Shown in pieces: positions 1 through 64,000 of a DNA stretch of 64,000 nucleotides. The DNA lies in NCBI RefSeq assembly GCF_030413615.1, contig NZ_CP129236.1:2154001-2218000 (forward strand), given 5' to 3'. Within the stretch, counting starts at the first letter, position 1, and each line of letters starts with the position of its first letter. Both the position numbers and the translations under genes were made by a program. The DNA comes from Planococcus shixiaomingii (GTDB lineage Bacteria; Bacillota; Bacilli; Bacillales_A; Planococcaceae). The notes under the pieces were generated by a model. The model saw only the letters and a list, made by a program, of their open reading frames with translations, was not told the DNA's origin and did not search any database.

Positions 1-179
1 ATATAAGCGGCTGTCCACCTGGTATTGCCGCCTCGGTTATTGAAATCAGCTCGTTCAATGATGGCGATTCTGATATTTTTGTTTTCTTCTTTCGCTTTTT
101 CCGCCGCTGCCAAAGCCGCCGCTGTTCCAGCAGCTCCGCAGCCAATTATGGCGATATCGTAATCCACTTCTCTTGTCAT
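1..179 (-). CDS. FAD-dependent dehydrogenase, N-terminus only (runs off the window)
   Basis: Only about the first 59 codons are present. They begin MTREVDYDIAIIGCGAAG, a Rossmann FAD-binding motif (GxGxxG type), followed by an acidic ADP-ribose-binding stretch (IAIIERAD) and the sequence NRGGNTRWTAAY. The arrangement resembles the tricarballylate dehydrogenase (TcuA)/fumarate reductase flavoprotein family; that family call is tentative because the substrate-binding part is missing. The ATG overlaps the stop of the upstream lyase gene by four bases (ATGA), so the two are probably translationally coupled. It is the fourth gene of the unit that starts with the dioxygenase at 2863. Confidence 0.75.
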   Translation of the reverse strand, partial: MTREVDYDIAIIGCGAAGTAAALAAAEKAKEENKNIRIAIIERADFNNRGGNTRWTAAY

Positions 180-1072
180 CGTTTCGGCGCCCCCTCTGCC
201 ACATCAAACTCCAGGTATTCTTTCTCCCATTGCTTGATTTGCCCCAACTTGAACAGTTCTTGCCTTTCTTCCCAAGTACAAATCAGGTGATGAATGTTTT
301 GCTGCGAGCGCTCCTGCTTCAAGACGCGCAGGCTTTCCTGAATTCCTTTAATGGCAGAGCGCAGCACCGTATTGGCGCACAGCATAATTTGAAAACCCAT
401 TTCCTCCGCTTCCTCCAGCGATACAAGCGGAGTGCTGCCGCCTTCCACCATATTGATGATATGTGGAATGTCTGGAACATTTGCGGTAATTTCCATCAGC
501 TGTTCAATCGTTGTTGGGGCCTCCACAAAAATCACATCAGCGCCGGCTTCTTTATAGGCATTTGCGCGTTCAAGTGCTTCGCCCATTCCGTATATGGCCA
601 GTGCGTCAGTGCGCGCGATGATTGAGAGGTCATCGTCTTTCCGTGTATCCACCGCCGCTTTGATTTTGTAGACCATCTCTTCTTTGGAGATAACTTGCTT
701 GCCGCCAAAATGGCCGCATTTTTTCGGTGCCACCTGATCTTCAAACTGGATGGCAGAAGCACCAGCCCGTTCGAGCTGTTTGACGGTGCGCATCAAATTG
801 AGGGCGTTGCCGAATCCGGTATCTCCATCGACAACGATCGGCACATTTGTCACATCCGACATACGGCTGACCACGTCCGCAATTTCCGTGACGGCCGTCA
901 ACCCCACATCTGCCCAGCCTAACTGAGCATTGGAGATTCCAGCACCAGTTGCGTAGATAGCAGGAAAACCTGATTCTTCAATAAGGCGTGCCGTCATGCC
1001 ATCATAAGCCCCCGGCAGAATAAAGGCATTCGGCTGCTGAAGCAGCGCTTTGAATTGCTTGTTCTTAGACAT
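176..1072 (-). CDS. Isocitrate lyase/PEP mutase family lyase
   Basis: TIM-barrel enzyme of the isocitrate lyase/phosphoenolpyruvate mutase superfamily. Visible signatures are GAYDGMTARLIEESGF near the N-terminus, VDGDTGFGN (metal and substrate loop) and KKCGHFGGK, which holds the KKCGH motif of true lyases such as methylisocitrate and dimethylmalate lyase. It probably splits a 2-hydroxy di- or tricarboxylate; the substrate is not deducible. I start at 1072 because AAAGGA lies seven bases upstream of that ATG; an in-frame ATG at 1090 overlaps the upstream stop but has no binding site. The neighbours are an FAD synthetase upstream and an FAD dehydrogenase downstream, which suggests processing of the side-chain acid from aromatic ring cleavage. 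Confidence 0.85.
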   Translation of the reverse strand: MSKNKQFKALLQQPNAFILPGAYDGMTARLIEESGFPAIYATGAGISNAQLGWADVGLTAVTEIADVVSRMSDVTNVPIVVDGDTGFGNALNLMRTVKQLERAGASAIQFEDQVAPKKCGHFGGKQVISKEEMVYKIKAAVDTRKDDDLSIIARTDALAIYGMGEALERANAYKEAGADVIFVEAPTTIEQLMEITANVPDIPHIINMVEGGSTPLVSLEEAEEMGFQIMLCANTVLRSAIKGIQESLRVLKQERSQQNIHHLICTWEERQELFKLGQIKQWEKEYLEFDVAEGAPKR

Positions 1073-1089
1073 CCAACCATCCTTTGCCA

Positions 1090-1890
1090 TTAAGTCATCA
1101 TACTGAAAGCTGTTTCTTCCACTTCTTTGTGCCATTTGATCGTCATCATCCGGTCGGAGATAAATCCGATGCGGTTGAAATTAATTTGCTGGTCTTTCGT
1201 CACTTGCAAAATCCCTACTATTTCCCGGTCATGGCATTTCACAGTCGCCACGTAGTCGCCGCGTGCTGGCAGCGTATATTGCGGCAACAAGCCGTTATCC
1301 GGACACCATTCCACCGTGTAAGGCTCTCCCAGCAAGTTCTGGATAAATTCAATATCGCCAATCGCCAAACTTTCACGGATGCGGGTTGAACTGATCTTAT
1401 CTCCGCACAGCTCCACTTTTGCAACTTCGGTAACGCCGTAGTTCCCATTGCCGTGCGCATAAAGCGTATTAACGTTGCCGGAGCCTTTGGAACCGTACGT
1501 GTAGTCATAGCCGCAAACCACATGTTTTGCTCCAAGACCGACCAAATAATGGTCAGCGAACTGTTGAGGAGAAAGAGAAGCGAAATCCAAACTAAATTCA
1601 ACAATCAGGAAGTAATCGACGCCCAGCTCTTTTAGCCGCTGCTGCTTTTTTTCCAGAGGCATAAGAAACTCAACTTGTTGTTGCCCTTTTGACAAGACAC
1701 TTCTCGGATGCGGGAAAAAGCTCATAACCGATAATGGAAGTCCCAGTTCGTCCGCTTTTCTCCGGGCTGCTTCTATTACTTTCTGATGCCCTTTATGAAG
1801 TCCGTCAAAAAATCCCAAGGCGATTACATGCGGCGGAAGCGTTTGCTGGCAGTGCTGCAAGTTAGCGTGATTGATTTCGATCGTTTTCAT
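1090..1890 (-). CDS. FAD synthetase (RibF-like), kinase part degenerate
   Basis: 266 residues, shorter than the usual bifunctional RibF (about 310-320). The N-terminal nucleotidyltransferase domain is clear: ALGFFDGLHKGHQ, SFFPHPRSVL, VCGYDYTYGSKGSGN and the ISSTRIRESL motif. The C-terminal part (about residues 185-266) occupies the place of the riboflavin kinase domain but lacks its recognisable PTAN-type signature, so it may only adenylylate FMN to FAD. The gene sits inside a catabolic operon whose products use FAD or FMN, with an FAD dehydrogenase two genes downstream. I infer a dedicated cofactor supply. Its stop overlaps an in-frame ATG of the next gene. Confidence 0.8.
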   Translation of the reverse strand: MKTIEINHANLQHCQQTLPPHVIALGFFDGLHKGHQKVIEAARRKADELGLPLSVMSFFPHPRSVLSKGQQQVEFLMPLEKKQQRLKELGVDYFLIVEFSLDFASLSPQQFADHYLVGLGAKHVVCGYDYTYGSKGSGNVNTLYAHGNGNYGVTEVAKVELCGDKISSTRIRESLAIGDIEFIQNLLGEPYTVEWCPDNGLLPQYTLPARGDYVATVKCHDREIVGILQVTKDQQINFNRIGFISDRMMTIKWHKEVEETAFSMMT

Positions 1891-1909
1891 AGGGTTTCGC
1901 CTCTTTTCC

Positions 1910-2863
1910 TTATTTTGCTTCGATGGTGATATTGTTCAGTTCCTTGTCCTGGACGGTATCTCCCCAATACGTATTGCCGAATGCCCGTTCTTCCATCGTC
2001 CACTCCACCGGTTCCCAATCCGGTTCAAATATTAGGTAACCGCCAGTGAACAACTCAACTCGGAAGCCGCTGCCAGGATCCATTACATATAAGTAAAGCG
2101 CTTGCGAAATACCATGTTTTCCTGGGCCAATAAATTCGATATCGTGTTCGCGGAGAATATCAGCAGCCCGTAAAATATCTTGTGAATCATCTGACCAATA
2201 TGACATGTGGTGAATGCGGGCAGGTGTTGGCAATGTCGGTTTCTGAGCGACCGCGAGATCATGGACCAGCTGCGTCACGCTCATCCAACCTGCAATGATG
2301 TCGCCATTATCATCCCGCAAGTATTCCCGCATATTAAAGCCTAATTGCTTTAGGAACTCGTAAGTAATGCCTGCATCTGTTGAGGTATGGATATTGACAT
2401 GGTCGATTCTTCTTGGAGATACGCCTTTTGACCAGGATTTGTAAGTCTGGTTTTTCAACACCGACTTCCGGCCCTCCTCTGCTTTTGGGCGCTCAACATC
2501 GTAATATAATTCAAACGTGTGGCCGCTCGGCAATTTGAAACGAATGGCTTCCCCAATTCCTGGCGTCGTCCCGGCTTCAAAGGAAGCAACCGGGATTCCG
2601 TCTTGTTCCAATAATTTCTTAAACCCTTCCACGTCTTCTCTGTTTTTCGTTCGCCAGCCAACGTATTTCACATGGCCGCTGTCGCCTTTTTCGATTGATA
2701 ATGTATGGTGCTGAAAATCACCCCATGCCCGCAAGTAATGGACATCGTCGATAACTGTTGTTTCTTCCAGCCCGATCACTTCTTTAAAGAAATGCAACGA
2801 CTTTTCCAGATCGGGTGTAACCAATGCTACATAGCCTAATTTTGCAATTTCAGGATTACCCAT
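1910..2863 (-). CDS. Extradiol ring-cleavage dioxygenase, VOC family (copy 1)
   Basis: 317 residues with two tandem VOC domains, the normal size of type I extradiol dioxygenases such as catechol 2,3-dioxygenase. The C-terminal domain carries the 2-His-1-carboxylate iron site: His155 (RRIDHVN), His218 or 219 (RIHHMSYW) and Glu270 (GFRVELFTGGY). It should cleave a catechol next to a hydroxyl group to a yellow semialdehyde or ketone. It is first in its own transcription unit, with the binding site AAAGGTGGG before the ATG, a cre site in the leader and a promoter with an operator-like palindrome upstream. It is a clear paralogue of the dioxygenase at 6351-7304. Confidence 0.9.
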   Translation of the reverse strand: MGNPEIAKLGYVALVTPDLEKSLHFFKEVIGLEETTVIDDVHYLRAWGDFQHHTLSIEKGDSGHVKYVGWRTKNREDVEGFKKLLEQDGIPVASFEAGTTPGIGEAIRFKLPSGHTFELYYDVERPKAEEGRKSVLKNQTYKSWSKGVSPRRIDHVNIHTSTDAGITYEFLKQLGFNMREYLRDDNGDIIAGWMSVTQLVHDLAVAQKPTLPTPARIHHMSYWSDDSQDILRAADILREHDIEFIGPGKHGISQALYLYVMDPGSGFRVELFTGGYLIFEPDWEPVEWTMEERAFGNTYWGDTVQDKELNNITIEAK

Positions 2864-2878
2864 TTCATCCCACCTTTT

Positions 2879-2892
2879 TGTATGCGTTTACA
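2879..2892 (-). promoter_or_regulatory. cre site (CcpA operator) in the 5' leader
   Basis: On the minus strand the sequence is TGTAAACGCATACA, a full match to the relaxed cre consensus TGNAANCGNNNNCA. It lies between the predicted promoter and the ribosome binding site of the dioxygenase at 2863, a position compatible with roadblock repression by CcpA when preferred sugars are present. The function is inferred from the motif and its position. Confidence 0.6.
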
Positions 2893-2917
2893 AATTCCTG
2901 TTTAAAAGAACTTGTAG

Positions 2918-2946
2918 AATATACTGAAATATTACACAACTATAAA
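2918..2946 (-). promoter_or_regulatory. Predicted promoter with overlapping operator-like site
   Basis: Minus-strand -35 TTTATA and -10 TATATT are separated by 17 bases. The plus-strand sequence ATACTGAAATATTACAC (2921-2937) matches 13 of the first 14 positions of the reverse complement of the palindrome found before the GntR and hydrolase genes, and it overlaps the -10 and spacer. A further short palindrome TACTAGAGTAGTA lies just upstream. It would drive the unit from 2863 to the left window edge. Confidence 0.45.
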
Positions 2947-3048
2947 TTTACATACTAGAGTAGTAATTATTCGATTCATTAAAGTTTTTCCGTATGTTTT
3001 TATTAGTTTTTTATTCCTTACCTTATCTTTCGCGAAAATATGGAAATA

Positions 3049-3082
3049 AAAAACACTGGAAAGGTTTCTTTCCAGTGTTTTT
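3049..3082 (-). terminator. Rho-independent terminator
   Basis: Perfect 15-base-pair stem AAAAACACTGGAAAG / CTTTCCAGTGTTTTT with a four-base loop. It sits just after the aldolase stop and ends the main catabolic operon; the A- and T-rich ends make it potentially bidirectional. Confidence 0.85.
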
Positions 3083-3140
3083 ATGTATAGCTTAAGTTAG
3101 TTAAAGATTAGTAAGATCAGCTTTCTTTATTCAGCAGAAC

Positions 3141-4154
3141 CTACTCTGCTTTTTTAGCAGCAAAACTTTGAGCCACATCATAAATCAAGTCTTCTTGTCC
3201 GCCGACCGCTTTCATACGGCCAAGTTCCACCAGGATATCGCGTTCATCGACGCCGAACTTTTTCGCAGCTGTTTGCGTATGCAGCAAGAAACTGGAATAG
3301 ACGCCTGAATAGCCCATGATCAAACTAGATCCGATAATTTCTTGTGGGCGCTGCATGAAAGGAGCCACCACATCATTCGCCACATCCATAATGGAGTACA
3401 AGTCAATTCCCGTCTGGTATCCGAGACGCTCAAGCACTGCAACCATCACTTCTGTCTGAGTATTGCCGCTGCCCGCACCTAATGCGCGCAGGCTTCCGTC
3501 GATATAGGTAGCACCGGCTTCGACTGCCGCCACCGTATTGGCCATCGCCATCGATAAATTGTTATGGCCATGGAAGCCAATTTCGCAGGAAACCGATTGT
3601 TTCAAAGCACTGATGCGCTCTTTTACTTCATGCGGAAGCATATAGCCTGCGGAATCCGTAACGTAAATAACTTCGGCACCGTAGCTTTCAAACAGTTTCG
3701 CCTGTTCGACGATTTTACCGACATCCGCCATATGCGCCATCATTAGAAAACCGACTGTCTTCAATCCCAGTTCACGGCCGAGTGCAATATGCTGCGCCGC
3801 GACGTCCGCTTCTGTGACGTGCGTCGCGACACGGACCATTTTGGCTCCAGCTTTCACTGCATCCTGCAATTCTTCTTTAATGCCGATCCCAGGTATGAGC
3901 AGCACCGATACTTTTGATGTCTTGCAGACACCTGCTGCCGCCTCGATCAGTTTTAGTTCATCCACTTTTGATAAGCCGTATTGCAGTGAAGAACCGCCCA
4001 AGCCGTCTCCGTGCGACACCTCAAAATAATTCACGCCTGCCTGATCCAAACCTTTTGCTGTATCAATCACTTGCTGCTCCGTGAAGGCATGCCTCATCGC
4101 ATGGCTTCCGTCCCGTAAAGTAACATCCAAAATTTCAAATGAACGCTGTGACAT
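3141..4154 (-). CDS. 4-hydroxy-2-oxovalerate aldolase
   Basis: 337 residues, typical of the DmpG/MhpE/BphI family. It shows the HMG-CoA-lyase-type TIM-barrel signatures DVTLRDGSHAMRH (metal and catalytic Asp-Arg), FEVSHGDGLGG and IGFHGHNNLSMA (metal His pair), plus the C-terminal helical communication domain. It splits 4-hydroxy-2-oxovalerate into pyruvate and acetaldehyde, and normally channels the aldehyde to the acylating dehydrogenase, which is encoded 13 bases upstream. GGGGGG-type ribosome binding site before ATG 4154. It is the last gene of the operon, directly followed by a terminator. Confidence 0.95.
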   Translation of the reverse strand: MSQRSFEILDVTLRDGSHAMRHAFTEQQVIDTAKGLDQAGVNYFEVSHGDGLGGSSLQYGLSKVDELKLIEAAAGVCKTSKVSVLLIPGIGIKEELQDAVKAGAKMVRVATHVTEADVAAQHIALGRELGLKTVGFLMMAHMADVGKIVEQAKLFESYGAEVIYVTDSAGYMLPHEVKERISALKQSVSCEIGFHGHNNLSMAMANTVAAVEAGATYIDGSLRALGAGSGNTQTEVMVAVLERLGYQTGIDLYSIMDVANDVVAPFMQRPQEIIGSSLIMGYSGVYSSFLLHTQTAAKKFGVDERDILVELGRMKAVGGQEDLIYDVAQSFAAKKAE

Positions 4155-4167
4155 TCGCTTTCCCCCC

Positions 4168-5046
4168 TTACACTTCAGCGGCTGTCAGCTGTTTCGCAAG
4201 TTCGTTTGCTACTTTAGCTGCCGCTGCTGTCATAATATCGAGATTCCCTGAGTAAGGCGGGAAGAAATCGCCTGCCCCTTCCACTTCCAAAAAGACCGAT
4301 ACTTTCCGGTCATCGAATTGCGGAGTTCCACGAAGACGGTATCCCGGCACGTAGCTTTGCACGTCTTTCACCATCGCTTCGATGGAAGCGACGATCGCTT
4401 CTTCTTTACCGTCTTCAGCGATTAGTGCGTGAACCGTATCCCGCATAATGATCGGCGGTTCTGCCGGATTCAGTATAATAATCGCTTTGCCTTTTTTAGC
4501 TCCGCCCACTTGCTCGATCGCTTTTGAAGTGGTGCGCGTGAACTCGTCAATATTGGCGCGTGTTCCCGGTCCGGCGCTTTTACTGGAAACGGTTGCCACA
4601 ATCTCGGCATATTCAACTTCCACTACGCGGTTGATAGCGCTGACGATTGGAATTGTCGCCTGGCCGCCGCAAGTCACCATATTCAAGTTGGACTCAGAGA
4701 AATGCTCATTTAAATTTACAGTTGGAACGGTAAACGGCCCGATTGCGGCTGGTGTTAAATCGATTACTTTTTTACCGGCCGCGACCAATAGCTCGCTGTG
4801 GTGCTTGTGCGCTTTGGCGGAAGTGGCGTCAAAGACAATATCGACCAGGTCGAGGCGTTCCATCAACCCGTCGATGCCGTCCGTGACAACTTCATACCCA
4901 CGGTCTTTTGCGCGCTTCAATCCTTCAGACTCCGGATCAATCCCAACCATTATGCTCATCTCAAGCGCATCGCTGCGTTCGATTTTATACATCAAATCCG
5001 TTCCGATATTACCGGATCCGATAATTCCCACTTTTAATTTCCTCAC
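4168..5046 (-). CDS. Acetaldehyde dehydrogenase (acylating)
   Basis: 292 residues, the length of DmpF/MhpF/BphJ enzymes. It starts with the NAD-binding motif [16 protein letters not shown] and contains the catalytic-cysteine region [13 protein letters not shown]. It oxidises acetaldehyde to acetyl-CoA with NAD and CoA, in complex with the aldolase encoded next. The start is GTG at 5046 (frame [10 protein letters not shown]), which overlaps the stop of the hydratase gene by four bases, with GGTGAG just upstream, so translation is probably coupled. Confidence 0.95.
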
Positions 5047-5834
5047 ACTTTCTCACCTTCCCTTACAAACGAAATGGCGACTTCGCCCAGTTCACCGAAA
5101 TCAGCTTTAAAACTATCATCCGCTTCAAAAGGCACAGCTTTGGATAATGCCCCCGCCAAGATGAAATAGCCGGCGCGCAACGTAATGCCATATTCCGCTA
5201 CAGCGTTCGCGAGCCACGCCACCGCTTTGGCGGGATGTCCCATGACTGCTTCGCCTTTTGCCGAATCAAAAACTTCTCCGTTTCGGTAAACGGTCATTTC
5301 AACTGCAGCCAAATCGACGGCTGTAGGAGAAGTTCTCTTGGTTCCGAGAACCGCACCCGCTGATGATCCGTTGTCCGCTACGGTATCTTCGAATTTGAAC
5401 TGCCAGTTTTCGATGCGGCTGTCGATAATTTCAATTGCCGGCACGACATAATCGGTTGCTGCCAGAACATCTTCGACTGTCACGCCAGGCCCTTGAAGAT
5501 CGTCTTTGAGAATAAAAGCGATTTCGAATTCCACTTTTGGCTGAATAAATTCTTCCGTATTGACCGCTTTATCTTCGCTGTAAACCATGGAATCAAGAAT
5601 ATGGCCATAATCCGGTGTCCGGACATTGAACATGTCTTGCATCACTTTGCTCGTCAAGCCGATTTTTAATCCCTTGATTTGGGCTCCTTGCTGCAGCTTT
5701 TTCTGGATCTGCAGCAATTGGATCCCGTAGGCTTCCTCTACAGAAATTGCTTCTGCTGAAGATGTGAAAGGAGGAATCGGTGTTTTATTTTTTTCAGCTT
5801 GCGCTAACTGAACTGCTGCTTTTTGAATATCCAT
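5043..5834 (-). CDS. 2-keto-4-pentenoate hydratase (FAH superfamily)
   Basis: 263 residues, the usual size of MhpD/BphH/DmpE hydratases and the closely related 4-oxalocrotonate decarboxylases. Signatures visible are [16 protein letters not shown], the [11 protein letters not shown] loop, the metal-binding [10 protein letters not shown] (ExE) and [15 protein letters not shown]. It adds water to 2-hydroxypenta-2,4-dienoate to give 4-hydroxy-2-oxovalerate, the substrate of the aldolase two genes downstream. Because the operon has a C-C hydrolase and no obvious tautomerase, the hydratase reading is preferred to the decarboxylase. AAAGGAGG ribosome binding site. Confidence 0.9.
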
Positions 5835-5848
5835 CCTTTTCCTCCTTT

Positions 5849-6325
5849 TTAGATAACGGCTGTTTTCTCGGCTAAAGCGTGGTATTGGCCACTGAAGAAA
5901 ATTAGTGGATTGCCTTCTTCCAAGCGAATGTCGAGAACTTCGCCGATCAACAATGTATGATCGCCTTCGATATGCTCAGCGACCACTTTGCAGCTGACTT
6001 GCGCTAAAGCATTCGGCACGACTGGAAGCCCAGCAAGTTCAGCAAACTCGATTTTATTTTCATCTTTCAATTGGCCGGCAAACATTCTTGAATAGTTTTC
6101 CTGATCCGCAGCCAGAATATTGACCGCGAATTTTTGGGAAACTCTTACTTTCTCCAGAAAGCGCGCTTTATGGCCAATTGATACGACCACCAGCTTTGGC
6201 GTCAACGAAACCGACATAAATGCATTGGCCGTCATTCCTGCTGGCTCGTTTTCAAATTTTGTTGTCAAAACCGTGACTCCAGTCGTGAATTTTCCCATTG
6301 CGTCTCTAAACAAACGATCATCCAT
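5849..6325 (-). CDS. Flavin reductase of a two-component monooxygenase
   Basis: 158 residues of the HpaC/HsaB-type flavin reductase domain: MGKFTTGVTVLTT near the N-terminus, GMTANAFMSVSLTPKLVVVSIG in the flavin-binding fold (written here as the family's GMTANAF...SVSL pattern), and a C-terminal HTLLIGEV strand with FFSGQYHAL. It reduces free FMN or FAD with NAD(P)H and passes it to the monooxygenase encoded at 7543-8736. Strong AGAGGAGG ribosome binding site; 14 bases separate it from the hydratase gene. Confidence 0.9.
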   Translation of the reverse strand: MDDRLFRDAMGKFTTGVTVLTTKFENEPAGMTANAFMSVSLTPKLVVVSIGHKARFLEKVRVSQKFAVNILAADQENYSRMFAGQLKDENKIEFAELAGLPVVPNALAQVSCKVVAEHIEGDHTLLIGEVLDIRLEEGNPLIFFSGQYHALAEKTAVI

Positions 6326-6350
6326 ATGTGTAGCCTCCTCTAGTATGTTT

Positions 6351-7304
6351 TTACGCTTTTATTGTTGGATTGTTTTCGGTTGAAGCATCCATTTGGTCGC
6401 CCCAGTAAGTAAAGCCGATATCCATTTCATCTAGCGTCCAGACAATTGGCTCCCAGTCCGGTTCGAAGATCAAATAGCCATTTGTGAAGATCTCCACGCG
6501 TAAGCCGCTGCCTGGGTCGATGGCGTAAATGTACATCGCCTGTGAAATTCCGTGCTTACCAGGACCTTTGAAGAAGATGCCGTTTTCTTTCAAAATATCT
6601 GCTGCGCGCAACAAGTCCTGGGCATTGTCCAGCCAGTACGAAACGTGGTGAATTTCGTTTGTTGATGCGGCATTCGGATCAAAGCTGATGGCAATATCAT
6701 GGACCAGCGGCGTAACACTTAACCAAGCGCCGACCAAACTGCCATCAGGAGCTTCGACACATTCGCGCATTTTGAAACCCAATTTCTCCATTAAGAAGTC
6801 CGATAATTGGTTTGCCGGCAAGGATGACAATAAATTGACGTGGTCGATGCGGCGCGGTGAAACTCCTCGCGCCCAAGAACGGTGCGACTGGTTTTTCAGT
6901 ACGGAACGGCTCTTTGGATCCGCCAGCGTTTTTTCCATTTCGTAATACAGTTCTAACGTGTGGCCGCTTGGCATTTTGAAACGGAATGCTTTGCCTTGTC
7001 CGGCTTCAATGCCTTCTTCGTTCCAAGTGATTTCAGTGCCGGCTTCTTCTAAAAGTTGAGCAAATGCTTCCACATCTTCCGGTTTTTTCGTACGCCATGC
7101 GATATGGTCCAGTTTCGCTTCTTCACCTTGGCGAAGAGTCATCGTATGGTGCTCAAAATCTCCCCAAGCCCGCAAATAATGCACGCCGTCTTTTTCTTCT
7201 GTTTCTTCTAAGCCTAAGATTTCTTTAAAGAACCAAAGTGATTTTTCAAGGTCAGTTGATACTAAACCAAAATGCCCTAATTTCGCGATTTCTGGAACTG
7301 TCAT
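6351..7304 (-). CDS. Extradiol ring-cleavage dioxygenase, VOC family (copy 2)
   Basis: 317 residues with two VOC domains and the same iron-site pattern as copy 1: His155 (RRIDHVNLL), His219 or 220 (EIHHVSYW) and Glu271 (GLRVEIFTNGY). The two proteins are colinear with no gaps of note and share the C-terminal motif YLIFEPDWEP, yet differ at many positions, so this is an old duplication and not a recent one. It is separated from the monooxygenase upstream by 238 bases that hold a structured repeat and a degenerate operator-like site, so it may have its own promoter. AAGGGGG ribosome binding site. Confidence 0.9.
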   Translation of the reverse strand: MTVPEIAKLGHFGLVSTDLEKSLWFFKEILGLEETEEKDGVHYLRAWGDFEHHTMTLRQGEEAKLDHIAWRTKKPEDVEAFAQLLEEAGTEITWNEEGIEAGQGKAFRFKMPSGHTLELYYEMEKTLADPKSRSVLKNQSHRSWARGVSPRRIDHVNLLSSLPANQLSDFLMEKLGFKMRECVEAPDGSLVGAWLSVTPLVHDIAISFDPNAASTNEIHHVSYWLDNAQDLLRAADILKENGIFFKGPGKHGISQAMYIYAIDPGSGLRVEIFTNGYLIFEPDWEPIVWTLDEMDIGFTYWGDQMDASTENNPTIKA

Positions 7305-7332
7305 TCAAATTTCCCCCTTATGGTTGGTTGAT

Positions 7333-7350
7333 GGTAGAAAATATTAGAAT
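7333..7350 (-). promoter_or_regulatory. Operator-like half site upstream of dioxygenase 2
   Basis: Minus-strand ATTCTAATATTTTCTACC matches 12 of the first 13 positions of the palindrome ATACTAATATTTTAGTAT found before the hydrolase gene; the second arm is lost. It lies about 30 bases before the dioxygenase ATG. A role in GntR control is possible but unproven. Confidence 0.3.
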
Positions 7351-7381
7351 ATCTATTATTAGTTATAGTTAATGTCGATAT

Positions 7382-7493
7382 TCCGCAAATCAGCTGCGCT
7401 TGCCGCGGGCGAGCGCCGAGCCGCTTCGTCGCTTCGCTCCTGCAGGGTCTCGGCTGTCTCGCTTTCCCGCAGGCGTCTCCGCTGATTTGCTCC
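7382..7493 (-). repeat. Dispersed structured intergenic repeat, copy A
   Basis: About 112 bases, GC-rich, lying between the monooxygenase and dioxygenase genes. On the minus strand it starts GCAAATCAGC and ends GCTGATTTGC, perfect complementary ends. Inner blocks GCGAG and GCCGAG pair with CTCGGC and CTCGC. It is homologous along its length to the element at 44955-45070, in which the terminal pair is GCAAAACAGC / GCTGTTTTGC: both arms changed together. It contains a spurious open frame. Confidence 0.8.
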
Positions 7494-7542
7494 ATATCTT
7501 TAAAAGTACTCAAATTACAAAGCGATTTTAATTGTTTTATTC

Positions 7543-8736
7543 TTAAACAAAATAAGTATTCGGTTCCTGGCCGCACATGACGCGTCCGTAGGTTTCGATC
7601 AAGCTGTTTGGTGTGATGAAACCGTGCAGGTGCATCGATAGGAAATCGCGGTAGACGAGCTGGAACAGGTTGTTGTTATACGAGAATACGGAGCCTGCGC
7701 CTTCTGTCATCAAGTCGATCGCTTCTTTACACAGCTGGTTGACATAGCCGAAATCCGCTTTCATGCGAATGCCTTCTTCCATTGTCAGCTGCAGCCCTCT
7801 CACCGAATAGTCATCAAGCATGTCGACCGCACGGTATAGGTGAAGTTCAGCCGAGTCGATTTTCAGCTGCGCTTGCGCCACTTGCAGGTGGGTAATTGGC
7901 GCTTCGCTCATTTTGTTATAGAAGGTGTTGCCGATTCCCGCTTTTCCGACTCGTTCCATATGAAGGTCCAGCGCAGCTTGTGCAAGTCCTAGTGCTGGCG
8001 CAACGATGGAAAGCGTTAATGAAGGAACAAAAGGCGTTTGGTAAAGCGGCACATTTTTTAATGGCTCGATCATGTATTGCCCTTGCCGTGCCAAACGGTC
8101 GAGCGATACGCGGTGCTCCGGCAGGAAGATATTTTCCACTCGCACGCTATTGCTGCCGGATCCTTTTAACCCCATAACGTTCCAATCATCGAGAACCGTC
8201 ACTTCGTGTCTTGGCAGCACCATGATGGCCATTTCCATTGCGCCGCTTTCATCAGCCACCGGGAAGCCAAAGTAAAACCAGTCAGCGTGGGGACTGCCTG
8301 AGACGAATGGCCACTGCGCTTCTTTAATGAAATAGCCGCCATCCGCTTTGTCGATTTCGCATTTGATGGGCTTGAAGTTTCCGGCTAAAATCACGTCTTC
8401 TCCTGGTCCGAAGATTTCATCCAGCGCTTGTTGCCCGAACGCATAGGAAATCATGTAATCTCGGATATTGCTCAATGACACAAACCAGCCGGCCGAACCG
8501 TTGCCGCGTGAAATTTCAGTTACCACTTCGGTGAATGTCCGCATATTCGTCTGATGGCCGCCGAAGATTTCTGGCCGCAGTACTTTCAATAAGCCGTTTC
8601 TTTGCAAATCTTCCACCAATTCATCGGGTATTGCGCTGTTGCGGTCAATATCTAAACTAAGGTCTCTCAGTTTTGGAATTAATGCTGTGCCGTTTTCAAC
8701 CAGCGTCTTTTTAATATCTGTCGCCATTTGAGTCAA
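7543..8736 (-). CDS. Group D flavin-dependent monooxygenase (acyl-CoA-dehydrogenase fold)
   Basis: About 397 residues with the acyl-CoA-dehydrogenase fold. Features such as LRPEIFGG, ISRGNGSAGWFVSL, WPFVSGSPHADWF and VMGLKGSGSNSVRVENIFLP place it with oxygenases such as HsaA and the C2 component of 4-hydroxyphenylacetate hydroxylase, not with true acyl-CoA dehydrogenases. It should ortho-hydroxylate a phenolic substrate to a catechol using reduced flavin from the reductase encoded at 5849. The start is uncertain: TTG at 8736 has AAGGGG ten bases upstream, while ATG at 8727 (MATDIKK) is better conserved-looking but far from the site. Confidence 0.87.
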   Translation of the reverse strand: MTQMATDIKKTLVENGTALIPKLRDLSLDIDRNSAIPDELVEDLQRNGLLKVLRPEIFGGHQTNMRTFTEVVTEISRGNGSAGWFVSLSNIRDYMISYAFGQQALDEIFGPGEDVILAGNFKPIKCEIDKADGGYFIKEAQWPFVSGSPHADWFYFGFPVADESGAMEMAIMVLPRHEVTVLDDWNVMGLKGSGSNSVRVENIFLPEHRVSLDRLARQGQYMIEPLKNVPLYQTPFVPSLTLSIVAPALGLAQAALDLHMERVGKAGIGNTFYNKMSEAPITHLQVAQAQLKIDSAELHLYRAVDMLDDYSVRGLQLTMEEGIRMKADFGYVNQLCKEAIDLMTEGAGSVFSYNNNLFQLVYRDFLSMHLHGFITPNSLIETYGRVMCGQEPNTYFV

Positions 8737-8788
8737 TATAGCCACGCCCCTTATCATTTTTATGCGAATCAACAATTAGACTAGTGGA

Positions 8789-9646
8789 TCAAACCTCGTT
8801 GAGCACTTTGTTGCGGTCGAAGAAATCATGGGTCAGTTTAACGAATTGCTCTTTTTGTTCGATTTGCGCCCAGTGCCCGCAACGTTTGAAAACGTGAAGT
8901 TCCGCGTTTTCCAGGTAATCCATAACGTACAGGCTGCTTGCCAGTGGAACGAAACGGTCTTGGTGGCCGTGGATCAACAGGAATTCATGCTTCATGCGCT
9001 TCAATGCGGACGGCGGAATCAGCATATCCGACAATTGCGTGTTCTTAAAGTTTGCTTCATAAGAACGAAGGACTTCAGGGCGGTTGAATAATTCCATGCG
9101 CTGTTCGACAATCGCATCGAGTTTTTCTTCCATGCCCGTAGTGTCATAAAGGAACCAGCTTAACAAGTTGCGCAGCGACTTCGCTGTCGGGTCTTTATGG
9201 AAATTCGCCAGCTTGCTGAGTTCCGGTGTCGCTTCTGTCAATCCGCCTCCCGCTCCCATCAAAACGATGCGGTCAAAGCGGTCGGGCGTATCCATAGCGA
9301 GGAACAAGGAAATAACTCCACCCAAGGAATTTCCAACCAAATGCGCTTTTTCTACATTCAAGCTGTCCATTAAGTTCAATACTTGTTCAATCCGTAAGTT
9401 CATCCATTGCACGCCATTCGCCGGATATTGGGTTGGATGATCCGTTTCGCCAAAACCAACAAGGTCCGGCGCCACGACATGATATTCGTTGGCGTAATGT
9501 CCCAGCACGTCCTGCCAATTGGAACTGGCACTGGCGCCTGGGCCGCTGCCGTGAAGGAAGATGATCGTTTCGCTGTTGCAGGCTCCTCCTTCGTGGATCA
9601 ATGTTTCGAAAGCTCCCGTCTTGACCTTGCGTGTCATAATCGACAT
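8789..9646 (-). CDS. Alpha/beta hydrolase, meta-cleavage product C-C bond hydrolase
   Basis: 285 residues of the MhpC/BphD/HsaD family. Visible are the oxyanion-hole segment FLHGSGPGASASSNW, the nucleophile elbow GNSLGG, the acid GHQDRFVPL and the histidine CGHWAQIEQ. It hydrolyses the C-C bond of a vinylogous ring-cleavage ketone, giving 2-hydroxypenta-2,4-dienoate and a carboxylic acid. Its presence implies that the starting catechol carries a side chain next to the ring hydroxyl. I start at ATG 9646, nine bases after GGAG; the ATG at 9652 is only three bases from it. It is the first gene of the operon. Confidence 0.92.
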   Translation of the reverse strand: MSIMTRKVKTGAFETLIHEGGACNSETIIFLHGSGPGASASSNWQDVLGHYANEYHVVAPDLVGFGETDHPTQYPANGVQWMNLRIEQVLNLMDSLNVEKAHLVGNSLGGVISLFLAMDTPDRFDRIVLMGAGGGLTEATPELSKLANFHKDPTAKSLRNLLSWFLYDTTGMEEKLDAIVEQRMELFNRPEVLRSYEANFKNTQLSDMLIPPSALKRMKHEFLLIHGHQDRFVPLASSLYVMDYLENAELHVFKRCGHWAQIEQKEQFVKLTHDFFDRNKVLNEV

Positions 9647-9742
9647 GTGCATCTGCTCCTTCTACTGAAATTTTAATGACTTATAATTATTCGAAATTAC
9701 TGTTAAAAACGCTTGATTTTCGTATAAAACGTTTCAATTAAA

Positions 9743-9760
9743 ATACTAATATTTTAGTAT
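9743..9760. promoter_or_regulatory. Palindromic operator, probably for the GntR regulator
   Basis: ATACTAATATTTTAGTAT: seven-base arms ATACTAA / TTAGTAT around TATT. The inner 14 bases are identical to those of the site at 10680-10695 just before the GntR gene. It lies about 100 bases upstream of the first gene of the catabolic operon. Confidence 0.65.
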
Positions 9761-9811
9761 GAAAAAATTTTTCCGTATTTCTTTTCTTCTTGCAACGTTG
9801 TCGGTTACCAA

Positions 9812-9828
9812 AATAAAACGCTTACATT
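9812..9828 (-). promoter_or_regulatory. Possible degenerate cre site
   Basis: Minus-strand AATGTAAGCGTTTTATT keeps the TGTAAGCGTTT core of a CcpA site but misses the terminal CA. It is upstream of the operon promoter region at about 9.75 kb. Weak on its own; the better site in the second unit makes it worth noting. Confidence 0.3.
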
Positions 9829-10023
9829 TTAACTTAAAGATAAAAGGGTTGTGTTGTCTCCTCCCCTTCCGGGACATCTTTTTGAGCTATCCTTGGTTCT
9901 TGTTTTTGATTCTATGCTCATTAATATAAACTTTCAATGTATTTTGAAAACTCAATATATAGTTACCTAATTCCTTTTCGTTTTCTGTATATTACTTACT
10001 AATTATCGACCGATGTGAAGGCT
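9829..10023. other. Intergenic remainder between hydrolase and GntR genes
   Basis: With the two sites above, this belongs to a 377-base gap with no gene. The remainder is AT-rich; I see no open frame and no strong terminator for the GntR gene. Confidence 0.5.
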
Positions 10024-10659
10024 TTAAGCGTTAATTCGTTCGTACTTTTCGATAATAAATTGCGCAACTCGCATTAAATGCTTTTTCATCAGAAGCTCTG
10101 TCAATTTTGAATCCCGGTCTTTCAAGGCGTAATAAATCATCCGATGTTCGGCTTGAGATTGTTCCCGATTGCCACCTTTGAACAACTCATCTGAAATGTT
10201 GACGTAATTCAAATAATCCCAGTTGATCTTATTTGCCCGAAAAGCGAAATCGTTATTTGCCGCTCTGCAGATGATTGTATGAAATTTCACATTCAACTCT
10301 TCGTATAAATGAGCCGCCAATTCAGGATTCTCCATTTTTTCAAGGACGCCTCTCAATTCTTCCAACTGGAATTCGGTAATCGAGCGGGCTGCCTGTTCAG
10401 CGAGAAACACATCGATTGCCACACACAACTGCAACCGTTCTAGAATTTCTTTATGCTCAGGCCGACGCACAAAAACGCCGACTTGCGGTGTAATTGTTAT
10501 ATAGCCTTCCCGTTCTAACTGTGCCAACGCTCTATGGACCGGCGTCCGGCTCATATCCATTTGATCAGCAAGCTGATTGATGCTGATGGCTTCCTTCATC
10601 GTGAACTTTCCTTGGATAATCAGATTCTTGATGTGTTTATACGCTTGTTCTTCTTTCAT
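10024..10659 (-). CDS. GntR family transcriptional regulator (FCD/VanR type)
   Basis: 211 residues. The N-terminal winged helix-turn-helix is typical GntR (ISINQLADQMDMSRTPVHRALAQLEREGYI...VFVRRP), followed by an all-helical FCD ligand-binding domain with its metal-site histidines (LYEELNVKFHTIICRA and AEHRMIYYALKDRD). Ribosome binding site GGAGG seven bases before the ATG. It is transcribed in the same direction as the catabolic operon, directly upstream. A palindrome shared with the operon promoter region lies 21 bases before its start, so it very probably represses both itself and the operon until an aromatic intermediate binds. Confidence 0.9.
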   Translation of the reverse strand: MKEEQAYKHIKNLIIQGKFTMKEAISINQLADQMDMSRTPVHRALAQLEREGYITITPQVGVFVRRPEHKEILERLQLCVAIDVFLAEQAARSITEFQLEELRGVLEKMENPELAAHLYEELNVKFHTIICRAANNDFAFRANKINWDYLNYVNISDELFKGGNREQSQAEHRMIYYALKDRDSKLTELLMKKHLMRVAQFIIEKYERINA

Positions 10660-10679
10660 CTCTGTTCCTCCATTTTCTA

Positions 10680-10695
10680 CACTAATATTTTAGTG
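10680..10695. promoter_or_regulatory. Palindromic operator before the GntR gene
   Basis: CACTAATATTTTAGTG, with arms CACTAA / TTAGTG. Core ACTAATATTTTAGT is identical to that at 9745-9758. It overlaps the leader of the regulator gene, which points to autoregulation. Confidence 0.65.
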
Positions 10696-11099
10696 GTTGC
10701 AATTTAATAAAAACGAAATTTTCAAACATTTTTATCCGAACTATAACGGCAAGCCCTTTCTTTTGTCAACAGTGCTTCTTGTTAATCAAAAGGGATGCCA
10801 CAACAGTGACAATGAAAAAGATTAGTTTAGTTACAACTACTCTCTTCTATCGGGATACCTCATACCACAATTATTAATACTGCTCTTATTATTCTCATTC
10901 TTCACCCATACTTTTGAGTACAAATTTTTATTTTCTTATGACTAAGAAACGAAGAAAATTTCTTTCCAGCTTTATAAGATACCTTCTAAAATTAGTTGAC
11001 GCTGGAGTAATTACTAAAAAATAGGCATTTTTATTTACAGACAATTCCAGATTTTTGCCATATAATTTCCTTAAAAAAATAGGAAAGGAGGTGCACTTC
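10696..11099. other. Gene-free region between divergent GntR and SGNH genes
   Basis: AT-rich. A TATAAT hexamer at 11061-11066 lies 34 bases before the SGNH start, but I could not pair it with a well-spaced -35. A complete AAAGGAGGTG ribosome binding site is at 11083-11092. No convincing gene; small open frames here lack binding sites. Confidence 0.45.
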
Positions 11100-11876
11100 A
11101 TGAGTAAACTATTCAGAGTTTTATTCGTTTTGTTGATGGCTCTTTCCTTGCCTCTGACCACTGCTTTTGCTCACAATGACCATGGTAAGCATCATGACAA
11201 GGACATTCTCGTCACCTTAGGAGATTCAGTTCCATTCGGCTTTAGTCCACACCGCAACAACGAGCGCCCAGCCCACTATGCGTTCCCGTATTTGATGGGG
11301 GATAAAGCCGATTTAAAGGTTTACAATTTTGCGGTTCCCATTTGGAAAACAGAAGACTTGCTTGCTGCCCTGGACGAAAATAAAAAATTTCGACAAGCTG
11401 TAAGAAAAGCAGATTATGTAACGGTTAACATTGGCGGCATAGATTTCCTGGAAATTTTGCAAGAAGCAAATGCTGAAAGTCGCGGAGATTCCAAGAAATT
11501 CATCCAACTGCTCGAACAAAAACTGGCTAAAACGGATGTATTTGATGACCTTAGAGAAATCCTTAAAGAAATACGTTCGCTGACAGACGCGCCAGTCGTT
11601 TTGTACAACATTTACAATCCGTTCCAGTCAAAAGATCCGTTCCATAAAGTAGCTGAACACTATCTTCCACAGATCAATGACGCATATGAAGACTTGGCTG
11701 ATGACTACAAAAATATTGAACTGGCGGACGCTTACAAAGCTTTCGACGATAACCAAGCAAAATTTGTTATACGTGGAGACGCCCACCCGACGAAAGCCGG
11801 ACATGTAAAACTCGCTAAGATCGGTTTACGCGCCTTAGACCTTGATCACGCTCGTCATCACCACCATCACCATTAA
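11100..11876 (+). CDS. Secreted SGNH/GDSL hydrolase with natural His-rich ends
   Basis: 258 residues. Signal peptide (FRVLFVLLMALSLPLTTAFA) ends near residue 24; the mature protein should be exported. Block I is LVTLGDSVPFGF with catalytic Ser43; the last block is GDAHPTKAGH with the Asp-His pair. Block III reads NIGGIDF, with Ile where the family usually has Asn. It would be a carbohydrate or lipid esterase; the substrate is unknown. Histidine-rich sequences occur at both mature ends, HNDHGKHH and a terminal HHHHHH, suggesting metal binding. ATG 11100 is chosen because the strong AAAGGAGGTG lies just before it. Followed by a terminator; single-gene unit. Confidence 0.88.
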   Translation: MSKLFRVLFVLLMALSLPLTTAFAHNDHGKHHDKDILVTLGDSVPFGFSPHRNNERPAHYAFPYLMGDKADLKVYNFAVPIWKTEDLLAALDENKKFRQAVRKADYVTVNIGGIDFLEILQEANAESRGDSKKFIQLLEQKLAKTDVFDDLREILKEIRSLTDAPVVLYNIYNPFQSKDPFHKVAEHYLPQINDAYEDLADDYKNIELADAYKAFDDNQAKFVIRGDAHPTKAGHVKLAKIGLRALDLDHARHHHHHH

Positions 11877-11882
11877 TACAAT

Positions 11883-11920
11883 AAAGACTGCATTCCTAAA
11901 AGTTTAGGACTGCAGTCTTT
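11883..11920 (+). terminator. Terminator of the SGNH hydrolase gene
   Basis: 18-base-pair stem with one mismatch (AAAGACTGCATTCCTAAA / TTTAGGACTGCAGTCTTT), two-base gap, followed by ATTTTTTG. Confidence 0.85.
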
Positions 11921-11970
11921 ATTTTTTGTAACGTAGTAGTAGCCAAAGGCATTACAACTTTCACAACAAA

Positions 11971-12006
11971 AAAACACCTTCTCCATGTCCGGATTTTAGG
12001 TGGTTT
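11971..12006 (-). terminator. Possible terminator of the membrane protein gene
   Basis: On the minus strand AAACCACCT pairs with AGGTGTTT around a long loop, followed by seven T. It is downstream of the gene at 12078. Confidence 0.45.
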
Positions 12007-12077
12007 CTTTTTGGATGACTCTTTCAATTTTCCATACACTCTTCCCCGGCTTGTTTCTCCTTTTATGTTCTAAACCA

Positions 12078-12479
12078 TTAAGGCCTATACCCATAACCAA
12101 AATTAAACATGAAATTAAAAAAGATCAAGATAAATGTTGCCGGAACTAAGCTCAGTATAATTAAAACCTTAGCCCATGTAGTTCGAGTGTGCATAATCCA
12201 TTTAAAATAAATGAAGATTAAAATGACAACCAGAGGCGCAAAGATGTACATATTTATTGTCTCAACCCACCCTGAATTTTCGTCCCAATATGCGTTTGGT
12301 ACAGGGAGAATTTCCTCATATTTCTTATCGATTTTGTTTTTCACAGTAATAAAGAAATACGAGACCGCTAAATAATAAGCGACAATTAGGCACTTAACCC
12401 ACCAAGCGAGAAATTTGGTGGAAACCGCAATGATTAAAATGAGTGTCATCATGATATAAAACCAATTATAGTTATCCAT
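12078..12479 (-). CDS. Small membrane protein of unknown function
   Basis: 133 residues. Four hydrophobic segments: FYIMMTLILIIAVSTKFLAWW, CLIVAYYLAVSYFFITV, MYIFAPLVVILIFIYF and VLIILSLVPATFILIFF (each one membrane span). Between the second and third is a short charged loop. I do not recognise the family. ATG 12479 is chosen because AGAGAGGTG lies six bases before it; the in-frame GTG at 12488 is part of that binding site. It stands alone between two terminators or spacers. Confidence 0.7.
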   Translation of the reverse strand: MDNYNWFYIMMTLILIIAVSTKFLAWWVKCLIVAYYLAVSYFFITVKNKIDKKYEEILPVPNAYWDENSGWVETINMYIFAPLVVILIFIYFKWIMHTRTTWAKVLIILSLVPATFILIFFNFMFNFGYGYRP

Positions 12480-12659
12480 TGCACTCACCTCTCTTTATTA
12501 ACCACGATTTAAGTACGGAACGTCATTAACATCGAATCTATTTACGGGTACCTGGTACTTACGGTGAAAGAGAACCATTCAGCATTGGCAGGCTAAAGCT
12601 TTTTCGTCTTTCGAGTTTCAATTCAACTGATTTCTTAATTCGCTTTAAGCAGCGGTACA

Positions 12660-13418
12660 TCAGATAAGGCTCTGCTGAAGAAAATGCTCTTTCAGCTTCT
12701 CTTGCATTGCTTCCTTGTTTTCTGCAAATTGCTTATGCCGATGGCCATTACCGCCTGAAGGATGCGGAAAACCGGAAAGAATGCAATTCCGTTCAACAAT
12801 CCCTTGGTCGGCCAAGTAAGTTAAGGCGTTTGAAACGTTTACGCCTAAAGGGATGATCAAAGGGTTGTCCAAGTTGTAAAGTTCTGTTGCAAAATAGTCT
12901 GTAACGTATTTCTTTAATACTTCGTTTTTTAACAAGTTCGGTGTAGAACCGCTGTAATTTTTGCCGTTATAAAAAACAGGGTAAGGCAGAACGGAACTCG
13001 TATGCACCAAATGGCTCGCTTCTTCAAATAGCTCAATGCTAGAAGATAAACCTAGGTATTCATTCAAACCTAGCTCGTCCAGCATTTTAACCAAGTTCTT
13101 TCGCATCGTTCCTTCGAAGCTGGAGTTGTTTTTTACTTGACGTAGGATTTCCTCATCATTAAATTCTGTACCAGCAGCATCGATTACAGTAGAAAACGAT
13201 TTTTTCATCTGGTGCAATCCTGGTGTGATTCCGACAATCACCACTTTCGCCTCTTCATTGACATATTCAAATGGCGCGTAATAAATTTCAATTTTTTTCT
13301 TTTCGTCCTTTTCGAGTAAAAAATGATCATTAATCAAATAGTCGTCCGAAAAAGATGCAGGGATGGATTGAATTCTTTCTTTGAATTGGTGAAACTTTGC
13401 GTAGTTTGCGATTGCCAT
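12660..13418 (-). CDS. Uracil-DNA-glycosylase-like protein
   Basis: 252 residues. Two regions match the uracil-DNA glycosylase superfamily fold: VVIVGITPGLHQ (residues 59-70, the GxxPG water-activating loop, without the usual acidic residue) and SGFPHPSGGNGHRH (residues 215-228, the HPS-type DNA-intercalating loop). A strand IIPLGVNVSNAL precedes the latter, as in the family. It may be a base-excision enzyme or a nuclease-like relative acting on modified DNA; the activity is inferred. It is the first of several nucleic-acid enzymes in the island. AAGGAG lies ten bases before the ATG. Confidence 0.6.
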   Translation of the reverse strand: MAIANYAKFHQFKERIQSIPASFSDDYLINDHFLLEKDEKKKIEIYYAPFEYVNEEAKVVIVGITPGLHQMKKSFSTVIDAAGTEFNDEEILRQVKNNSSFEGTMRKNLVKMLDELGLNEYLGLSSSIELFEEASHLVHTSSVLPYPVFYNGKNYSGSTPNLLKNEVLKKYVTDYFATELYNLDNPLIIPLGVNVSNALTYLADQGIVERNCILSGFPHPSGGNGHRHKQFAENKEAMQEKLKEHFLQQSLI

Positions 13419-13449
13419 GAATGTGAGTCTCCTTTTTAATAGTTGAAAT

Positions 13450-14828
13450 TTAGTGTTTTACCATTTCAATATTACTATTATAACCGAGCTCTTCAGAAGC
13501 AGCCGCGATGCTTTTGTTTATGAGGTCCATATTGTCGTCAAACTTCTTGGATGATGTCAATTTCCCTAGCGCTGCCTGCACCGCTTCAATGCTCGTCCAG
13601 TCGGATATTTCCACTTGATCGGTAAAGATGCGCGTGTACATCGAGTTCGGCGTTTTAGAAGACGGCTTGATTGAATACCCATTTTCTTCAAGTTTCTCCA
13701 GCAGCTTGATCCGGTGATCATATTCCAGATTGCCAATTTCGATATACATCCGTAGGCGGTCATTTCCTACCCGGTGCATAAAAATAATCAGGCCATACCC
13801 AAGCCAGTAAGGAGCTTTATCGTTTATCTGGGTTAAAAAGTCCGCGTGTCTGCCCCATTCGGGATAGATGAAACTCGGATACGACTTCGATGCATCATAT
13901 AGTTGAATATCGAACCGCCTGTTTTCCTGAACAAACCGCTCAAAAGCCTTTTTCAAAACAAGCGATCCTTCCGTATAAATAAAATCAATCGTCTCTTTTG
14001 ACGCGGAATAGATCTTTTTCATCCATTGTTCTTCCTCGGCATGTAGGGTTTCCAGCTGCACTTTGAACGGCTGATGGTGTTTTAGAAACTTGATCCCTGA
14101 ATTGTTCAATAAATAAAGGTATGTAATCGCCTCGCCGTGCTGTTCAAAAATCGCTTCCGCCAGTAATAAGCGGTCTTCATCAGGCGCAAACCGTTCCTGC
14201 AGGACGAATAAATAGTTCTTCAAGAAAACGTACACTTCCCCGCTCACCGACTCCTTGTAAAACTTCAAAATGAACTCCAGCACTTCAGCGATATCCGCGT
14301 AATTCAACGCCCAGTACTGGTCATTCGCCGGCTCTTCATCGAGCAACGTCAGGAACACCGGTATGATGGTATAGCCAGCAAATTCGTTATGTACATATTC
14401 CAAATAATCATCGAGCTGCTTATGCGATTGGGAGGAATAAAATTTATTCTCGATGATAATTACCGTTTTATTTTCTTCGGAAGTTAACAGAAGGTCAATA
14501 TACCGCTTTTTTGCTGTCAGCTTTTCTCGCTCTACTTTCCAATCCGTATGCTTCATCGCCAACGTTTTCAAGAAAATTGAGAATCACTGACAAAGAGGTC
14601 ATTTTCCGGTTTCATTACGAGCTTGCTGACGAACTTCTTGATAAACACTGAGTTCAGCCCGTGATTTTCTTCATGGTCCAGCAACCAGGCCAATATGTTA
14701 GAATGCCTGATTTCATGGTTATCCATCCGCAGCACTTTCAACGGATTGAACGCTTTGAACATGCGGTTTAACTCTTCAAACTGCTTGCTGTAGATGAGGT
14801 TTGCGATGTTTTTTACTTCGATTGCCAT
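13450..14828 (-). pseudogene. PD-(D/E)XK nuclease family protein, frameshifted
   Basis: Two adjoining frames make up one protein of the PDDEXK_4 type. The first (14568-14828) begins MAIEVKNIANLIY and has HSNILAWLLDHEENHGLNSVF, the usual N-terminal motif. The second (13450-14571) continues with WKVEREK, KRYIDLLL and VIIIENKF, the D...ExK nuclease core, and a long helical C-terminus. The first frame stops in CAATTTTCTTGA; adding one T to the T-run restores a continuous frame through DSQF into FLKTLAMKHTDW. Thus one base is missing from a homopolymer: a real inactivating mutation, a recoding site, or a sequencing error. GAAGGGCAGG precedes the first ATG. Confidence 0.75.
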
Positions 14829-14872
14829 TTTTTTAAACCTGCCCTTCTTTATTTCTTTCCTAAATTTGGTTG

Positions 14873-15529
14873 TTAAGCTTCTAGCAATAATAATTCCATA
14901 CTATTTAGCCAAATGATTTTCTCAGTTTTTAATGCTGGTTTTGGGTGCCTTGGGAATAATTTTTCAGCATGGACCCAAGCCGTCATATGTTTGTAAGCCG
15001 GTAAAGCTATTCCTTTATCATACAGCTTAAATTCTTTTGCCAGCCTTTTTGCTAAAGGAGATGCACCCCATGCAAATATCAAATGCTCGGCAGTAGACAA
15101 AAGCACTTCGCGTTCCGATGCGTTGTCGGCTTGGAAAATCGAATGCGGTACTCTGGCAGCTGTGAACTTCTTCTCAATCGACTTGAACTTATCCAAATTC
15201 CCTTCACAAATATCTGATAAATTTAAGATGACCAAGACGTTCCAGTTTTTCCTTAGCATCAAGTTCATCAACTGTTCTTGAGTTTGATCTGAATCAGCCG
15301 GAAGAAACTCCATTTTGTACGAAGCGGTCTCTTTCAATGGTGCAGATGGTTTGCAGCTGCCCGGATTAATCATGACTACTACCGCATCAATCTTTTGTTG
15401 GACAATATTTTTCCGCGCAATTCGTGCTTCGCGGCGCATTAAGAAACTTTCCCCATTCACCTTAGCATGGTAAAACTTTGCTTTTACTTCAAAAGTCTTT
15501 CTCAACTCAGTAGCAGGAACTAATGTCAT
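14873..15529 (-). CDS. DUF1643-like protein
   Basis: 218 residues. The region RKNIVQQKIDAVVVMINPGS with following KPSAPLKET resembles the DUF1643 family, whose members read MLNPSTA-like at this point; VLVILNLSDICEGNLDKF and LIFAWGASPLAKR also fit the family layout. The biochemical role of the family is not established. ATG 15529 is chosen because AAGGAG lies eight bases upstream; the in-frame GTG at 15538 overlaps the binding site. It precedes the nuclease gene in the same direction and may share its transcript. Confidence 0.6.
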   Translation of the reverse strand: MTLVPATELRKTFEVKAKFYHAKVNGESFLMRREARIARKNIVQQKIDAVVVMINPGSCKPSAPLKETASYKMEFLPADSDQTQEQLMNLMLRKNWNVLVILNLSDICEGNLDKFKSIEKKFTAARVPHSIFQADNASEREVLLSTAEHLIFAWGASPLAKRLAKEFKLYDKGIALPAYKHMTAWVHAEKLFPRHPKPALKTEKIIWLNSMELLLLEA

Positions 15530-15577
15530 TTCAATCACTCCTTAAATGTTGTTAAACTAAGAATACTCTTATTTCAA

Positions 15578-15611
15578 AAGCCTCGTTTCCCTCAGAGAGG
15601 AAACGAGGCTT
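15578..15611. terminator. Hairpin terminator
   Basis: Perfect 13-base-pair stem AAGCCTCGTTTCC / GGAAACGAGGCTT, eight-base loop. Its far arm overlaps the stop of the WYL fragment at 15610, so it would end transcription from the right. Confidence 0.75.
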
Positions 15612-15828
15612 AAATTATCAAATACAAGCCCGCATAGCGGTCGATTTCTCTTTTCATCATATCCACCAGCTTAGCCGGCCGGACCGCTTTTGCGTCGGCG
15701 CCCCAAGTGAGCAGCCACCTGACCAGCCCCATACTGACAACGCCTTCTACTTCAAGCAGGAAAAAGCCATTACCGAGGTTTCTTGTTTTTACATCCATGC
15801 TAAAGCGGTCAATGACCACACCAATCAA
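15610..15828 (-). pseudogene. C-terminal fragment of a WYL-domain regulator
   Basis: 72 codons that match only the end of WYL-type (YafY-like) transcriptional regulators: RFSMDVKTRNLGNGFFLLEV, VRWLLTWGADAKAVRP and KREIDRYAGLY. The family normally has about 300 residues with an N-terminal helix-turn-helix and the WYL core; neither is present and the frame upstream is closed by a stop. The only start is a TTG without a binding site. I read it as a remnant left by rearrangement at the island. Confidence 0.65.
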
Positions 15829-15886
15829 ATAATAATCCAGTTTTTACAAGCTTATAGATTGATTGAAGATTTTAAAAGGGTTAAAG

Positions 15887-16096
15887 CTAAATCATCTTAA
15901 AATGTTTGAATGCCGCCGTAATATCTGGTTGTTTCTTCTCAGGACACGGGTGGACCCTGCTCGTTTCAGAGATTCTTCTCGGAGAAACTTTTGGTTTCAA
16001 TCCGTTCACTTCTTTCATCTGAGCAATCCAACAAGTTTTGGCGCTATAACCATACTCCTGCTTAATAAAAGACTGGAGTTCTTTATATGTGGTCAT
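15887..16096 (-). CDS. Small conserved protein, 69 residues
   Basis: Sequence begins MTTYKELQSFIKQEYG and contains AKTCWIAQMKEVNGLKP, RVHPCPEKK and a terminal FKHFKMI. Small proteins with this pattern (KTCWIAH...GL...R..PCP..K...I..AF.HFGMI) recur in Bacillota; I know of no established function. AAGGGA nine bases before the ATG supports start 16096; a longer frame begins inside the upstream gene. It follows the GIY-YIG gene in the same direction with a 76-base gap. Confidence 0.65.
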   Translation of the reverse strand: MTTYKELQSFIKQEYGYSAKTCWIAQMKEVNGLKPKVSPRRISETSRVHPCPEKKQPDITAAFKHFKMI

Positions 16097-16172
16097 ATGC
16101 TTTCTTCCCTTCATTTCCATAAAATGACTCATCTTTCTATAAGAAGATTTGAGTTTAAATTTCAGATAATAA

Positions 16173-17027
16173 TTATCCCATAGTTTCTTCTCTTTTTTCC
16201 TCAAGTCCTACCCAGAATTTCCATCCGTTATTATTATGTCCATTGCATAAATTAGCAGGTGTACTTGGGCTTGTAAATTCTATATCTTTTAACAACCGTG
16301 CAGTTTGATCATTTAATAACTCTGCTTGACTAGATCCAATATATGTTTCAAAGTAGCGCATATAGCGTCTATAAAAACGTCCTCCATCGTTCCATTCTTT
16401 TGAACTTGTGACTGGTTGTTTTATTATTGAACCTTTATGCAATACAAATTTTCCATCTTGGAGATAAATTCTAGCTTGAATAGAGCCCGGTGCATTAAAA
16501 TATTGAACATCCTCGTTAATAATCTCAATTGAATTAAAAGATATACCAAGAGCTTCTAATAAGAATTCAATGTGATCTGCAAACCCTTTTAATACAGATC
16601 GATTGAAAAGATTTAAATTAGGAGCATTGTTGCGACGATCTGTGTTTTCCAAATTGTATTGAGTCTTTGCGAATTTTTGAATAAAGTAATATTCCAGAAA
16701 ATCGATACTAACTCTATCGAAACTATTGTTATCAGTAACAAATAATACTCCGAACCGCCAAAAATCTTTTTCTCTTAAATGTGATTTTATTCGAGAAATA
16801 CCGTTAATAGATTGGCCGATATAAACGCTTGGTTCTTCTAAATCTGAAAACAGGAAGTATACTGCGTGATTATTAGCATAATCTAGTGCCTCTATTTTTG
16901 GAATTTGGCTTTTGGTAAAGTAAAAACCTCTTATCTGGCTTGTCGGATTTTGTATTACTTTTAATGAAGAAGCGCGGTCTGAATCTGGAAAATATATCAT
17001 TACTGTCTTGTCATTTTGCATTTTCAT
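16173..17027 (-). CDS. GIY-YIG nuclease with C-terminal DUF4357
   Basis: 284 residues. The GIY-YIG domain covers about residues 53-130: AVYFLF (55-60), SVYIGQS (67-73), Arg79 and Glu112 in the places of the catalytic Arg and Glu, and Asn125. The C-terminus, FTSPSTPANLCNGHNNNGWKFW, matches DUF4357, often fused to GIY-YIG or restriction proteins. It may cut DNA as part of a defence or mobile module. AGAGGTGA precedes two possible ATGs, 17027 and 17021. The next gene upstream is a methyltransferase, 111 bases away, so the pair could form a modification and cleavage unit; this is inference. Confidence 0.85.
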   Translation of the reverse strand: MKMQNDKTVMIYFPDSDRASSLKVIQNPTSQIRGFYFTKSQIPKIEALDYANNHAVYFLFSDLEEPSVYIGQSINGISRIKSHLREKDFWRFGVLFVTDNNSFDRVSIDFLEYYFIQKFAKTQYNLENTDRRNNAPNLNLFNRSVLKGFADHIEFLLEALGISFNSIEIINEDVQYFNAPGSIQARIYLQDGKFVLHKGSIIKQPVTSSKEWNDGGRFYRRYMRYFETYIGSSQAELLNDQTARLLKDIEFTSPSTPANLCNGHNNNGWKFWVGLEEKREETMG

Positions 17028-17138
17028 TTCACCTCTTTTATTTATCTTTATTTTTTACAGTATTGACTTGCAAGTAATTTTTAATCAAAAGATAATCGCA
17101 ACTGCTAAAAATTTTATTCACCAAATAAACAAATCTTA

Positions 17139-18347
17139 TTATATTAAGTTCTTTTCGATTAAATCTCTTTCTTTAATATTTGAATACCGCTCTACTTCTG
17201 ATTGGGTTTTGTATCGCTCTATTAATTTTTCTAATTTATTCTTTGCTTTAACATAATCATCAACCGGCATTATCTCGAGCTGGCGATATCCCATATTGCC
17301 TGAACCATATATTAAAAAGTACTCTTCAGTTTTCCAAATTTCAAACCTCATTTTATACCACTCATGATTAAGCGTTAAGAAGTAACCGATTTCAATATTT
17401 TTTGACGAAATATCATTAAATACTACTTCAGCTGCTACACTTTTAAATGAGGTATGTTCTTTAAGCATTAGATTTTGATCTCTTGTATATAAATATTTCA
17501 AACCATCTATTATAGAAAACTTGCTCTCTTTCTTATTTGCAACAATAACAGGCATTTTATTTGGCTTTCCATTCTCATGAAAATTAATAAAATTTGTGGT
17601 ACTCCAGTCCAACTGAAGGTCAGCATCTTTTAACAACTTTGCCCATTGCCCAACGGCAGCAGGATTTTCCAAACGTTCTGTTGAGAAGTACTCCCCATCT
17701 TTTGTAATTAATCGTTCGATTACTTTCATGTAGTATGTATCCATATGGAGTGGTCTGTTATTCAAAACATCTTCATACGACCAATAGATGGGGACAGGAA
17801 TACTTCTCATAACCTCGTGTAAAGTACGAACAGAGATAACAAAATCAAAATATTCAAACGGGAAAATCTCATTAAGTTTATGAAAATCAGCTTGCTGAAA
17901 GTCTATGTTGGTCAATCCTAACTTCATAGCTAATTGTTTGGCACACTGTATGCCTGCTTCAGACTTATCAACCCCGATAACTTCTGCTTCCGGATAAATA
18001 TAGGCATAGAAACACGTAAGAACTCCATTATCGCATCCGATATCCAATATTCGCGAAGGAGATTGGCGATTTATGGAGATAAACCAATTACAGTATTGTT
18101 TATAAAAATCTGCTAAAGATTTTGCTACTGCTAAACTAAAATCCAAATTAGAATTTTTTATTTCGTAAACTTCTTCTTGGTTTTCTACAGTTACCTTTTC
18201 TCTTGCTAATTGAAAATCATTTGATAACTGCCAAAAATCTTTCTCTAATAACCCCTTAAATTCTTCCTCACTTAAACTCGGTTCTAACGAAAGCTTATCA
18301 AAATAGTCATTTACAAGTTGCAGGTTTTTTTCTTTGACTTTACTCAC
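17139..18347 (-). CDS. Class I SAM-dependent methyltransferase
   Basis: 402 residues. The SAM-binding motif I RILDIGCDNGVLTCFYA and the following VIGVDKSEAGIQCAKQL are clear, then FDFVISVRTLHEVMRSIP at the motif IV/post-IV position. About 120 N-terminal residues and 130 C-terminal residues are not recognised. There is no DPPY or NPPF DNA-methylase motif, so the substrate is probably not DNA adenine. The start is GTG, nine bases after AAGGGAG. It lies between a coiled-coil protein and the GIY-YIG nuclease, all minus strand, and these may form one unit. Confidence 0.85.
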   Translation of the reverse strand: MSKVKEKNLQLVNDYFDKLSLEPSLSEEEFKGLLEKDFWQLSNDFQLAREKVTVENQEEVYEIKNSNLDFSLAVAKSLADFYKQYCNWFISINRQSPSRILDIGCDNGVLTCFYAYIYPEAEVIGVDKSEAGIQCAKQLAMKLGLTNIDFQQADFHKLNEIFPFEYFDFVISVRTLHEVMRSIPVPIYWSYEDVLNNRPLHMDTYYMKVIERLITKDGEYFSTERLENPAAVGQWAKLLKDADLQLDWSTTNFINFHENGKPNKMPVIVANKKESKFSIIDGLKYLYTRDQNLMLKEHTSFKSVAAEVVFNDISSKNIEIGYFLTLNHEWYKMRFEIWKTEEYFLIYGSGNMGYRQLEIMPVDDYVKAKNKLEKLIERYKTQSEVERYSNIKERDLIEKNLI

Positions 18348-18462
18348 AGTAATATACTCCCTTAATAATTCTTTATTTTTTTAAGTAGTAATTTTAAATA
18401 TTACTTTTCAATGCTCGAATGTCGGTTTCATTATTGCATTCGAAGGTCTGCTTTTTACAAAT

Positions 18463-20118
18463 TCACTTCAAAGATTCTGGCCATTTAAAATCATTTTTAT
18501 AATAATACTTTTTCAGTTTCTCTAAATCATATTCCCATTCAGTTATCGCATAATGGAATTTTCTTTCTCCATTTTTTTGGCCTTTACGCAACTTAACGTT
18601 ATAACTAATAGTATATGCTACTTTTTTAAGTCCTAATTTGGGCACTGCTTTTTCAAGCGCCTCCCACCTACGAGCTCTAGTAGAACCGGTTATTTGGTAT
18701 CCAAGCAAATTCAGTTCACTTTTTTCATTAAGTAGTTTTTCTTCATTTTTTAGATTTTGATCCGACTCATTAACTTCTGTACTTGGCCAGGAAAATCTTT
18801 CCTCTATATTCTTCTCAACTAATTTCAAACTGTTATCAATTATATTTCCCTCTATTGGAATCGTTTTCAATATTCCTGGATAAACTCTTTCTTCTAAACT
18901 CTTAAGGTCATCAGATGCAATATAAAGATCATCGGTATTGTCACTGGCCAAAATTGCATTTGTTTCAATATAAGAGTAAATCACTTTGAATCTCCCATCA
19001 GTATAAGTTGGCAAATTTACTGTTTGTTTAAAAAGATTTAACGCTATTATATAAGATTTTATTTTTTTTGAATCTATTACTTTTATTAATCTTTTAGAAG
19101 TGGGGATATAATAAGGTTTTGCATTTTTTGCCGCTTCTCTTTCTTTATCTATCTTTTGGAGAATTAACTTTTTTTCCTCATCTGTCATCACTTTGCCTGT
19201 TAAAAACTCATCAACTTTCTTTTGATAATATATATGATTGTTCACTTCTTTATTAAAATAAAAATATAAAGCTATTTCTGAGGAATCTTCATTGAACCAT
19301 TGCAAACTGGATGAGGATTTATCGATTAATTCCTCATCTAATCCAAAGAGGTAGGTATACCATAGAAAAAATTCAAAATCTTCTTTGGCAAGGGAATTCT
19401 CAATAAAACTCCATTCTACTTTTAGCAAATGAACCAAAGCTTTTTGTACTTCTTCTTTTTGATTAAAGAGAAGCATTATTCTAAGATAGCTTGTAATTAT
19501 AGAAGGCACATTTCTGGAGAGTACATTGTCTAAGATTTTCTCGTAATTCACCTGTAAAAATTTAATAATCTTACCTTGGAATGGTGAATCCTTCAGGTTA
19601 GCTAAAAGCAAAATTACCTCAATTATTAACTGATCATGCTCCCATTCATTTAAATCTTCTTTAAGCAATATTGGCTTGAACAGTTTCAGAAAAAGTTGCT
19701 CCGCTTCGTAATTCCCCTGTTTTAATAGCTCTGGTTCAGAGTTAAATGTTGCAAAGATTTGTGTAAGCCCTTCGATATCCATGCGCCTCCACTTTCTAAA
19801 AGCGTCCTTTAATATATCGGCAATGTCTTCTACAATTTTAGTATCGTCAGTTGATTTCTGCTCTTTTCTGATTGGTTTATCATAAAACGCCGTAATTTCC
19901 CCTCTCTCATTTTCTTTCTTCTGAATTTTTAAGGCTTCAATTTCTTTTTTCATTATCTTCTTTTCTATATCGCTTTCTTGTAACGCCTTGTTAAGAACCA
20001 CTATTTCTTCAATCTGTTTTTTTATAGTTGCTTCATATTCTGAAAGTAGAAGATCGATTTCTTTTCCGATTATATTGAGTAACTTTTCTTTATTCGTGTT
20101 CAAAGAATTCACTTCCAT
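18463..20118 (-). CDS. 551-residue protein of unknown function with coiled coil
   Basis: I do not recognise a catalytic domain. Residues 1-70 form a strongly charged heptad-like coiled coil (KEKLLNIIGKEIDLLLSEYE onward). The middle is mostly helical. The last 90 residues contain ITGSTRARRWEALEKAVPKL, KVAYTISYN, RKGQKNG and ITEWEYDLEKLKKYYY, a compact block that looks like a conserved C-terminal domain. The ATG at 20118 has no good binding site; a TTG five codons in has GGAAG seven bases before it. The gene is AT-rich relative to the ends of the window. It is the first gene of the group running down to 15.9 kb and is preceded by a strong terminator. Confidence 0.65.
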   Translation of the reverse strand: MEVNSLNTNKEKLLNIIGKEIDLLLSEYEATIKKQIEEIVVLNKALQESDIEKKIMKKEIEALKIQKKENERGEITAFYDKPIRKEQKSTDDTKIVEDIADILKDAFRKWRRMDIEGLTQIFATFNSEPELLKQGNYEAEQLFLKLFKPILLKEDLNEWEHDQLIIEVILLLANLKDSPFQGKIIKFLQVNYEKILDNVLSRNVPSIITSYLRIMLLFNQKEEVQKALVHLLKVEWSFIENSLAKEDFEFFLWYTYLFGLDEELIDKSSSSLQWFNEDSSEIALYFYFNKEVNNHIYYQKKVDEFLTGKVMTDEEKKLILQKIDKEREAAKNAKPYYIPTSKRLIKVIDSKKIKSYIIALNLFKQTVNLPTYTDGRFKVIYSYIETNAILASDNTDDLYIASDDLKSLEERVYPGILKTIPIEGNIIDNSLKLVEKNIEERFSWPSTEVNESDQNLKNEEKLLNEKSELNLLGYQITGSTRARRWEALEKAVPKLGLKKVAYTISYNVKLRKGQKNGERKFHYAITEWEYDLEKLKKYYYKNDFKWPESLK

Positions 20119-20174
20119 ATTTAATTTTTTTTACAAATATTTATAATTTGAGAATAACACATATTAAAGAAAGA

Positions 20175-20218
20175 AAAGTTCTCCTCTTTTATTTTAATCA
20201 ATAAAAGAGGAGAACTTT
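20175..20218. terminator. Strong bidirectional terminator
   Basis: Perfect 19-base-pair stem AAAGTTCTCCTCTTTTATT / AATAAAAGAGGAGAACTTT with a six-base loop. It ends the methylase group (from the right) and insulates the coiled-coil gene. Confidence 0.85.
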
Positions 20219-20238
20219 AAATTAATCGTTATTGTATT

Positions 20239-20556
20239 TTAAAGAACCAACCCCAACGCTTCTAACCGCTCCAACCGTTTCACCACAATCTCCTCAAACA
20301 AATCAAACTTCACCGTCCGCAGCAAATCCACATCTTCAGAGCGACCGAACCAGACGATCTCATCGCCCGCGTAAATTTCAAAGCCGTTATACCGAATTTG
20401 AAAATCGAGCGGCATGCCGTGGTCCCGTTCAATGCGATTCAAATAGAATTTGACGTATTGCTCCGCATCTGCATTTTTCAGCATCATCGAAGACGCCATT
20501 TCATAGCCGCCTGGCGCCCGCTGTTCTTTTAACCAATCTTTTGTGTGTGTTGCCAT
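20239..20556 (-). CDS. Small conserved hypothetical protein, 105 residues
   Basis: Begins MATHTKDWLKEQRAPGGYEM and has YVKFYLNRIERDHGMPLDFQ, IRYNGFEIYAGDEIVWFGR and a leucine-rich C-terminus. No family recognised. AAAGGAGAGG lies six bases before ATG 20556; the longer frame from 20598 would overlap the upstream gene. It is the third gene of a unit starting with the methylase at 22741; the two genes may be helpers of that enzyme. Confidence 0.6.
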   Translation of the reverse strand: MATHTKDWLKEQRAPGGYEMASSMMLKNADAEQYVKFYLNRIERDHGMPLDFQIRYNGFEIYAGDEIVWFGRSEDVDLLRTVKFDLFEEIVVKRLERLEALGLVL

Positions 20557-20590
20557 AAATATCCTCTCCTTTTTCCTGTTATTTAGTATC

Positions 20591-20857
20591 TTATGCACTT
20601 TGGTCGTTATACTTTTTCAATTTCTGCAAGTACAAGTTCTCGGCTTCTTCCCTATGCCCTAACAAGAATTCATCCAATGTAATTTTTCTACAGGAAAACA
20701 CGCCATTATTTTTCACACCAGGCATCTCGCTCGCCACCTGGCATGCGTCGAGCAGCGTGCATTGTGCCGGCAGCCTTATATGCCTCGCCACACTGACTTC
20801 TTTTCGGATTCCAACGTGCCCGTATTTGCAAACGATTCTCCAATAAGTCCATTCCAT
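20591..20857 (-). CDS. Small conserved hypothetical protein, 88 residues
   Basis: Begins MEWTYWRIVCKYGHVGIRKE. The remainder has VARHIRLPAQCTLLDACQVA and ends in a helical LYLQKLKKY segment; two of its three cysteines lie in CKYGHVG and ACQVA contexts, but no zinc-knuckle pattern is evident. Not recognised. GGAGGGG lies six bases before the ATG and only 15 bases separate it from the methylase stop, so it is cotranscribed with that gene. Confidence 0.6.
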   Translation of the reverse strand: MEWTYWRIVCKYGHVGIRKEVSVARHIRLPAQCTLLDACQVASEMPGVKNNGVFSCRKITLDEFLLGHREEAENLYLQKLKKYNDQSA

Positions 20858-20872
20858 CCCGATCCCCTCCAG

Positions 20873-22741
20873 TCAATCTGTCAGTTCAAACGCTTCGCCA
20901 ATTCCCATTTGTTCGTAGACGTGCGATTTTGCTTTTTTCAATTCTTGTTGAAGCTCTTCAAGCTTCAGTTCAATTAGGGTTGTTTTCGATTTAAACGCTT
21001 CAACTGCCGCTTGTTGTTCTGACAATGGCAAATACGGTATCTCAAGTTCCTTTATATCTTTCCTGCTCAAAGTAGGCACTGTTGTGCCGGACAATTTGCT
21101 GGCCAATAAAAACTGGGCGACCGGACTTTCCAAATATGTTTTCAGGAATTCCGGATGCAGCTGTTTGCCGCAGCGAATGCCTATAAAGTTTTGGGAGAGC
21201 AGCAAGTTCTCTTCATCTTCCAGAATGATGGCCGTTTTTAATGCCTGCCCTCTGATTGATAGGATGACGTCCCCTTTTTCCAGTTTGTATTTCTCCACTC
21301 TGGCGTTATTTTCGATGTCATATCTGGAAATAGTGTCTAGGAGTAGCTTCCCGTCCTGTACATCTGAAATTTTGATAATCCGGTACTTTCCTTCTGCGCT
21401 TTCCTTATTCTTCGACACGACGTTAAAGCCGGTAAAGAAATCCGCCTTTTCCTTTAAAGCTGCCGTCTTTACATTATTTAACTTGTCCTGAAAGATTTTC
21501 ACATGCCCATGCCCTGCAATATACATTTCACTGGCAACCAAATAGCGGCTCGGCAATAAATTCCCGTCTTTAATATCTTCATTAAGGATCCATTTGCTGA
21601 AGTCTTTTTTTTCCTGACCGCTCTTTACTGTTTCTGTAATCTGCTGAATCGCATCATACGATAAAACCCGTTTCTGGCGCTGTTCTTCTGTGAAATTGTC
21701 GGCCGCATTAACGAATAATATCTTTCCTCTTCGATTTGGGCTCTTTTCTCTATTGAAATAAATGATATTCACTGGCAATACAGTGTTTTCGTAGAGCCTA
21801 GCTGGCAAGGAAACAACTGCTTCGATGATATCGGAAGAAATGATATTCTTCCGGATAGCCGCATCCGCTCCGCCTCTGTATAGCGTTCCATCAATTACAA
21901 CGACAATTCCCTTGCCCTTTTCTTTCAATGAAGCAAGTGCATGCGAGATGAATGCCAAATCGCCGCTCCGCTTAGAAGGCACCCCATAAACAAAACGCTG
22001 ATAAGGATCATTTGCAAGAGCTTCGTTCGTTTGCAGTAATGCGCCAAAAGGGGCGTCCATGAAAACAAAATCAAATTGCTGTACATGGTTGCCTTCAACA
22101 AATGCCGGTGCAGTTAAGACGTTTCCTTGCCGAAGATCTGCGTCTTCAATTCCATACAGAAACATCCTAATTTTTGAAAGCGCGCACGTTCTCGGATCGA
22201 TTTCTTGTCCATATACTTTTAATGCATCCGAATGCTTTTTCGCTTCGACTAAACCGCCGCCGAGTCCCGCTACCCCATCGTAGAAACTTCCATTTCGGGG
22301 ATCCAACATGGACAACGCGATTTTATTGATGGTTTTGGGAGAAGTATGTTCCGCTCCGCCTCTTCCCCTGAAATGCCCCAGGCTTTGTTGCGCTTGGTCC
22401 AACCATTCACCATAATGGGTGCTATTGTTAGTGATGGATGAGAAATCATAAAGAAACTTTGAAAGCTCTGCCGACTTGATCTTGCCTAGAACTTTCAGTT
22501 CCGGAAAAACTCCCTTTAACGCCGGAATTTCTTCTGCTTTTTCCAACATGCTTCGCAAATTCATTTTGACCTTCGAGCTGTCTTTTAAAACACTTTTGAA
22601 ATTGAAGCTTTCGGAATAAACGGGATGCTGGTCCAAATAGCCAAGCAAGGAAGAGATTGCGAGAAGCTCTATCGTATCTTCTGGAATCAAGATGTCCCTG
22701 ACATTATCCAACAAGGTCCATAACGATTTTTCATTGCTCAA
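20873..22741 (-). CDS. N6-DNA-methylase fused to one specificity domain
   Basis: 622 residues. Residues 1-130 are helical as in HsdM. The methylase core follows (RGRGGAEHTSPKTINKIALS), but motif I reads DGVAGLGGGLVEA in place of D(P)ACGSGGFL, and motif IV reads MDAPFG (residues 228-233) in place of NPPF. After residue 410 comes a type I specificity-like domain: IIKISDVQDGKLLLD, KLEKGDVILSIRGQ, SQNFIGIR, TLSRKDIKELEIPYLPLSEQ and a coiled-coil tail. So it resembles HsdM joined to half of HsdS. The altered motifs leave activity in doubt. The start is TTG, six bases after AGAGGG. No restriction subunit adjoins it. Confidence 0.8.
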   Translation of the reverse strand: MSNEKSLWTLLDNVRDILIPEDTIELLAISSLLGYLDQHPVYSESFNFKSVLKDSSKVKMNLRSMLEKAEEIPALKGVFPELKVLGKIKSAELSKFLYDFSSITNNSTHYGEWLDQAQQSLGHFRGRGGAEHTSPKTINKIALSMLDPRNGSFYDGVAGLGGGLVEAKKHSDALKVYGQEIDPRTCALSKIRMFLYGIEDADLRQGNVLTAPAFVEGNHVQQFDFVFMDAPFGALLQTNEALANDPYQRFVYGVPSKRSGDLAFISHALASLKEKGKGIVVVIDGTLYRGGADAAIRKNIISSDIIEAVVSLPARLYENTVLPVNIIYFNREKSPNRRGKILFVNAADNFTEEQRQKRVLSYDAIQQITETVKSGQEKKDFSKWILNEDIKDGNLLPSRYLVASEMYIAGHGHVKIFQDKLNNVKTAALKEKADFFTGFNVVSKNKESAEGKYRIIKISDVQDGKLLLDTISRYDIENNARVEKYKLEKGDVILSIRGQALKTAIILEDEENLLLSQNFIGIRCGKQLHPEFLKTYLESPVAQFLLASKLSGTTVPTLSRKDIKELEIPYLPLSEQQAAVEAFKSKTTLIELKLEELQQELKKAKSHVYEQMGIGEAFELTD

Positions 22742-22878
22742 GTTAAACCCTCTTTTCTCCCTTAGTATTTAAATACTAAAATTATATTTTCAAAAAAAAT
22801 AGCTGTATCTCTTGTAGTAATGATACAACTATCATTAATGTAAGTCAATACTATTTAATTAGTATTTAAATACTTTTG

Positions 22879-24228
22879 TTAAACTTTTATCTCTTTTCGC
22901 TTAATTTCTCGAACTGTTCTTTTTAACTCGTTTGCTTCTTCAAAGACCCTGCTTAGTAATTTGAACGTTCCATAGCAAGCTTCAACGTCCAACACTTCAT
23001 CCTCAGTATGCTCGTTCATGTAGCCGACAGACAGATTCACGCTTTGGATGCCATGAGACGCCCAGATCCTCGTATCGCTGCTTCCACCAGCTGTGCAATG
23101 CCAGCTTTCCAAATTTGCATTTTTGGCTACTTCCTCAACAAAAGTTCCAAATGCTTCGTCGCAGAAATTTATAGATCCTCCGCACGATGTGACGATGTCT
23201 CCAGTCCCCCGCCGGTCTACGACAAACGCTGCGTCCACATCCCATAAAAAGTATTCCGCAACTTCCTTAGCGCCTTTTAATCCGATTTCCTCTTCAACCG
23301 TGAAAATAAATTTCACTGTTCCATTAAAACCGAACTTCGTAAGCCGCTTTGCCAGTTCCAACAAGACCGCAACCCCTGCTCTGTCATCTGCTCCTAAAAT
23401 TCCATAGCTACTAGTCCATATAGTTCCATCTTTAACAATTTCTCGATTTTCCTCAAATCCACAAACAGTATCCAAGTGAGCATTCAATAGAATAACCGGT
23501 CCACTTCCCTGCCCATATACTTTTTGCGCCAGGATGTTACCTTTCTGATCAAGAGTTACTCTGTCAACAAGCGGTTTCATTTTTTCTAATACATGTCCAC
23601 GTATTGCGCCTTCATTGCCGCTTTCCCCATCGATTAATAAACATTCTTCAAGATTCTTAAAGAACAGCTGTTTACTAAGCTCATCTATACTTTCGCTTAT
23701 CATTTCAGAGGATAGCGCACTTAATATTTCTGCTAAATCAAGAAGTTGATGCCGCTCCAGACGTAAACTTACATTTTGATTTCTCTTTTGCCATTTAGGG
23801 ACTCCTATAACATTCAATACCTTTTCCACTAATTCCATATCAACATCGCGGGCAAAGCCTATCTGAGGAAGCCTTTTGCCATGGCCGTCACAGCAATACA
23901 TGGTAGCCAAACCCAACCGGTTCAATTGGCGCACAAAACCAGCCATATAAGTATCCAATTGCTTGAGTGGCGGAACATCAAAGGAAAGCATCTCAGTCCG
24001 GCCTCTCCATTCAATGTCCACTGCCTTTAGCCATTCTTCTTCTAGAATAGCCTCCCTGTAAATTTTGAGCAAACCATTAGCGAAAGTATAACTAACAAAA
24101 AGTTCATCCAGCGTCTCCAACAGAAACTCGATGTTTTCAGTTGTTTCTTCTCGGCAATCGAATCTTCCATCACTAACCTCCTGAAATAAAAACCCTTGTC
24201 TAACGAATAAGCGATTCCAGTTTTTCAT
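22879..24228 (-). CDS. M20/M42-type metallopeptidase with unusual N-terminal domain
   Basis: 449 residues. Residues 185-435 are a di-zinc peptidase of the M20/M28/M42 clan: NAHLDTV (His251, Asp253), GADDRAG (Asp281), VEEEIGLKG (Glu312-313), VVDRRG (Asp338) and NEHTED near the end for the last histidine. The N-terminal 170 residues are not part of the normal enzyme; they contain RLGLATMYCCDGHGKRLPQI (residues 104-123), a Cys/His motif that may bind metal. The role of the fusion is unknown. GGGAGAGG lies before the ATG. It sits between a DNA methylase and a TPR regulator, an odd context for a housekeeping peptidase. Confidence 0.75.
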   Translation of the reverse strand: MKNWNRLFVRQGFLFQEVSDGRFDCREETTENIEFLLETLDELFVSYTFANGLLKIYREAILEEEWLKAVDIEWRGRTEMLSFDVPPLKQLDTYMAGFVRQLNRLGLATMYCCDGHGKRLPQIGFARDVDMELVEKVLNVIGVPKWQKRNQNVSLRLERHQLLDLAEILSALSSEMISESIDELSKQLFFKNLEECLLIDGESGNEGAIRGHVLEKMKPLVDRVTLDQKGNILAQKVYGQGSGPVILLNAHLDTVCGFEENREIVKDGTIWTSSYGILGADDRAGVAVLLELAKRLTKFGFNGTVKFIFTVEEEIGLKGAKEVAEYFLWDVDAAFVVDRRGTGDIVTSCGGSINFCDEAFGTFVEEVAKNANLESWHCTAGGSSDTRIWASHGIQSVNLSVGYMNEHTEDEVLDVEACYGTFKLLSRVFEEANELKRTVREIKRKEIKV

Positions 24229-24271
24229 GCTATCCTCTCCCTTTCTTTTATTGCTTTAAGTGTACAATAGA

Positions 24272-24295
24272 GGCTGTGACACAAATGTCACAGCC
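24272..24295. terminator. Hairpin between TPR and peptidase genes
   Basis: Perfect 10-base-pair stem GGCTGTGACA / TGTCACAGCC with a four-base loop. The T-run after it is weak, so it may attenuate transcription from the TPR gene instead of ending it. Confidence 0.55.
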
Positions 24296-24309
24296 CCTGT
24301 ATGGGAGAG

Positions 24310-25341
24310 TTATTCAATTTCATCTTCTACTCTGTAGAGAATGATAAAAGGAAGAGAACCATTGAAATAATAGGATTTGCTACCTTGCACTGTTTCAACC
24401 ACAGAGGGAACAAAACAAGCCTTTAGTTCTTCTCTTAACCTTCGAACGGCTTGCCTGTATGTATCCCATCGCAACTCTTCGTCAACCTTTAAGTCTCCAA
24501 AAAATCCTTTTACATCGGCAACACTTGCTGGTGAGGCAGCGGAACTGCTAGTTAATAAAAAACGCAAAAGGTCACTCGGCCGCTTGCTTAGTGAAACGGC
24601 TTTGTCATTGAAGTTAAGGCTTGTCTCCGAATCACCAAAATACAGAACAATTGTATTTTGTGGAGGATCAAATGCAAAATCCTCACAGTCTTGTTTTGAA
24701 CAAGTTGTTCTGCCTTCTTTTGTTTCTCGATAAAACGCATGGTTTCTTAAGTAGCTGTCATTTTCGTTTAAACTCTCAAAAAGTCTGGAGAACTCATAGC
24801 CGGGCAACTGCTCAACTTCCGCACCTGACAGCTCCTCCAAGGTATCCTGAGTCTGTTTCGCAATATGCAGCGCACTGTTCGTTAAATATGTATGAGCGTG
24901 AATGACTTGCCTTTCGTTCAACAGCATTTTGTCTTTGCCTAACCGCTGATTGGAAATAGCCATCCGGAAATACTTGAGAGCATTATCAAAATCGCTCCTT
25001 CTATAGAAAAGGAATCCTAATCGATAGGCAGCCACCGGATTCTTCGGGGCATATTGCAAGGCTTTTTCAAGACTACTAATAGCGAGAAATGATTCTTTTT
25101 TATCGGCCATTTTAATATAGGTGCCAAAATGGATCAAATTGAAAGCCAAGCGCTCAGTTATATCATCAAGAATGCTTTGGTCTTCCTCATTCAATTTTCT
25201 CGTTTTTCGAAAGTGGCTTCTCATAGCACCATATAGCTCTATTCTTTTCCGGTACAATGTTGCTTCATCAATTTCTTGCCGGCTATGAAGCAACCGGTCC
25301 TGATCTTCTAGCTCTTCTAAAGACATGTCCATATACCGCAT
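24310..25341 (-). CDS. TPR protein with C-terminal winged-helix domain
   Basis: 343 residues. Residues about 80-140 form TPR repeats (LAISSLEKALQYAPKNPVAA, YRLGFLFYRRSDFDNALKYF). The last 110 residues look like an OmpR/SARP-type winged helix: VSLSKRPSDLLRFLL, WDTYRQAVRRLREEL and VVETVQGSKSYYFNG (the wing). A short CSKQDCEDF segment lies between the two. It could be a transcriptional sensor for the island. ATG 25341 is chosen because AAGGA lies nine bases before it; ATG 25350 abuts the binding site. Confidence 0.65.
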   Translation of the reverse strand: MRYMDMSLEELEDQDRLLHSRQEIDEATLYRKRIELYGAMRSHFRKTRKLNEEDQSILDDITERLAFNLIHFGTYIKMADKKESFLAISSLEKALQYAPKNPVAAYRLGFLFYRRSDFDNALKYFRMAISNQRLGKDKMLLNERQVIHAHTYLTNSALHIAKQTQDTLEELSGAEVEQLPGYEFSRLFESLNENDSYLRNHAFYRETKEGRTTCSKQDCEDFAFDPPQNTIVLYFGDSETSLNFNDKAVSLSKRPSDLLRFLLTSSSAASPASVADVKGFFGDLKVDEELRWDTYRQAVRRLREELKACFVPSVVETVQGSKSYYFNGSLPFIILYRVEDEIE

Positions 25342-25513
25342 ATTTATCATTCCTTAAATTTACTTGTTCCTGTCTCTTATCTTCTCTCTTCATAATTCAA
25401 AGTCCTCTAAAAGCTTTACTTTCATGTCAGTTTTTAAAATGGTAAACTATGGCATACAGCTACATAAAGTGGATGGGCGGTTGGCACTCCCTTGAGAAAG
25501 GGGGTGTTTAGAT

Positions 25514-25624
25514 ATGGTGACTTACGATGCGATGAATATGCTATTTCAATTTGGCATATTTCTCACTGCAGCAATAACTGCTGTAGTGGCAATCATCGCA
25601 ATTGCCATCAACAAAAAAAAGTAA
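25514..25624 (+). CDS. Holin-like type I toxin peptide, 36 residues
   Basis: Peptide begins MVTYDAMNMLFQFGIFLTAA, continues as one membrane span rich in Ile/Ala/Val, and ends INKKK. This is the pattern of the putative holin-like toxins related to TxpA of type I toxin-antitoxin pairs, in which an antisense RNA silences the mRNA. AAAGGGGGTG lies nine bases before the ATG. It is the only plus-strand gene among minus-strand genes here. Two hairpins follow it. I cannot locate the antitoxin RNA promoter with confidence. Confidence 0.75.
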   Translation: MVTYDAMNMLFQFGIFLTAAITAVVAIIAIAINKKK

Positions 25625-25658
25625 CCGCCTTTTCCCTGCCAGGATTGTAGGTGGTTAC
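25621..25658 (+). terminator. Hairpin at the end of the toxin gene
   Basis: GTAACCGCC pairs with GGTGGTTAC, overlapping the toxin stop codon. T-run after it is short. It may be mRNA 3' structure or the pairing region for an antisense RNA. Confidence 0.45.
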
Positions 25659-25717
25659 TTCTTACGTTAAAACATCTTCATTTTGGCCGATCGCTCTTTC
25701 GCGGCATGTACTGCATT

Positions 25718-25747
25718 GACCGGGTGTACCAGCACTCGGTCTTTTTT
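25718..25747 (+). terminator. Terminator downstream of the toxin
   Basis: Nine-base-pair stem GACCGGGTG / CACTCGGTC (one wobble), six-base loop, then TTTTTT on the plus strand. The rest of 25625-25943 holds no gene that I can support. Confidence 0.7.
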
Positions 25748-25943
25748 ATATGCCTATTATAGCATACTGATATTTGACGTTCTATTATTTTATATTTTAC
25801 TAATATGCCTCTCTTTAAACTCGCTACCCTGCTTATAACACAATTTTATAATATGAATAATCCACTTGTGTAATGCAAAATTTTAGATTAACAGGAAGTA
25901 TTCAGTCACAACAAAAATACTCCCTGTTTATTTTGATATAAAA

Positions 25944-26717
25944 TTATCTCAACTGCTTCTTAATATTATCAGTAATATTTCTTACTTGATCAACTAAATT
26001 CAAAATATTTTCATTTTCAAACCAATGTTGTAATGAATTAGCATGGGCTAAATTGTTTCTTAACTCTTGTATTCGATTAAAAAATTCCTTCGCTTTAGTT
26101 TTCGATAAGCCAGTCAAAGACGAAAGCAATATAGGATCCTTCAAAACTATATCTGTCTTATCACATATTTGTGTGCAAGTAATTAAATTAATATCTAAAT
26201 TTTTTTCTAATAATTCGCTGTATAATTCGTTTGCTTTATCTAAACGTGATTCACTAATGAGCTTTCCCCATCTATTCTCTGGATACTTCAAATGGATCAA
26301 AGAAGCAAGCTGGCTTTCGAAAATCGTGATTATCCCAAAAAGCATCATTCTAACTGCTGGTTTCTGCCTATCTGCTGCTGTGACAATACCAGTCACTTGA
26401 GATTGATCTATAATAAATAAGAAATTACGGTTTTCTAAAAGCTTTAAGCAATCTCTAATATCAGTGTTTGGGGTTATTAAATCATGAATATCGAATTTTT
26501 TGACCGCATTAATAATTTCTTCATCACTAACAATATTATTCTTATCAATAAAACCAGTGACTCTTCCATTTTCCTGAAAACCGATAACATCAAAATTTTC
26601 AACATAAAAGTATTTTTGCATTTCATCGTATTCTTCCATAGTTACTGAAGCCAAAGGTTCAGCTATATCCCTAGCGGTAAATAAAAAATTACTCGTTGTT
26701 GTATCCAGCGGACTCAT
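25944..26717 (-). CDS. Tandem CBS domains fused to a HEPN-type C-terminus
   Basis: 257 residues. Residues about 15-120 form a CBS pair (FDVIGFQENGRVTGFIDKNN, then FIIDQSQVTGIVTAADRQKP), which in other proteins binds adenine nucleotides. The helical C-terminus contains ELRNNLAHAN; Arg220 and His225 form the Rx4H motif of HEPN RNases. This suggests a nucleotide-controlled RNase of the abortive-infection kind; the activity is inferred from the motif. GGAGGG lies seven bases before the ATG. It is the last gene of a four-gene operon with a MazF-like protein and the helicase pair upstream, 43 bases after the former. Confidence 0.65.
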   Translation of the reverse strand: MSPLDTTTSNFLFTARDIAEPLASVTMEEYDEMQKYFYVENFDVIGFQENGRVTGFIDKNNIVSDEEIINAVKKFDIHDLITPNTDIRDCLKLLENRNFLFIIDQSQVTGIVTAADRQKPAVRMMLFGIITIFESQLASLIHLKYPENRWGKLISESRLDKANELYSELLEKNLDINLITCTQICDKTDIVLKDPILLSSLTGLSKTKAKEFFNRIQELRNNLAHANSLQHWFENENILNLVDQVRNITDNIKKQLR

Positions 26718-26760
26718 AGATATCCCTCCAACAAACTTCTAAATTAGCAGCATTACCAGT

Positions 26761-27360
26761 TCATCTTCCTCCATAATATACCTTAATACGTCCTTTGTTT
26801 GGCACTTCACGGAAGTTCTTATATGGCTTCTTTTCCTTTTCAAACAGTGGCTGATTTGAATATCCTATCTCTTTTAGAATTTGGTCTTTCAGCTTTTCTA
26901 AATCTCCATATTTCTCATTATTATATTGAGCTAGCTGTATTTTTTTCTTTATCCTGTGAAGTTGTTGATGTAACTCGTTTATTCGCTTTATTTTTCTAAA
27001 TGTTTGAAGACATTTTTGATAATCTTCAATTGGCACTTCTGCTATTTGCTTGATAATGGCATTATTATTAATTAAGAAGATTTTTCTCAACATTACAACA
27101 GAAGTTGACTTTAACCCCGCTGGCTGACCAATATAGATTGAATCAACTTCCTGTTTTTTATTATTTGTCATTTGGTTCTCTTCTTTTTTTCTTTTCTTGT
27201 CTTTTACTTTTTCATTTTTTGCGGGTTGTATATTAACAATATCTTCATTACTTGCTCTTCTAATTTGCGCAAAGCTATATGAGCCATTTACTTCCTTTAA
27301 ACAAAGAGCCGGTACAATTCGATCAGCAGAGATTTTAATTAAACAAACTACTCCTTCCAC
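26761..27360 (-). CDS. MazF/PemK-like protein with a lysine-rich insertion
   Basis: 199 residues. The beginning (VCLIKISADRIVPALCLKE and SFAQIRRAS) and the part SIYIGQPAGLKSTSVVMLRK with IFLINNNAIIKQIAEVP follow the strand order of MazF/PemK toxins, including the hydrophobic 'SxVxLxxIxxIxxxxIxKxIgxlp' segment. About 30 lysine/glutamate-rich residues are inserted between the two halves, and a coiled coil (about residues 145-175) is added at the end. The family call is moderate. The start is GTG, five bases after GGAGGGG. It lies 44 bases after the helicase gene and is probably cotranscribed with it. Confidence 0.45.
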   Translation of the reverse strand: MEGVVCLIKISADRIVPALCLKEVNGSYSFAQIRRASNEDIVNIQPAKNEKVKDKKRKKEENQMTNNKKQEVDSIYIGQPAGLKSTSVVMLRKIFLINNNAIIKQIAEVPIEDYQKCLQTFRKIKRINELHQQLHRIKKKIQLAQYNNEKYGDLEKLKDQILKEIGYSNQPLFEKEKKPYKNFREVPNKGRIKVYYGGR

Positions 27361-27404
27361 GCGATCCCCTCCCCAAAATGAGTTTAGTTAGAAAAAGGTT
27401 AAAT

Positions 27405-30400
27405 TCATTTTACTAACTTGCCTAAATACTCCTCCACCATCCCCCGAGATAATGTATCATGACAATATTGATTCGAGTAATCCTTTAAACAGCCATAGCA
27501 ACTAGTTTCCTTACCGCATTGGCAAGAGCTTACAAGTTCTTTTGCAGCTGCTACGACTTTTTCCAACTGACCAAAAACCTCATTCATATAGCCGGCTCCA
27601 CCGGGAACTTTGTCAAACAACACAATTGTAGGTGTAGCCAAGTGGTTATACCGGATACATCCGTCAATATCACGTCTATTTATGCCTAAAGCAATACTTA
27701 TTCCGTTTAAAAGCGCATAAAGCAAAGAGTCCCACAATTCCGGTTCAGGTGTACTGTTAATAAACTCAACTTCCAAGATATCACTAATAAATTCATGGCC
27801 AAGATGTATTGACTTTTTATCGATTGTACCTTCGCATATCTTGTTCAGTTGATTTTTATGTTTGACTTCTTTCGTGCCTATCATTGATCCACATAAAGTA
27901 CATACGTTATAGCCTCGTCCACTTCGGCCTTTACTTATGACAGACAGCTTACCAAAAGGCGAATACTTGATCCGCACTTCCTGGCCTTTCAAATTAAATG
28001 TTCTTTCTTGTTCCGATGCTTGTTGATGCTCACGAACTTCTAGTTCTTCTGAATAGAAATATTCGGAAAAGAATACTCTAGAGCGGTTTTCTCTAGCCGG
28101 TTTTCTATCACTCGCCTTTTCTACACGTTTTGCATTGAATCCAAATTTAGGAATAATCATTTTATGAACTTCGCTAACTTCCTCACACTTCTCACACTGT
28201 GCAGTTAAAGCGCGATAATTTGGATTTAAACGCTCGATAACTTTATAGGATTTGCAATTTTTGCATTCAATATAATAAAGTGTAGGAAGCTCAAATCCTT
28301 TTACTTTTCTAATACCAGTACTTTCATAAATAGTTCCGTTTGCAACGATTTGAGAACCCGGTGCGTATTCACCAATTGCCATGGATAAATCTCTGCTTAA
28401 TCTAATATCATCTTTCTCTTTTTGAGAAATAATCATTTCCACTACATCAACCGGAAAACCATACTTCGGAATGATGTTTGCGCTGGATAAAAAGCTGATG
28501 AGTCCTTCATTCTGAATCCGATTCATTACACGGTTCAATCTATCCGTGTTCTTACTAGCTTTAAAATCTTCTTCTTTTATTTTTCTTAAGTCCTCTAAGT
28601 CTTGATAGTATAACTTAGATACTTTCTTCATTAAGCTCGTTTCTTCTAGCATAAGTTCTTTTTCCCAGGAAGCGAATTCAGGATGATATTGGAGCTTCTC
28701 GTAGTTTGGCACTACTTTCTGAACAGATTCACGTAAACGAGTCGGTATATTATTGACGAAGTGATTTAATCTTTTAGGTCCTGACTTTATAGTCATTGAA
28801 TCTTGGAAGAAGTCTGAGACTTTACCGAACATTTCTTCATTCTCTCTAAAGAAACTAGATAATACTAAAGAATTTAAATGCCGTTTTATTATTTTCGAGT
28901 TATCCATTTTCAATACAGGTGGTTTAATTACACCTGCAATAATGTTCTCAGGATCCTGATAGTACGTTAGGTCATGGGATTTTCTTTGGGCAAATGTTAA
29001 AACAAATGCAACCGAAGCTTTTCTACGACCTGCACGCCCAGCTCGTTGAATATAATTCGCTGTTTCTGGTGGAACGTTTCTCAGAAATACAGCTTCTAAT
29101 CCACCGACATCTACACCCATTTCAAACGTAGTAGAACAACTTAATACATTAATATCCCCATTAACAAATCTCTCCTGATAGTGCGAGGCATTTTCAGGGG
29201 ATAGTTGAGCGGTATGCTCTTTTACGCTCATTTTAACTGGTATCAAGTTATTGTATTGATTGATGTAATGTGATTTTAATGAGCCATTTTCTATAGAACT
29301 TAAATGTCCTGAACAGCCATTTGTCATACATACATTTTCAATATTGTAGGAAGTGATAACTTTACAGTCGTTGCACTGAAAAATTGGCAAGTTTTTACGA
29401 ACGCGCCAAATACTCTGTCTTAAAAGATTGTTGCCGTTTTTACTCTTGAAGAAGCTTTCATAAAAAAGAGGCAAGTTTATTAAATCCCATATTTTAGAAA
29501 GTTGCTCTCTTGCAGCGCTAATGGCGGCTTCTTCATCCATTCCTTTTTGAATGAAAATTTTCTTTAAATAATCGAGTCTGATATTAGAACGCTTTGGAAG
29601 CCAAGCACTGACGTAGCCTTTATTATCAGCAGCATCTTTATTAACTGAGTTCTCAAAGTTTATAGGTTTCATTCGGTCAGAATTAAACTTACTTCTTTCG
29701 AGATGCGTTACCGCATTCTTATGCCTCAAAGTACTTAATAATACCTGTAAGGCCGTCTTCAGTTCTGGTCCAGTGCCAAAGTTTAGTCGTTGGGCAAGAA
29801 CCTCTAGCTTTGATTCCATCTGTTCTGGTATATCTAGCTGATACGAGATTAAGCCCGTTCCCTCAAGAGAAATCCTTACATTTCCTTTAATAAATTCCGA
29901 CATGACATATTCTTCAGCAACCGTTTTTCGTTCCTCTCTGTCCATTTCCGGTGTATAGACATCCCATTTCAAAGCTTCATTGTAAGCATCTGCTGCCCAT
30001 GTTTTTAAACTGATTGGTTCTTTTTCGTCATATTTCCCAATCGTTTTATAAAGGATTGCTCGCCATAAATCGCGTTCATAAGTATATTCCAGGTAAGGAG
30101 CGAAAAAGGCCGCTTCCTGACGAGAATCTGAAAAAACCAATAGTTTTTGAGGCTCGTATTTATTTTCAGTTACTTCTTTTAATCCCTCTTCAGGCGATGC
30201 ATCATTGAACAAATCTCCAAAAAGATTATTTCCTACTGTAACATTCTCATTTTTTATCGTCTTTTTTGAATCTAACACTAACTGTTGATAGAGAGACGTA
30301 GTCAATATTGCAGCTGGACCATCGCTGCCGCTCAAAAATAACTTAATCGGATTTTGCTTCTTTTTTCCACAGTGATTACAAGAGGAATGTCCAGAGAACT

Positions 30401-32222
30401 TTATTGGTTCTTTAACAAGCGTAACAAGTTTCCGATTAGTAATTTCTCTTTCCCGGCAACAGGAGGCCGAATCGTCGCCTTTTTGCCAAATACTTGCACA
30501 GCAAGGACACATTTCGTAAATTTCTTTGTCTTCTTCTGTCAGTTCATCTTCATCTTCATCAACAGCCAATTCTTGATTGTTTTCTTTGATCATATAGGCT
30601 GTATAAGTTATTTTGTCATCTTGCACCTGTGAGTTTTTACGCTGCACTAGTTTTCCGTCTTCTTCCTCACCTATAAGATGGACCTGGCCACAATTCGAAC
30701 AAACTCCCATTTCAAAAAAAGGATGATTTGTTTTTTCATCCACCTTTTTTGCTTGCAAAGACACCTCATATTTAGGATAAAGTTTCAGATAACAACCTTC
30801 TATTGCGCGTACAAACACATGATACCTCGCTGGCAAAAGCGGTTCCTGAGAATCTTTTGGCGAAATACTTCCAGCAATATCAACTAAATCAATCAAACCT
30901 TGTCGAATTTCTTCCACTTTCACTTCACCATATTTTGCTTGGATAGCCATAAGACGGTTTAATAACGCAGTTAAATCCTGCGGTTTGTTCTTTAGAAGAT
31001 CACGGAGGTTAAACAAATTTTTATCACCACTAAGAAACTCGTATAAAAACTCATTGGTTTTTCTTTCTTTTGTCAGTAACAAATTTTCTTTTTCAATTCC
31101 ATATTCCTGTAGCTTTAAAATATCGCTGTCATTCAATCGATCTTTCTGCTTTAGTTCTAATAGATAGGAGTAAACAGACCAATTAGGATGATAGAGCAAC
31201 TCATGTTCATCTCGATAGTCAATTCTTTCTGACTCAATCAAATCATTTTCTTTTTCTGACTTAAAATAAAATGGTTCATCAAAAATATTACCCGCAAATT
31301 CAAGAACTTTTTGTTTCGCTTCAGCTCCTGAGCCCAATGTTGCACTGGTTGCAATGCATTGCATACTTCCTCTATAAGGCCTCTTCTTCAAAATCCGATC
31401 TTTCAGCCTTCTTAAAAGCATCCCTATTTCAATACCATTTGCCCCGTTATATGAGTGCACTTCATCAAGCACTATAAACTTCCAGTCGTCTGAAAAGGGA
31501 CCATCGAAAAATGCGGTATCAGTCGGTCTAAGAAGTAAATATTCCAACATCGCATAATTCGTTACCAATATATTCGGAGGGTTATTTCTCATCTCATTTC
31601 GCGAAAGGACTTCATTTGGTAATTTTTCAATGCCTGGATTTTGCTGCTTGAATTTGTCCAAGGCTCTGCTTTCCAATTGCTCAGTTTCCCCTGTATATCT
31701 GCCAAAAGTTATCTCTGGTGTATTCTTTAATAGAGATCTTAATCTTTTCATCTGATCATTTGCAAGCGCATTCATGGGATAAACAAAAAGAGCTCTAACG
31801 CCCGGCTGCAAACCTTTAATTTCGTTCTCAAAAAACAAATCATTTAAAATCGGCATCATGAAGGATTCTGTTTTACCACTCCCTGTACCAGTTGCCACAA
31901 CAAAATTCTTTTTTTCTTTGGCTTTTCTTATAGCTTTTTCCTGATGGGTATACAATGGACGATCAGCAGGCATCTCTTCCTGATTTAAAGCAAGAAATTT
32001 TTTAGCCAACACACCTTCTTCAACTAATGCATTAATGGAGTTTCCCTTTTTATAAGGTGGTGTCACTTCCAAATAAGGCCCTTTTGAAAGAAGATTTTCT
32101 TTTCTAAGCTCTTTTGAAAATGCCTCCTCTATCTCTTCATCGTTAATCGGAAATGTCGTAGCCAGATAATCTCGGTAATCATTATCAATCCTATTCTTTC
32201 CATGTAAAGGATGGATTCCCAT
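27405..32222 (-). CDS. Large DEAD/DEAH helicase with DUF1998-type C-terminus (DruE-like)
   Basis: 1605 residues. SF2 helicase motifs: TGTGSGKT (about residues 111-118), VLDEVHSYNG (DEVH about 253-256), ATSATLG, FEMGVDVGGLEAVFLRN and QRAGRAGRR. Between them are CxxC pairs (CSNCGQ, CPCC, CNHCGK). The end shows the DUF1998 pattern: VPGGAGYMNEV and CQCGKETSCYGCLKDYSNQ with a final CH. Size and layout match the large helicase of Druantia systems; DISARM has these two halves as separate genes. The start at 32222 follows GGAAAGGAA; it overlaps the upstream gene by 32 bases. It is expected to translocate on phage DNA. Confidence 0.85.
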   Translation of the reverse strand: MGIHPLHGKNRIDNDYRDYLATTFPINDEEIEEAFSKELRKENLLSKGPYLEVTPPYKKGNSINALVEEGVLAKKFLALNQEEMPADRPLYTHQEKAIRKAKEKKNFVVATGTGSGKTESFMMPILNDLFFENEIKGLQPGVRALFVYPMNALANDQMKRLRSLLKNTPEITFGRYTGETEQLESRALDKFKQQNPGIEKLPNEVLSRNEMRNNPPNILVTNYAMLEYLLLRPTDTAFFDGPFSDDWKFIVLDEVHSYNGANGIEIGMLLRRLKDRILKKRPYRGSMQCIATSATLGSGAEAKQKVLEFAGNIFDEPFYFKSEKENDLIESERIDYRDEHELLYHPNWSVYSYLLELKQKDRLNDSDILKLQEYGIEKENLLLTKERKTNEFLYEFLSGDKNLFNLRDLLKNKPQDLTALLNRLMAIQAKYGEVKVEEIRQGLIDLVDIAGSISPKDSQEPLLPARYHVFVRAIEGCYLKLYPKYEVSLQAKKVDEKTNHPFFEMGVCSNCGQVHLIGEEEDGKLVQRKNSQVQDDKITYTAYMIKENNQELAVDEDEDELTEEDKEIYEMCPCCASIWQKGDDSASCCREREITNRKLVTLVKEPIKFSGHSSCNHCGKKKQNPIKLFLSGSDGPAAILTTSLYQQLVLDSKKTIKNENVTVGNNLFGDLFNDASPEEGLKEVTENKYEPQKLLVFSDSRQEAAFFAPYLEYTYERDLWRAILYKTIGKYDEKEPISLKTWAADAYNEALKWDVYTPEMDREERKTVAEEYVMSEFIKGNVRISLEGTGLISYQLDIPEQMESKLEVLAQRLNFGTGPELKTALQVLLSTLRHKNAVTHLERSKFNSDRMKPINFENSVNKDAADNKGYVSAWLPKRSNIRLDYLKKIFIQKGMDEEAAISAAREQLSKIWDLINLPLFYESFFKSKNGNNLLRQSIWRVRKNLPIFQCNDCKVITSYNIENVCMTNGCSGHLSSIENGSLKSHYINQYNNLIPVKMSVKEHTAQLSPENASHYQERFVNGDINVLSCSTTFEMGVDVGGLEAVFLRNVPPETANYIQRAGRAGRRKASVAFVLTFAQRKSHDLTYYQDPENIIAGVIKPPVLKMDNSKIIKRHLNSLVLSSFFRENEEMFGKVSDFFQDSMTIKSGPKRLNHFVNNIPTRLRESVQKVVPNYEKLQYHPEFASWEKELMLEETSLMKKVSKLYYQDLEDLRKIKEEDFKASKNTDRLNRVMNRIQNEGLISFLSSANIIPKYGFPVDVVEMIISQKEKDDIRLSRDLSMAIGEYAPGSQIVANGTIYESTGIRKVKGFELPTLYYIECKNCKSYKVIERLNPNYRALTAQCEKCEEVSEVHKMIIPKFGFNAKRVEKASDRKPARENRSRVFFSEYFYSEELEVREHQQASEQERTFNLKGQEVRIKYSPFGKLSVISKGRSGRGYNVCTLCGSMIGTKEVKHKNQLNKICEGTIDKKSIHLGHEFISDILEVEFINSTPEPELWDSLLYALLNGISIALGINRRDIDGCIRYNHLATPTIVLFDKVPGGAGYMNEVFGQLEKVVAAAKELVSSCQCGKETSCYGCLKDYSNQYCHDTLSRGMVEEYLGKLVK

Positions 32223-35200
32223 ATGCTTGTTTCCTTTCCTGTAAAATGATGATGGCCCTTCTATCGCCAACCAGTTTATCTTTCCAATGTACTAGGTCGT
32301 GTAAATACCAGTCTTCCGCAATTTCGTACAGAGCTGGAATTGCTTGTCTTAGTGCAAATAAAGTATGCGAATCCATTTTGCTTTCGTGCTCAATTATCAA
32401 GGCACAGACCAATGCAGAAAGACCGACATAGAATGGGAAGGAATATAAGCTGTTACTTGAAGCGATTCTTCTCGTGTTTAACCGATTTATGTTCTCTCTC
32501 GATAAAAGCTGAAGATCGTTCAAAGAAACGAGCACATTGTCTAAAGCATTTTTATGGTTGATATAAAACGCTTTTATTCGTAATTGATATGTTTCCTCGT
32601 TATCAATTTGATCAAAAAAGGAAAGGTACTCATGATGTATACTGAATCCTTTGATGAACTGACCTTTTTTTATTTTTCTTTGAAAGCTGATTGCCCTTTC
32701 CCTTCTTGAAAGCGTGCTGAGCATGCTAATGTTTTCGGGAGTGTATAGTGCTTTTGGATTTACTTTTTCCAAACGATTTTGCATTGCACTATTAAAAGAA
32801 GCCGGATCCCATTCTTGATATCCTGCAATTTTGCATATAAACGAAGCAAATTCGTTCTTTTCCTCTTTTTTAATAATGTCTAATAAAAGATCAATATTTT
32901 GAAGGCCAAAATCGCAGCATAAATTGTAATCAGAAAGCAATAAGGGTTCTATTACTGCTTTTCTGTCCCACATGAATATTAAAAGCTTTTCCAGTTCGGC
33001 TATTTCCCATTCTTTTTCTTCTCCATCACTATCAAGCATTAAAAGCCATTCGACAAAGGTAGGAACTTCAATTTTTCTTTCTACTTTGAAAAACTTCTTG
33101 TGATTATCAAGTGAGGACGGATATATTACTTCATCAAAAATATCGAAAAAATCATCTTCCTCGACTTCACATAATTCAAAAAAATAATATCCGTCTGGTA
33201 AATTTTCTTCAGTGATTTGTAAAGAGTGAGCCGGATAAACTACCTCTCGTTCCATAAATAGCTCTTTCTGGGGATTGAAAGACCAAATACGCGCTTTCAG
33301 CTTCTCAGGTTGAAAAGAACAATTGAAAGATAGACATTCATTATCTGAACTTGGAGCGATAACCGAATTCAAAACCCATTCTGTTTCTACAGTCACAACT
33401 TTTTCAGTTATTTCCAATTCGGCTATAGTTAGTCCAATAGTTCTTTTTCCACTTGTTTCGTGCAAGCCATCAAAATAATTCAAATCCAAAACATGCTTTC
33501 TGCCGACTCTGCAATTAACTGTTTTTCTAGCAAATTCTCCTGTCTTCAATCTTTCCATCAATGTGACAGCTACAGCTTTACCAGAATTAAGCAAGGATGG
33601 ATTCTCCAAATCGAGTAATACATGCGTCTCTGCAAAATCAAATTCATTGGCATTGAAAACTATACCTAATTCTTGAGCTCCGGAAGATGTGACTAATTCA
33701 CATGAAACCTTACTTGAATAAAGTTTTAAGTCCAATTTTTCTTTTGTCGTGAGGTTCAGAAGATTGCCTCGAACAAAATCAGGATGATTCGGAACATTAA
33801 ATGAAGTTTTTGTTTCACTTTTCTTTTCAACATCAAAGATTGTAGGAATCGTAAAATCGATATTTGGAGATGTACTTACATTCATTTCTTGTTCCAGGAC
33901 AGAAAATGAAAAGTCTTTTCTTGAGATATAATGGAAGTCAATCGATTGGTCATGTCCTAAAACACCAGTCAAGCTTAATAAGTATTTTCCAAAAAGTTCG
34001 CCTTTATTGTTTAACAAATTTTTCAGATTGATTTTTATTCCCTTTGTTGATTGTTCATATTCTAATTCACTAATTTTCTTCCAAACTGTTGTTTTGGAAT
34101 AAGGATGATACAATTTTAGGCTCCATCTTGCTAAATCTTCGTTCAATGAGGAGATATCAGAATGTATATTAATCATCGGCTCGTCTGTATAAACGGCAGT
34201 TTCCGCTTTTGCATGCGCCACTCTGGTGCCTTCAAGTTCCATTAGATTGCGCAATGGATTCAGTCTTAATATCGTATTTGAAAACTCAATGGTATCTGAC
34301 TTATCTACATACAAGTCTATTTCATAATATCCTTGCCATTCTTTAAATAGCGGCCTCACTAAGTGATCGTTCTTGCAATTCTTGATTTTCTCATACTCAC
34401 TTTCGTGCACTATTAGTAGCAAATTAGAATTAGACAAATACTTTTTATTTAGCTGTTCGTAGCTGCCCGTATCGAATACCGCCACTTGATCCAGGTAGAA
34501 ACTCCATTCACCTTTTATTTCCCCATTGATTAAAAGGTGGACTATGTAGTCATTTAAGGGAGAAACAGGGTATTCACCATTCTTTTTATCTACGATATAT
34601 TCTTGTTCCTCTTCGAAGATATACATTTTTGTAGGCAGTATAATCGAATTGTCATCGGAAGTTATTTTCCATTCAACTTTCACTTTTTCTTTGTTGCTGA
34701 ATCGTTGAATTGGCAAGTTAATGAATACATTTTGGTATTGAGTTGAATAGCTCAATACCGGTCGTGACAAACGCTGTTGCCGGCTCTGTTGAATTTTCGT
34801 GGTCACTTCTTTAGATGTATATTTTTCAAATTCATCAAGAATATGATCCGGTAAATAATTTCTGTATTTTTCCGTAAATGGCCGTTCCTGCTCTCTCCAC
34901 ACTTCAATGCAGCGGGAGATTAAACTGTTAGAAACCGAATTGTCGAGTTTAATAAAGTCTTTGACACTTTTATATAAACCATAAGTTTTTACTACCGACC
35001 CATCGTTTTTTTCTCTTTTAACAGATTCAATCACTTCGTGAGCTGTCAAATCAAAACTGGCGGCTGGATCGATTACGTTTTTTATAAATCCGGCTATGTT
35101 ATTTTTAGGAATTCCCGCATGACCCAAAATATTTTCCACATATTTTTGGTTGCTGTTTTTATCAAAAAGTTCTAATTTCTCAAGTTCAATTTGTCGAAGA

Positions 35201-35508
35201 AAATTTACTTTCCATTCATTATCTTTTAGTAAAGAAATATCTTTTTTGAATTTCCCCCAGAAATTACCATCGTAATTGTAAATTGCAAAATTTACCGTCA
35301 ACAGCAATGCTGTTCGAGGAGCAAGATTCCAAATGAATTTAACAACACTCCCTTGGCGATCGATATGATGACTTAAGATTTTTTTAAAATTTTCTAGAAT
35401 TTTTATGTAATCGGTATATGGAAGGTTTGCCTCGCTGACAATTTTAATTTCTTTAAAGTATTTTGCCATTCTAGATTCTGTATAATTCAAATACTCTTCT
35501 ACTCTCAT
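32191..35508 (-). CDS. 1105-residue protein of unknown function (DruH-like)
   Basis: No enzymatic motif is visible. The N-terminal 240 residues are helical (MRVEEYLNYTESRMAKYFKE). Residues about 250-850 look beta-rich, with repeated strands such as VFINLPIQRF, VKVEWKITSDD and YYEIDLYVDKSD that suggest several immunoglobulin-like sandwiches. The C-terminal 250 residues are helical again. A protein of about this size, encoded immediately before the large DUF1998 helicase, is the layout of Druantia type III (DruH-DruE); I assign it by that context and not by a recognised domain. GGAGGGG precedes the ATG. The 3' end overlaps the helicase gene, so the two are coupled. Confidence 0.7.
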   Translation of the reverse strand: MRVEEYLNYTESRMAKYFKEIKIVSEANLPYTDYIKILENFKKILSHHIDRQGSVVKFIWNLAPRTALLLTVNFAIYNYDGNFWGKFKKDISLLKDNEWKVNFLRQIELEKLELFDKNSNQKYVENILGHAGIPKNNIAGFIKNVIDPAASFDLTAHEVIESVKREKNDGSVVKTYGLYKSVKDFIKLDNSVSNSLISRCIEVWREQERPFTEKYRNYLPDHILDEFEKYTSKEVTTKIQQSRQQRLSRPVLSYSTQYQNVFINLPIQRFSNKEKVKVEWKITSDDNSIILPTKMYIFEEEQEYIVDKKNGEYPVSPLNDYIVHLLINGEIKGEWSFYLDQVAVFDTGSYEQLNKKYLSNSNLLLIVHESEYEKIKNCKNDHLVRPLFKEWQGYYEIDLYVDKSDTIEFSNTILRLNPLRNLMELEGTRVAHAKAETAVYTDEPMINIHSDISSLNEDLARWSLKLYHPYSKTTVWKKISELEYEQSTKGIKINLKNLLNNKGELFGKYLLSLTGVLGHDQSIDFHYISRKDFSFSVLEQEMNVSTSPNIDFTIPTIFDVEKKSETKTSFNVPNHPDFVRGNLLNLTTKEKLDLKLYSSKVSCELVTSSGAQELGIVFNANEFDFAETHVLLDLENPSLLNSGKAVAVTLMERLKTGEFARKTVNCRVGRKHVLDLNYFDGLHETSGKRTIGLTIAELEITEKVVTVETEWVLNSVIAPSSDNECLSFNCSFQPEKLKARIWSFNPQKELFMEREVVYPAHSLQITEENLPDGYYFFELCEVEEDDFFDIFDEVIYPSSLDNHKKFFKVERKIEVPTFVEWLLMLDSDGEEKEWEIAELEKLLIFMWDRKAVIEPLLLSDYNLCCDFGLQNIDLLLDIIKKEEKNEFASFICKIAGYQEWDPASFNSAMQNRLEKVNPKALYTPENISMLSTLSRRERAISFQRKIKKGQFIKGFSIHHEYLSFFDQIDNEETYQLRIKAFYINHKNALDNVLVSLNDLQLLSRENINRLNTRRIASSNSLYSFPFYVGLSALVCALIIEHESKMDSHTLFALRQAIPALYEIAEDWYLHDLVHWKDKLVGDRRAIIILQERKQAYGNPSFTWKE

Positions 35509-35771
35509 ATTACCCCTCCAGTTTTTAATTCCTTTTATTTATTTGGCACTAAAAGAATAATGCTTTCTAGTTATTTTGGAGTCCAAAGGAATAGTTATAT
35601 TTATGTATTAATTGTAACATATTGGATTTTAATACTAAATATAATTTTCTGAAAAATTTATTACATTCAGTGTAATTTGCAGTAATAATGATAAGTTGTT
35701 TGCGCTACGGAGTTTTTTTCTAATTTTTACTCACCACTTTAATTATTTAAATAAAATCTTCCATTAAAAAA
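35509..35771. other. AT-rich promoter region of the Druantia-like operon
   Basis: With the terminator that follows, it makes up a 303-base gap. Very AT-rich; it must contain the promoter of the four-gene operon, but several TATAAT-like hexamers make an exact choice unsafe. No gene seen. Confidence 0.45.
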
Positions 35772-35792
35772 AGACATCCATAATGGATGTCT
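35772..35792 (-). terminator. Terminator after the hsdS fragment
   Basis: AGACATCCAT / ATGGATGTCT stem; on the minus strand it is followed by a run of seven T. Confidence 0.75.
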
Positions 35793-35811
35793 AAAATGGT
35801 TATTTCACTTA

Positions 35812-36475
35812 CTACTGTAGTATTTCTTTTAATAATTCGATTGCATTTTCATCAGAGGGATTATTAGTACCTAGTTCGCCTCGAAAAGCCTTACTTAATA
35901 TAGAAGTTTTTAATGTTTCGGCATTTATTTCTTTAACTACTTGAAAAGCGTCTTTTTCTTTATTTAACATATCTTTTACTGTTTGAATAATTTTAATTCT
36001 TTCATTTTTTGGAGCCAAAGGAATTTTAATATTTTTTATATCTTCTAAACTTAATACTGGCCTTCCTATTCCATATGCTCTTTTCTCTAACTCTCCTCCA
36101 CCTCCACTTAAAGATAACAAACTTAAATGGATGTATGGAGCTATACTTTTATCTATTAATTTTGTTAAAGCAACGGATTGACTTACATAGGCTTCTGGAA
36201 TATCTTTATCAACTAATGCACATTTTCCAACATTTGCACCAGTTATAGTAGTCAATAAATCAAAAGGTTCCACTAAACTTCTTTTTCCTTCAACTTGTTC
36301 TGGTAAATTAACAAAAGCAACTTTCTTCATATCTAAGTTGTTTTTATTTATATCCTGCGTTCTAATAAAACAAGCTCCTTTATCAGAGTAATATTTGGAC
36401 CAGTCTCTTGAACCACTAGTAATGTAATATGCTATCTCACCAAGTTTTATCCATTTCCATCCTCTTGAAGAGACT
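35812..36475 (-). pseudogene. hsdS: Type I restriction specificity subunit (hsdS), 3' fragment
   Basis: Encodes one target-recognition half of HsdS: it opens with GWKWIKLGEIAYYITSGSRD, then WSKYYSDKGACFIRTQDINK, DLLTTITGANVGKCALVD and ELEKRAYGIGRPVLSLEDIK, and ends with the conserved helix and TSILSKAFRGELG. The N-terminal half is absent. The frame runs back directly into the hsdR fragment in a different frame, so no proper start exists; the ATG at 36330 would give only 172 residues without a binding site. Probably inactive. Confidence 0.8.
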
Positions 36476-36794
36476 TTGCTTCTTCAGTTTTTCCATATCC
36501 CGCTTCATGCATTGCCAAGTTGCCAGTTCGGCGGAGTGAATCAAAAATGTCGATTAATTCACGCTCAACCAAGCCTTCACGGCGCATTGTATTGACGCGG
36601 TCTACTTGTGTTGTTCCTTTTTCTTCGCGAATGTTTTCAGATGCTAATATGAACTTTGCTAATGTCTCTGCGAATAAGCGCAGCTTCATAATGGTTGTAT
36701 GAGGATCTCGGTAAACGTTGGTTTCTGCTGTTTTGCCCAAGTTAGCAAGAACATCCCATTTACCACTAAAAAATGAAAAGTTATGGTTCATCAT
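36447..36794 (-). pseudogene. hsdR: Type I restriction endonuclease (hsdR), 5' fragment
   Basis: About 116 codons matching the N-terminal domain (DUF4145-like) of type I R subunits: NHNFSFFSGKWDVLANLGKT, MKLRLFAETLAKFILAS and LRRTGNLAMHEAGYGKTEEA. HsdR normally has about 1000 residues. After KTEEAKSLQ the frame enters hsdS sequence and stops. A deletion appears to have removed the rest of hsdR, any hsdM and the 5' half of hsdS, with the junction near 36475. Confidence 0.8.
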
Positions 36795-36915
36795 TATCAC
36801 CGTTTTCTGAAAGTTTGTATGTGGTTATTGTACCACAATTTTACAAACAATTTCATTTGCACCTTAATTAACAATAATTGTAATTTTTTGTTCTTCTTGA
36901 AATAAAAAAACGACT

Positions 36916-38316
36916 TTAAGCTTCTTTACGAATATCAACTTTGAAAGCAGTTTTGCCTATAGACATTTTAAAAATATATCCACCATTAACTACTTCTCCT
37001 TCTTCAAAAAGTTGCTTTATCTGTTCATCAGACCAACCAGGAGTTACTCCTAGTAATATGGATAATAAGCGAGTATTGTCTAATGTCCCAAGTTCCACGT
37101 CATCTACATATACAATCTGCTTAACAACGTCATTTTTTGTCGCGAGAACGAAAAACTTTTCTGCTTCACCAGAATAGCGATATTCATTTTCAGATTCATA
37201 AACAGCAATCGATCGTCCATGAAACAAGTTATAACCAATTTTTTCAACTGATATTGCATTGACACTTTTAGTTAAACTTTGAAAAGTATGTGCCATCTCT
37301 ATTTCAACTTCTAAATCTATTACGTTATTCAAAACTGTCTCCCAATCTTCCTCTTCATATCCTTCTTCCCATTTTTGTTCCTCACTTGCTTCATCATATT
37401 CAATAAAAGTTGTTTCAATCTCATCTACCGATAAATCAGGATCTATCCATAAAGATTCAATTGTATTATTCAAATCCGCTTTTGAATTTCCAAGAACCAT
37501 TTCGTTTTGCTTAATCATAACTTCATTTTCAGCTACTGATCTTTTAGCAATAGATATTTCTTCCAGAAGTTTCATTTTGTCATTCGGAATCTCATAAATC
37601 ACTTCAAAAGTTTCTGTAAATCCATTTTGCATTTCAAAAGTCTCAGTTCCTAGCACTATTGCATTCATTAAAAACGTTCCCGTTGAATTAAATTCTTGAT
37701 TACTTGTTTTTAAAATGTTTTGTCTAACTGGAGAATCAAGGACTATGTGATTTACTAAGTAGGTATTGCTATCAATTTTTTGAACAACTTCACCATAGTA
37801 TTCATAGTAAGAAAAGTCTGAAGGTAAATCATTTATATTGAAATTAAACTCATTACTAACTGTTTTAAGAAACGAAAGATTTTCTTCATTTTCTTTTTTC
37901 CGCTTTAAATCATCGGTTTCATTTTTTTTAATTTCTGGAATTAAATCATAAATAATTTCTTTTTCACTAATATTTATGTAATCGGCGGAGGTATCTATTA
38001 ACGAGTTCAAACTTCTATAATCTCGATCATGAATCAGCTCTTTAGACCATTCTTCCATAAAAACTAAATAATCATTTTTATTTTCTTCTATTAAAACTTT
38101 TTGGGCTAGTTTAAAAGTCGTTACATCACTTTCAATGTTCGGCGTATTTGTTTTAATATATTCTTTTAATACAGGAAGATTCTTTTCTTCAATTGCTTTT
38201 ACAATTTCCTCCTTATCATCAGTAGTGGATTTTTCTTCTGAAGAACCTTTTTCAGAACAACCGCATAATACCAAAACGCTTACTATAAGCAACATAAACA
38301 GCTTTATACTTTTCAA
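36916..38316 (-). CDS. Lipoprotein of unknown function
   Basis: 466 residues. The signal sequence KSIKLFMLLIVSVLVLCGC ends in a lipobox-like Cys20, followed by a serine/glutamate-rich linker, so the protein should be anchored outside the membrane. The rest is acidic and mixed helix/strand; an EEWEEGYEEEDWETV-like acidic stretch lies around residues 310-320. The segment ISVEKIGYNLFHGRSIAVYE and a final strand-rich region are not recognised. The start is TTG, about six bases after AGGGG. It stands alone between the restriction remnant and the helicase-nuclease gene. Confidence 0.65.
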   Translation of the reverse strand: MKSIKLFMLLIVSVLVLCGCSEKGSSEEKSTTDDKEEIVKAIEEKNLPVLKEYIKTNTPNIESDVTTFKLAQKVLIEENKNDYLVFMEEWSKELIHDRDYRSLNSLIDTSADYINISEKEIIYDLIPEIKKNETDDLKRKKENEENLSFLKTVSNEFNFNINDLPSDFSYYEYYGEVVQKIDSNTYLVNHIVLDSPVRQNILKTSNQEFNSTGTFLMNAIVLGTETFEMQNGFTETFEVIYEIPNDKMKLLEEISIAKRSVAENEVMIKQNEMVLGNSKADLNNTIESLWIDPDLSVDEIETTFIEYDEASEEQKWEEGYEEEDWETVLNNVIDLEVEIEMAHTFQSLTKSVNAISVEKIGYNLFHGRSIAVYESENEYRYSGEAEKFFVLATKNDVVKQIVYVDDVELGTLDNTRLLSILLGVTPGWSDEQIKQLFEEGEVVNGGYIFKMSIGKTAFKVDIRKEA

Positions 38317-38376
38317 AATTTCCCCTAATTTCTTTAGCCTATTTTTTAAAAATATATTCAGACTTTAACTTATATA

Positions 38377-38410
38377 AAAAGCATGGAGTGGCAAGGGAGC
38401 TCCATGCTTT
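38377..38410 (-). terminator. Terminator of the helicase-nuclease gene
   Basis: Stem AAAGCATGGAG / CTCCATGCTTT with an 11-base loop; on the minus strand followed by TTTTATATAAG. Confidence 0.75.
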
Positions 38411-38468
38411 AAGTTAGTCAGATGATAAATCTCTCCAAAATTTTGGAAGCCGTTTATATTTCTAACTT

Positions 38469-41400
38469 TTAATTAATCTCTTTCACCATCTGCCGATCCC
38501 TCACCGGCTCAATCCCCAATGCATCTAACTGCACCCAAAGACTTTCCAAAGCTTTCGCCTTATCGAAGTAAAACTCTCTTCCCCGCACGCGCCAGAATTT
38601 CCACCCTGCGCGCTCCAAGGATTCTTGGCGCTTCATGTCTTCTTCGAATTTTTCGGGGCCGTGCCATCTTTCGCCGTCGCATTCGACGGCTAAGCGGTCG
38701 CGTATGCCTTCGACGACCATGTCGATGCGGTATTGGCCGACTTTTACTTGCGGCGTGACTTTATAGCCACGCGACAGCAGCATGTGGAGCACGTCCACTT
38801 CAAACGGCGAATCGCATTGGTCTTCGAGGTTCTGGACTTCCATGTTGAAGCGGGTCGGGTTTTGGCAGTAGCTCAGCAAGCGGTAGCGCAGGTCTTCCGG
38901 GTTCAGCTCTTCCAAATCGACGGAATGGTAGAGCCGCATCTGGTTTTTCGCGCGGCTTGCTGCGACGTTAAAGCGCTGCTTGTCGGAGTTGCCCGTCAAC
39001 GCCCGGAAATTGCGGTTTGGCGCAGACACCATCGATAGGAAGATGATGTCCCGTTCGTCGCCTTGCAGCGTGTACGGATTTCCGCAAATGATTTTCCGTT
39101 CGACGAATTCGCGGTCGCCGATTTCCTGGCGGATCCGGGATTCCAGTAATTTGTGCTGGTCTTGCCCGAGCAACGTAATGACGCCGAACGTCTGCCCTTT
39201 AAGCTTTGGATCGCGAATCATTTGGGCCATATCAGCGACAATTGCATCGATTTCACCTTCATTGACATCGTTTCGGTCATCGATGACGCCGTCGTTGACT
39301 TTGATGGCCGTGACAGGTGGGTCGATTTTGTCTTCTTCTAGCGGCAAACGAAGTGGTATCATTTCCCCGCCGTAGCTCATGTCATTCGAAAACTGAATAA
39401 TTTCCGGCACGCAGCGGAAATGCTCACGCAGCATCAATTTTCCTTCTTTCGGGAAAGTTTGTTCTGCGATTTCATATAGGGATAGATTGCCGTCAAACAG
39501 ATCGGCATTCGGAATGCCTTTCAAGTGGCGGCGCACCAATTCATACACATCTTCTTGCTTGGTCCCAATCGATTGCGGACTGATTTGCTCGTCGTCGCCG
39601 ACGACCACAATCTTTTTACCACGCAATAAAACGTTGATCGCAAACAAATCGCACTGGCTACTTTCGTCAAAGATGATGACGTCAAATTTTTCATTGGTCA
39701 CCGGGAAGTTTTCGAGCACTTGGCTGATTGGCATGATCCATACAGGAATAGCGGTTTGGGCAGTCTTCATTTCTTCGCGGGCACCTTGCAAGTTACGCTG
39801 AGCAGACTTTCCGCTTCCTTTGCCGAAGCGTTTGATATACGTTTTCCAAGCAGACAGTGCCCGTTTTTCTTCTTCTGTGATACGCTCTACTTGGTTTTTC
39901 CAAGTAGAAGCACTGACGATCGAACGAATCAACCGTTTTTGTTCAACATGCTCTTCTTCTAACTGTTTCTTTAAAAGTGTAGTGTTGGTATCCTTAGTTT
40001 CATCCAACCATGACTGCAGTTTTTTCATTTCGAATGCTTCAGTATGATTTTTTGGAAACTCGATTTCGCTTCCTACTGACATCTTGATTAATTGGCCAGT
40101 CAACGGCAAAGTCTTATTGAATTGCTCAAGCAACTCATAAAAACGGAGCACTTGCGTTTTTGTCTGGTGCAAACCTTCAAGTTTTTTTAGCAGTTCTATC
40201 CATTTCGCAACGTTTCTTTCTTGATATGCGGCCGCAAACTCTGTTCCTATAGCGTGCATTGTTACTTGAGAATTCATAGAAACAAGTTCAGCAAGTCCTT
40301 GATTGAATTGCTCTTCCCATTTTAAATAGGCAATGCGCTGGCGAACTGCTTCAAGGTCAAGGCTCAATTGCTTGTTTTCAGCAACGGAATACAAGTTGAG
40401 GCTCTCCATGCCAAAAGGAACTAATTTCGCTTTCAAGTTTTGAGCGAGGTCGACGGTTTGGATGGCTAGCTGCAACTCGTTTAAGCGTTCGTCTAACAGA
40501 TGCGGGAAGCGCTTTTCTTTTTCATCAATAACGTTGTGGCCGATTTCTTCCATATTGCCGTTCAACAGGCGGGCCGCTTCTTTTTTGACCCATTCGTATT
40601 CAAGGTGGGTTTCAAGAATTCCAATGTCTTGGAGCGTTTGGACCGGTTCACCGTTTAACACCGGCTCTTCAAACAAGTATTTCGCTTGTTTTCCTTTTCC
40701 TAAAAAGAACAGGAAGTTCGGTTTTTTGCCTTTTTGAAGAGGCTCTTTGGCAATTGCTACATCTTCTTTTAACGAGGCGGCAGTTTTCTGAGGCAACTCG
40801 ACTTTATGGGTGATGAGTTGGTTGTAGGATTCAAACAGGCGTTCATTCGCTCCTGTCAACTTCTCTATCAATTCCCGCCAGCGTGTTTCACGTGTGCCGC
40901 CAGCTCGGCAGTCGTCCATCATGGACTGGTACACCGGGTTTTCGAGTACTGCCGACATATCGAGAAGTCCCTTAATGTCTTTTTGCAATTGCTGAATAAC
41001 TATTTCATCCAAAGGCAATTGGTATTTCTCTAATACTGTTTTGCCTTCGCCGTTTGCTTCCTCTAAGTTGTTTTCAATGTCTACAAACGCAGCAAAAGAA
41101 GAAGCGTTTTGGATATCCGTTTCACCTTCCGGCAGTTTTTGATTTCTCAAAGAAAGTTGTTCTTTTGCTAGGTCGCTTTTTAGCTGCCACAGTTCCTTGA
41201 ATTGGACCGGGTTTAGCGGGAACTCTTCATCTATTGCCAGCGTATCTTGGATCCAGCTGTAATGAAGATCCGATTCGGACAACCGTTTAGCGACATCGTA
41301 TTTGAAGAGCTTTTCGCCTTTATATTGCAGGACAGTTCCTTCTTTTTCCGCATATTCTTTTAACAAATTCTTAAGTTTCGCTTCTTCACGCTTGCTGCGG

Positions 41401-42821
41401 TTCAGCGCTTCTTTATCGCGCTCAATTTCCCGCTCTAAGCGTGGCACATCCAGCTCACCTAGCTTTTCACTAATAACTCGGATTGATTGCTCAATTTCCT
41501 GCAACGATTCACGCCCACCGCCAAGAACCGGAACACACAAATCGCGAATTTCTTGAGGGATTTTATTTTTCAAGACTTTGAGGGGACTTTCTTTTTGGCT
41601 TGTTATTAGGATCTTTTTTCCTTCAGATAAAAAGTGGGACACTAAGTTCGCTATTGTATGGGTCTTCCCGGTTCCCGGCGGACCTTGAACTGTTACGCCT
41701 TGGTGACGTGATATGCGCTGAATGATCGCTTTTTGCTGTTCGTTCGATTCCAGCGGAAAATACAGATTGTTGTCGCCATTAATGTCATAGCTGTCAGAAG
41801 TACCAGCATCTTCAGTGGTATTGGTTTTAATCGGTTCTCCAATAATAGAAGCAACAGTATCAGACAGTTCCAGTTCACCTGTGGAAATGCCATCAATGAT
41901 TTGAGCCAGATCGTCTCTTAACACACGGGCATTTTTTATTCGCAATGACAGCATATGGTGGTTATAAATCACGGGATTGTCATCCGGCACTTTAGACGTT
42001 GGCTCTTCAACATATTTTCCGTTGGCATCAAATGTTTGGATAAACTGCGTGAAGAAATCGGTAAAGTCTTCGGTAATCTCCCTTGTCTGGACTTCTCGCC
42101 ACATTTGGTTGATTAGTGCGATATTTGGTATGGGAATGCCTGAAAAAATTTCCCTTTCGACCGAAATTTCCTGGTCTACTAGCTTTACCGAAATGATGCT
42201 TTTAATCGCATCGAGTTCCAGTTCCACTTTGCTTGTTAGAAGAGGAGAACGGATAGCTCCGATTTTGGGATCCCGATGTTTCCAAGTAAAAAGACCAGTT
42301 CCATAGATAAATTCCAGCGATTCTCCTTCTTTTTCAAAACGTGAAATAAGCTCAAAGAATTCCTCGTATTTCTCCAATGTGCGTTTTTTATTTTTTAGGT
42401 TAGCGGACCACGCTTTCCATTCCGGAACCCATTGCTCATAAACTGCAAGGCGTGCTTCCTCATCTATAAAATATTCTTTTTGAACTTCGCCGTCTGTCAG
42501 TTCTTTTGTTTTCATTGTTATATAGGAAGGAACTGCAGTTTCTTTCTTAGGATCGAAATTAAGCCATTCTTTAATAATGGCTTTTGGGGCAGGAGGGGTT
42601 AAATCTGAATTGGTGATTGTCGGTCTATGGATTTCAACTAAATTTTCTTTGTTGTGGCACTTATCGAATGTTAGGCAGCCTTCTAGTTTCTCTAACTCTT
42701 CCATTTGCCAGTTCTTTTCAAAATCCGCATAATTCCGTACAACTTTCCCTACTAAGTTGTTCAATGCCAGCATATATTCAAAAAAGTTTTTAGCCTTTTC
42801 TTTGGTTGTAATGGTTTCCAT
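38469..42821 (-). CDS. SF1 helicase with C-terminal DUF559/Vsr-like nuclease domain
   Basis: 1450 residues. The N-terminal 355 residues are of unknown fold. The SF1 (UPF1-like) helicase is interrupted: VQGPPGTGKTHTIANL (Walker A, about 380-388), a coiled-coil insertion of some 600 residues, then DVIIFDESSQCDLFA (Walker B), VVGDDEQISPQS, LREHFRC, and FNVAASRAKNQMRLYHS. The last 110 residues form a PD-(D/E)XK nuclease of the DUF559/MTES_1575 type: SPFEVDVLHML, YRIDMVVEG and LAVECDGERWHG. It is a helicase-nuclease likely to act in defence. ATG 42821 follows AGAGAGGTG by six bases. It is much less AT-rich than the operon at 26-35 kb. Single-gene unit. Confidence 0.88.
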   Translation of the reverse strand: METITTKEKAKNFFEYMLALNNLVGKVVRNYADFEKNWQMEELEKLEGCLTFDKCHNKENLVEIHRPTITNSDLTPPAPKAIIKEWLNFDPKKETAVPSYITMKTKELTDGEVQKEYFIDEEARLAVYEQWVPEWKAWSANLKNKKRTLEKYEEFFELISRFEKEGESLEFIYGTGLFTWKHRDPKIGAIRSPLLTSKVELELDAIKSIISVKLVDQEISVEREIFSGIPIPNIALINQMWREVQTREITEDFTDFFTQFIQTFDANGKYVEEPTSKVPDDNPVIYNHHMLSLRIKNARVLRDDLAQIIDGISTGELELSDTVASIIGEPIKTNTTEDAGTSDSYDINGDNNLYFPLESNEQQKAIIQRISRHQGVTVQGPPGTGKTHTIANLVSHFLSEGKKILITSQKESPLKVLKNKIPQEIRDLCVPVLGGGRESLQEIEQSIRVISEKLGELDVPRLEREIERDKEALNRSKREEAKLKNLLKEYAEKEGTVLQYKGEKLFKYDVAKRLSESDLHYSWIQDTLAIDEEFPLNPVQFKELWQLKSDLAKEQLSLRNQKLPEGETDIQNASSFAAFVDIENNLEEANGEGKTVLEKYQLPLDEIVIQQLQKDIKGLLDMSAVLENPVYQSMMDDCRAGGTRETRWRELIEKLTGANERLFESYNQLITHKVELPQKTAASLKEDVAIAKEPLQKGKKPNFLFFLGKGKQAKYLFEEPVLNGEPVQTLQDIGILETHLEYEWVKKEAARLLNGNMEEIGHNVIDEKEKRFPHLLDERLNELQLAIQTVDLAQNLKAKLVPFGMESLNLYSVAENKQLSLDLEAVRQRIAYLKWEEQFNQGLAELVSMNSQVTMHAIGTEFAAAYQERNVAKWIELLKKLEGLHQTKTQVLRFYELLEQFNKTLPLTGQLIKMSVGSEIEFPKNHTEAFEMKKLQSWLDETKDTNTTLLKKQLEEEHVEQKRLIRSIVSASTWKNQVERITEEEKRALSAWKTYIKRFGKGSGKSAQRNLQGAREEMKTAQTAIPVWIMPISQVLENFPVTNEKFDVIIFDESSQCDLFAINVLLRGKKIVVVGDDEQISPQSIGTKQEDVYELVRRHLKGIPNADLFDGNLSLYEIAEQTFPKEGKLMLREHFRCVPEIIQFSNDMSYGGEMIPLRLPLEEDKIDPPVTAIKVNDGVIDDRNDVNEGEIDAIVADMAQMIRDPKLKGQTFGVITLLGQDQHKLLESRIRQEIGDREFVERKIICGNPYTLQGDERDIIFLSMVSAPNRNFRALTGNSDKQRFNVAASRAKNQMRLYHSVDLEELNPEDLRYRLLSYCQNPTRFNMEVQNLEDQCDSPFEVDVLHMLLSRGYKVTPQVKVGQYRIDMVVEGIRDRLAVECDGERWHGPEKFEEDMKRQESLERAGWKFWRVRGREFYFDKAKALESLWVQLDALGIEPVRDRQMVKEIN

Positions 42822-43059
42822 CGGAGGCACCTCTCTTATCTTTTAATCCTCTATTTTCAGTTCAAATCGCATTTGATAAACACTTGATAAAATTAGTATG
42901 TTCTTTAATCTTTTATGCCTAATCTTACCAATAAGTAGGTGTTTAGACAAGATGATGGTTAGTCTATAGTAAAATTTCTCTAAAACATTTTTAAAATCTA
43001 TTCCTTTTGTTTCCGGGAAATAGACTTCATAAGAAGTAGATACTTTTTTTGCTTCAAAC

Positions 43060-43111
43060 AATAAGACAGCCACCATTAAAATGAAATCATTTCAACGGTA
43101 GCTGTCTTATT
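43060..43111. terminator. Terminator of the excalibur gene
   Basis: 15-base-pair stem with one mismatch (AATAAGACAGCCACC / GGTAGCTGTCTTATT). The rest of the 312-base gap 42822-43133 holds nothing I can support; an open frame there starts inside this hairpin. Confidence 0.75.
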
Positions 43112-43133
43112 TAAATTTTAATGTAGATTTAAT

Positions 43134-43403
43134 TTAACGTTCACAAGCAATTAAATCTTTATCGCGATCTCTTGATTTATTAGCATCGTAAAGTGCTTTC
43201 GACACGTAAGGCTTGTAGTTGGTTTTTCCGCCTTTGTTCTTTACTGAAGACGTACGAGCAATTCCGCCCTTATAATCCTTATTTACCGCTTTACAGTTTG
43301 CATAAACTTTAGTTTTAGCATCCACAGATTCAACCGGGGCAACACTATAAGTAAAACTGAATGCAATCGTGGCCGATAATAATACCATCGTTAACTTTTT
43401 CAT
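43134..43403 (-). CDS. Secreted excalibur calcium-binding domain protein
   Basis: 89 residues. A signal peptide (KKLTMVLLSATIAFSFTYS) is followed by the excalibur domain: YANCKAVNKDYKGGIAR and DANKSRDRDKDLIACE. The DxDxDGxxC-like calcium loop reads DRDKDLIAC, with the final Gly missing, so affinity may differ. Such proteins are surface or secreted; this one has no further domain. Basic mature protein. The gene stands alone with its own terminator. Confidence 0.85.
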   Translation of the reverse strand: MKKLTMVLLSATIAFSFTYSVAPVESVDAKTKVYANCKAVNKDYKGGIARTSSVKNKGGKTNYKPYVSKALYDANKSRDRDKDLIACER

Positions 43404-43710
43404 CGCTGATCCTCTTTTCGGAATGAGTTTTATCTTTTATTGGAGAAAATAAGAAAATATAATCCTGATTCAATTATCAATACAAAGACTTTTAAACTAT
43501 AACAGAAGTAATTAAACAAGACCATAGTTGCAAATGAAATTTAAAAAATTAATATTGTATCTGTTCTTTTTTTAAAATCCATTCAAAGTGTAACTTCTTA
43601 TTATCAAACAAAAAAAGCAGCTGCATTCAACAGACTGGAAAAGGCACTCTATTAAGATCCGCCGAAACTTTTATTCCTAAATATGAATTCATCGCATTTG
43701 TTACCAACAT
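43404..43710. other. Gene-free stretch upstream of the excalibur gene
   Basis: AT-rich, must carry the promoter of the excalibur gene. No open frame with a binding site and no repeat seen. Confidence 0.4.
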
Positions 43711-43754
43711 AAAAGGTAGCATCTTATTTTAACTAGAATAAGGTGCTACCTTTT
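43711..43754. terminator. Terminator of the fructokinase gene
   Basis: 18-base arms AAAAGGTAGCATCTTATT / AATAAGGTGCTACCTTTT with one mismatch and an eight-base loop. Confidence 0.8.
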
Positions 43755-43844
43755 CACTTCTAATATCCTCTTTATACTGGTCGATTTTCGGACATGTATG
43801 TAACGATTTAAAATCGCCCAGCGATTGCCAAAAACCAAAACCAT

Positions 43845-44813
43845 TTAATAATTTGACTCTGTACCAATGAGCTTCCTAACATCATCCAAATTAGGAATGG
43901 CAGGAATCGCACCATTTTTGGTAGTTCCTAAAGCTGCAGCCGCATTAGCAAAGATAATCATTTTTTCCACGTCTGTTGCTTGCAGTGAATTCCATGAGGC
44001 GTCTTTCTTGATGAATTGATACAGAAAGGAGCCCAAAAACATATCTCCTGCCCCCGTCGTATCAACGGCATTTACTTTGAATCCATTTATATGGCCTGTA
44101 TCTTTACCAAATCGGTAAAAACACCCTTTTGATCCTAAAGTAACTAAGACAATCTTCAAATCGAATTTGTCATGCAAAAATTGGGATCCTTCTTCAAAAT
44201 CGCTGATGCCAGTAATAAATTCCAACTCTTCTTCAGAGATTTTCAGAATATCCGCATACTGCATTCCTTCAATAATTGTTTCTTTTGCATGGGTTAAATT
44301 TTTCCAAAGAGCCGGCCGTAAATTTGGGTCATAAGAAATGATGCTATCATTCTTTTGTGCCGCTTTAACCGCCTTTAGTGTTGCAGATTTTGCCGGCTCA
44401 TGTGTCATGGATAAAGAACCGAAATGAAAGATTTTCGTGTTCTGCACCAATTCAAGATCAACTTCTTTTTCTTCCAGCATAATGTCCGCTCCGGGAGAAC
44501 GATAAAAGTGAAAAGAGCGGTCACCATTTTCACTCAAATGAACAAATGCTAATGTAGTGTTTACATCTTCCGAGTAAACCAAGCCCTGCAGATCTATGTT
44601 CTCTTTTTTCAGGACCTCTCCTAAAAAAATGCCGAATTGGTCAGTACCCACTTTTCCTATAAACGCTGTTTTAGCATTAAATTTGGCTAGCGTTGCTAAA
44701 ACATTAGCGGGTGCGCCGCCAGGATTCGTTTCAAACAAAGTATTGCCATTTTCACTTATTCCTGCTGGTGTAAAATCTATCAGCAGTTCACCAAGTGCCA
44801 CTACATCATACAT
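43845..44813 (-). CDS. Fructokinase (PfkB family)
   Basis: 322 residues. PfkB signatures: VVALGELLIDFTP at the N-terminus, ETNPGGAPANVLATLAKF, and the anion-hole motif with the catalytic Asp, AVDTTGAGDMFLGSFLYQF. It phosphorylates fructose released by the hydrolase encoded upstream at 45115-46569. The AAAGGGGAG site is eight bases before the ATG. A 301-base spacer with a structured repeat separates the two genes, so the kinase may be expressed partly by its own promoter. No sucrose transporter or ScrR-type regulator is present in the window. Confidence 0.9.
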   Translation of the reverse strand: MYDVVALGELLIDFTPAGISENGNTLFETNPGGAPANVLATLAKFNAKTAFIGKVGTDQFGIFLGEVLKKENIDLQGLVYSEDVNTTLAFVHLSENGDRSFHFYRSPGADIMLEEKEVDLELVQNTKIFHFGSLSMTHEPAKSATLKAVKAAQKNDSIISYDPNLRPALWKNLTHAKETIIEGMQYADILKISEEELEFITGISDFEEGSQFLHDKFDLKIVLVTLGSKGCFYRFGKDTGHINGFKVNAVDTTGAGDMFLGSFLYQFIKKDASWNSLQATDVEKMIIFANAAAALGTTKNGAIPAIPNLDDVRKLIGTESNY

Positions 44814-44907
44814 ACTGCATTCTCCCCTTTTGTCTGTCTGGCTATTCGTTTATAAAGAACAAATTGAAATTTGATGATGATTATTCGCATAAAATCAAAG
44901 TCATATA

Positions 44908-45103
44908 TATAAGTTGAACTGCTGGCGCGCCGGCGCTAAGATATCTCTCGGTATGGAGCAAAACAGCGGAGACTCCCGCGGAAAAGCGAGACAGCCGAGA
45001 CCCCACAGGGAGCGTAGCGAGCGAGGAGGCTTGGCGCTCGCCCGCAGGAAAGCGGAGCTGTTTTGCGGAATACCAATTGTAAAATATTAAGTTCAACTTA
45101 TAT
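44908..45103. repeat. Structured intergenic repeat, copy B, with outer inverted repeats
   Basis: The core (44955-45070) matches the element at 7382-7493, with terminal arms GCAAAACAGC / GCTGTTTTGC and inner arms GCGAG..GCCGAG / CTTGGC..CTCGC. Outside it, ATATAAGTTGAACT (44908-44921) and AGTTCAACTTATAT (45090-45103) are a perfect 14-base inverted repeat, absent around copy A. It lies between sucrose hydrolase and fructokinase genes. Confidence 0.8.
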
Positions 45104-45114
45104 CGAATGATGTT

Positions 45115-46569
45115 CTACAGCCGTTTTTGCAGTCGTAAATTCCATTTCTCAAGATCTATATCCACATGGCCATTTACTGTAAAAATAATTTCTTTTTCAT
45201 TATCTTCGGCGAAGAAGCGGGCGGTAAACACTTCTTGTCCTCCATTAACAAATATTTCAATAGCGCTGGTATCTAAATAGATGTGAAGGTCCTCCAGCTT
45301 GTCTAAGAAGCAGCTTCGGCTTTCGATTTTCCCATCTTCGAATCGCTTTCTCTTCAACGTCAATCGATTTATTTGTTTGTCGTAGATGATCGATAGATTT
45401 TTACGGATTTCAATTTCTATGGTTTCAGCATGATTTTGTTGAAAACGAATCACTAGCTCACTAACGATACCTGATAGCTCATGCCAAGTTTTAGTTTCGT
45501 TTTCCAGACTTGTTTGGCATTTAAAGCCTCCAGCTTCACGCATTTGCTTTAGTTCTTGCACCGGCTTTTGGATTATCCGGCTATTTTTCAGTTCTAATTC
45601 TCGAGGAATCGTTAATGCATGTACCCAACCTCTTTCAATTGTCGGTTGGAAGGATTCCTGTTCGTCTGTTATTCCCATCCACCCAAGCATGATTCTTCTC
45701 CCGGCTTTATCTTGAAATGTTTGCGGAGCATAAAAGTCAAACCCTCTATCAAGCTCATGAAATTCACCGTGCGGGAACTCAGTGGTTCCAACTTGCCATT
45801 TCCCAACAAAATACCCTGATTGAAACTCATTCTGGTAAAAGCTTTCTTTTTCTTCTAGGCCTTGAGGTGAGACAAGCAAGACATCCTGATCATCAAGCTC
45901 AAAAAAATCTGGGCATTCCCACATATAACCGAAATCTGTTAATCCGTTGAGATGACTTCCAGCTAAAATTCCTTTTAACTCCCATTCCTTCAAATCAACA
46001 GAAGCAAACAGAACAACCGCACCTTCTTGATAAAATGTTTGTGCTCCCACAACCATGTACCAAACACCATCTCTTTTCCATACTTTCGGATCTCTGAAAT
46101 GAGCGGTATATCCTTCTGGCAGTAAAACAACCGGTCCTTTTTTCTCAAAATCAAAACCGTTATGCGAAACAGCCATGCATTGATACGTTTCGCGTGTTCC
46201 GTCTTCGTGTTTCACATTTCCACTGTAAAACAAAACCATATCTCCATCTACTTCAACCGCACTGCCTGAATAACAGCCATCTTTTTCATACCATTCACTC
46301 GGCACAAGAGATGGCTGGTGATTTTGCCAATAAACAAGATCCTGCGATGTATAATGCCCCCAGCATTTAGGTCCATGGACTGTTCCAAAAGGATTCCATT
46401 GAAAGAAGACATGATAAGTGCCTTTATATTGAATCAGTCCATTGGGGTCATTTAACAGACCTACCGCTGGCATTAAGTGAAATTGCAGACGATGAGGGTC
46501 TGAACTGTGATTTTCTTTATAAGCTTCCAGTAAATGAGATATTCTTTCATGCCAGTTTAATTGTTGCAT
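45115..46569 (-). CDS. Sucrose-6-phosphate hydrolase / beta-fructofuranosidase (GH32)
   Basis: 484 residues, normal for ScrB/SacA. The GH32 motifs are present: GLLNDPNGLIQ (nucleophile Asp), HFRDPKVW (RDP) and MWECPDFFEL (acid/base Glu). A C-terminal beta-sandwich follows (AIEIFVNGGQEVFTARFF). It splits sucrose 6-phosphate or sucrose in the cytoplasm, as no signal peptide is present. ATG 46569 is chosen for AAGGGAG six bases before it; a longer frame from 46644 has no site. It works with the fructokinase downstream. Confidence 0.92.
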   Translation of the reverse strand: MQQLNWHERISHLLEAYKENHSSDPHRLQFHLMPAVGLLNDPNGLIQYKGTYHVFFQWNPFGTVHGPKCWGHYTSQDLVYWQNHQPSLVPSEWYEKDGCYSGSAVEVDGDMVLFYSGNVKHEDGTRETYQCMAVSHNGFDFEKKGPVVLLPEGYTAHFRDPKVWKRDGVWYMVVGAQTFYQEGAVVLFASVDLKEWELKGILAGSHLNGLTDFGYMWECPDFFELDDQDVLLVSPQGLEEKESFYQNEFQSGYFVGKWQVGTTEFPHGEFHELDRGFDFYAPQTFQDKAGRRIMLGWMGITDEQESFQPTIERGWVHALTIPRELELKNSRIIQKPVQELKQMREAGGFKCQTSLENETKTWHELSGIVSELVIRFQQNHAETIEIEIRKNLSIIYDKQINRLTLKRKRFEDGKIESRSCFLDKLEDLHIYLDTSAIEIFVNGGQEVFTARFFAEDNEKEIIFTVNGHVDIDLEKWNLRLQKRL

Positions 46570-47146
46570 GCTAAACTCCCTTTTCTTGTAGAAATCAAAA
46601 GCAGCACTCCTATGCGGCCGATAAGAAGTGACCTTAAATTTCATTTCTTTTCCGACATTTTTTCAAGGTATCAGAACAACTATGTTGAACTAGTGGCGAT
46701 TAAAGTAACAATTAAGTAAGAAAGAAGATGGCATTAACAAAAAGCAAGGTTCTAATACGAGTAACGCAGCCGGCCTCGAAATCCCCCCTTTTTCAAAGCT
46801 TTTTAAAGTAACTTAAAACAAAACATTTCCATTCTTTATGAAAATTATACTACTTAAAACACAAGGATTTTAATAGGTATTTGTATATATTAGTAATTAT
46901 ATTTTTATGAAAAGAAAAATTATTTGTTTTTAAAGCTAAAAGGCTGCGCTGGATTAAGCGTCTTTCTATAAAAAAAGAAATGGTGGCTAAAGCTCCGGTT
47001 CCTCAACCGTGCATCTACTTTTATCATGTTTCCGACTAATATTACCTAGTGCAAAAAAGACTGCCTGTATGTACAATAAAAAATGATTGGGTATAGAAGA
47101 AGTTCTATTCCGTTGGATCAGAAGAATGGTTCAAGGAGGTACATAA
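46570..47146. other. Gene-free region between sucrose hydrolase and WGR genes
   Basis: 577 bases separating divergent genes, so both promoters should be here. I found no convincing gene, no regulator binding palindrome and no cre site. AAGGAGGT at 47133-47140 serves the WGR gene. Confidence 0.45.
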
Positions 47147-47938
47147 TTGGAAGCTCATTTAATTTATACGAGCCGCTTTTCAAATAAGTTTTGGAAAATA
47201 TCTGTGGCAAAAACTTCATTTGCCGTTATATATGGAAGAATCGGCACTGACGGAACTGTCAGAGTGAAAGATTTCTCTTCGCCGGAAGCCTGTAAAAAAG
47301 AAGCCCACCGGCTTATTCAATCTAAACTGAAAAAAGGCTACCGGCCGCATGTAACTGCTCAACACGAAATAAAAGAAAGTACCATGACAGAAGCCCATTT
47401 CTGGCAGCTAATAGATGAATGCAAATCGCATGGTGATGATGCTCTTGAACATGTGGAGTGGCTCGTTTCTCGTTTATCCGAAAAATCTGTGACTGATATC
47501 ATCAGTTTCGATTCCTTTTTAAACGAGCATTATGGCAAATCGTATACATCTGATTTGTGGGCTGCTGCTTATATTGCTATGGGAGGATGTTCTGACGATA
47601 GCTTCGATTATTTCAGAGCGTGGATGCTTTGTTTGGGGGAAGAAGCTTACTACAAAGCGATTGAAGATCCGGAGTCACTCCTCCCCTATTTGAAACTGTT
47701 AAAAGAACAAGAAGAAATACCCCAATTGGAAGAACTTTTAGCAGTAGCAAGCGACGCTTACGAAAAGAAAACTGGCAATGATTTTGAGGACTATATGAAA
47801 CTGTATGATCAATTGATGCAGGAAGATTACAGCGTACCGGATATCGATTTGGATTGGGATGAAGATGACGAAGAAAATTTATGCAAAATGTTTCCTGAAC
47901 TATGGGAAGCTTTTGGTGAAAATCCGCTGGGAACTTGA
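47147..47938 (+). CDS. WGR and DUF4240 domain protein
   Basis: 263 residues. Residues 1-70 are a WGR domain (FWKISVAKTSFAVIYGRIGT, with YGRIGTDG as the WGR-like core), a nucleic-acid-binding module known from PARP and bacterial regulators. Residues 80-210 match DUF4240 (MTEAHFWQLIDECKSHGDDA, SDLWAAAYIAMGGCSDDSF, YFRAWMLCLGEEAYY). The tail is very acidic (DIDLDWDEDDEENL). The start is TTG, six bases after AAGGAGGT. Function unknown; single-gene unit ending at a shared terminator. Confidence 0.85.
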   Translation: MEAHLIYTSRFSNKFWKISVAKTSFAVIYGRIGTDGTVRVKDFSSPEACKKEAHRLIQSKLKKGYRPHVTAQHEIKESTMTEAHFWQLIDECKSHGDDALEHVEWLVSRLSEKSVTDIISFDSFLNEHYGKSYTSDLWAAAYIAMGGCSDDSFDYFRAWMLCLGEEAYYKAIEDPESLLPYLKLLKEQEEIPQLEELLAVASDAYEKKTGNDFEDYMKLYDQLMQEDYSVPDIDLDWDEDDEENLCKMFPELWEAFGENPLGT

Positions 47939-47982
47939 GAAAAAGTTTGATGGTTACTATCCGCTAAATTTGCCTCATAAAA

Positions 47983-48025
47983 AAGGGAAGAAAAAATGCG
48001 TCTGTTTCGCAATTTTTCTTCCCTT
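47983..48025. terminator. Bidirectional terminator
   Basis: 18-base arms AAGGGAAGAAAAAATGCG / CGCAATTTTTCTTCCCTT, nearly perfect, between convergent WGR and lactonase genes. Confidence 0.85.
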
Positions 48026-48038
48026 AATTTTTATCATT

Positions 48039-49007
48039 CTACTGCAAACCGTACGGCACTAAGCCTTTCTTTTGGACTTTGATCCGCCAAACTTCATTTT
48101 TAGAGGATTCGGTAATATACAAATAACCGTCGTGGAATGCCAGATTGGTGGTGAATGTTCCAGCACCTTCCGGCAGGCGGATCGTGCCGTATTTGAAGCC
48201 ATCTTTATCTTGCACAACAATTTGGCCTGCTTGGAAATGAGCTATATATAAGTTACCTTCTGTATCGACCGCCAATCCATCCGGTCCAATGCCGCCTTCA
48301 AATTGCCCGAAGACAAACGGTGTTTCTGGTGAAGGTGGCGCATTTTTTGCAGGAACTGAGAGAACCCGGTTTTTGCCGAATTCCGAAACATACACACGAT
48401 TGCCATCAGCGGAAAGAGCAACTCCGTTAGGATACGCAATTTTGTCCGCAAACAGGACGGGTTCTTTGCTATTAGCCGGCAAGTAGAAGACCCGTCCGAC
48501 CGGGTTAATCGCGCTAGACCCCATTGGCTCGGTGAAATACAAACCGCCGTCTTTATCAAAGACTAAGTCGTTGAGTCCATTTAACGGCTGCCCTTTATAT
48601 GTGCTTACAGCCGTTTCGCTTTTTCCGGTTTTCGGGTCGTAAGCATGGATTACACCTGTAATGTCTGTAATGAAAAGACGGCCATCTTTGTGGAATTTCG
48701 CACCTACAGGACCTGGATACTTTTTAACTTGGTGGACTTTGTCCCCTTTGACTGTCAAAAGTTCCCCTGACATTGGGCTAACCATCCAAATGTTGCCTTT
48801 ACGGTCGAAATTGATGCCTTCCATAAAGCCGCCATCGCCTTTTACAACCTTCTCCCATTTTGCTTTAGAAGGAACAATCTCGGAAATCGTGTGCCTTTCT
48901 CCTTTTGGCACAGGTTTTGTTTCATACAATGCTTTTGCGCCAACAAACGTGGCTGCTACAAGAAAGAATACCGCCAATACGGCTATTGCAACTGCTCTTT
49001 TTTTCAT
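48039..49007 (-). CDS. SMP-30/gluconolactonase-like protein, membrane-anchored or secreted
   Basis: 322 residues. An N-terminal hydrophobic segment (AVAIAVLAVFFLVAATFVGA) is a signal peptide or anchor. The rest is a six-bladed beta-propeller of the SMP-30/LRE type: FMEGINFDRKGNIWMV, LNGLNDLVFDKDGGLYFTEP (the metal-binding Asn-Asp pair), YPNGVALSADGNRVYVSE and GPDGLAVDTEGNLYIAH. Such enzymes hydrolyse lactones with a divalent metal. The natural substrate cannot be told. Reasonable alternatives are a strictosidine-synthase-like esterase. Converges on the WGR gene through a shared terminator. Confidence 0.85.
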   Translation of the reverse strand: MKKRAVAIAVLAVFFLVAATFVGAKALYETKPVPKGERHTISEIVPSKAKWEKVVKGDGGFMEGINFDRKGNIWMVSPMSGELLTVKGDKVHQVKKYPGPVGAKFHKDGRLFITDITGVIHAYDPKTGKSETAVSTYKGQPLNGLNDLVFDKDGGLYFTEPMGSSAINPVGRVFYLPANSKEPVLFADKIAYPNGVALSADGNRVYVSEFGKNRVLSVPAKNAPPSPETPFVFGQFEGGIGPDGLAVDTEGNLYIAHFQAGQIVVQDKDGFKYGTIRLPEGAGTFTTNLAFHDGYLYITESSKNEVWRIKVQKKGLVPYGLQ

Positions 49008-49037
49008 TTCGTGATTCCTCCCTTTTTTGAATTCAGT

Positions 49038-49172
49038 TTAAGGTCTCCAACCTTTTTCGAGCTGCATTGCATATCCAGTTTTACCAGCTCGTACTTTGAC
49101 ATAGCCATCCCTGAAATATGCACCTGCCAACTTAGCATATCGTTGGTACGCTGCATAAACACCCTTCTCCAC
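49038..49172 (-). pseudogene. Possible 44-residue remnant of a larger protein
   Basis: Minus-strand frame from GTG 49172: MEKGVYAAYQRYAKLAGAYF, then RDGYVKVRAGKTGYAMQLEK and GWRP. The composition, with repeated aromatic/Gly/Lys turns, looks like genuine protein and not chance. There is no ribosome binding site and no continuation upstream, so I read it as the end of a lost secreted or phage-type protein. Low certainty. Confidence 0.3.
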
Positions 49173-49465
49173 TATTCAAAATTATCGATTATTCAGATAA
49201 ATAACATCTATGTAAAAAAAGATTATTTTGTTAAACTTATAGTTTTCGTTCAAAAGTGGTCCGCCTTTTAATACTCAAAAAGTCGAATTAGAAGAATCAT
49301 AATCATAAAAACCTTTCTTTTACTATTATGCAGGTGATGTTTCATCCACTTGTTGCCCTCTCACTTTTTATCGGAAGAAATAGGGTATACAATAGATTAG
49401 CCTTCGAAATTCGAGTAAGAGTATCTTCATCGGAGAATTGTTAAATACTAATTGAGGTGATCAAA
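49173..49465. other. Upstream region of the BI-1-like gene
   Basis: AT-rich leader with the binding site GAGGTGAT just before ATG 49466. No other feature supported. Confidence 0.4.
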
Positions 49466-50200
49466 ATGAGAAGTGGAAACCCGAGTTTGAAAAAAGAAGC
49501 GTTTGAAGGATTTGGAGCGGACAGAACCGGTCGGACTATGACCATTTTAGGCACTGTTAATAAAACCTTTATATTGTTGATACTGCTGTTAGCCACTTTC
49601 GTCTATTCCTGGAACCAGTTTCTCGTCAGTCCAAACAGCGCCATGCCGCTCATTCTTGTCGGGGGAATCGGCGGATTTCTTATAGCACTAGTGACGATTT
49701 TCTTTCCGAAAGTTTCACCATTTTCCGCGCCGGTCTATGCATTGTTGGAAGGTTTATTTCTCGGGGCCATATCCGCCCGGTATGAACTCCAGTACGGCGG
49801 CATCGTGTTTCAGGCGGTACTTCTTACAATCGCCGTGTTGCTGAGTTTGTTGGTCGTTTATCGATCAGGCCTCATCAAAGTCACCCATAACTTTAAGATG
49901 GGCGTTGCCGCTGCCACATGCGCCATTTTCGTGGTGTACCTGATTTCCTTTATCGGCCGTTTTTTCGGATTTCAAATTCCTCACCTGCACGAAGCGACTC
50001 CTCTTGGCATCGCGATATCTGTCATAATAGTCATTGTGGCCGCCCTAAATCTCGTATTGGACTTTGACTTTATTGAGAATGCTTCCAAGCGGCAGGTTCC
50101 GAAATATTTTGAATGGTATGGTGCGTTTGGTTTGTTGATTACCTTAGTATGGCTATATCTAGAAATTCTTCGGCTGCTGTCCAAAATACGCAGATCGTAG
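49466..50200 (+). CDS. Bax inhibitor-1/YccA family membrane protein
   Basis: 244 residues with about seven membrane spans: FILLILLLATFVYSW, AMPLILVGGIGGFLIALVTI, VYALLEGLFLGAIS, FQAVLLTIAVLLSLLVVY, VAAATCAIFVVYLISFIG, LGIAISVIIVIVAALNLVLD and FGLLITLVWLYLEIL. The order and the ALLEGLFLGAIS and LNLVLDFDFIE segments match the BI-1/YccA group (DUF4870-unrelated 'Bax inhibitor-1 family'). Members are thought to be cation-leak channels; the role here is unknown. ATG 49466 is preferred to the in-frame GTG at 49457 that forms part of the binding site. Followed by a UUCG-loop terminator. Confidence 0.85.
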   Translation: MRSGNPSLKKEAFEGFGADRTGRTMTILGTVNKTFILLILLLATFVYSWNQFLVSPNSAMPLILVGGIGGFLIALVTIFFPKVSPFSAPVYALLEGLFLGAISARYELQYGGIVFQAVLLTIAVLLSLLVVYRSGLIKVTHNFKMGVAAATCAIFVVYLISFIGRFFGFQIPHLHEATPLGIAISVIIVIVAALNLVLDFDFIENASKRQVPKYFEWYGAFGLLITLVWLYLEILRLLSKIRRS

Positions 50201-50202
50201 AG

Positions 50203-50227
50203 AAAACGTCCTTCGGGGCGTTTTTTT
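50203..50227 (+). terminator. Terminator with UUCG tetraloop
   Basis: AAAACGTCC, loop TTCG, GGGCGTTTT (one wobble), then more T. Ends the BI-1-like gene. Confidence 0.9.
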
Positions 50228-50362
50228 GTTTTCAATAAATATGTAACATTAAAATGCTGGGAGTAGTTCAAAAATGTCAGTACCTTAATGTCATAATATT
50301 TGAAAAAATGCTGATTTCGAGATAATCTTGAGATGCTTGCCAAATTGATGGGAGGAATTCAG

Positions 50363-51088
50363 ATGAATAAATTACAAGGAAAAGTAGCGATTATTACAGG
50401 TGGCGCTTCAGGAATCGGTGCTGCAACTGCGAGGCTTTTTGCGGAAAACGGCGCCAAAGTTGTGGTTGTGGATTTAAATGAAGAAAAAGGTGAGGTTTTT
50501 GCAAAAGAACTGCCGGATGCCCTTTTTGTAAAAGCAAACATCACAGAAGAAGCGCAAGTTCAAAATGTTTACGAAAAAACCATTGAAAAATACGGCCAAG
50601 TCGATATCGTGTTCAACAATGCCGGCATCGGAAAAGTTACGCCGACTCATGAACTTTCTTATGAAGAATGGAGAAACACAGTGAGTGTTGACCTTGATGG
50701 CGTATTTCTAGTGGCACGCGAAGCGATCCGCGCATTCCAAAAAGTGGGCGGCGGCGTTATCGTCAATACGGCATCCATGTATGGATGGGTTGGATCTCCT
50801 GGATCTGCCGCTTATAACGCTGCAAAAGGCGGAGTCGTTAACTTAACGCGTTCCCTGGCGCTAGAGTATGCCGCACAAAATATTCGTGTCAACGCTCTTT
50901 GCCCTGGATTCATTGATACCCCGATTATCCCAGAAGAAAGCAAACAAGTTTTGACAGATGCTACACCGATGAAACGCCTTGGCCAATCTGAAGAAATGGC
51001 AAAAGCCGTATTGTTCCTTGCTTCTGACGATTCAAGCTTTATGACTGGCAGCAGCTTAGTTGTTGACGGCGGTTATACAGCCGGCTAA
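50363..51088 (+). CDS. SDR family oxidoreductase
   Basis: 241 residues, a classical short-chain dehydrogenase. NAD(P) motif IITGGASGIGAATA; VVVVDLNEEKG after the second strand has an Asp that favours NAD; NNAGIG; the active site NTASMYGW (Ser) and YNAAKGG (Tyr-Lys); and the C-terminal LFLASDDSSFMTGSSLVVDGG. Similar to 3-oxoacyl-ACP reductase or glucose-dehydrogenase-like enzymes; substrate unknown. ATG 50363 follows GGGAGG by seven to eight bases. Single-gene unit with its own terminator. Confidence 0.92.
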   Translation: MNKLQGKVAIITGGASGIGAATARLFAENGAKVVVVDLNEEKGEVFAKELPDALFVKANITEEAQVQNVYEKTIEKYGQVDIVFNNAGIGKVTPTHELSYEEWRNTVSVDLDGVFLVAREAIRAFQKVGGGVIVNTASMYGWVGSPGSAAYNAAKGGVVNLTRSLALEYAAQNIRVNALCPGFIDTPIIPEESKQVLTDATPMKRLGQSEEMAKAVLFLASDDSSFMTGSSLVVDGGYTAG

Positions 51089-51136
51089 TAATCTAATCTA
51101 TGTAGGAAAAACTATACTAATTTAAACATCAGTATA

Positions 51137-51172
51137 AAAAAGGCCAAATTCTCATAGGAATTGGCTCTTTTT
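51137..51172 (+). terminator. Terminator of the SDR gene
   Basis: AAAAGGCCAAATTC pairs with GGAATTGGCTCTTTTT around a short loop, followed by T-rich sequence. Confidence 0.75.
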
Positions 51173-51277
51173 GTCGTTATATCAAGTTTCATCTTATCTT
51201 ATGGATTTACTTCGGCAAAGGAAAACAAAGAAGAAAAATCACTAAGTCATACAAGCAAAACTTCTCACACGACTCCT

Positions 51278-51718
51278 TTACTTACCAACTATTTCAGTCA
51301 ACGTATCCGTCATAGCTTCTGACAGTGTATAAATGGTTGAAGTAGCATCAGTACTCATTAACACACTTATTTCTCCATTGCCACCTAGCCATAAATGCAA
51401 AGTTTGCTCGTTTCCATCCTTATAAGCTATCTCTAAATAAACGTCGGGATTTACCATATTGGCCGTTCCTGGTTCTTTAATCGCCGATGAAAATATATTG
51501 TTGAATGCCTCAAGGTCTTCTGCTTTTTTGTAAACAACTGGATCGATTCCTCTTTTTTTAGAAATGGCTACTTTTGCAATTTCACCTTCAAGCGTTAACT
51601 TCTCGCTTTCTTCTAATTGTGATTCACTTTTAATTTCTGCTGCTTCGGTAATGTTAGTTTCAGACTGGCAACCCAAAAGAAAAGTGGATATCAGAACTAA
51701 AAGTATATATAAGGACAT
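51278..51718 (-). CDS. Small lipoprotein of unknown function
   Basis: 146 residues. Signal peptide YILLVLISTFLLGC with lipobox LLGC, then an acidic linker. The folded part (LTLEGEIAKVAISKKRGIDP, YLEIAYKDGNEQTLHLWLGG, ISVLMSTDATSTIYTLSEAM) resembles small Bacillota lipoproteins that carry a YhfM-like domain, but I cannot confirm the family. ATG 51718 follows AAGGGGGAG; the longer frame from 51736 includes that site. Confidence 0.75.
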   Translation of the reverse strand: MSLYILLVLISTFLLGCQSETNITEAAEIKSESQLEESEKLTLEGEIAKVAISKKRGIDPVVYKKAEDLEAFNNIFSSAIKEPGTANMVNPDVYLEIAYKDGNEQTLHLWLGGNGEISVLMSTDATSTIYTLSEAMTDTLTEIVGK

Positions 51719-51789
51719 TCTACTCCCCCTTCTCATTGTTATATTATTCCATCAGACGAAGAAATCCGTTTAAAGTTACATCATTCACG

Positions 51790-52236
51790 TTAATTAACGT
51801 CCAGTCGCCCTTTATTTATTTTTTTATATACCTTCCATATAAGTATGACTACTGGCATAAATCCAATAATGAAGAAAAAGAATGGCAGGAAAATCGCCGT
51901 AAGAGCCATTAGTGAAGAATAGGTCAACAAGTTTCTCGGTTTGCCTTTCACTTCAATTAACCCCATAATTCCGAGTGCAAATAGTGAAAGAAAAGTCAAA
52001 AATCCGACAGGTAATTCTAACCCTAAGCCGATTGTGTGTTCATAGCTTTCGTTCGGATAAATCAAATCGAATGCCTGGTGAGCCAGCGATAAAATCCCCG
52101 CAAGTATGAGAAGTCCACTCGTCTGAAAGAGCACTTTATTTTCAACGGTTTTGCTTTTCTTGAAGCATAGAATAAGGGCAGCGTTGCATAGAATAACCGC
52201 GCCCCAGTTAATCAATAAAAACGGCCAAGGGTTCAA
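51790..52236 (-). CDS. Four-span membrane protein of unknown function
   Basis: 148 residues with four hydrophobic spans: FLLINWGAVILCNAALILCF, TSGLLILAGILSLAHQAFDL, PVGFLTFLSLFALGIMGLIE and LTAIFLPFFFFIIGFMPVVI (into a final helix). Short basic C-terminus. The start is TTG, six bases after AAAGAGG. No family recognised. Next to a lipoprotein gene in the same direction, 71 bases away. Confidence 0.7.
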   Translation of the reverse strand: MNPWPFLLINWGAVILCNAALILCFKKSKTVENKVLFQTSGLLILAGILSLAHQAFDLIYPNESYEHTIGLGLELPVGFLTFLSLFALGIMGLIEVKGKPRNLLTYSSLMALTAIFLPFFFFIIGFMPVVILIWKVYKKINKGRLDVN

Positions 52237-52376
52237 TATTCGCCTCTTTCTCTTCTACTTTTATAGGATCCAGCTCAAAAACTAACCTTAAAAGTTAAAG
52301 TTTCATTAACCTAATTTTACCAATTAAACTTCCTGCAAACAAGAGACCTTAATGTGATAAGCTCGCCTTTCTCTGC

Positions 52377-53156
52377 TCATACTACTGCCCGCACGATATA
52401 TCTAGAAAATGTGACGGCCAAACCTTTAGCTGAAGCATGCTTTTCAAAAATCCGGCTTAACGCGTCTAAATTTTCTCTCTGCAACTCTTTCATTATTTCC
52501 GGCGTTTGGCCGAAACATCTATACTTGAGGACATCCAACGAAGACTGCAAATATTCTTTCGTTTCGATATGTTCAATTTTTGCATTTGAAAACCCGCTCG
52601 TTTCAAGCCGCTGCTTTAATCGATCTAAAATAGGTATTCCTTCAGGCGAAGTAAATAAATTCGGGAAAATATCAAACAGTTCTTTACCTGTCGATTCTCC
52701 CGGATGGAGACCCAAAACTTCTCCACCATTTTTCACCACTCTTTGCAAGTCAGTGTAGGCTGATGTTGGCCCTTTGCGGATATATGCGCAGTCAAAGGCA
52801 TCTTCTTTAAATGGCAAGCGCTCTTTCGTATTTCCTAACATAAAAGAAGCATTCGTCTTTCGAAATTGATTTCCGGTTAATAGGAATTTGTCTGTTACAT
52901 CAATTCCCACGATTTTTTTTGCTAAATCAGCGCCTTGCAAAGTGAAGTCGCCGTGGCCGCATCCGACATCCAGCGCTTTTTTGCCTTGAATCATGTCAGC
53001 TACTTCACTATCAAATATTGATTCACCGTTTGGCTCTTCGTAAACGGAATTCCACGGATATAAGTAAGCGCCTTCGTTTTCTCCAAGTTGCTGGTACCAG
53101 GAGAGTGAATGAGGCGCTAGCCAGTCAGGATGTCGGGTTGGGTCGATGAGTTTCAC
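52377..53156 (-). CDS. Class I SAM-dependent methyltransferase
   Basis: 259 residues. SAM motif I KALDVGCGHGDFTLQGADLA, then KIVGIDVTDKFL, and FDCAYIRKGPTSAYTDLQRV at motif IV to V. The layout is that of small-molecule methyltransferases of the UbiE/Methyltransf_11 type; the substrate is unknown. The start is GTG 53156 with a GAAGGGAAG site upstream. Single gene; a hairpin-like spacer separates it from the reductase gene upstream. Confidence 0.88.
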   Translation of the reverse strand: MKLIDPTRHPDWLAPHSLSWYQQLGENEGAYLYPWNSVYEEPNGESIFDSEVADMIQGKKALDVGCGHGDFTLQGADLAKKIVGIDVTDKFLLTGNQFRKTNASFMLGNTKERLPFKEDAFDCAYIRKGPTSAYTDLQRVVKNGGEVLGLHPGESTGKELFDIFPNLFTSPEGIPILDRLKQRLETSGFSNAKIEHIETKEYLQSSLDVLKYRCFGQTPEIMKELQRENLDALSRIFEKHASAKGLAVTFSRYIVRAVV

Positions 53157-53244
53157 GTTGCTTCTTCCCTTCTATGTATAGATAGAGACACCTTTCCGCC
53201 CTGCGGCGGTGTCTCTAAATCAAAAAAAACAAACAGCAACTTTT

Positions 53245-53796
53245 TTAGCTTTTCCGAATTATTTTGTACCAAATTTCAACTTGCTGCGCGGTCTCGAATG
53301 TCTGCAATTTCTCTAATTGGATTTCCAAGTCTTCGAGATGCTCAAATAACCGCAAGCCTTTACCAAGAAGAATCGGTGCTAACGTAATTTGCAGCTCATC
53401 CGCAAGCCCGGCCTTAAGCAGTTGCTGGCTTACATTTGCCCCCAGCACTACTACGTCTTTTTCTTGTGCAGCCTTCTTGGCTTGGCTGATTACACTTTCA
53501 ATGCCATCGGTCACAAAAGTGAATGTTAAGTTGTCGTTCTCTTTCGGGTGTTTGGCTGGCGGAGTATGCGTCATGATAAACAGCGGCACTTGATACTCGT
53601 AATTGTCGGCATAATCATCGGGGTTGCTGGCCATTTCAAACGTATTGCGCCCCAACACAACTGCACCTACATTTTCCCTTTCTGCTAAGATTTCTTCTGT
53701 CGGTTTGTAACTGGCGTAGAGCTTTTGAATCCCGCCATTCTGATCATTTACAAAGCCGTCGAGAGAAACAACCATTCCAAAATAAACTTTTGCCAT
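53245..53796 (-). CDS. Dihydrofolate reductase family protein (RibD C-terminal type)
   Basis: 183 residues. The sequence VYFGMVVSLDGFVNDQNGG, AVVLGRNTFEMASNPDDY, VVVLGANVSQQLLKAGLADE and LQITLAPILLGKGLRLFEHL is typical of the RibD_C/DHFR-like family (YwjB/YyaP-like), which lacks the true DHFR active site order. Probably an NADPH-dependent reductase of unknown substrate. ATG 53796 is six bases after GGAGGG; the in-frame ATG at 53802 abuts the site. Confidence 0.9.
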   Translation of the reverse strand: MAKVYFGMVVSLDGFVNDQNGGIQKLYASYKPTEEILAERENVGAVVLGRNTFEMASNPDDYADNYEYQVPLFIMTHTPPAKHPKENDNLTFTFVTDGIESVISQAKKAAQEKDVVVLGANVSQQLLKAGLADELQITLAPILLGKGLRLFEHLEDLEIQLEKLQTFETAQQVEIWYKIIRKS

Positions 53797-54076
53797 CTCC
53801 ATCCCTCCGCATCTTGTTTTCCTTTCCTTAGTTTTACCATATTGAATTCCATTTGGTTACATTTTTTGCTGAGGTAGTTCAAAAATGCGTATCATTATTT
53901 CTTTCATTTCACTAGGTGTGGCTGCATAATAAAACAACGAACAAATAAATGATAAAAAAATAATTTCACATTAAATTTTTGTGATTTTTTTTACAAAAAA
54001 CAAGGCAATGGGTTAATAAAGGTGTATTATAAAGACTAGTATTTTTCAAAGTCTAATATCAAAGGGGCAACTAGAC

Positions 54077-55294
54077 ATGCATCATAAGTTTGCAAAGAGA
54101 GCAAGTTCAGTAACATCTTCCGACATGCGCATCATCCTTACTGCCGGGGAACGTCCAGAATTGATTTCACTTGCAGGAGGTTTGCCGGCACCGGAACTGT
54201 TTCCAATTGATGCATTAAAAGCAGCAAGCGAAGCCGTCTTGACAGAAGAAGGCGCGGCATCCCTTCAATATAGTGCAACAGAGGGCTATACCCCACTTAG
54301 AAAAATAATTATTGGACGCATGGATGCTATCGGTATCCCTGTGGAACTAAACCAAGTCATGATTACTTCCGGTTCCCAACAAGCGATCGATTTGACTGGC
54401 AGGCTCCTTATTGACGAAGGAGACACCATCATTTGCGAAAGCCCGACTTACCTAGCTGCAATCAATGCATTTAAAACATATGACGCCAATTTTGTGGAAG
54501 TGGAAATGGATGAAGACGGCATGATCATGGAAATTCTGGAAAAACGGCTTCAGGAAAATCCAAACGCAAAGTTCATTTATACCATTCCTGATTTTCAAAA
54601 CCCCTCCGGCCGAACTCTTAGCCTGGAACGAAGAAAACGCATGATCGAGCTTGCCAACCGCTATGACGTACTGATTTTAGAAGACAACCCTTACGGAGCC
54701 ATCCGATTTTCCGGTACTGCGATTCCGCCGATCAAGCATTTTGATACCGAAGGCCGGGTCATTTACTTAAGCACATTCTCAAAAATATTCGCACCTGGCC
54801 TCCGGCTCGGCTGGATTTGCGCTGATGAGGTATTCATCGAAAAATACATCGGCTTGAAAGAGTCAGCCGATATGCATTCCGACGGTTTTGCCCAGCGTCT
54901 TACGGCAAAATACATGGAGCTGAACGATATCGAGGCGCATATTGAAAAAATCAAAGCTGTGTATAAAGAACGCTGCACGGCCATGGTTGCCTGCATTGAG
55001 CAATACTTCCCTAACGAAATATCTTATGTCGAACCGGAAGGCGGATTGTTCATCTGGGTGGAGCTCCCTGCTTCTATGGATTCTCGTAAAATTGCACTTG
55101 CTTGTCTTGAAAACAATGTCGCTGTCATTCCGGGTGCTGCCTTTTTCGCCAATAAGGCACAAACGAATACCCTGCGATTGAATTTCTCAAATACTTCGGA
55201 AGCACGCATCATCGAAGGCATGAAACGCATCGGTGAAGTACTGCACCGTGAATTGAACGAAATCACCATTACCGCTGGGACGACAACCCGTTAA
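54077..55294 (+). CDS. PLP-dependent aminotransferase (LysN/2-aminoadipate type)
   Basis: 405 residues, fold type I class I/II aminotransferase. Features: LISLAGGLPAPELFP at the N-terminus, SGSQQAIDLTGRLLIDEGDT, IPDFQNPSGRTLS, EDNPYGAIRFSG and the PLP lysine in LSTFSKIFAPGLRLGW; the carboxylate-binding Arg lies in TLRLNFSNTS. No GntR-type DNA-binding domain is attached, so it is the enzyme and not a MocR regulator. It probably uses 2-aminoadipate, leucine or aromatic amino acids. AAAGGGG nine bases before the ATG. Ends at a terminator. Confidence 0.92.
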   Translation: MHHKFAKRASSVTSSDMRIILTAGERPELISLAGGLPAPELFPIDALKAASEAVLTEEGAASLQYSATEGYTPLRKIIIGRMDAIGIPVELNQVMITSGSQQAIDLTGRLLIDEGDTIICESPTYLAAINAFKTYDANFVEVEMDEDGMIMEILEKRLQENPNAKFIYTIPDFQNPSGRTLSLERRKRMIELANRYDVLILEDNPYGAIRFSGTAIPPIKHFDTEGRVIYLSTFSKIFAPGLRLGWICADEVFIEKYIGLKESADMHSDGFAQRLTAKYMELNDIEAHIEKIKAVYKERCTAMVACIEQYFPNEISYVEPEGGLFIWVELPASMDSRKIALACLENNVAVIPGAAFFANKAQTNTLRLNFSNTSEARIIEGMKRIGEVLHRELNEITITAGTTTR

Positions 55295-55334
55295 GTACAG
55301 CAATTTCTCTATAGTCTTTAACTGAAGAACGCAT

Positions 55335-55374
55335 AAAAAAGCAGCTGTCATCAAAAAGATGAAGCTGCTTTTTT
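55335..55374 (+). terminator. Terminator of the aminotransferase gene
   Basis: Twelve-base-pair outer stem AAAAAAGCAGCT / AGCTGCTTTTTT. The remaining gap to 55653 is AT-rich and shows no gene. Confidence 0.85.
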
Positions 55375-55653
55375 GTGGGCAGAAAATATAATTACGAACA
55401 ACATTGTTGTATATGAAGAAGATCCTGTAAACAGCCGTATCGAACACACCTGATTAATGATAAGATTACGAATATACGTTCTTACCAATAGATTTTCTTA
55501 ATAATGATTAAGAGCTGAGTTCAGATCGCTATAATCTAGAAATTATAAGGATATTAAAGTCTTTAGCAGCTTTAATTTAATGTATCCAAGTTCGGATGCA
55601 CGATATTAAGGACTCAAACTTTAAAAACACATTTTGAAAGGCAGTGGAAATGA

Positions 55654-56355
55654 ATGGATTTCGAAACGGTTATGCAGGAACTAGAAACGCTTGGCAAAGA
55701 TCGGATCAAAAAGACGTACATGCGAAACGGTGCGAAAGAGCCGGTTTTTGGTGTCGCAACCGGTGAAATGAAGCCGCTCGCAAAAATCATCAAGAAAAAC
55801 CAGCCTTTGGCCGAAGAGCTATACGCTACAGGGAACTACGACGCCATGTATTTTGCCGGCATCATTTCGGATTTTTCGACTGAAGAGGAATTTGAGCGAT
55901 GGATGGACGGAGCGTATTTTTACATGCTGTCTGATTACGTCGTCGCCGTTTCTTTGGCAGAAGCCGAGTTCGCTCAAGAGTTAGCTGATAAATGGATTGC
56001 CAGCGGAGAAGAACTTAAAATGTCGGCAGGCTGGAGCTGCTATTGCTGGCTCTTAGGCAATCGCAAGGACCATGAGTTCAGTCCAGAAAAGCTATCTCAC
56101 ATGCTCGATCAAGTTGAAAAAACCATTCGTGATTCCCCTGACCGGACAAAAATTTCTATGAATAACTTTATTTATACCGTGGCAATTTCTTATGTGCCGC
56201 TCCATGAAAAAGCAATTGAAACCGCAAAATCGGTAGGACAGCTTGAAATAAAAAAAGACAACAAAAAAAGCAGCTTCCTTAACGCTTCTGAAAGCATCCA
56301 AAAAGAGCTGGATAGAGGACGGATTGGTTTTAAACGCAAGTACGTAAGATGTTAA
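55654..56355 (+). CDS. DNA alkylation repair protein (AlkD-like)
   Basis: 233 residues of HEAT-like helical repeats, the AlkD/AlkC fold: VFGVATGEMKPLAKIIKKNQ, AEELYATGNYDAMYFAGIIS, WMDGAYFYMLSDYVVAVSLA and WSCYCWLLGNRKD. Family members remove N3- and N7-alkylated bases without base flipping. The C-terminus (IKKDNKKSSFLNASESIQKE) is the basic tail often seen in this group. The ATG at 55654 has only a weak GTGGAA-type site. Single gene with terminator. Confidence 0.88.
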   Translation: MDFETVMQELETLGKDRIKKTYMRNGAKEPVFGVATGEMKPLAKIIKKNQPLAEELYATGNYDAMYFAGIISDFSTEEEFERWMDGAYFYMLSDYVVAVSLAEAEFAQELADKWIASGEELKMSAGWSCYCWLLGNRKDHEFSPEKLSHMLDQVEKTIRDSPDRTKISMNNFIYTVAISYVPLHEKAIETAKSVGQLEIKKDNKKSSFLNASESIQKELDRGRIGFKRKYVRC

Positions 56356-56384
56356 CTTTTTTCTTCTTCAATAGATTCCTGGCG

Positions 56385-56418
56385 AAAAGAGAAGATGGCC
56401 TTTGCCTTCTTCTCTTTT
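56385..56418 (+). terminator. Terminator of the AlkD-like gene
   Basis: Eleven-base-pair stem AAAAGAGAAGA / TCTTCTCTTTT, 12-base loop, T-rich after it. Confidence 0.85.
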
Positions 56419-56465
56419 TCTATAATTTTAGATAGTCAATCAAATTAAAAAAGGTGCTTCGTCTA

Positions 56466-56654
56466 CTAGTTAACAATGTACGAAATGAACACCAAAACAA
56501 AACTTAAAACTACAAATCCGACGATGAAATATTGAAATATTCTTAAAGGCATCGGCAGCTTTGCGTTCTTTTTTCCTGAAGAAACACCGGCAGGAATTCC
56601 AAGATGTTTCAGTATAAATTCATTCCCGTCATCAAATGGTTTTTTCTCTTCCAT
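56466..56654 (-). CDS. Small single-span membrane protein, 62 residues
   Basis: Begins MEEKKPFDDGNEFILKHLGI, has a basic middle (SSGKKNAKLPMPLR) and a C-terminal membrane span (YFIVGFVVLSFVLVFISYI). Function unknown. ATG 56654 follows GAGGAGGGA closely; the longer frame from 56693 includes this site. Confidence 0.65.
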   Translation of the reverse strand: MEEKKPFDDGNEFILKHLGIPAGVSSGKKNAKLPMPLRIFQYFIVGFVVLSFVLVFISYIVN

Positions 56655-57056
56655 ACTATCCCTCCTCGCATTCCTTAGAATTGCACGTTTCATATCTGGC
56701 CTTTCATCATCTATATAGCTGTTATACGGAATAGAAATGAAATCGATTCATCTTCTTCAAACAATCGCTAACGAAGTTCAACAAAAAGAAGCAAGTTATT
56801 TTCATTTCCTCATAATCTCTCCCGAAAATATGTTCATATAAAATTATTTTTTTATAACATTATTCCCCTTAATAAAATTCCTTTTTTTGCAGAAAGTTAA
56901 ATAAAAAGCAGTAGATTCCTTTGTTACTAAGAGACTTCACTAATTTTTCCTTAACGAAACTTTTTTGCCCATCCCCTTTCCTGTTGCTATTCTGAAAAAC
57001 CTTTGCTGTAGACCCACTCGATATGAGTCTGTTATCATACTCAAGGGGTTTTGAAA
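56655..57056. other. Gene-free region between the small membrane protein and cation efflux genes
   Basis: 402 bases between divergent genes, AT-rich, so it should hold both promoters. No metal-regulator palindrome or gene recognised. AAGGGG at 57043-57048 serves the efflux gene. Confidence 0.4.
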
Positions 57057-57941
57057 GTGAGGCAAAGAAAGATGGAACAAGAAAGATACGACAACTTAAA
57101 ATTAGGTGAAAAAGGCGCGATTCTCAGCATTGTCGCCTATATTCTCCTTTCTATACTCAAACTATTTGTGGGATACACTGCAAACTCGGAAGCCTTATTG
57201 GCAGACGGTTTAAATAATATGACAGATATTGTTGCTTCCGTCGCTGTTTTAATTGGGTTAAAATTGTCCCAAAAACCGGCGGATGATAATCACCCATATG
57301 GACATTGGAGAGCAGAAACGATTGCTGCCCTTGTCGCTTCCTTCATCATGATGGCAGTCGGGTTGCAAGTGGTCTATTCCGCGGTGGTATCTGTTTTTGA
57401 AGGAAGCCATCAGGCACCAGATATGATAGCTGCATGGACGGGTATTTTTTCCGCTTTCGTCATGTACTTTGTCTATCGCTACAACAAAAACCTTGCCAAT
57501 AAAATTAATAGCCAGGCTGTTAAAGCAGCAGCAAAAGATAACCTTTCCGATGCGTGGGTCAGCATTGCAGCAGTGGCCGGGATTATTGGCGCCCAGTTTT
57601 ACCTGACATGGCTCGATCCATTGACAGCGGTACTGGTCGGGTTTTTAATTTGCAAAACGGCTTGGGGCATCTTCTGGGATGCTACCCATGATTTAACGGA
57701 TGGATTTGATGAAGAATTAATTAAATCATTTAAAGACACTGCCCTGCGAGTATACGGTGTCAAAGGAGTAAAAGACATCCGCGCCAGAAACTACGGCAAT
57801 AATGCAGTGGTCGATTTGGTCCTGTTAGTCCGGTCTGACTTGGATATCCGGCTTGCCCATGACATTTCGACCGAAGTTGAAAAAGAATTGATGAACACGT
57901 ATGATATCTCGGCCGTCCATGTTCATGTGGAACCGAATTAA
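57057..57941 (+). CDS. Cation diffusion facilitator (CDF) transporter
   Basis: About 294 residues. Six membrane spans, with the metal site in spans two and five: LLADGLNNMTDIVAS and AAKDNLSDAWVSIAA (the Asp/Asn pairs), plus HPYGHWRAETIAAL between spans. The cytoplasmic C-terminal domain ends VDLVLLVRSDLDIRLAHDIS and YDISAVHVHVEPN. It exports zinc, manganese, iron or cobalt by proton exchange; Asp-rich sites with Asn rather than His favour manganese or iron, which is inference. GTG 57057 lies eight bases after AAGGGG; TTG 57051 is too close. Confidence 0.92.
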   Translation: MRQRKMEQERYDNLKLGEKGAILSIVAYILLSILKLFVGYTANSEALLADGLNNMTDIVASVAVLIGLKLSQKPADDNHPYGHWRAETIAALVASFIMMAVGLQVVYSAVVSVFEGSHQAPDMIAAWTGIFSAFVMYFVYRYNKNLANKINSQAVKAAAKDNLSDAWVSIAAVAGIIGAQFYLTWLDPLTAVLVGFLICKTAWGIFWDATHDLTDGFDEELIKSFKDTALRVYGVKGVKDIRARNYGNNAVVDLVLLVRSDLDIRLAHDISTEVEKELMNTYDISAVHVHVEPN

Positions 57942-58043
57942 TAATGTCTTGATGTTTTATGCTCCAAGCAATTCTTTTTCAGCAAAATATCTTCTACTAT
58001 CCACTTCGACATCATCTCTTAGATGAAAAACGCTAGAATATTT

Positions 58044-58086
58044 AAAAAGAGAAAATGCTCTTAATGAGCATTTTCTCTTTTTTTTT
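58044..58086. terminator. Terminator downstream of the CDF gene
   Basis: 17-base-pair stem AAAAAGAGAAAATGCTC / GAGCATTTTCTCTTTTT, five-base loop. The remaining gap 57942-58291 contains no supported gene; an open frame crosses this hairpin. Confidence 0.85.
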
Positions 58087-58291
58087 GCATTAATTTTAAG
58101 GATACTTTCATTCTTTTGTTTGGTTGAGCGACTGGAAAAACAAAATGAATATACCATTTGGCTATTTGGTAATATTAAATAGGCAAAAAAACAATTATAT
58201 TACCTTTTCTGCAAGCAAATTATTTGAAGAAGTACATTTGTGAAGATTATATCTATTGCCGGATTTCCTCACACGTTTGTCTTCCAAAATT

Positions 58292-59089
58292 CTATAATTC
58301 AGCCCATTCTTTTCCATGTTCACGAATAAATTTAATATCATTTCGATAATGTTCTAAGTGCCCTTCAGCAATCATCTTTTGAAAAGCAACCTCGCCTTCT
58401 CGGGCTTTTCTAGTTATATATTTGCAAAGCCCTTCTAATCGAAGCACTACCATGTCCAAATAATCTTCTTCTATAGCTTCGCCATAAGTCTCAAAAAACA
58501 ATTGCACTCGTTTTCTTATACGATCGGCATCGTGAATTGAACTATAATGAATTTCATCACCTGTTTCTGTAAGATACAATCTGCTTAGTGGCACGCAGGT
58601 ATAAAGCGTATAAGCAACATCCCACAGTCTGGGACCAGGAGCGGCAATGTCGAAATCAATAATTCCTACAGGTCTTTCCTGATTGAAAATGATGTTGTAT
58701 ATGGCAAAATCATTATGGCATAGCACTTCATATTGTGAAGGAGTATTGTCAATTGGCTCCCAGTCATCTTCAAATGAAAAATCACTCACTGCATCATGAT
58801 AAAGACACAGCATTTTCGCAATCTCTTTTAAGACTTCATCAGAGCGCATGTAATTCTTTAAAGGATAATTGCCGGCCTCGCCTTTAATAAACGACAAGAT
58901 CTCTCTGCCTTTTTCATCTATACCTAAATACTTTGGCGCATAATTAAACCCTTTATTCTCCAAATGCTTCAACAGCTTATGAATTCTGAAGCTTTCCGGC
59001 TTTAATTCCCGCCGCACCGTATTTTCAGAACGATAGACGTTTGAGGCATTGCCACCTGTTAATTTCTCTTCGTTTTTATGATTCGACAA
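58292..59089 (-). CDS. Aminoglycoside-phosphotransferase-like kinase
   Basis: 265 residues of the APH family. The N-lobe has GGNASNVYRSENTVRRE; the catalytic loop is YEVLCHNDFAIYNIIFN (His-Asn-Asp in the usual HGDxxxxN place, with N as variant); the metal Asp is in GIIDFDIAAPGPRLWDVAY. Such enzymes phosphorylate small alcohols (aminoglycosides, homoserine, choline, thiamine); the substrate is not clear and drug resistance should not be assumed. The start is TTG, nine bases after AAAGGAGG. Confidence 0.85.
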   Translation of the reverse strand: MSNHKNEEKLTGGNASNVYRSENTVRRELKPESFRIHKLLKHLENKGFNYAPKYLGIDEKGREILSFIKGEAGNYPLKNYMRSDEVLKEIAKMLCLYHDAVSDFSFEDDWEPIDNTPSQYEVLCHNDFAIYNIIFNQERPVGIIDFDIAAPGPRLWDVAYTLYTCVPLSRLYLTETGDEIHYSSIHDADRIRKRVQLFFETYGEAIEEDYLDMVVLRLEGLCKYITRKAREGEVAFQKMIAEGHLEHYRNDIKFIREHGKEWAEL

Positions 59090-59223
59090 TGAACTTTTCC
59101 TCCTTTGCCACTTTCATCACTAACAACATCTAAATAACTCGTAGCATAGGAAACTTCAAAAAAATTGAATACACCTTTAGTATCAACACGTTACATTCAA
59201 CTCTTTCCCCATCAGGAAATTGA

Positions 59224-60042
59224 TCATCCTTCAAATGGCAAAGGTTGAGTTCCATCTACATCGGTAAAGCCGTATTGCCTCGCTAAATCGGCCACCATCA
59301 CTGCATCGCCAGAAAGGTTTGATACTGCAGAGTCTGTTGCCAATGCAACAACTGCACGTCCTACATACGCCGTGGTTTCCGTTGTTCCATCCTCTGGTCC
59401 AAAACCTGAATCTATAACCCTTTCTGTCCTCATCCAACCCGGGCACACCGCAACGCTTGAAATATTGAAGTCCTTTAATTCCTTTGCCATTCCAAGTGTC
59501 ATTCGATTGATAGCGTTCATAGCCAAATCATAATACAAATTCCCTGAGATTTTGTCCTCGATAAAAAATGTGAGATTTACAATTAATCCTTTATAGTGTT
59601 GCTTCATTAGAGGCACAGCGTACCGAGTCGTCATTAAATAAGCATGCGGTCCAGCAACCATCATCGCATCCCAATGCTCCAGTGGCCGTTCCCAAAAATG
59701 TCTTCCCTCTCCAGACGGCATCGAACTTTCAGAGCCGCCAAATACACTATTGACTAAAATATCAATCCGTCCATGTTCTCTTTCAATTTGTCCAAACAGA
59801 TTTCTCACATCAGTGTCGCTTGTGTGGTCACATCGTACGGCGATGCCTTTGCCTCCCCGCGAAGTGACCCCATTGGCAGTTTCCTCTATGGTTTCTGATC
59901 GGTTATCGGTTACAGCTCCTCTTACACTCCGACCTTTCACATACACCGTCGCTCCTGCACTGCCTAGTTCGAAGGCAATTCCTCTACCCGCTCCACGGGA
60001 TGCCCCTGTAACAACTGCAATCTTCCCTTGTAATGGCTTCAT
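59224..60042 (-). CDS. SDR family protein with altered catalytic residues
   Basis: 272 residues. The NAD(P)-binding motif is good (VVTGASRGAGRGIAFELG, then YVKGRSVRG), and LVNSVFGG replaces the NNAG motif. At the active site the expected Tyr-xxx-Lys reads YDLAMNAINRM, with Met in place of Lys, and the usual catalytic Ser strand reads IVNLTFFIEDK. This resembles some DHRS1-like SDRs but with the lysine lost, so it may bind cofactor without normal catalysis. GGGGATAGGG precedes the ATG. Confidence 0.85.
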   Translation of the reverse strand: MKPLQGKIAVVTGASRGAGRGIAFELGSAGATVYVKGRSVRGAVTDNRSETIEETANGVTSRGGKGIAVRCDHTSDTDVRNLFGQIEREHGRIDILVNSVFGGSESSMPSGEGRHFWERPLEHWDAMMVAGPHAYLMTTRYAVPLMKQHYKGLIVNLTFFIEDKISGNLYYDLAMNAINRMTLGMAKELKDFNISSVAVCPGWMRTERVIDSGFGPEDGTTETTAYVGRAVVALATDSAVSNLSGDAVMVADLARQYGFTDVDGTQPLPFEG

Positions 60043-60099
60043 ATTTCCCTATCCCCTTACCTATTACAATTTTAAATACAGAAAACTTTGTTCAATAAA

Positions 60100-60594
60100 T
60101 CAAGGTTTGTGAAAATAAGGACCGCAGTCTTCTTCGTGGGTCAAAATATAGGTCCAGTTAAAGAGTTCATCGACGATATAGAGATCCAGCAGATAAGTTA
60201 CACCCGGGTTATTGCCAAAACGTTCGATATTGACGTTAGTTTCTTCATCAGTTGGACTGGCTATATGAGTGATATCTTTTGCTTTTAGGCGACTTGCCTT
60301 CGGTATGTAGATTGCCTCTTCATCAAACGCATAAATAAGGTAGCACCCTGCCTTTTTCTGCTGATCAAATGCTTCAATCGCCCGTTGCTCTTTCAAACAC
60401 TCAATTTTTCCCCAGCTGAAAACATTCCACATGCATTGCTTAAAAGCCATCTTCCGCTTTTGGGATTTGCTCATATCTTTGGCGAAAGCTTCTTCCCATC
60501 GCAGCTCCAATTCGTTCTTTCTGTTGGGCATTACTTCAAAGCTGATGTTCCTGTCCTGTAATCGATTTAGTTGTTTCTGAACAAAATCTTCCAT
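60100..60594 (-). CDS. DUF4275 family protein
   Basis: 164 residues. The pattern matches DUF4275: WNVFSWGKIECLKEQRAIEA, FDQQKKAGCYLIYAF and DLYIVDELFNWTYILTHEED with terminal CGPYF. Function unknown; members are cytoplasmic and common in Bacillaceae. GGGGAAGT lies just before the ATG. It is upstream of the SDR gene in the same direction, 57 bases away, so the two may be cotranscribed. Confidence 0.8.
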   Translation of the reverse strand: MEDFVQKQLNRLQDRNISFEVMPNRKNELELRWEEAFAKDMSKSQKRKMAFKQCMWNVFSWGKIECLKEQRAIEAFDQQKKAGCYLIYAFDEEAIYIPKASRLKAKDITHIASPTDEETNVNIERFGNNPGVTYLLDLYIVDELFNWTYILTHEEDCGPYFHKP

Positions 60595-60855
60595 ACTTCC
60601 CCGCTTTTCTAAAAATAAACAAGATTTACTGTTTCTTTAAATATACGCAGAGAATAAAAAGATAGCTAGTTAATTTTGGAAATTATAGTGTACGTAAAAC
60701 TATACTTTTACTGATAAAAAAGAAAAAAATGCGCTTTAATTAGTCATTGAGCTGTACGATAAAGAAAAATAGCGACTGGGTTTTTCTCACATATTTAGTA
60801 ACAAGCAGGATTCCATTCTTTTATCGAGAATTATTTAATGACTGGAGGCTAGAAA

Positions 60856-61614
60856 ATGAAAACAGAAATTTTAAGACAGAATCAAAGAAGTTGGAATACG
60901 GTTGCAGCCCACTTTAACGGTGTTGATGCTTTGCCCAGCTTTGGACCGTTTGCCCAAACTGATGATGAACTGCAGTTATTTGAATCGATTCAAGAAAAAA
61001 AGGTTCTGGATATTGGTTGTGGCAGCGGCCATTCATTAGCTTATATGTCTGAAGGAGGAGCCGCGGAATTATGGGGTGTCGATTTTTCTGAAAATCAAAT
61101 CGAGAGAGCGAGCGAAACATTGCAAGGGCTCCAGGCAAACTTACACTGCGCGGCCATGGAAGAAGATATCGATCTTCCCAAAAATTATTTTGACATTGTC
61201 TATTCCATTTATGCCATCGGTTGGACGACCGACTTGAAAGAGACTCTCAACTTGATTTATTCATATCTTAAGCCGGGCGGCTATTTCCTTTTCAGCTGGG
61301 ATCATCCGCTTTATGCCCATCTGCAAAGCGACCAAGGCCATATTTCGCTGAATGGTTCCTATCAGGAGGAGGGCATGACACGCTACGAAAATTTTAAGGG
61401 TGAAGATGCGCCCGTCGCTATTCCGAAGCGAAAATTCAGTACGTATTTGAATTCGTTGATTCAAGCCGGTTTTATGATTGAAGAAGTCGTCGAAACGGAC
61501 GTCCCGCACCAGCTGAAGAATTCCGAAACCGAAGTATCCGACCGCTACTATTCTCTCTACAAAGCGCAGAAATTCCCTACCACTATGATTATTAAGGCGC
61601 GAAAAGAAAAATAA
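60856..61614 (+). CDS. Class I SAM-dependent methyltransferase
   Basis: 252 residues. Motif I KVLDIGCGSGHSLAYMSEGG, then LWGVDFSENQIERASETL, and FDIVYSIYAIGWTTDLKETL at motif IV; post-motif YLKPGGYFLFSWDHPLY. A Methyltransf_11/25-type small-molecule enzyme, substrate unknown. It begins with RQNQRSWNTVAAHF, a typical N-terminal helix of this group. GGAGG eight bases before the ATG. Single gene. Confidence 0.9.
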   Translation: MKTEILRQNQRSWNTVAAHFNGVDALPSFGPFAQTDDELQLFESIQEKKVLDIGCGSGHSLAYMSEGGAAELWGVDFSENQIERASETLQGLQANLHCAAMEEDIDLPKNYFDIVYSIYAIGWTTDLKETLNLIYSYLKPGGYFLFSWDHPLYAHLQSDQGHISLNGSYQEEGMTRYENFKGEDAPVAIPKRKFSTYLNSLIQAGFMIEEVVETDVPHQLKNSETEVSDRYYSLYKAQKFPTTMIIKARKEK

Positions 61615-61711
61615 TGCGGACAACTTGAAGTAAACAAAATTAATAAGACATCCTGCTGTTAATGCTTATAAGCTGGTATGCGGCTCTTAAATTCGATAAA
61701 GGAGGTATGCA

Positions 61712-61936
61712 ATGGGATTAATAACGTTATTCAAACTGATTTGTTTTTTATTGTTTATTATTGCAATGGTTTTAAGTCTGTATGAGACCATTAAAGTTTT
61801 TATGTACTTTAATAAAGAAACAAAAAAGAGAAAAATTCCTAGAGAGGAATACTTTCTTAAAGCAAGAAAGATGGGTTTATACTACCTGGCATTTATTATT
61901 GCTTCATTTTTTTATGGTTTCTCTAGCGCCTTTTAG
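61712..61936 (+). CDS. Small two-span membrane protein, 74 residues
   Basis: Two hydrophobic spans (LFKLICFLLFIIAMVLSLYE and YYLAFIIASFFYGFSSAF) around a basic loop (FNKETKKRKIPREEYFLKAR). Not recognised. Complete AAAGGAGGT site before the ATG. Confidence 0.75.
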   Translation: MGLITLFKLICFLLFIIAMVLSLYETIKVFMYFNKETKKRKIPREEYFLKARKMGLYYLAFIIASFFYGFSSAF

Positions 61937-62038
61937 TCCCGTGTCTTTGAAGTTTAGTATATTTTGTAAAATATTCCATATACAAAATGACTTCTATGAT
62001 AAAATGAAGGAAAAGATAAAATGTTCGGAGGCTTAAGA

Positions 62039-62200
62039 ATGAAATACCTCTTCATAACTATTTTTATAGTAGTCATTTTATGGCCAGTATTAGGTCTGAT
62101 AACTCAGGATATGGATTTCGGTGGAATGGGACTTCTGATTTTCGGAATCATTTGGGGATTCATGCTGCGAAAAATAAGTGAGCCAAAGTTCGAAGAATAA
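62039..62200 (+). CDS. Small membrane protein, 53 residues
   Basis: Begins MKYLFITIFIVVILWPVLGL, then a short DMDFGGMG loop, a second span (LLIFGIIWGFML) and a charged tail ending SEPKFEE. CGGAGG lies seven bases before the ATG, and a terminator follows the stop, so it is a real small gene. No family known to me. Confidence 0.7.
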   Translation: MKYLFITIFIVVILWPVLGLITQDMDFGGMGLLIFGIIWGFMLRKISEPKFEE

Positions 62201-62215
62201 ACAATAACGTGAAGG

Positions 62216-62246
62216 AAATACTCACTCAACAGGTGGGTATTTTTTT
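62216..62246 (+). terminator. Terminator of the 53-residue protein gene
   Basis: AAATACTCAC pairs with GTGGGTATTT (wobbles allowed), followed by TTTTTT. Confidence 0.75.
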
Positions 62247-62442
62247 GTCTTGGAACGTAACATAATTAGCATCTTGATAGTTTTAAATACTGACTTTTGA
62301 AGACGTTATCGGTCAAGTCATCGTGTCCACATCCCCATGATATACTGAAGAAAACAGTACACAGGTGAGTCATCTTCTAGCGCCTTTTTTGACGCTTATT
62401 CTTTATCGAACCAACAAAACTAAATAGAAAGTGGTGAATATC

Positions 62443-63294
62443 ATGACTGTTTTGGTGACCGGTTTTACGGGGAAAGTGGGCTACGAAGTGGCTGGAAATC
62501 TGAAGAAAAAAGGAATTCCATTCAAATGCGCTACCCGGAACGTAAAGAAAGCCATTGACCGCTACGGCGACGACTATGATTTTGTACAGTTAGACTTTGC
62601 AGATCCAGCGACTTTTGCTTCTGCCCTGCACGGAGTCGACCAGCTCTTTCTCATGTATCCTCCGGGAGAGAATCTTCAATTTGATAAATTTCTGGAGGAA
62701 GCGAAACAGATGGGCGTTCAGCACATCACTTACATTTCCATAAAGGACGTTCAGTTTCTGCCGTTTATCCATCATTTTAAAAACGAAAAGCTGATCAGAA
62801 AGCTAGGCGTTCCTTATACGTTTATTCGAGCGGGTTATTTTATGCAAAACCTGAACGACTTTTTGTGCCGGGAAATAAAGGAACGGCAGCGTATTTTTGT
62901 TCCTGCTGGTAAAGGCAAGACCAGTTTTGTGGATGTGCGCGATTTGGCGGAAGTGGTTTCGTTGTCATTCCAAGATTCTGAGCAGCACCGCAACAAAGCC
63001 TATACCGTAACCGGTGCCGAAGCTTTGGATTTCTTTGAAGTGGCGGACAAGATGACAACTATTTTGGGACGCCCCATCTCCTATACGAACCCATCAACAA
63101 AGGAATTCAAAGAGCACATGTTGAGCAGCGGAATAGACAAAGCATTTGTCAACGTTGTCATCGGCATCCACTTCCCTACTAGATTAGGCTTGGCCAAAGG
63201 AATAAGTACTGATTATGAAGAGTTAACAGGCATGAAACCCAATAAAATTGAAAAATACATTGAAGATTATCAAAACGCTTGGAACAAACTTTAA
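62443..63294 (+). CDS. NmrA-like NAD(P)-binding protein
   Basis: 283 residues of the atypical SDR/NmrA group: TVLVTGFTGKVGYEVAGNLK (GxxGxxG cofactor site), VQLDFADPATFASALHGVDQ, HITYISIKDVQF, TFIRAGYFMQNL and FVDVRDLAEVVSLSF. It lacks the classical Tyr-xxx-Lys and probably acts as a quinone reductase or redox sensor. ATG 62443 is preferred to an in-frame GTG at 62431. Confidence 0.87.
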   Translation: MTVLVTGFTGKVGYEVAGNLKKKGIPFKCATRNVKKAIDRYGDDYDFVQLDFADPATFASALHGVDQLFLMYPPGENLQFDKFLEEAKQMGVQHITYISIKDVQFLPFIHHFKNEKLIRKLGVPYTFIRAGYFMQNLNDFLCREIKERQRIFVPAGKGKTSFVDVRDLAEVVSLSFQDSEQHRNKAYTVTGAEALDFFEVADKMTTILGRPISYTNPSTKEFKEHMLSSGIDKAFVNVVIGIHFPTRLGLAKGISTDYEELTGMKPNKIEKYIEDYQNAWNKL

Positions 63295-63342
63295 CTATAT
63301 ATGCTTACAAATCTTTTCTTTTTATAAAAAAGGGGCAGTTCT

Positions 63343-63441
63343 ATGATTCAATTACTTGAGAGCAAGCAGTGGAAATTAGGTTTAGAAGAAGAAAATCAAA
63401 AATACCGCTTCGTCATTACGCATGAAGATTTTATAAAATAA
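63343..63441 (+). CDS. Short open frame, 32 residues, with good ribosome binding site
   Basis: Peptide begins MIQLLESKQWKLGLEEENQK and ends YRFVITHEDFIK. AAAAGGGG lies eight bases before the ATG. The next frame starts 11 bases after its stop without a binding site of its own, so this may be a leader or a split first part of that gene. Unrecognised. Confidence 0.4.
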   Translation: MIQLLESKQWKLGLEEENQKYRFVITHEDFIK

Positions 63442-63452
63442 CTACTAGTTTC

Positions 63453-63743
63453 ATGGAATTCGATAAGGAAATACTGAAAATCACCCAAAAGACGTTAAAG
63501 GAAATTGCGAAAGAAATTGAACAAGGGAAAACCAAAAGCAAATATGAATCCCTCGAGCTTTTTGAAGATCTAACGGGTAACTTTCTGCTTACCATTCATT
63601 TAGGTGCATATCATAACTTCACATTATATTTTATAAATTACTCTGCAGATTTCCAGCTGGATTTCGCCGGACATTCTTACGAATTAGTGCAGTTAAGAGA
63701 TACCATTAACCTTATTATTGAAGAGCAATCTTTTTATGACTAG
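63453..63743 (+). CDS. Hypothetical protein, 96 residues
   Basis: Helical start (LKITQKTLKEIAKEIEQGKT), then strands NFLLTIHLGAYHNFTLYFIN and FQLDFAGHSYELVQLRDTIN and a terminal helix. No family recognised. No ribosome binding site of its own is visible; it may be translated by coupling to the short frame just upstream. Confidence 0.55.
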   Translation: MEFDKEILKITQKTLKEIAKEIEQGKTKSKYESLELFEDLTGNFLLTIHLGAYHNFTLYFINYSADFQLDFAGHSYELVQLRDTINLIIEEQSFYD

Positions 63744-63863
63744 CTTGTATGGCTGCTCTCTAAGAAAAGGAGTTTATTGAAGACACCAAAAGCGTTCGAA
63801 TTGGTATAGGAAGCACGGCAAAGTTGAAGCAATCACTATCAATTAAAAGGAAGAGGTGTACAA

Positions 63864-64000
63864 GTGATAGAAATCAGCACATATATTGGACGGAAAGATT
63901 TGAATAGTTACGAGGAAACTAAAGAATCTGTAGATGCTTTCTTTATCCCTGTTACATCGGAGGAAGCGTTGGATGTCATCAATTCCATTTCATCCAGAAA
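63864..64000 (+). CDS. Hypothetical protein, N-terminus only (runs off the window)
   Basis: GTG start with GGAAGAGG seven bases upstream. The 45 codons present begin MIEISTYIGRKDLNSYEETK and continue with VDAFFIPVTSEEALDVINSI. Too short to assign. Confidence 0.55.
   Translation, partial: MIEISTYIGRKDLNSYEETKESVDAFFIPVTSEEALDVINSISSR

Follow-up and report, generated by a model that had tools for sequence, protein, structure and literature searches.

The operon lies in a 64,000-nucleotide window of the Planococcus shixiaomingii genome (contig NZ_CP129236.1, positions 2,154,001 to 2,218,000), and coordinates are given from the first letter of that window. It comprises four genes, all on the minus strand: the druH-like gene 1 (35508-32191, 1105 aa), a druE-like gene encoding a YprA-family helicase (32222-27405, 1605 aa from an ATG), gene 3 (27360-26761, 199 aa, GTG start) and gene 4 (26717-25944, 257 aa). 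These coordinates agree with an earlier note made from the sequence, which had described four same-strand genes with an overlap and gaps of no more than 44 bases: gene 1 overlaps the helicase gene by 32 bases, and gaps of 44 and 43 bases separate the helicase gene from gene 3 and gene 3 from gene 4. Genes 1, 3 and 4 each have a GGAGG-type ribosome site upstream. A consensus scan placed a terminator-like hairpin (35792-35772, minus strand) between an upstream hsdS fragment and the operon, and found no minus-strand terminator-like site in either the 44- or the 43-base gap. Promoter-like matches were not in excess (32 against a shuffle mean of 38.6), by which internal promoters are neither supported nor ruled out; separate transcripts for druHE and for genes 3 and 4 stay compatible with these sites. 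Homologues in other Planococcus genomes, at 54-91% identity, make the operon more than a chance observation.

The helicase contains DEAD (7.9e-23), Helicase_C (2.4e-12) and MZB (1e-15) domains, with Walker A and DEVH both present. An alternative upstream start, a TTG at 32270, would give a protein of 1621 residues; the ATG was preferred because the N-terminus beginning there is common to the relatives of the helicase. Its identification as DruE-like was borne out by PADLOC, in which DruE1 was the best model at 639 bits, by a narrow margin over DruE3 at 631 bits. An assignment to type III proper was not supported. The protein ends 38 residues from the start of its terminal Cys cluster, and 26 residues follow the MZB domain, compared with 413 in the DruE of E. 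coli and 405 in that of P. luteola, which leaves no room for C-terminal PLD domains; this is an argument from length, as Pfam misses the PLD in both controls. The PLD region is not universal among type III DruEs, the Azotobacter protein in the type III set used here having 1705 residues in all. In a quick, midpoint-rooted tree, for which long branches and uneven composition were flagged, the helicase fell in a separate clade of 11 rows (SH-aLRT 100), and the six type III rows formed another (support 100). The HxK-x4-D pattern was uninformative, being absent from this helicase and also from 5 of 6 type III DruEs.

A large gene overlapping a druE-like gene is the DruH-DruE layout that had been proposed, and the layout was confirmed. 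The identification of the 1105-residue protein as DruH was not: the PADLOC DruH models gave no match to it at E up to 1, while the DruH controls from E. coli (2457 bits), Marinobacter (1077 bits) and Chryseobacterium (131 bits) all matched. Whole-length profile comparisons with DruH gave nothing significant, and homology to DruH is weak (hhalign probability 4%). The gene 1 alignment holds 14 of the 16 sequences found. The predicted structure consists of a helical N-domain (residues 1-234), tandem Ig/FN3-like beta domains (about 247-812) and a helical C-domain, and two fold searches with this model had no DruH structure among the 50 rows listed in each. Over four Planococcus genomes the identity of DruE was 88-91% and that of the partner protein 70-80%. 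Type III proper is ruled out by the DruH models, the nuclease region and the tree.

Structure prediction gave residues 1-129 of gene 3 a MazF-like fold, shared with MazF, PemK and CcdB, followed by a long C-terminal helix and a conserved tail. Gene 3 was aligned with seven PemK-family proteins and inspected at the catalytic residues of MazF, which we take to be an Arg and a Thr. The Arg fell opposite Val16 in all three MAFFT runs and also in a global hhalign alignment, itself of 4.5% probability; the Thr fell opposite Arg34 in two of the MAFFT runs, and not in the third or in hhalign. Val occupies the Arg position in 18 of 19 gene-3 proteins, the nineteenth being a fragment, and no invariant Ser or Thr was present between residues 17 and 68 in the alignment, which holds 17 of the 19 sequences found. 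The protein has strongly conserved residues of its own at Q32, R34, K69, K93 and K104. Sequence comparison was weak, with a PemK profile E of only 0.012 and a local hhalign probability of 41.5% over residues 78-122 only, and no PADLOC or NCBIfam model named gene 3 at E 0.001 or better. The earlier description of gene 3 as MazF-like is kept for the predicted fold only. As judged from the alignments the protein is without the catalytic Arg, which rules out an ordinary MazF, and the Thr is probably missing as well. Gene 3 could instead be a working toxin whose chemistry or target has changed, through another RNase active site or CcdB-like gyrase binding, which would give the operon two toxic effectors. 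This reading could draw on the fold common to MazF and CcdB and on the five conserved residues, but is very improbable in view of the near-universal Val, the missing Ser/Thr and the PemK value. Because the MazF scaffold is kept without its usual catalytic residues, the most likely role of gene 3 is that of an adaptor or regulator, binding nucleic acid or a partner, and not that of an mRNA interferase.

Gene 4 gave a CBS match of 1.4e-4 (22.6 bits, just under the curated Pfam cut-off of 24) and weak HEPN matches (0.005 and 0.02). It carries the motif R220-x4-H225, and R-x4-H was invariant in the 25 aligned sequences, drawn from 45 found. It has a CBS pair and an intact HEPN motif and is RNase-like, as the earlier note proposed; the same proposal for gene 3 was not supported. 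The gene 4 profile also matched PPR, but through individual repeats scoring a few bits each, and this match was discarded. A plasmid search with gene 4 returned four haloarchaeal CBS proteins at 22-25% identity, the contexts being viewed for two of them; neither gene 1 nor gene 3 had a plasmid match.

The linkage of the small genes to the large pair is partial. Both were absent from three of the six pairs in which druE accompanies a partner of this DruH-like family, one of the three ending at a contig edge 720 bases past druE. Among the four genomes of the host's family that bear gene 3, three have it directly behind druE, and the order druE-gene 3-gene 4 with tight spacing occurs in two genomes, that of the window and G112. 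Gene 3 is present without gene 4 in P. maitriensis (G092), alone in G003, behind brxL in G537, and beside an ATPase on a viral contig. Gene 4 has as its neighbours elsewhere McrBC, an MTES-type helicase, a PLD-SNF2 helicase with a type III RM system, or none. Six of its eight strong matches in the host's family came from genomes without a DruH-like protein; no DruE match lay within the retrieved stretch around these six, and four had no recognised defence neighbour. Weak survey matches (3 of 11 and 10 of 14 for gene 4, 3 of 6 for gene 3) were kept out of the strong counts. A profile scan did not find genes 3 and 4 around four more distant compact DruEs, and scans of viral_contigs gave one locus with query A2 and no relatives with queries A3, A1 and DruE. 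For seven of the 19 clusters of gene-3 proteins, among them the window's, the longest contig equals in length that of a gene-4 cluster, a proxy for a shared contig.

The placing of the small genes is not random: in most family genomes that bear it gene 3 directly follows druE, and elsewhere a number of copies of either gene adjoin BREX, McrBC, a viral-contig ATPase or helicase and restriction loci. They resemble an optional module that is also found with other defence systems. The attached effector pair of the earlier note is partly right, and of the outcome that the note named as refuting it one half was observed: three of the six large pairs lack both genes, but the small genes do not occur at random elsewhere. 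A two-gene system with chance neighbours is insufficient to account for gene 3 directly behind druE in three of the four family genomes, and neither small gene is an obligate partner of the other, each being found without the other. Their adjacency, conserved order and small two-gene size, with the catalytic degeneracy of gene 3, would suit a toxin-antitoxin-like pair: the MazF-shaped partner would hold the HEPN RNase in check, and the two together would make the locus stable. Such a pair is improbable, given gene 3 without gene 4 in G003 and G092 and gene 4 without gene 3 in six family genomes; MazF folds are moreover usually the toxin, which argues against gene 3 as the restraining partner. 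A possible, though not the favoured, explanation makes independent passengers of the two small genes: each would be a mobile defence of one gene that came to lie behind druE and has no tie to it beyond the transcript, gene 4 acting solo in the manner of DS-11 and gene 3 separately from it. This would agree with the solitary and alternative contexts of both genes (gene 4 alone or beside its other helicase and restriction neighbours; gene 3 alone, behind brxL or on the viral contig), with the P. maitriensis locus, and with DS-11 being a one-protein system in the available part of its description (PMC13092281). It sits poorly with the tight spacing and same order in the window and G112, with gene 3 directly behind druE in most family genomes that bear it, and with the proxy for shared contigs.

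The reading that we favour, at a probability of roughly 0.5, is of a Druantia III-like defence core directed at DNA, behind which the operon carries an optional add-on. By analogy with published Druantia III, the DruH-like protein would sense infection and work with the compact DruE, which would load on 3' single-stranded phage DNA and block phage replication. With no C-terminal nuclease in this DruE, any cutting would fall to the DruH-like protein or to enzymes of the host. Gene 4, a putative RNase, would be off until its CBS pair bound an adenine-nucleotide signal, and may act late as a cell-stopping fail-safe. The gene order would have the DNA-directed arm expressed first and the RNA-directed arm last, and the core would be sufficient alone, with genes 3 and 4 widening or backing up its protection. 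Against this reading stand the pairs and the more distant compact DruEs that have neither small gene nearby, the strong gene 4 matches in genomes without a DruH-like protein, and the weak homology to DruH. In a stronger and rather unlikely version, the nuclease-less pair would have outsourced killing to the nucleotide-gated RNase of its own operon: the action of DruE, or infection itself, would shift an adenine-nucleotide signal, the CBS pair of gene 4 would read it and gene 3 would be the physical link. If true, this would amount to a two-tier immunity directed at DNA and then at RNA, and to the first signalling output of a Druantia-type helicase.

The E. coli type III DruE has a nuclease of its own (PMC13192584), whereas compact DruEs would have to protect without one. 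In an operon joining a compact DruE to a CBS-HEPN RNase-like gene one can ask directly if action on RNA replaces the cutting of DNA or stands behind it. By tying a CBS-HEPN protein to a DNA-directed trigger, the locus is also a place to seek the ligand of such proteins, that of DS-11 being described in the available portion of PMC13092281 as still to be found. The MazF-fold protein occurs at Druantia-like and BREX loci and on a viral contig, and may be an accessory factor common to them.

Among known systems, one of those nearest to the operon is Druantia type III, described as DruH-DruE from E. coli (PMC13192584) and, in the accessible part of the report, M. smegmatis (PMC13316683). Common to both are a large upstream gene overlapping that of a YprA-family helicase with an MZB cluster and a first protein less conserved than DruE; the helical/Ig-like/helical build predicted for the first protein may be shared as well. 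Short DruEs are known from M. smegmatis, at 1667 aa in the same partial text (PMC13316683), and from Azotobacter. The operon differs in having no DruH model match, in a DruE scored best and barely so by DruE1, without room for PLD domains and outside the type III clade, and in its two extra genes. The parts available of a YprA survey describe a phylogenetically distinct 'Druantia Type III-like' branch of helicases mostly without a nuclease domain (PMC12458937); by description, not by tree, it resembles the compact nuclease-less clade found here, and the available main text makes no mention of HEPN, MazF, PemK or CBS. Gene 3 shares its predicted fold over residues 1-129 with the MazF, PemK and CcdB toxins and differs from them in a short first loop, Val for the catalytic Arg, probably Arg for the Thr, and the C-terminal helix and tail. 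CBS-HEPN and HD-CBS-HEPN proteins are noted in the available part of PMC3710099, and gene 4 has the CBS and HEPN architecture of DS-11, as far as the available description of that system goes (PMC13092281), and differs from it in standing at the end of an operon with a helicase. The CoCoNuT superoperons, as far as the available text of PMC11090510 describes them, likewise combine DNA-restriction genes, sometimes Druantia III, with HEPN RNases. None of the four genes here matched McrB or McrC, in contrast to CoCoNuT, and the RNase-like gene is joined directly to the Druantia-like pair.

The locus lies on the minus strand at 35508–25944, and the four same-strand genes predicted in the earlier note were borne out in the claimed order. 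Gene 1 at the start of the locus encodes a DruH-like protein of 1105 residues and overlaps by 32 bases the helicase gene druE (32222–27405, 1605 residues), which is followed after 44 bases by gene 3 (199 residues, MazF-like predicted fold) and after a further 43 bases by gene 4 (257 residues, CBS pair plus HEPN). Genes 1, 3 and 4 each have a ribosome site in front of them, and upstream of gene 1 there is a terminator-like hairpin. Promoter-like matches across the operon region did not exceed those in shuffled sequences, so internal promoters may still be present. The host genome is 4.02 Mb in size. Each part of the operon is of a known kind and the novelty is the combination: no description of this arrangement was found in the literature searched on Druantia with HEPN or MazF, on CBS-HEPN or on BREX with PemK, and HEPN, MazF, PemK and CBS were all absent from the main text of a survey of YprA helicases (PMC12458937).

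The proposed DruE identity of the helicase was supported by PADLOC, which gave 639 bits for DruE1 and 631 bits for DruE3. The protein contains the Pfam domains DEAD and Helicase_C and an MZB zinc module, with both Walker A and DEVH motifs present. Only 26 residues follow the MZB module, compared to 413 and 405 in the type III DruE of E. coli and Pseudomonas luteola, respectively. Type III DruE is described as carrying two C-terminal PLD domains (PMC13192584), for which these 26 residues leave no room. Short DruE proteins also occur beyond this clade, the Azotobacter protein of the type III set having 1705 residues, and the M. smegmatis DruE has 1667 (PMC13316683). In a 28-row tree, built with a quick method, midpoint rooted and flagged for long branches and uneven composition, the helicase shared a clade of support 100 with nine compact DruEs of Bacilli and one encoded by a Ruminococcus phage. 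Six type III and seven type I rows each formed their own clade, also with support of 100; the type I labels of G056, G231 and G360 come from gene layout only, and the other four have DruA nearby, annotated or PADLOC-identified. The compact clade is probably the same group as the distinct "Druantia Type III-like" branch of the YprA survey, in which the nuclease domain is most often absent (PMC12458937). In the Ruminococcus phage (NatCom_28274, L051 6218–13641), the compact DruE is encoded close to the endolysin gene together with a DruH-like partner that is only distantly related, which makes this a phage-borne Druantia III-like pair.

The search with gene 4 returned 45 proteins, its own included, of which all except a 178-residue fragment contain the motif LR[ND][NDS]LAH. 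Comparison of its profile with known structures matched residues 24–121 to CBS pairs. HEPN-CBS fusions, some also with HD, were noted earlier and nucleotide control of RNA stability was suggested (PMC3710099). DS-11, like gene 4 a CBS-HEPN protein, has been validated in phage defence and needs a CBS tyrosine and HEPN residues (PMC13092281). Taken together, the CBS match, the conserved motif and these reports make it a good probability that gene 4 encodes a nucleotide-gated RNase. An HD_4 domain was found in precomputed Pfam matches of 24 of the 45 proteins, most of these longer at about 430–450 residues, and many of clusters P0037–P0064 are such HD-CBS-HEPN proteins, in which a possible nucleotide hydrolase would be joined to a nucleotide-gated RNase.

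The attachment of the two small genes to the pair, as claimed in the earlier note, held in part. Among 261 genomes of the host's family, including that of the window, a DruH-like protein was present in eight: five with an adjoining DruE, two full-length without a DruE match, and one fragment (G146). The two full-length genes, without DruE in the fetched stretches (G009, L019 11920–15174; G011, L020 5232–8528), belong to one genus. Gene 3 occurred in four genomes, directly behind druE in the window, G112 and G092, and without druE in G003, where it stands alone. Gene 4 occurred in 11, eight of them strong matches, of which two lie behind druE and gene 3 (window, G112) and six are in genomes without a DruH-like protein. 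Overlap with the five genomes that carry the pair had a hypergeometric probability, uncorrected for relatedness, of 1.4e-5 for gene 3 and 0.008 for gene 4. When a Virgibacillus locus (26% identity to gene 1, 50% to gene 2) was added, giving six pairs with a partner of the window's family, both small genes followed two pairs, gene 3 alone followed one (G092, with another small ORF at the place of gene 4), and neither followed three (G091, Virgibacillus and G085; the G085 contig stops 720 bases past druE). The profiles of genes 3 and 4 had no match in the surroundings of four less closely related compact DruEs of other Bacilli (G430, G518, G492, G470), of which G518 also has no intact upstream partner in the fetched stretch; for the Ruminococcus phage locus only the annotation was consulted.

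Both small genes also occur in other settings. Gene 3 is the next gene past brxL, about 285 bases downstream, in a BREX locus with identified PglX, PglZ and BrxL (G537), and adjoins a HATPase protein on an IMG/VR viral contig. Gene 4 lies about 100 bases downstream of an McrBC pair in G172; its neighbours in G604 are a PLD-SNF2 helicase and type III restriction genes, and in G074 an MTES-type helicase precedes it by no more than 0.5 kb. No defence neighbour, as judged from reading frames, was recognised in G016, G017, G219 or G111, the last with a gene 4 interrupted by a stop codon. From these varied settings the two genes behave like members of a shared accessory pool, found at defence loci in many cases, though not in all. 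Their addition to the pair is optional, and the coupling to it putative.

Directly upstream of the operon are type I restriction pieces on the minus strand, a C-terminal part of HsdS (35812–36330) and an N-terminal part of HsdR (36447–36800), with an MTES-type helicase-nuclease farther out (38469–42830, minus strand, PADLOC PDC-S37). G091, too, has a close homologue of this helicase-nuclease (L015 15728–19900) upstream of its druH-like gene, so the two may travel together. On the other side, a plus-strand ORF of 36 hydrophobic residues (25514–25624), preceded by a G-rich ribosome-site-like stretch and presumably resembling type I toxin peptides, separates gene 4 from minus-strand genes for a TPR protein (24310–25350) and an M42/M20-like peptidase (22879–24228). 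Homologues of these two also adjoin the gene 4 homologues of G172 and G604, making three of nine loci checked, two of which end at a contig edge; they are possibly a separate conserved module. An HsdM-HsdS fusion (20873–22741), a methyltransferase with a partial mad2 match (17139–18347) and a PDC-S14 protein (16173–17027), all on the minus strand, belong to the operon's own defence island.

Gene content, order, domain presence and the missing room for a DruE nuclease region form the observed basis of a possible mechanism. The DruH-like protein would act as the sensor, as the literature suggests, and the helicase would load on 3' single strands (PMC13192584). The two-gene core may function without the canonical DruE nuclease domain, as a two-gene pair with a 1667-residue DruE lacking this domain is reported to keep phage DNA from circularising and replicating, accompanied by abortive infection (PMC13316683). 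We propose that gene 4 would then provide a second, RNA-directed tier, with gene 3 as a putative adaptor. The main rival reading is that both small genes are passengers able to work on their own. With the DNA-directed genes ahead of the RNase gene, the order within the operon agrees with the echeloned response put forward for CoCoNuT superoperons (PMC11090510).
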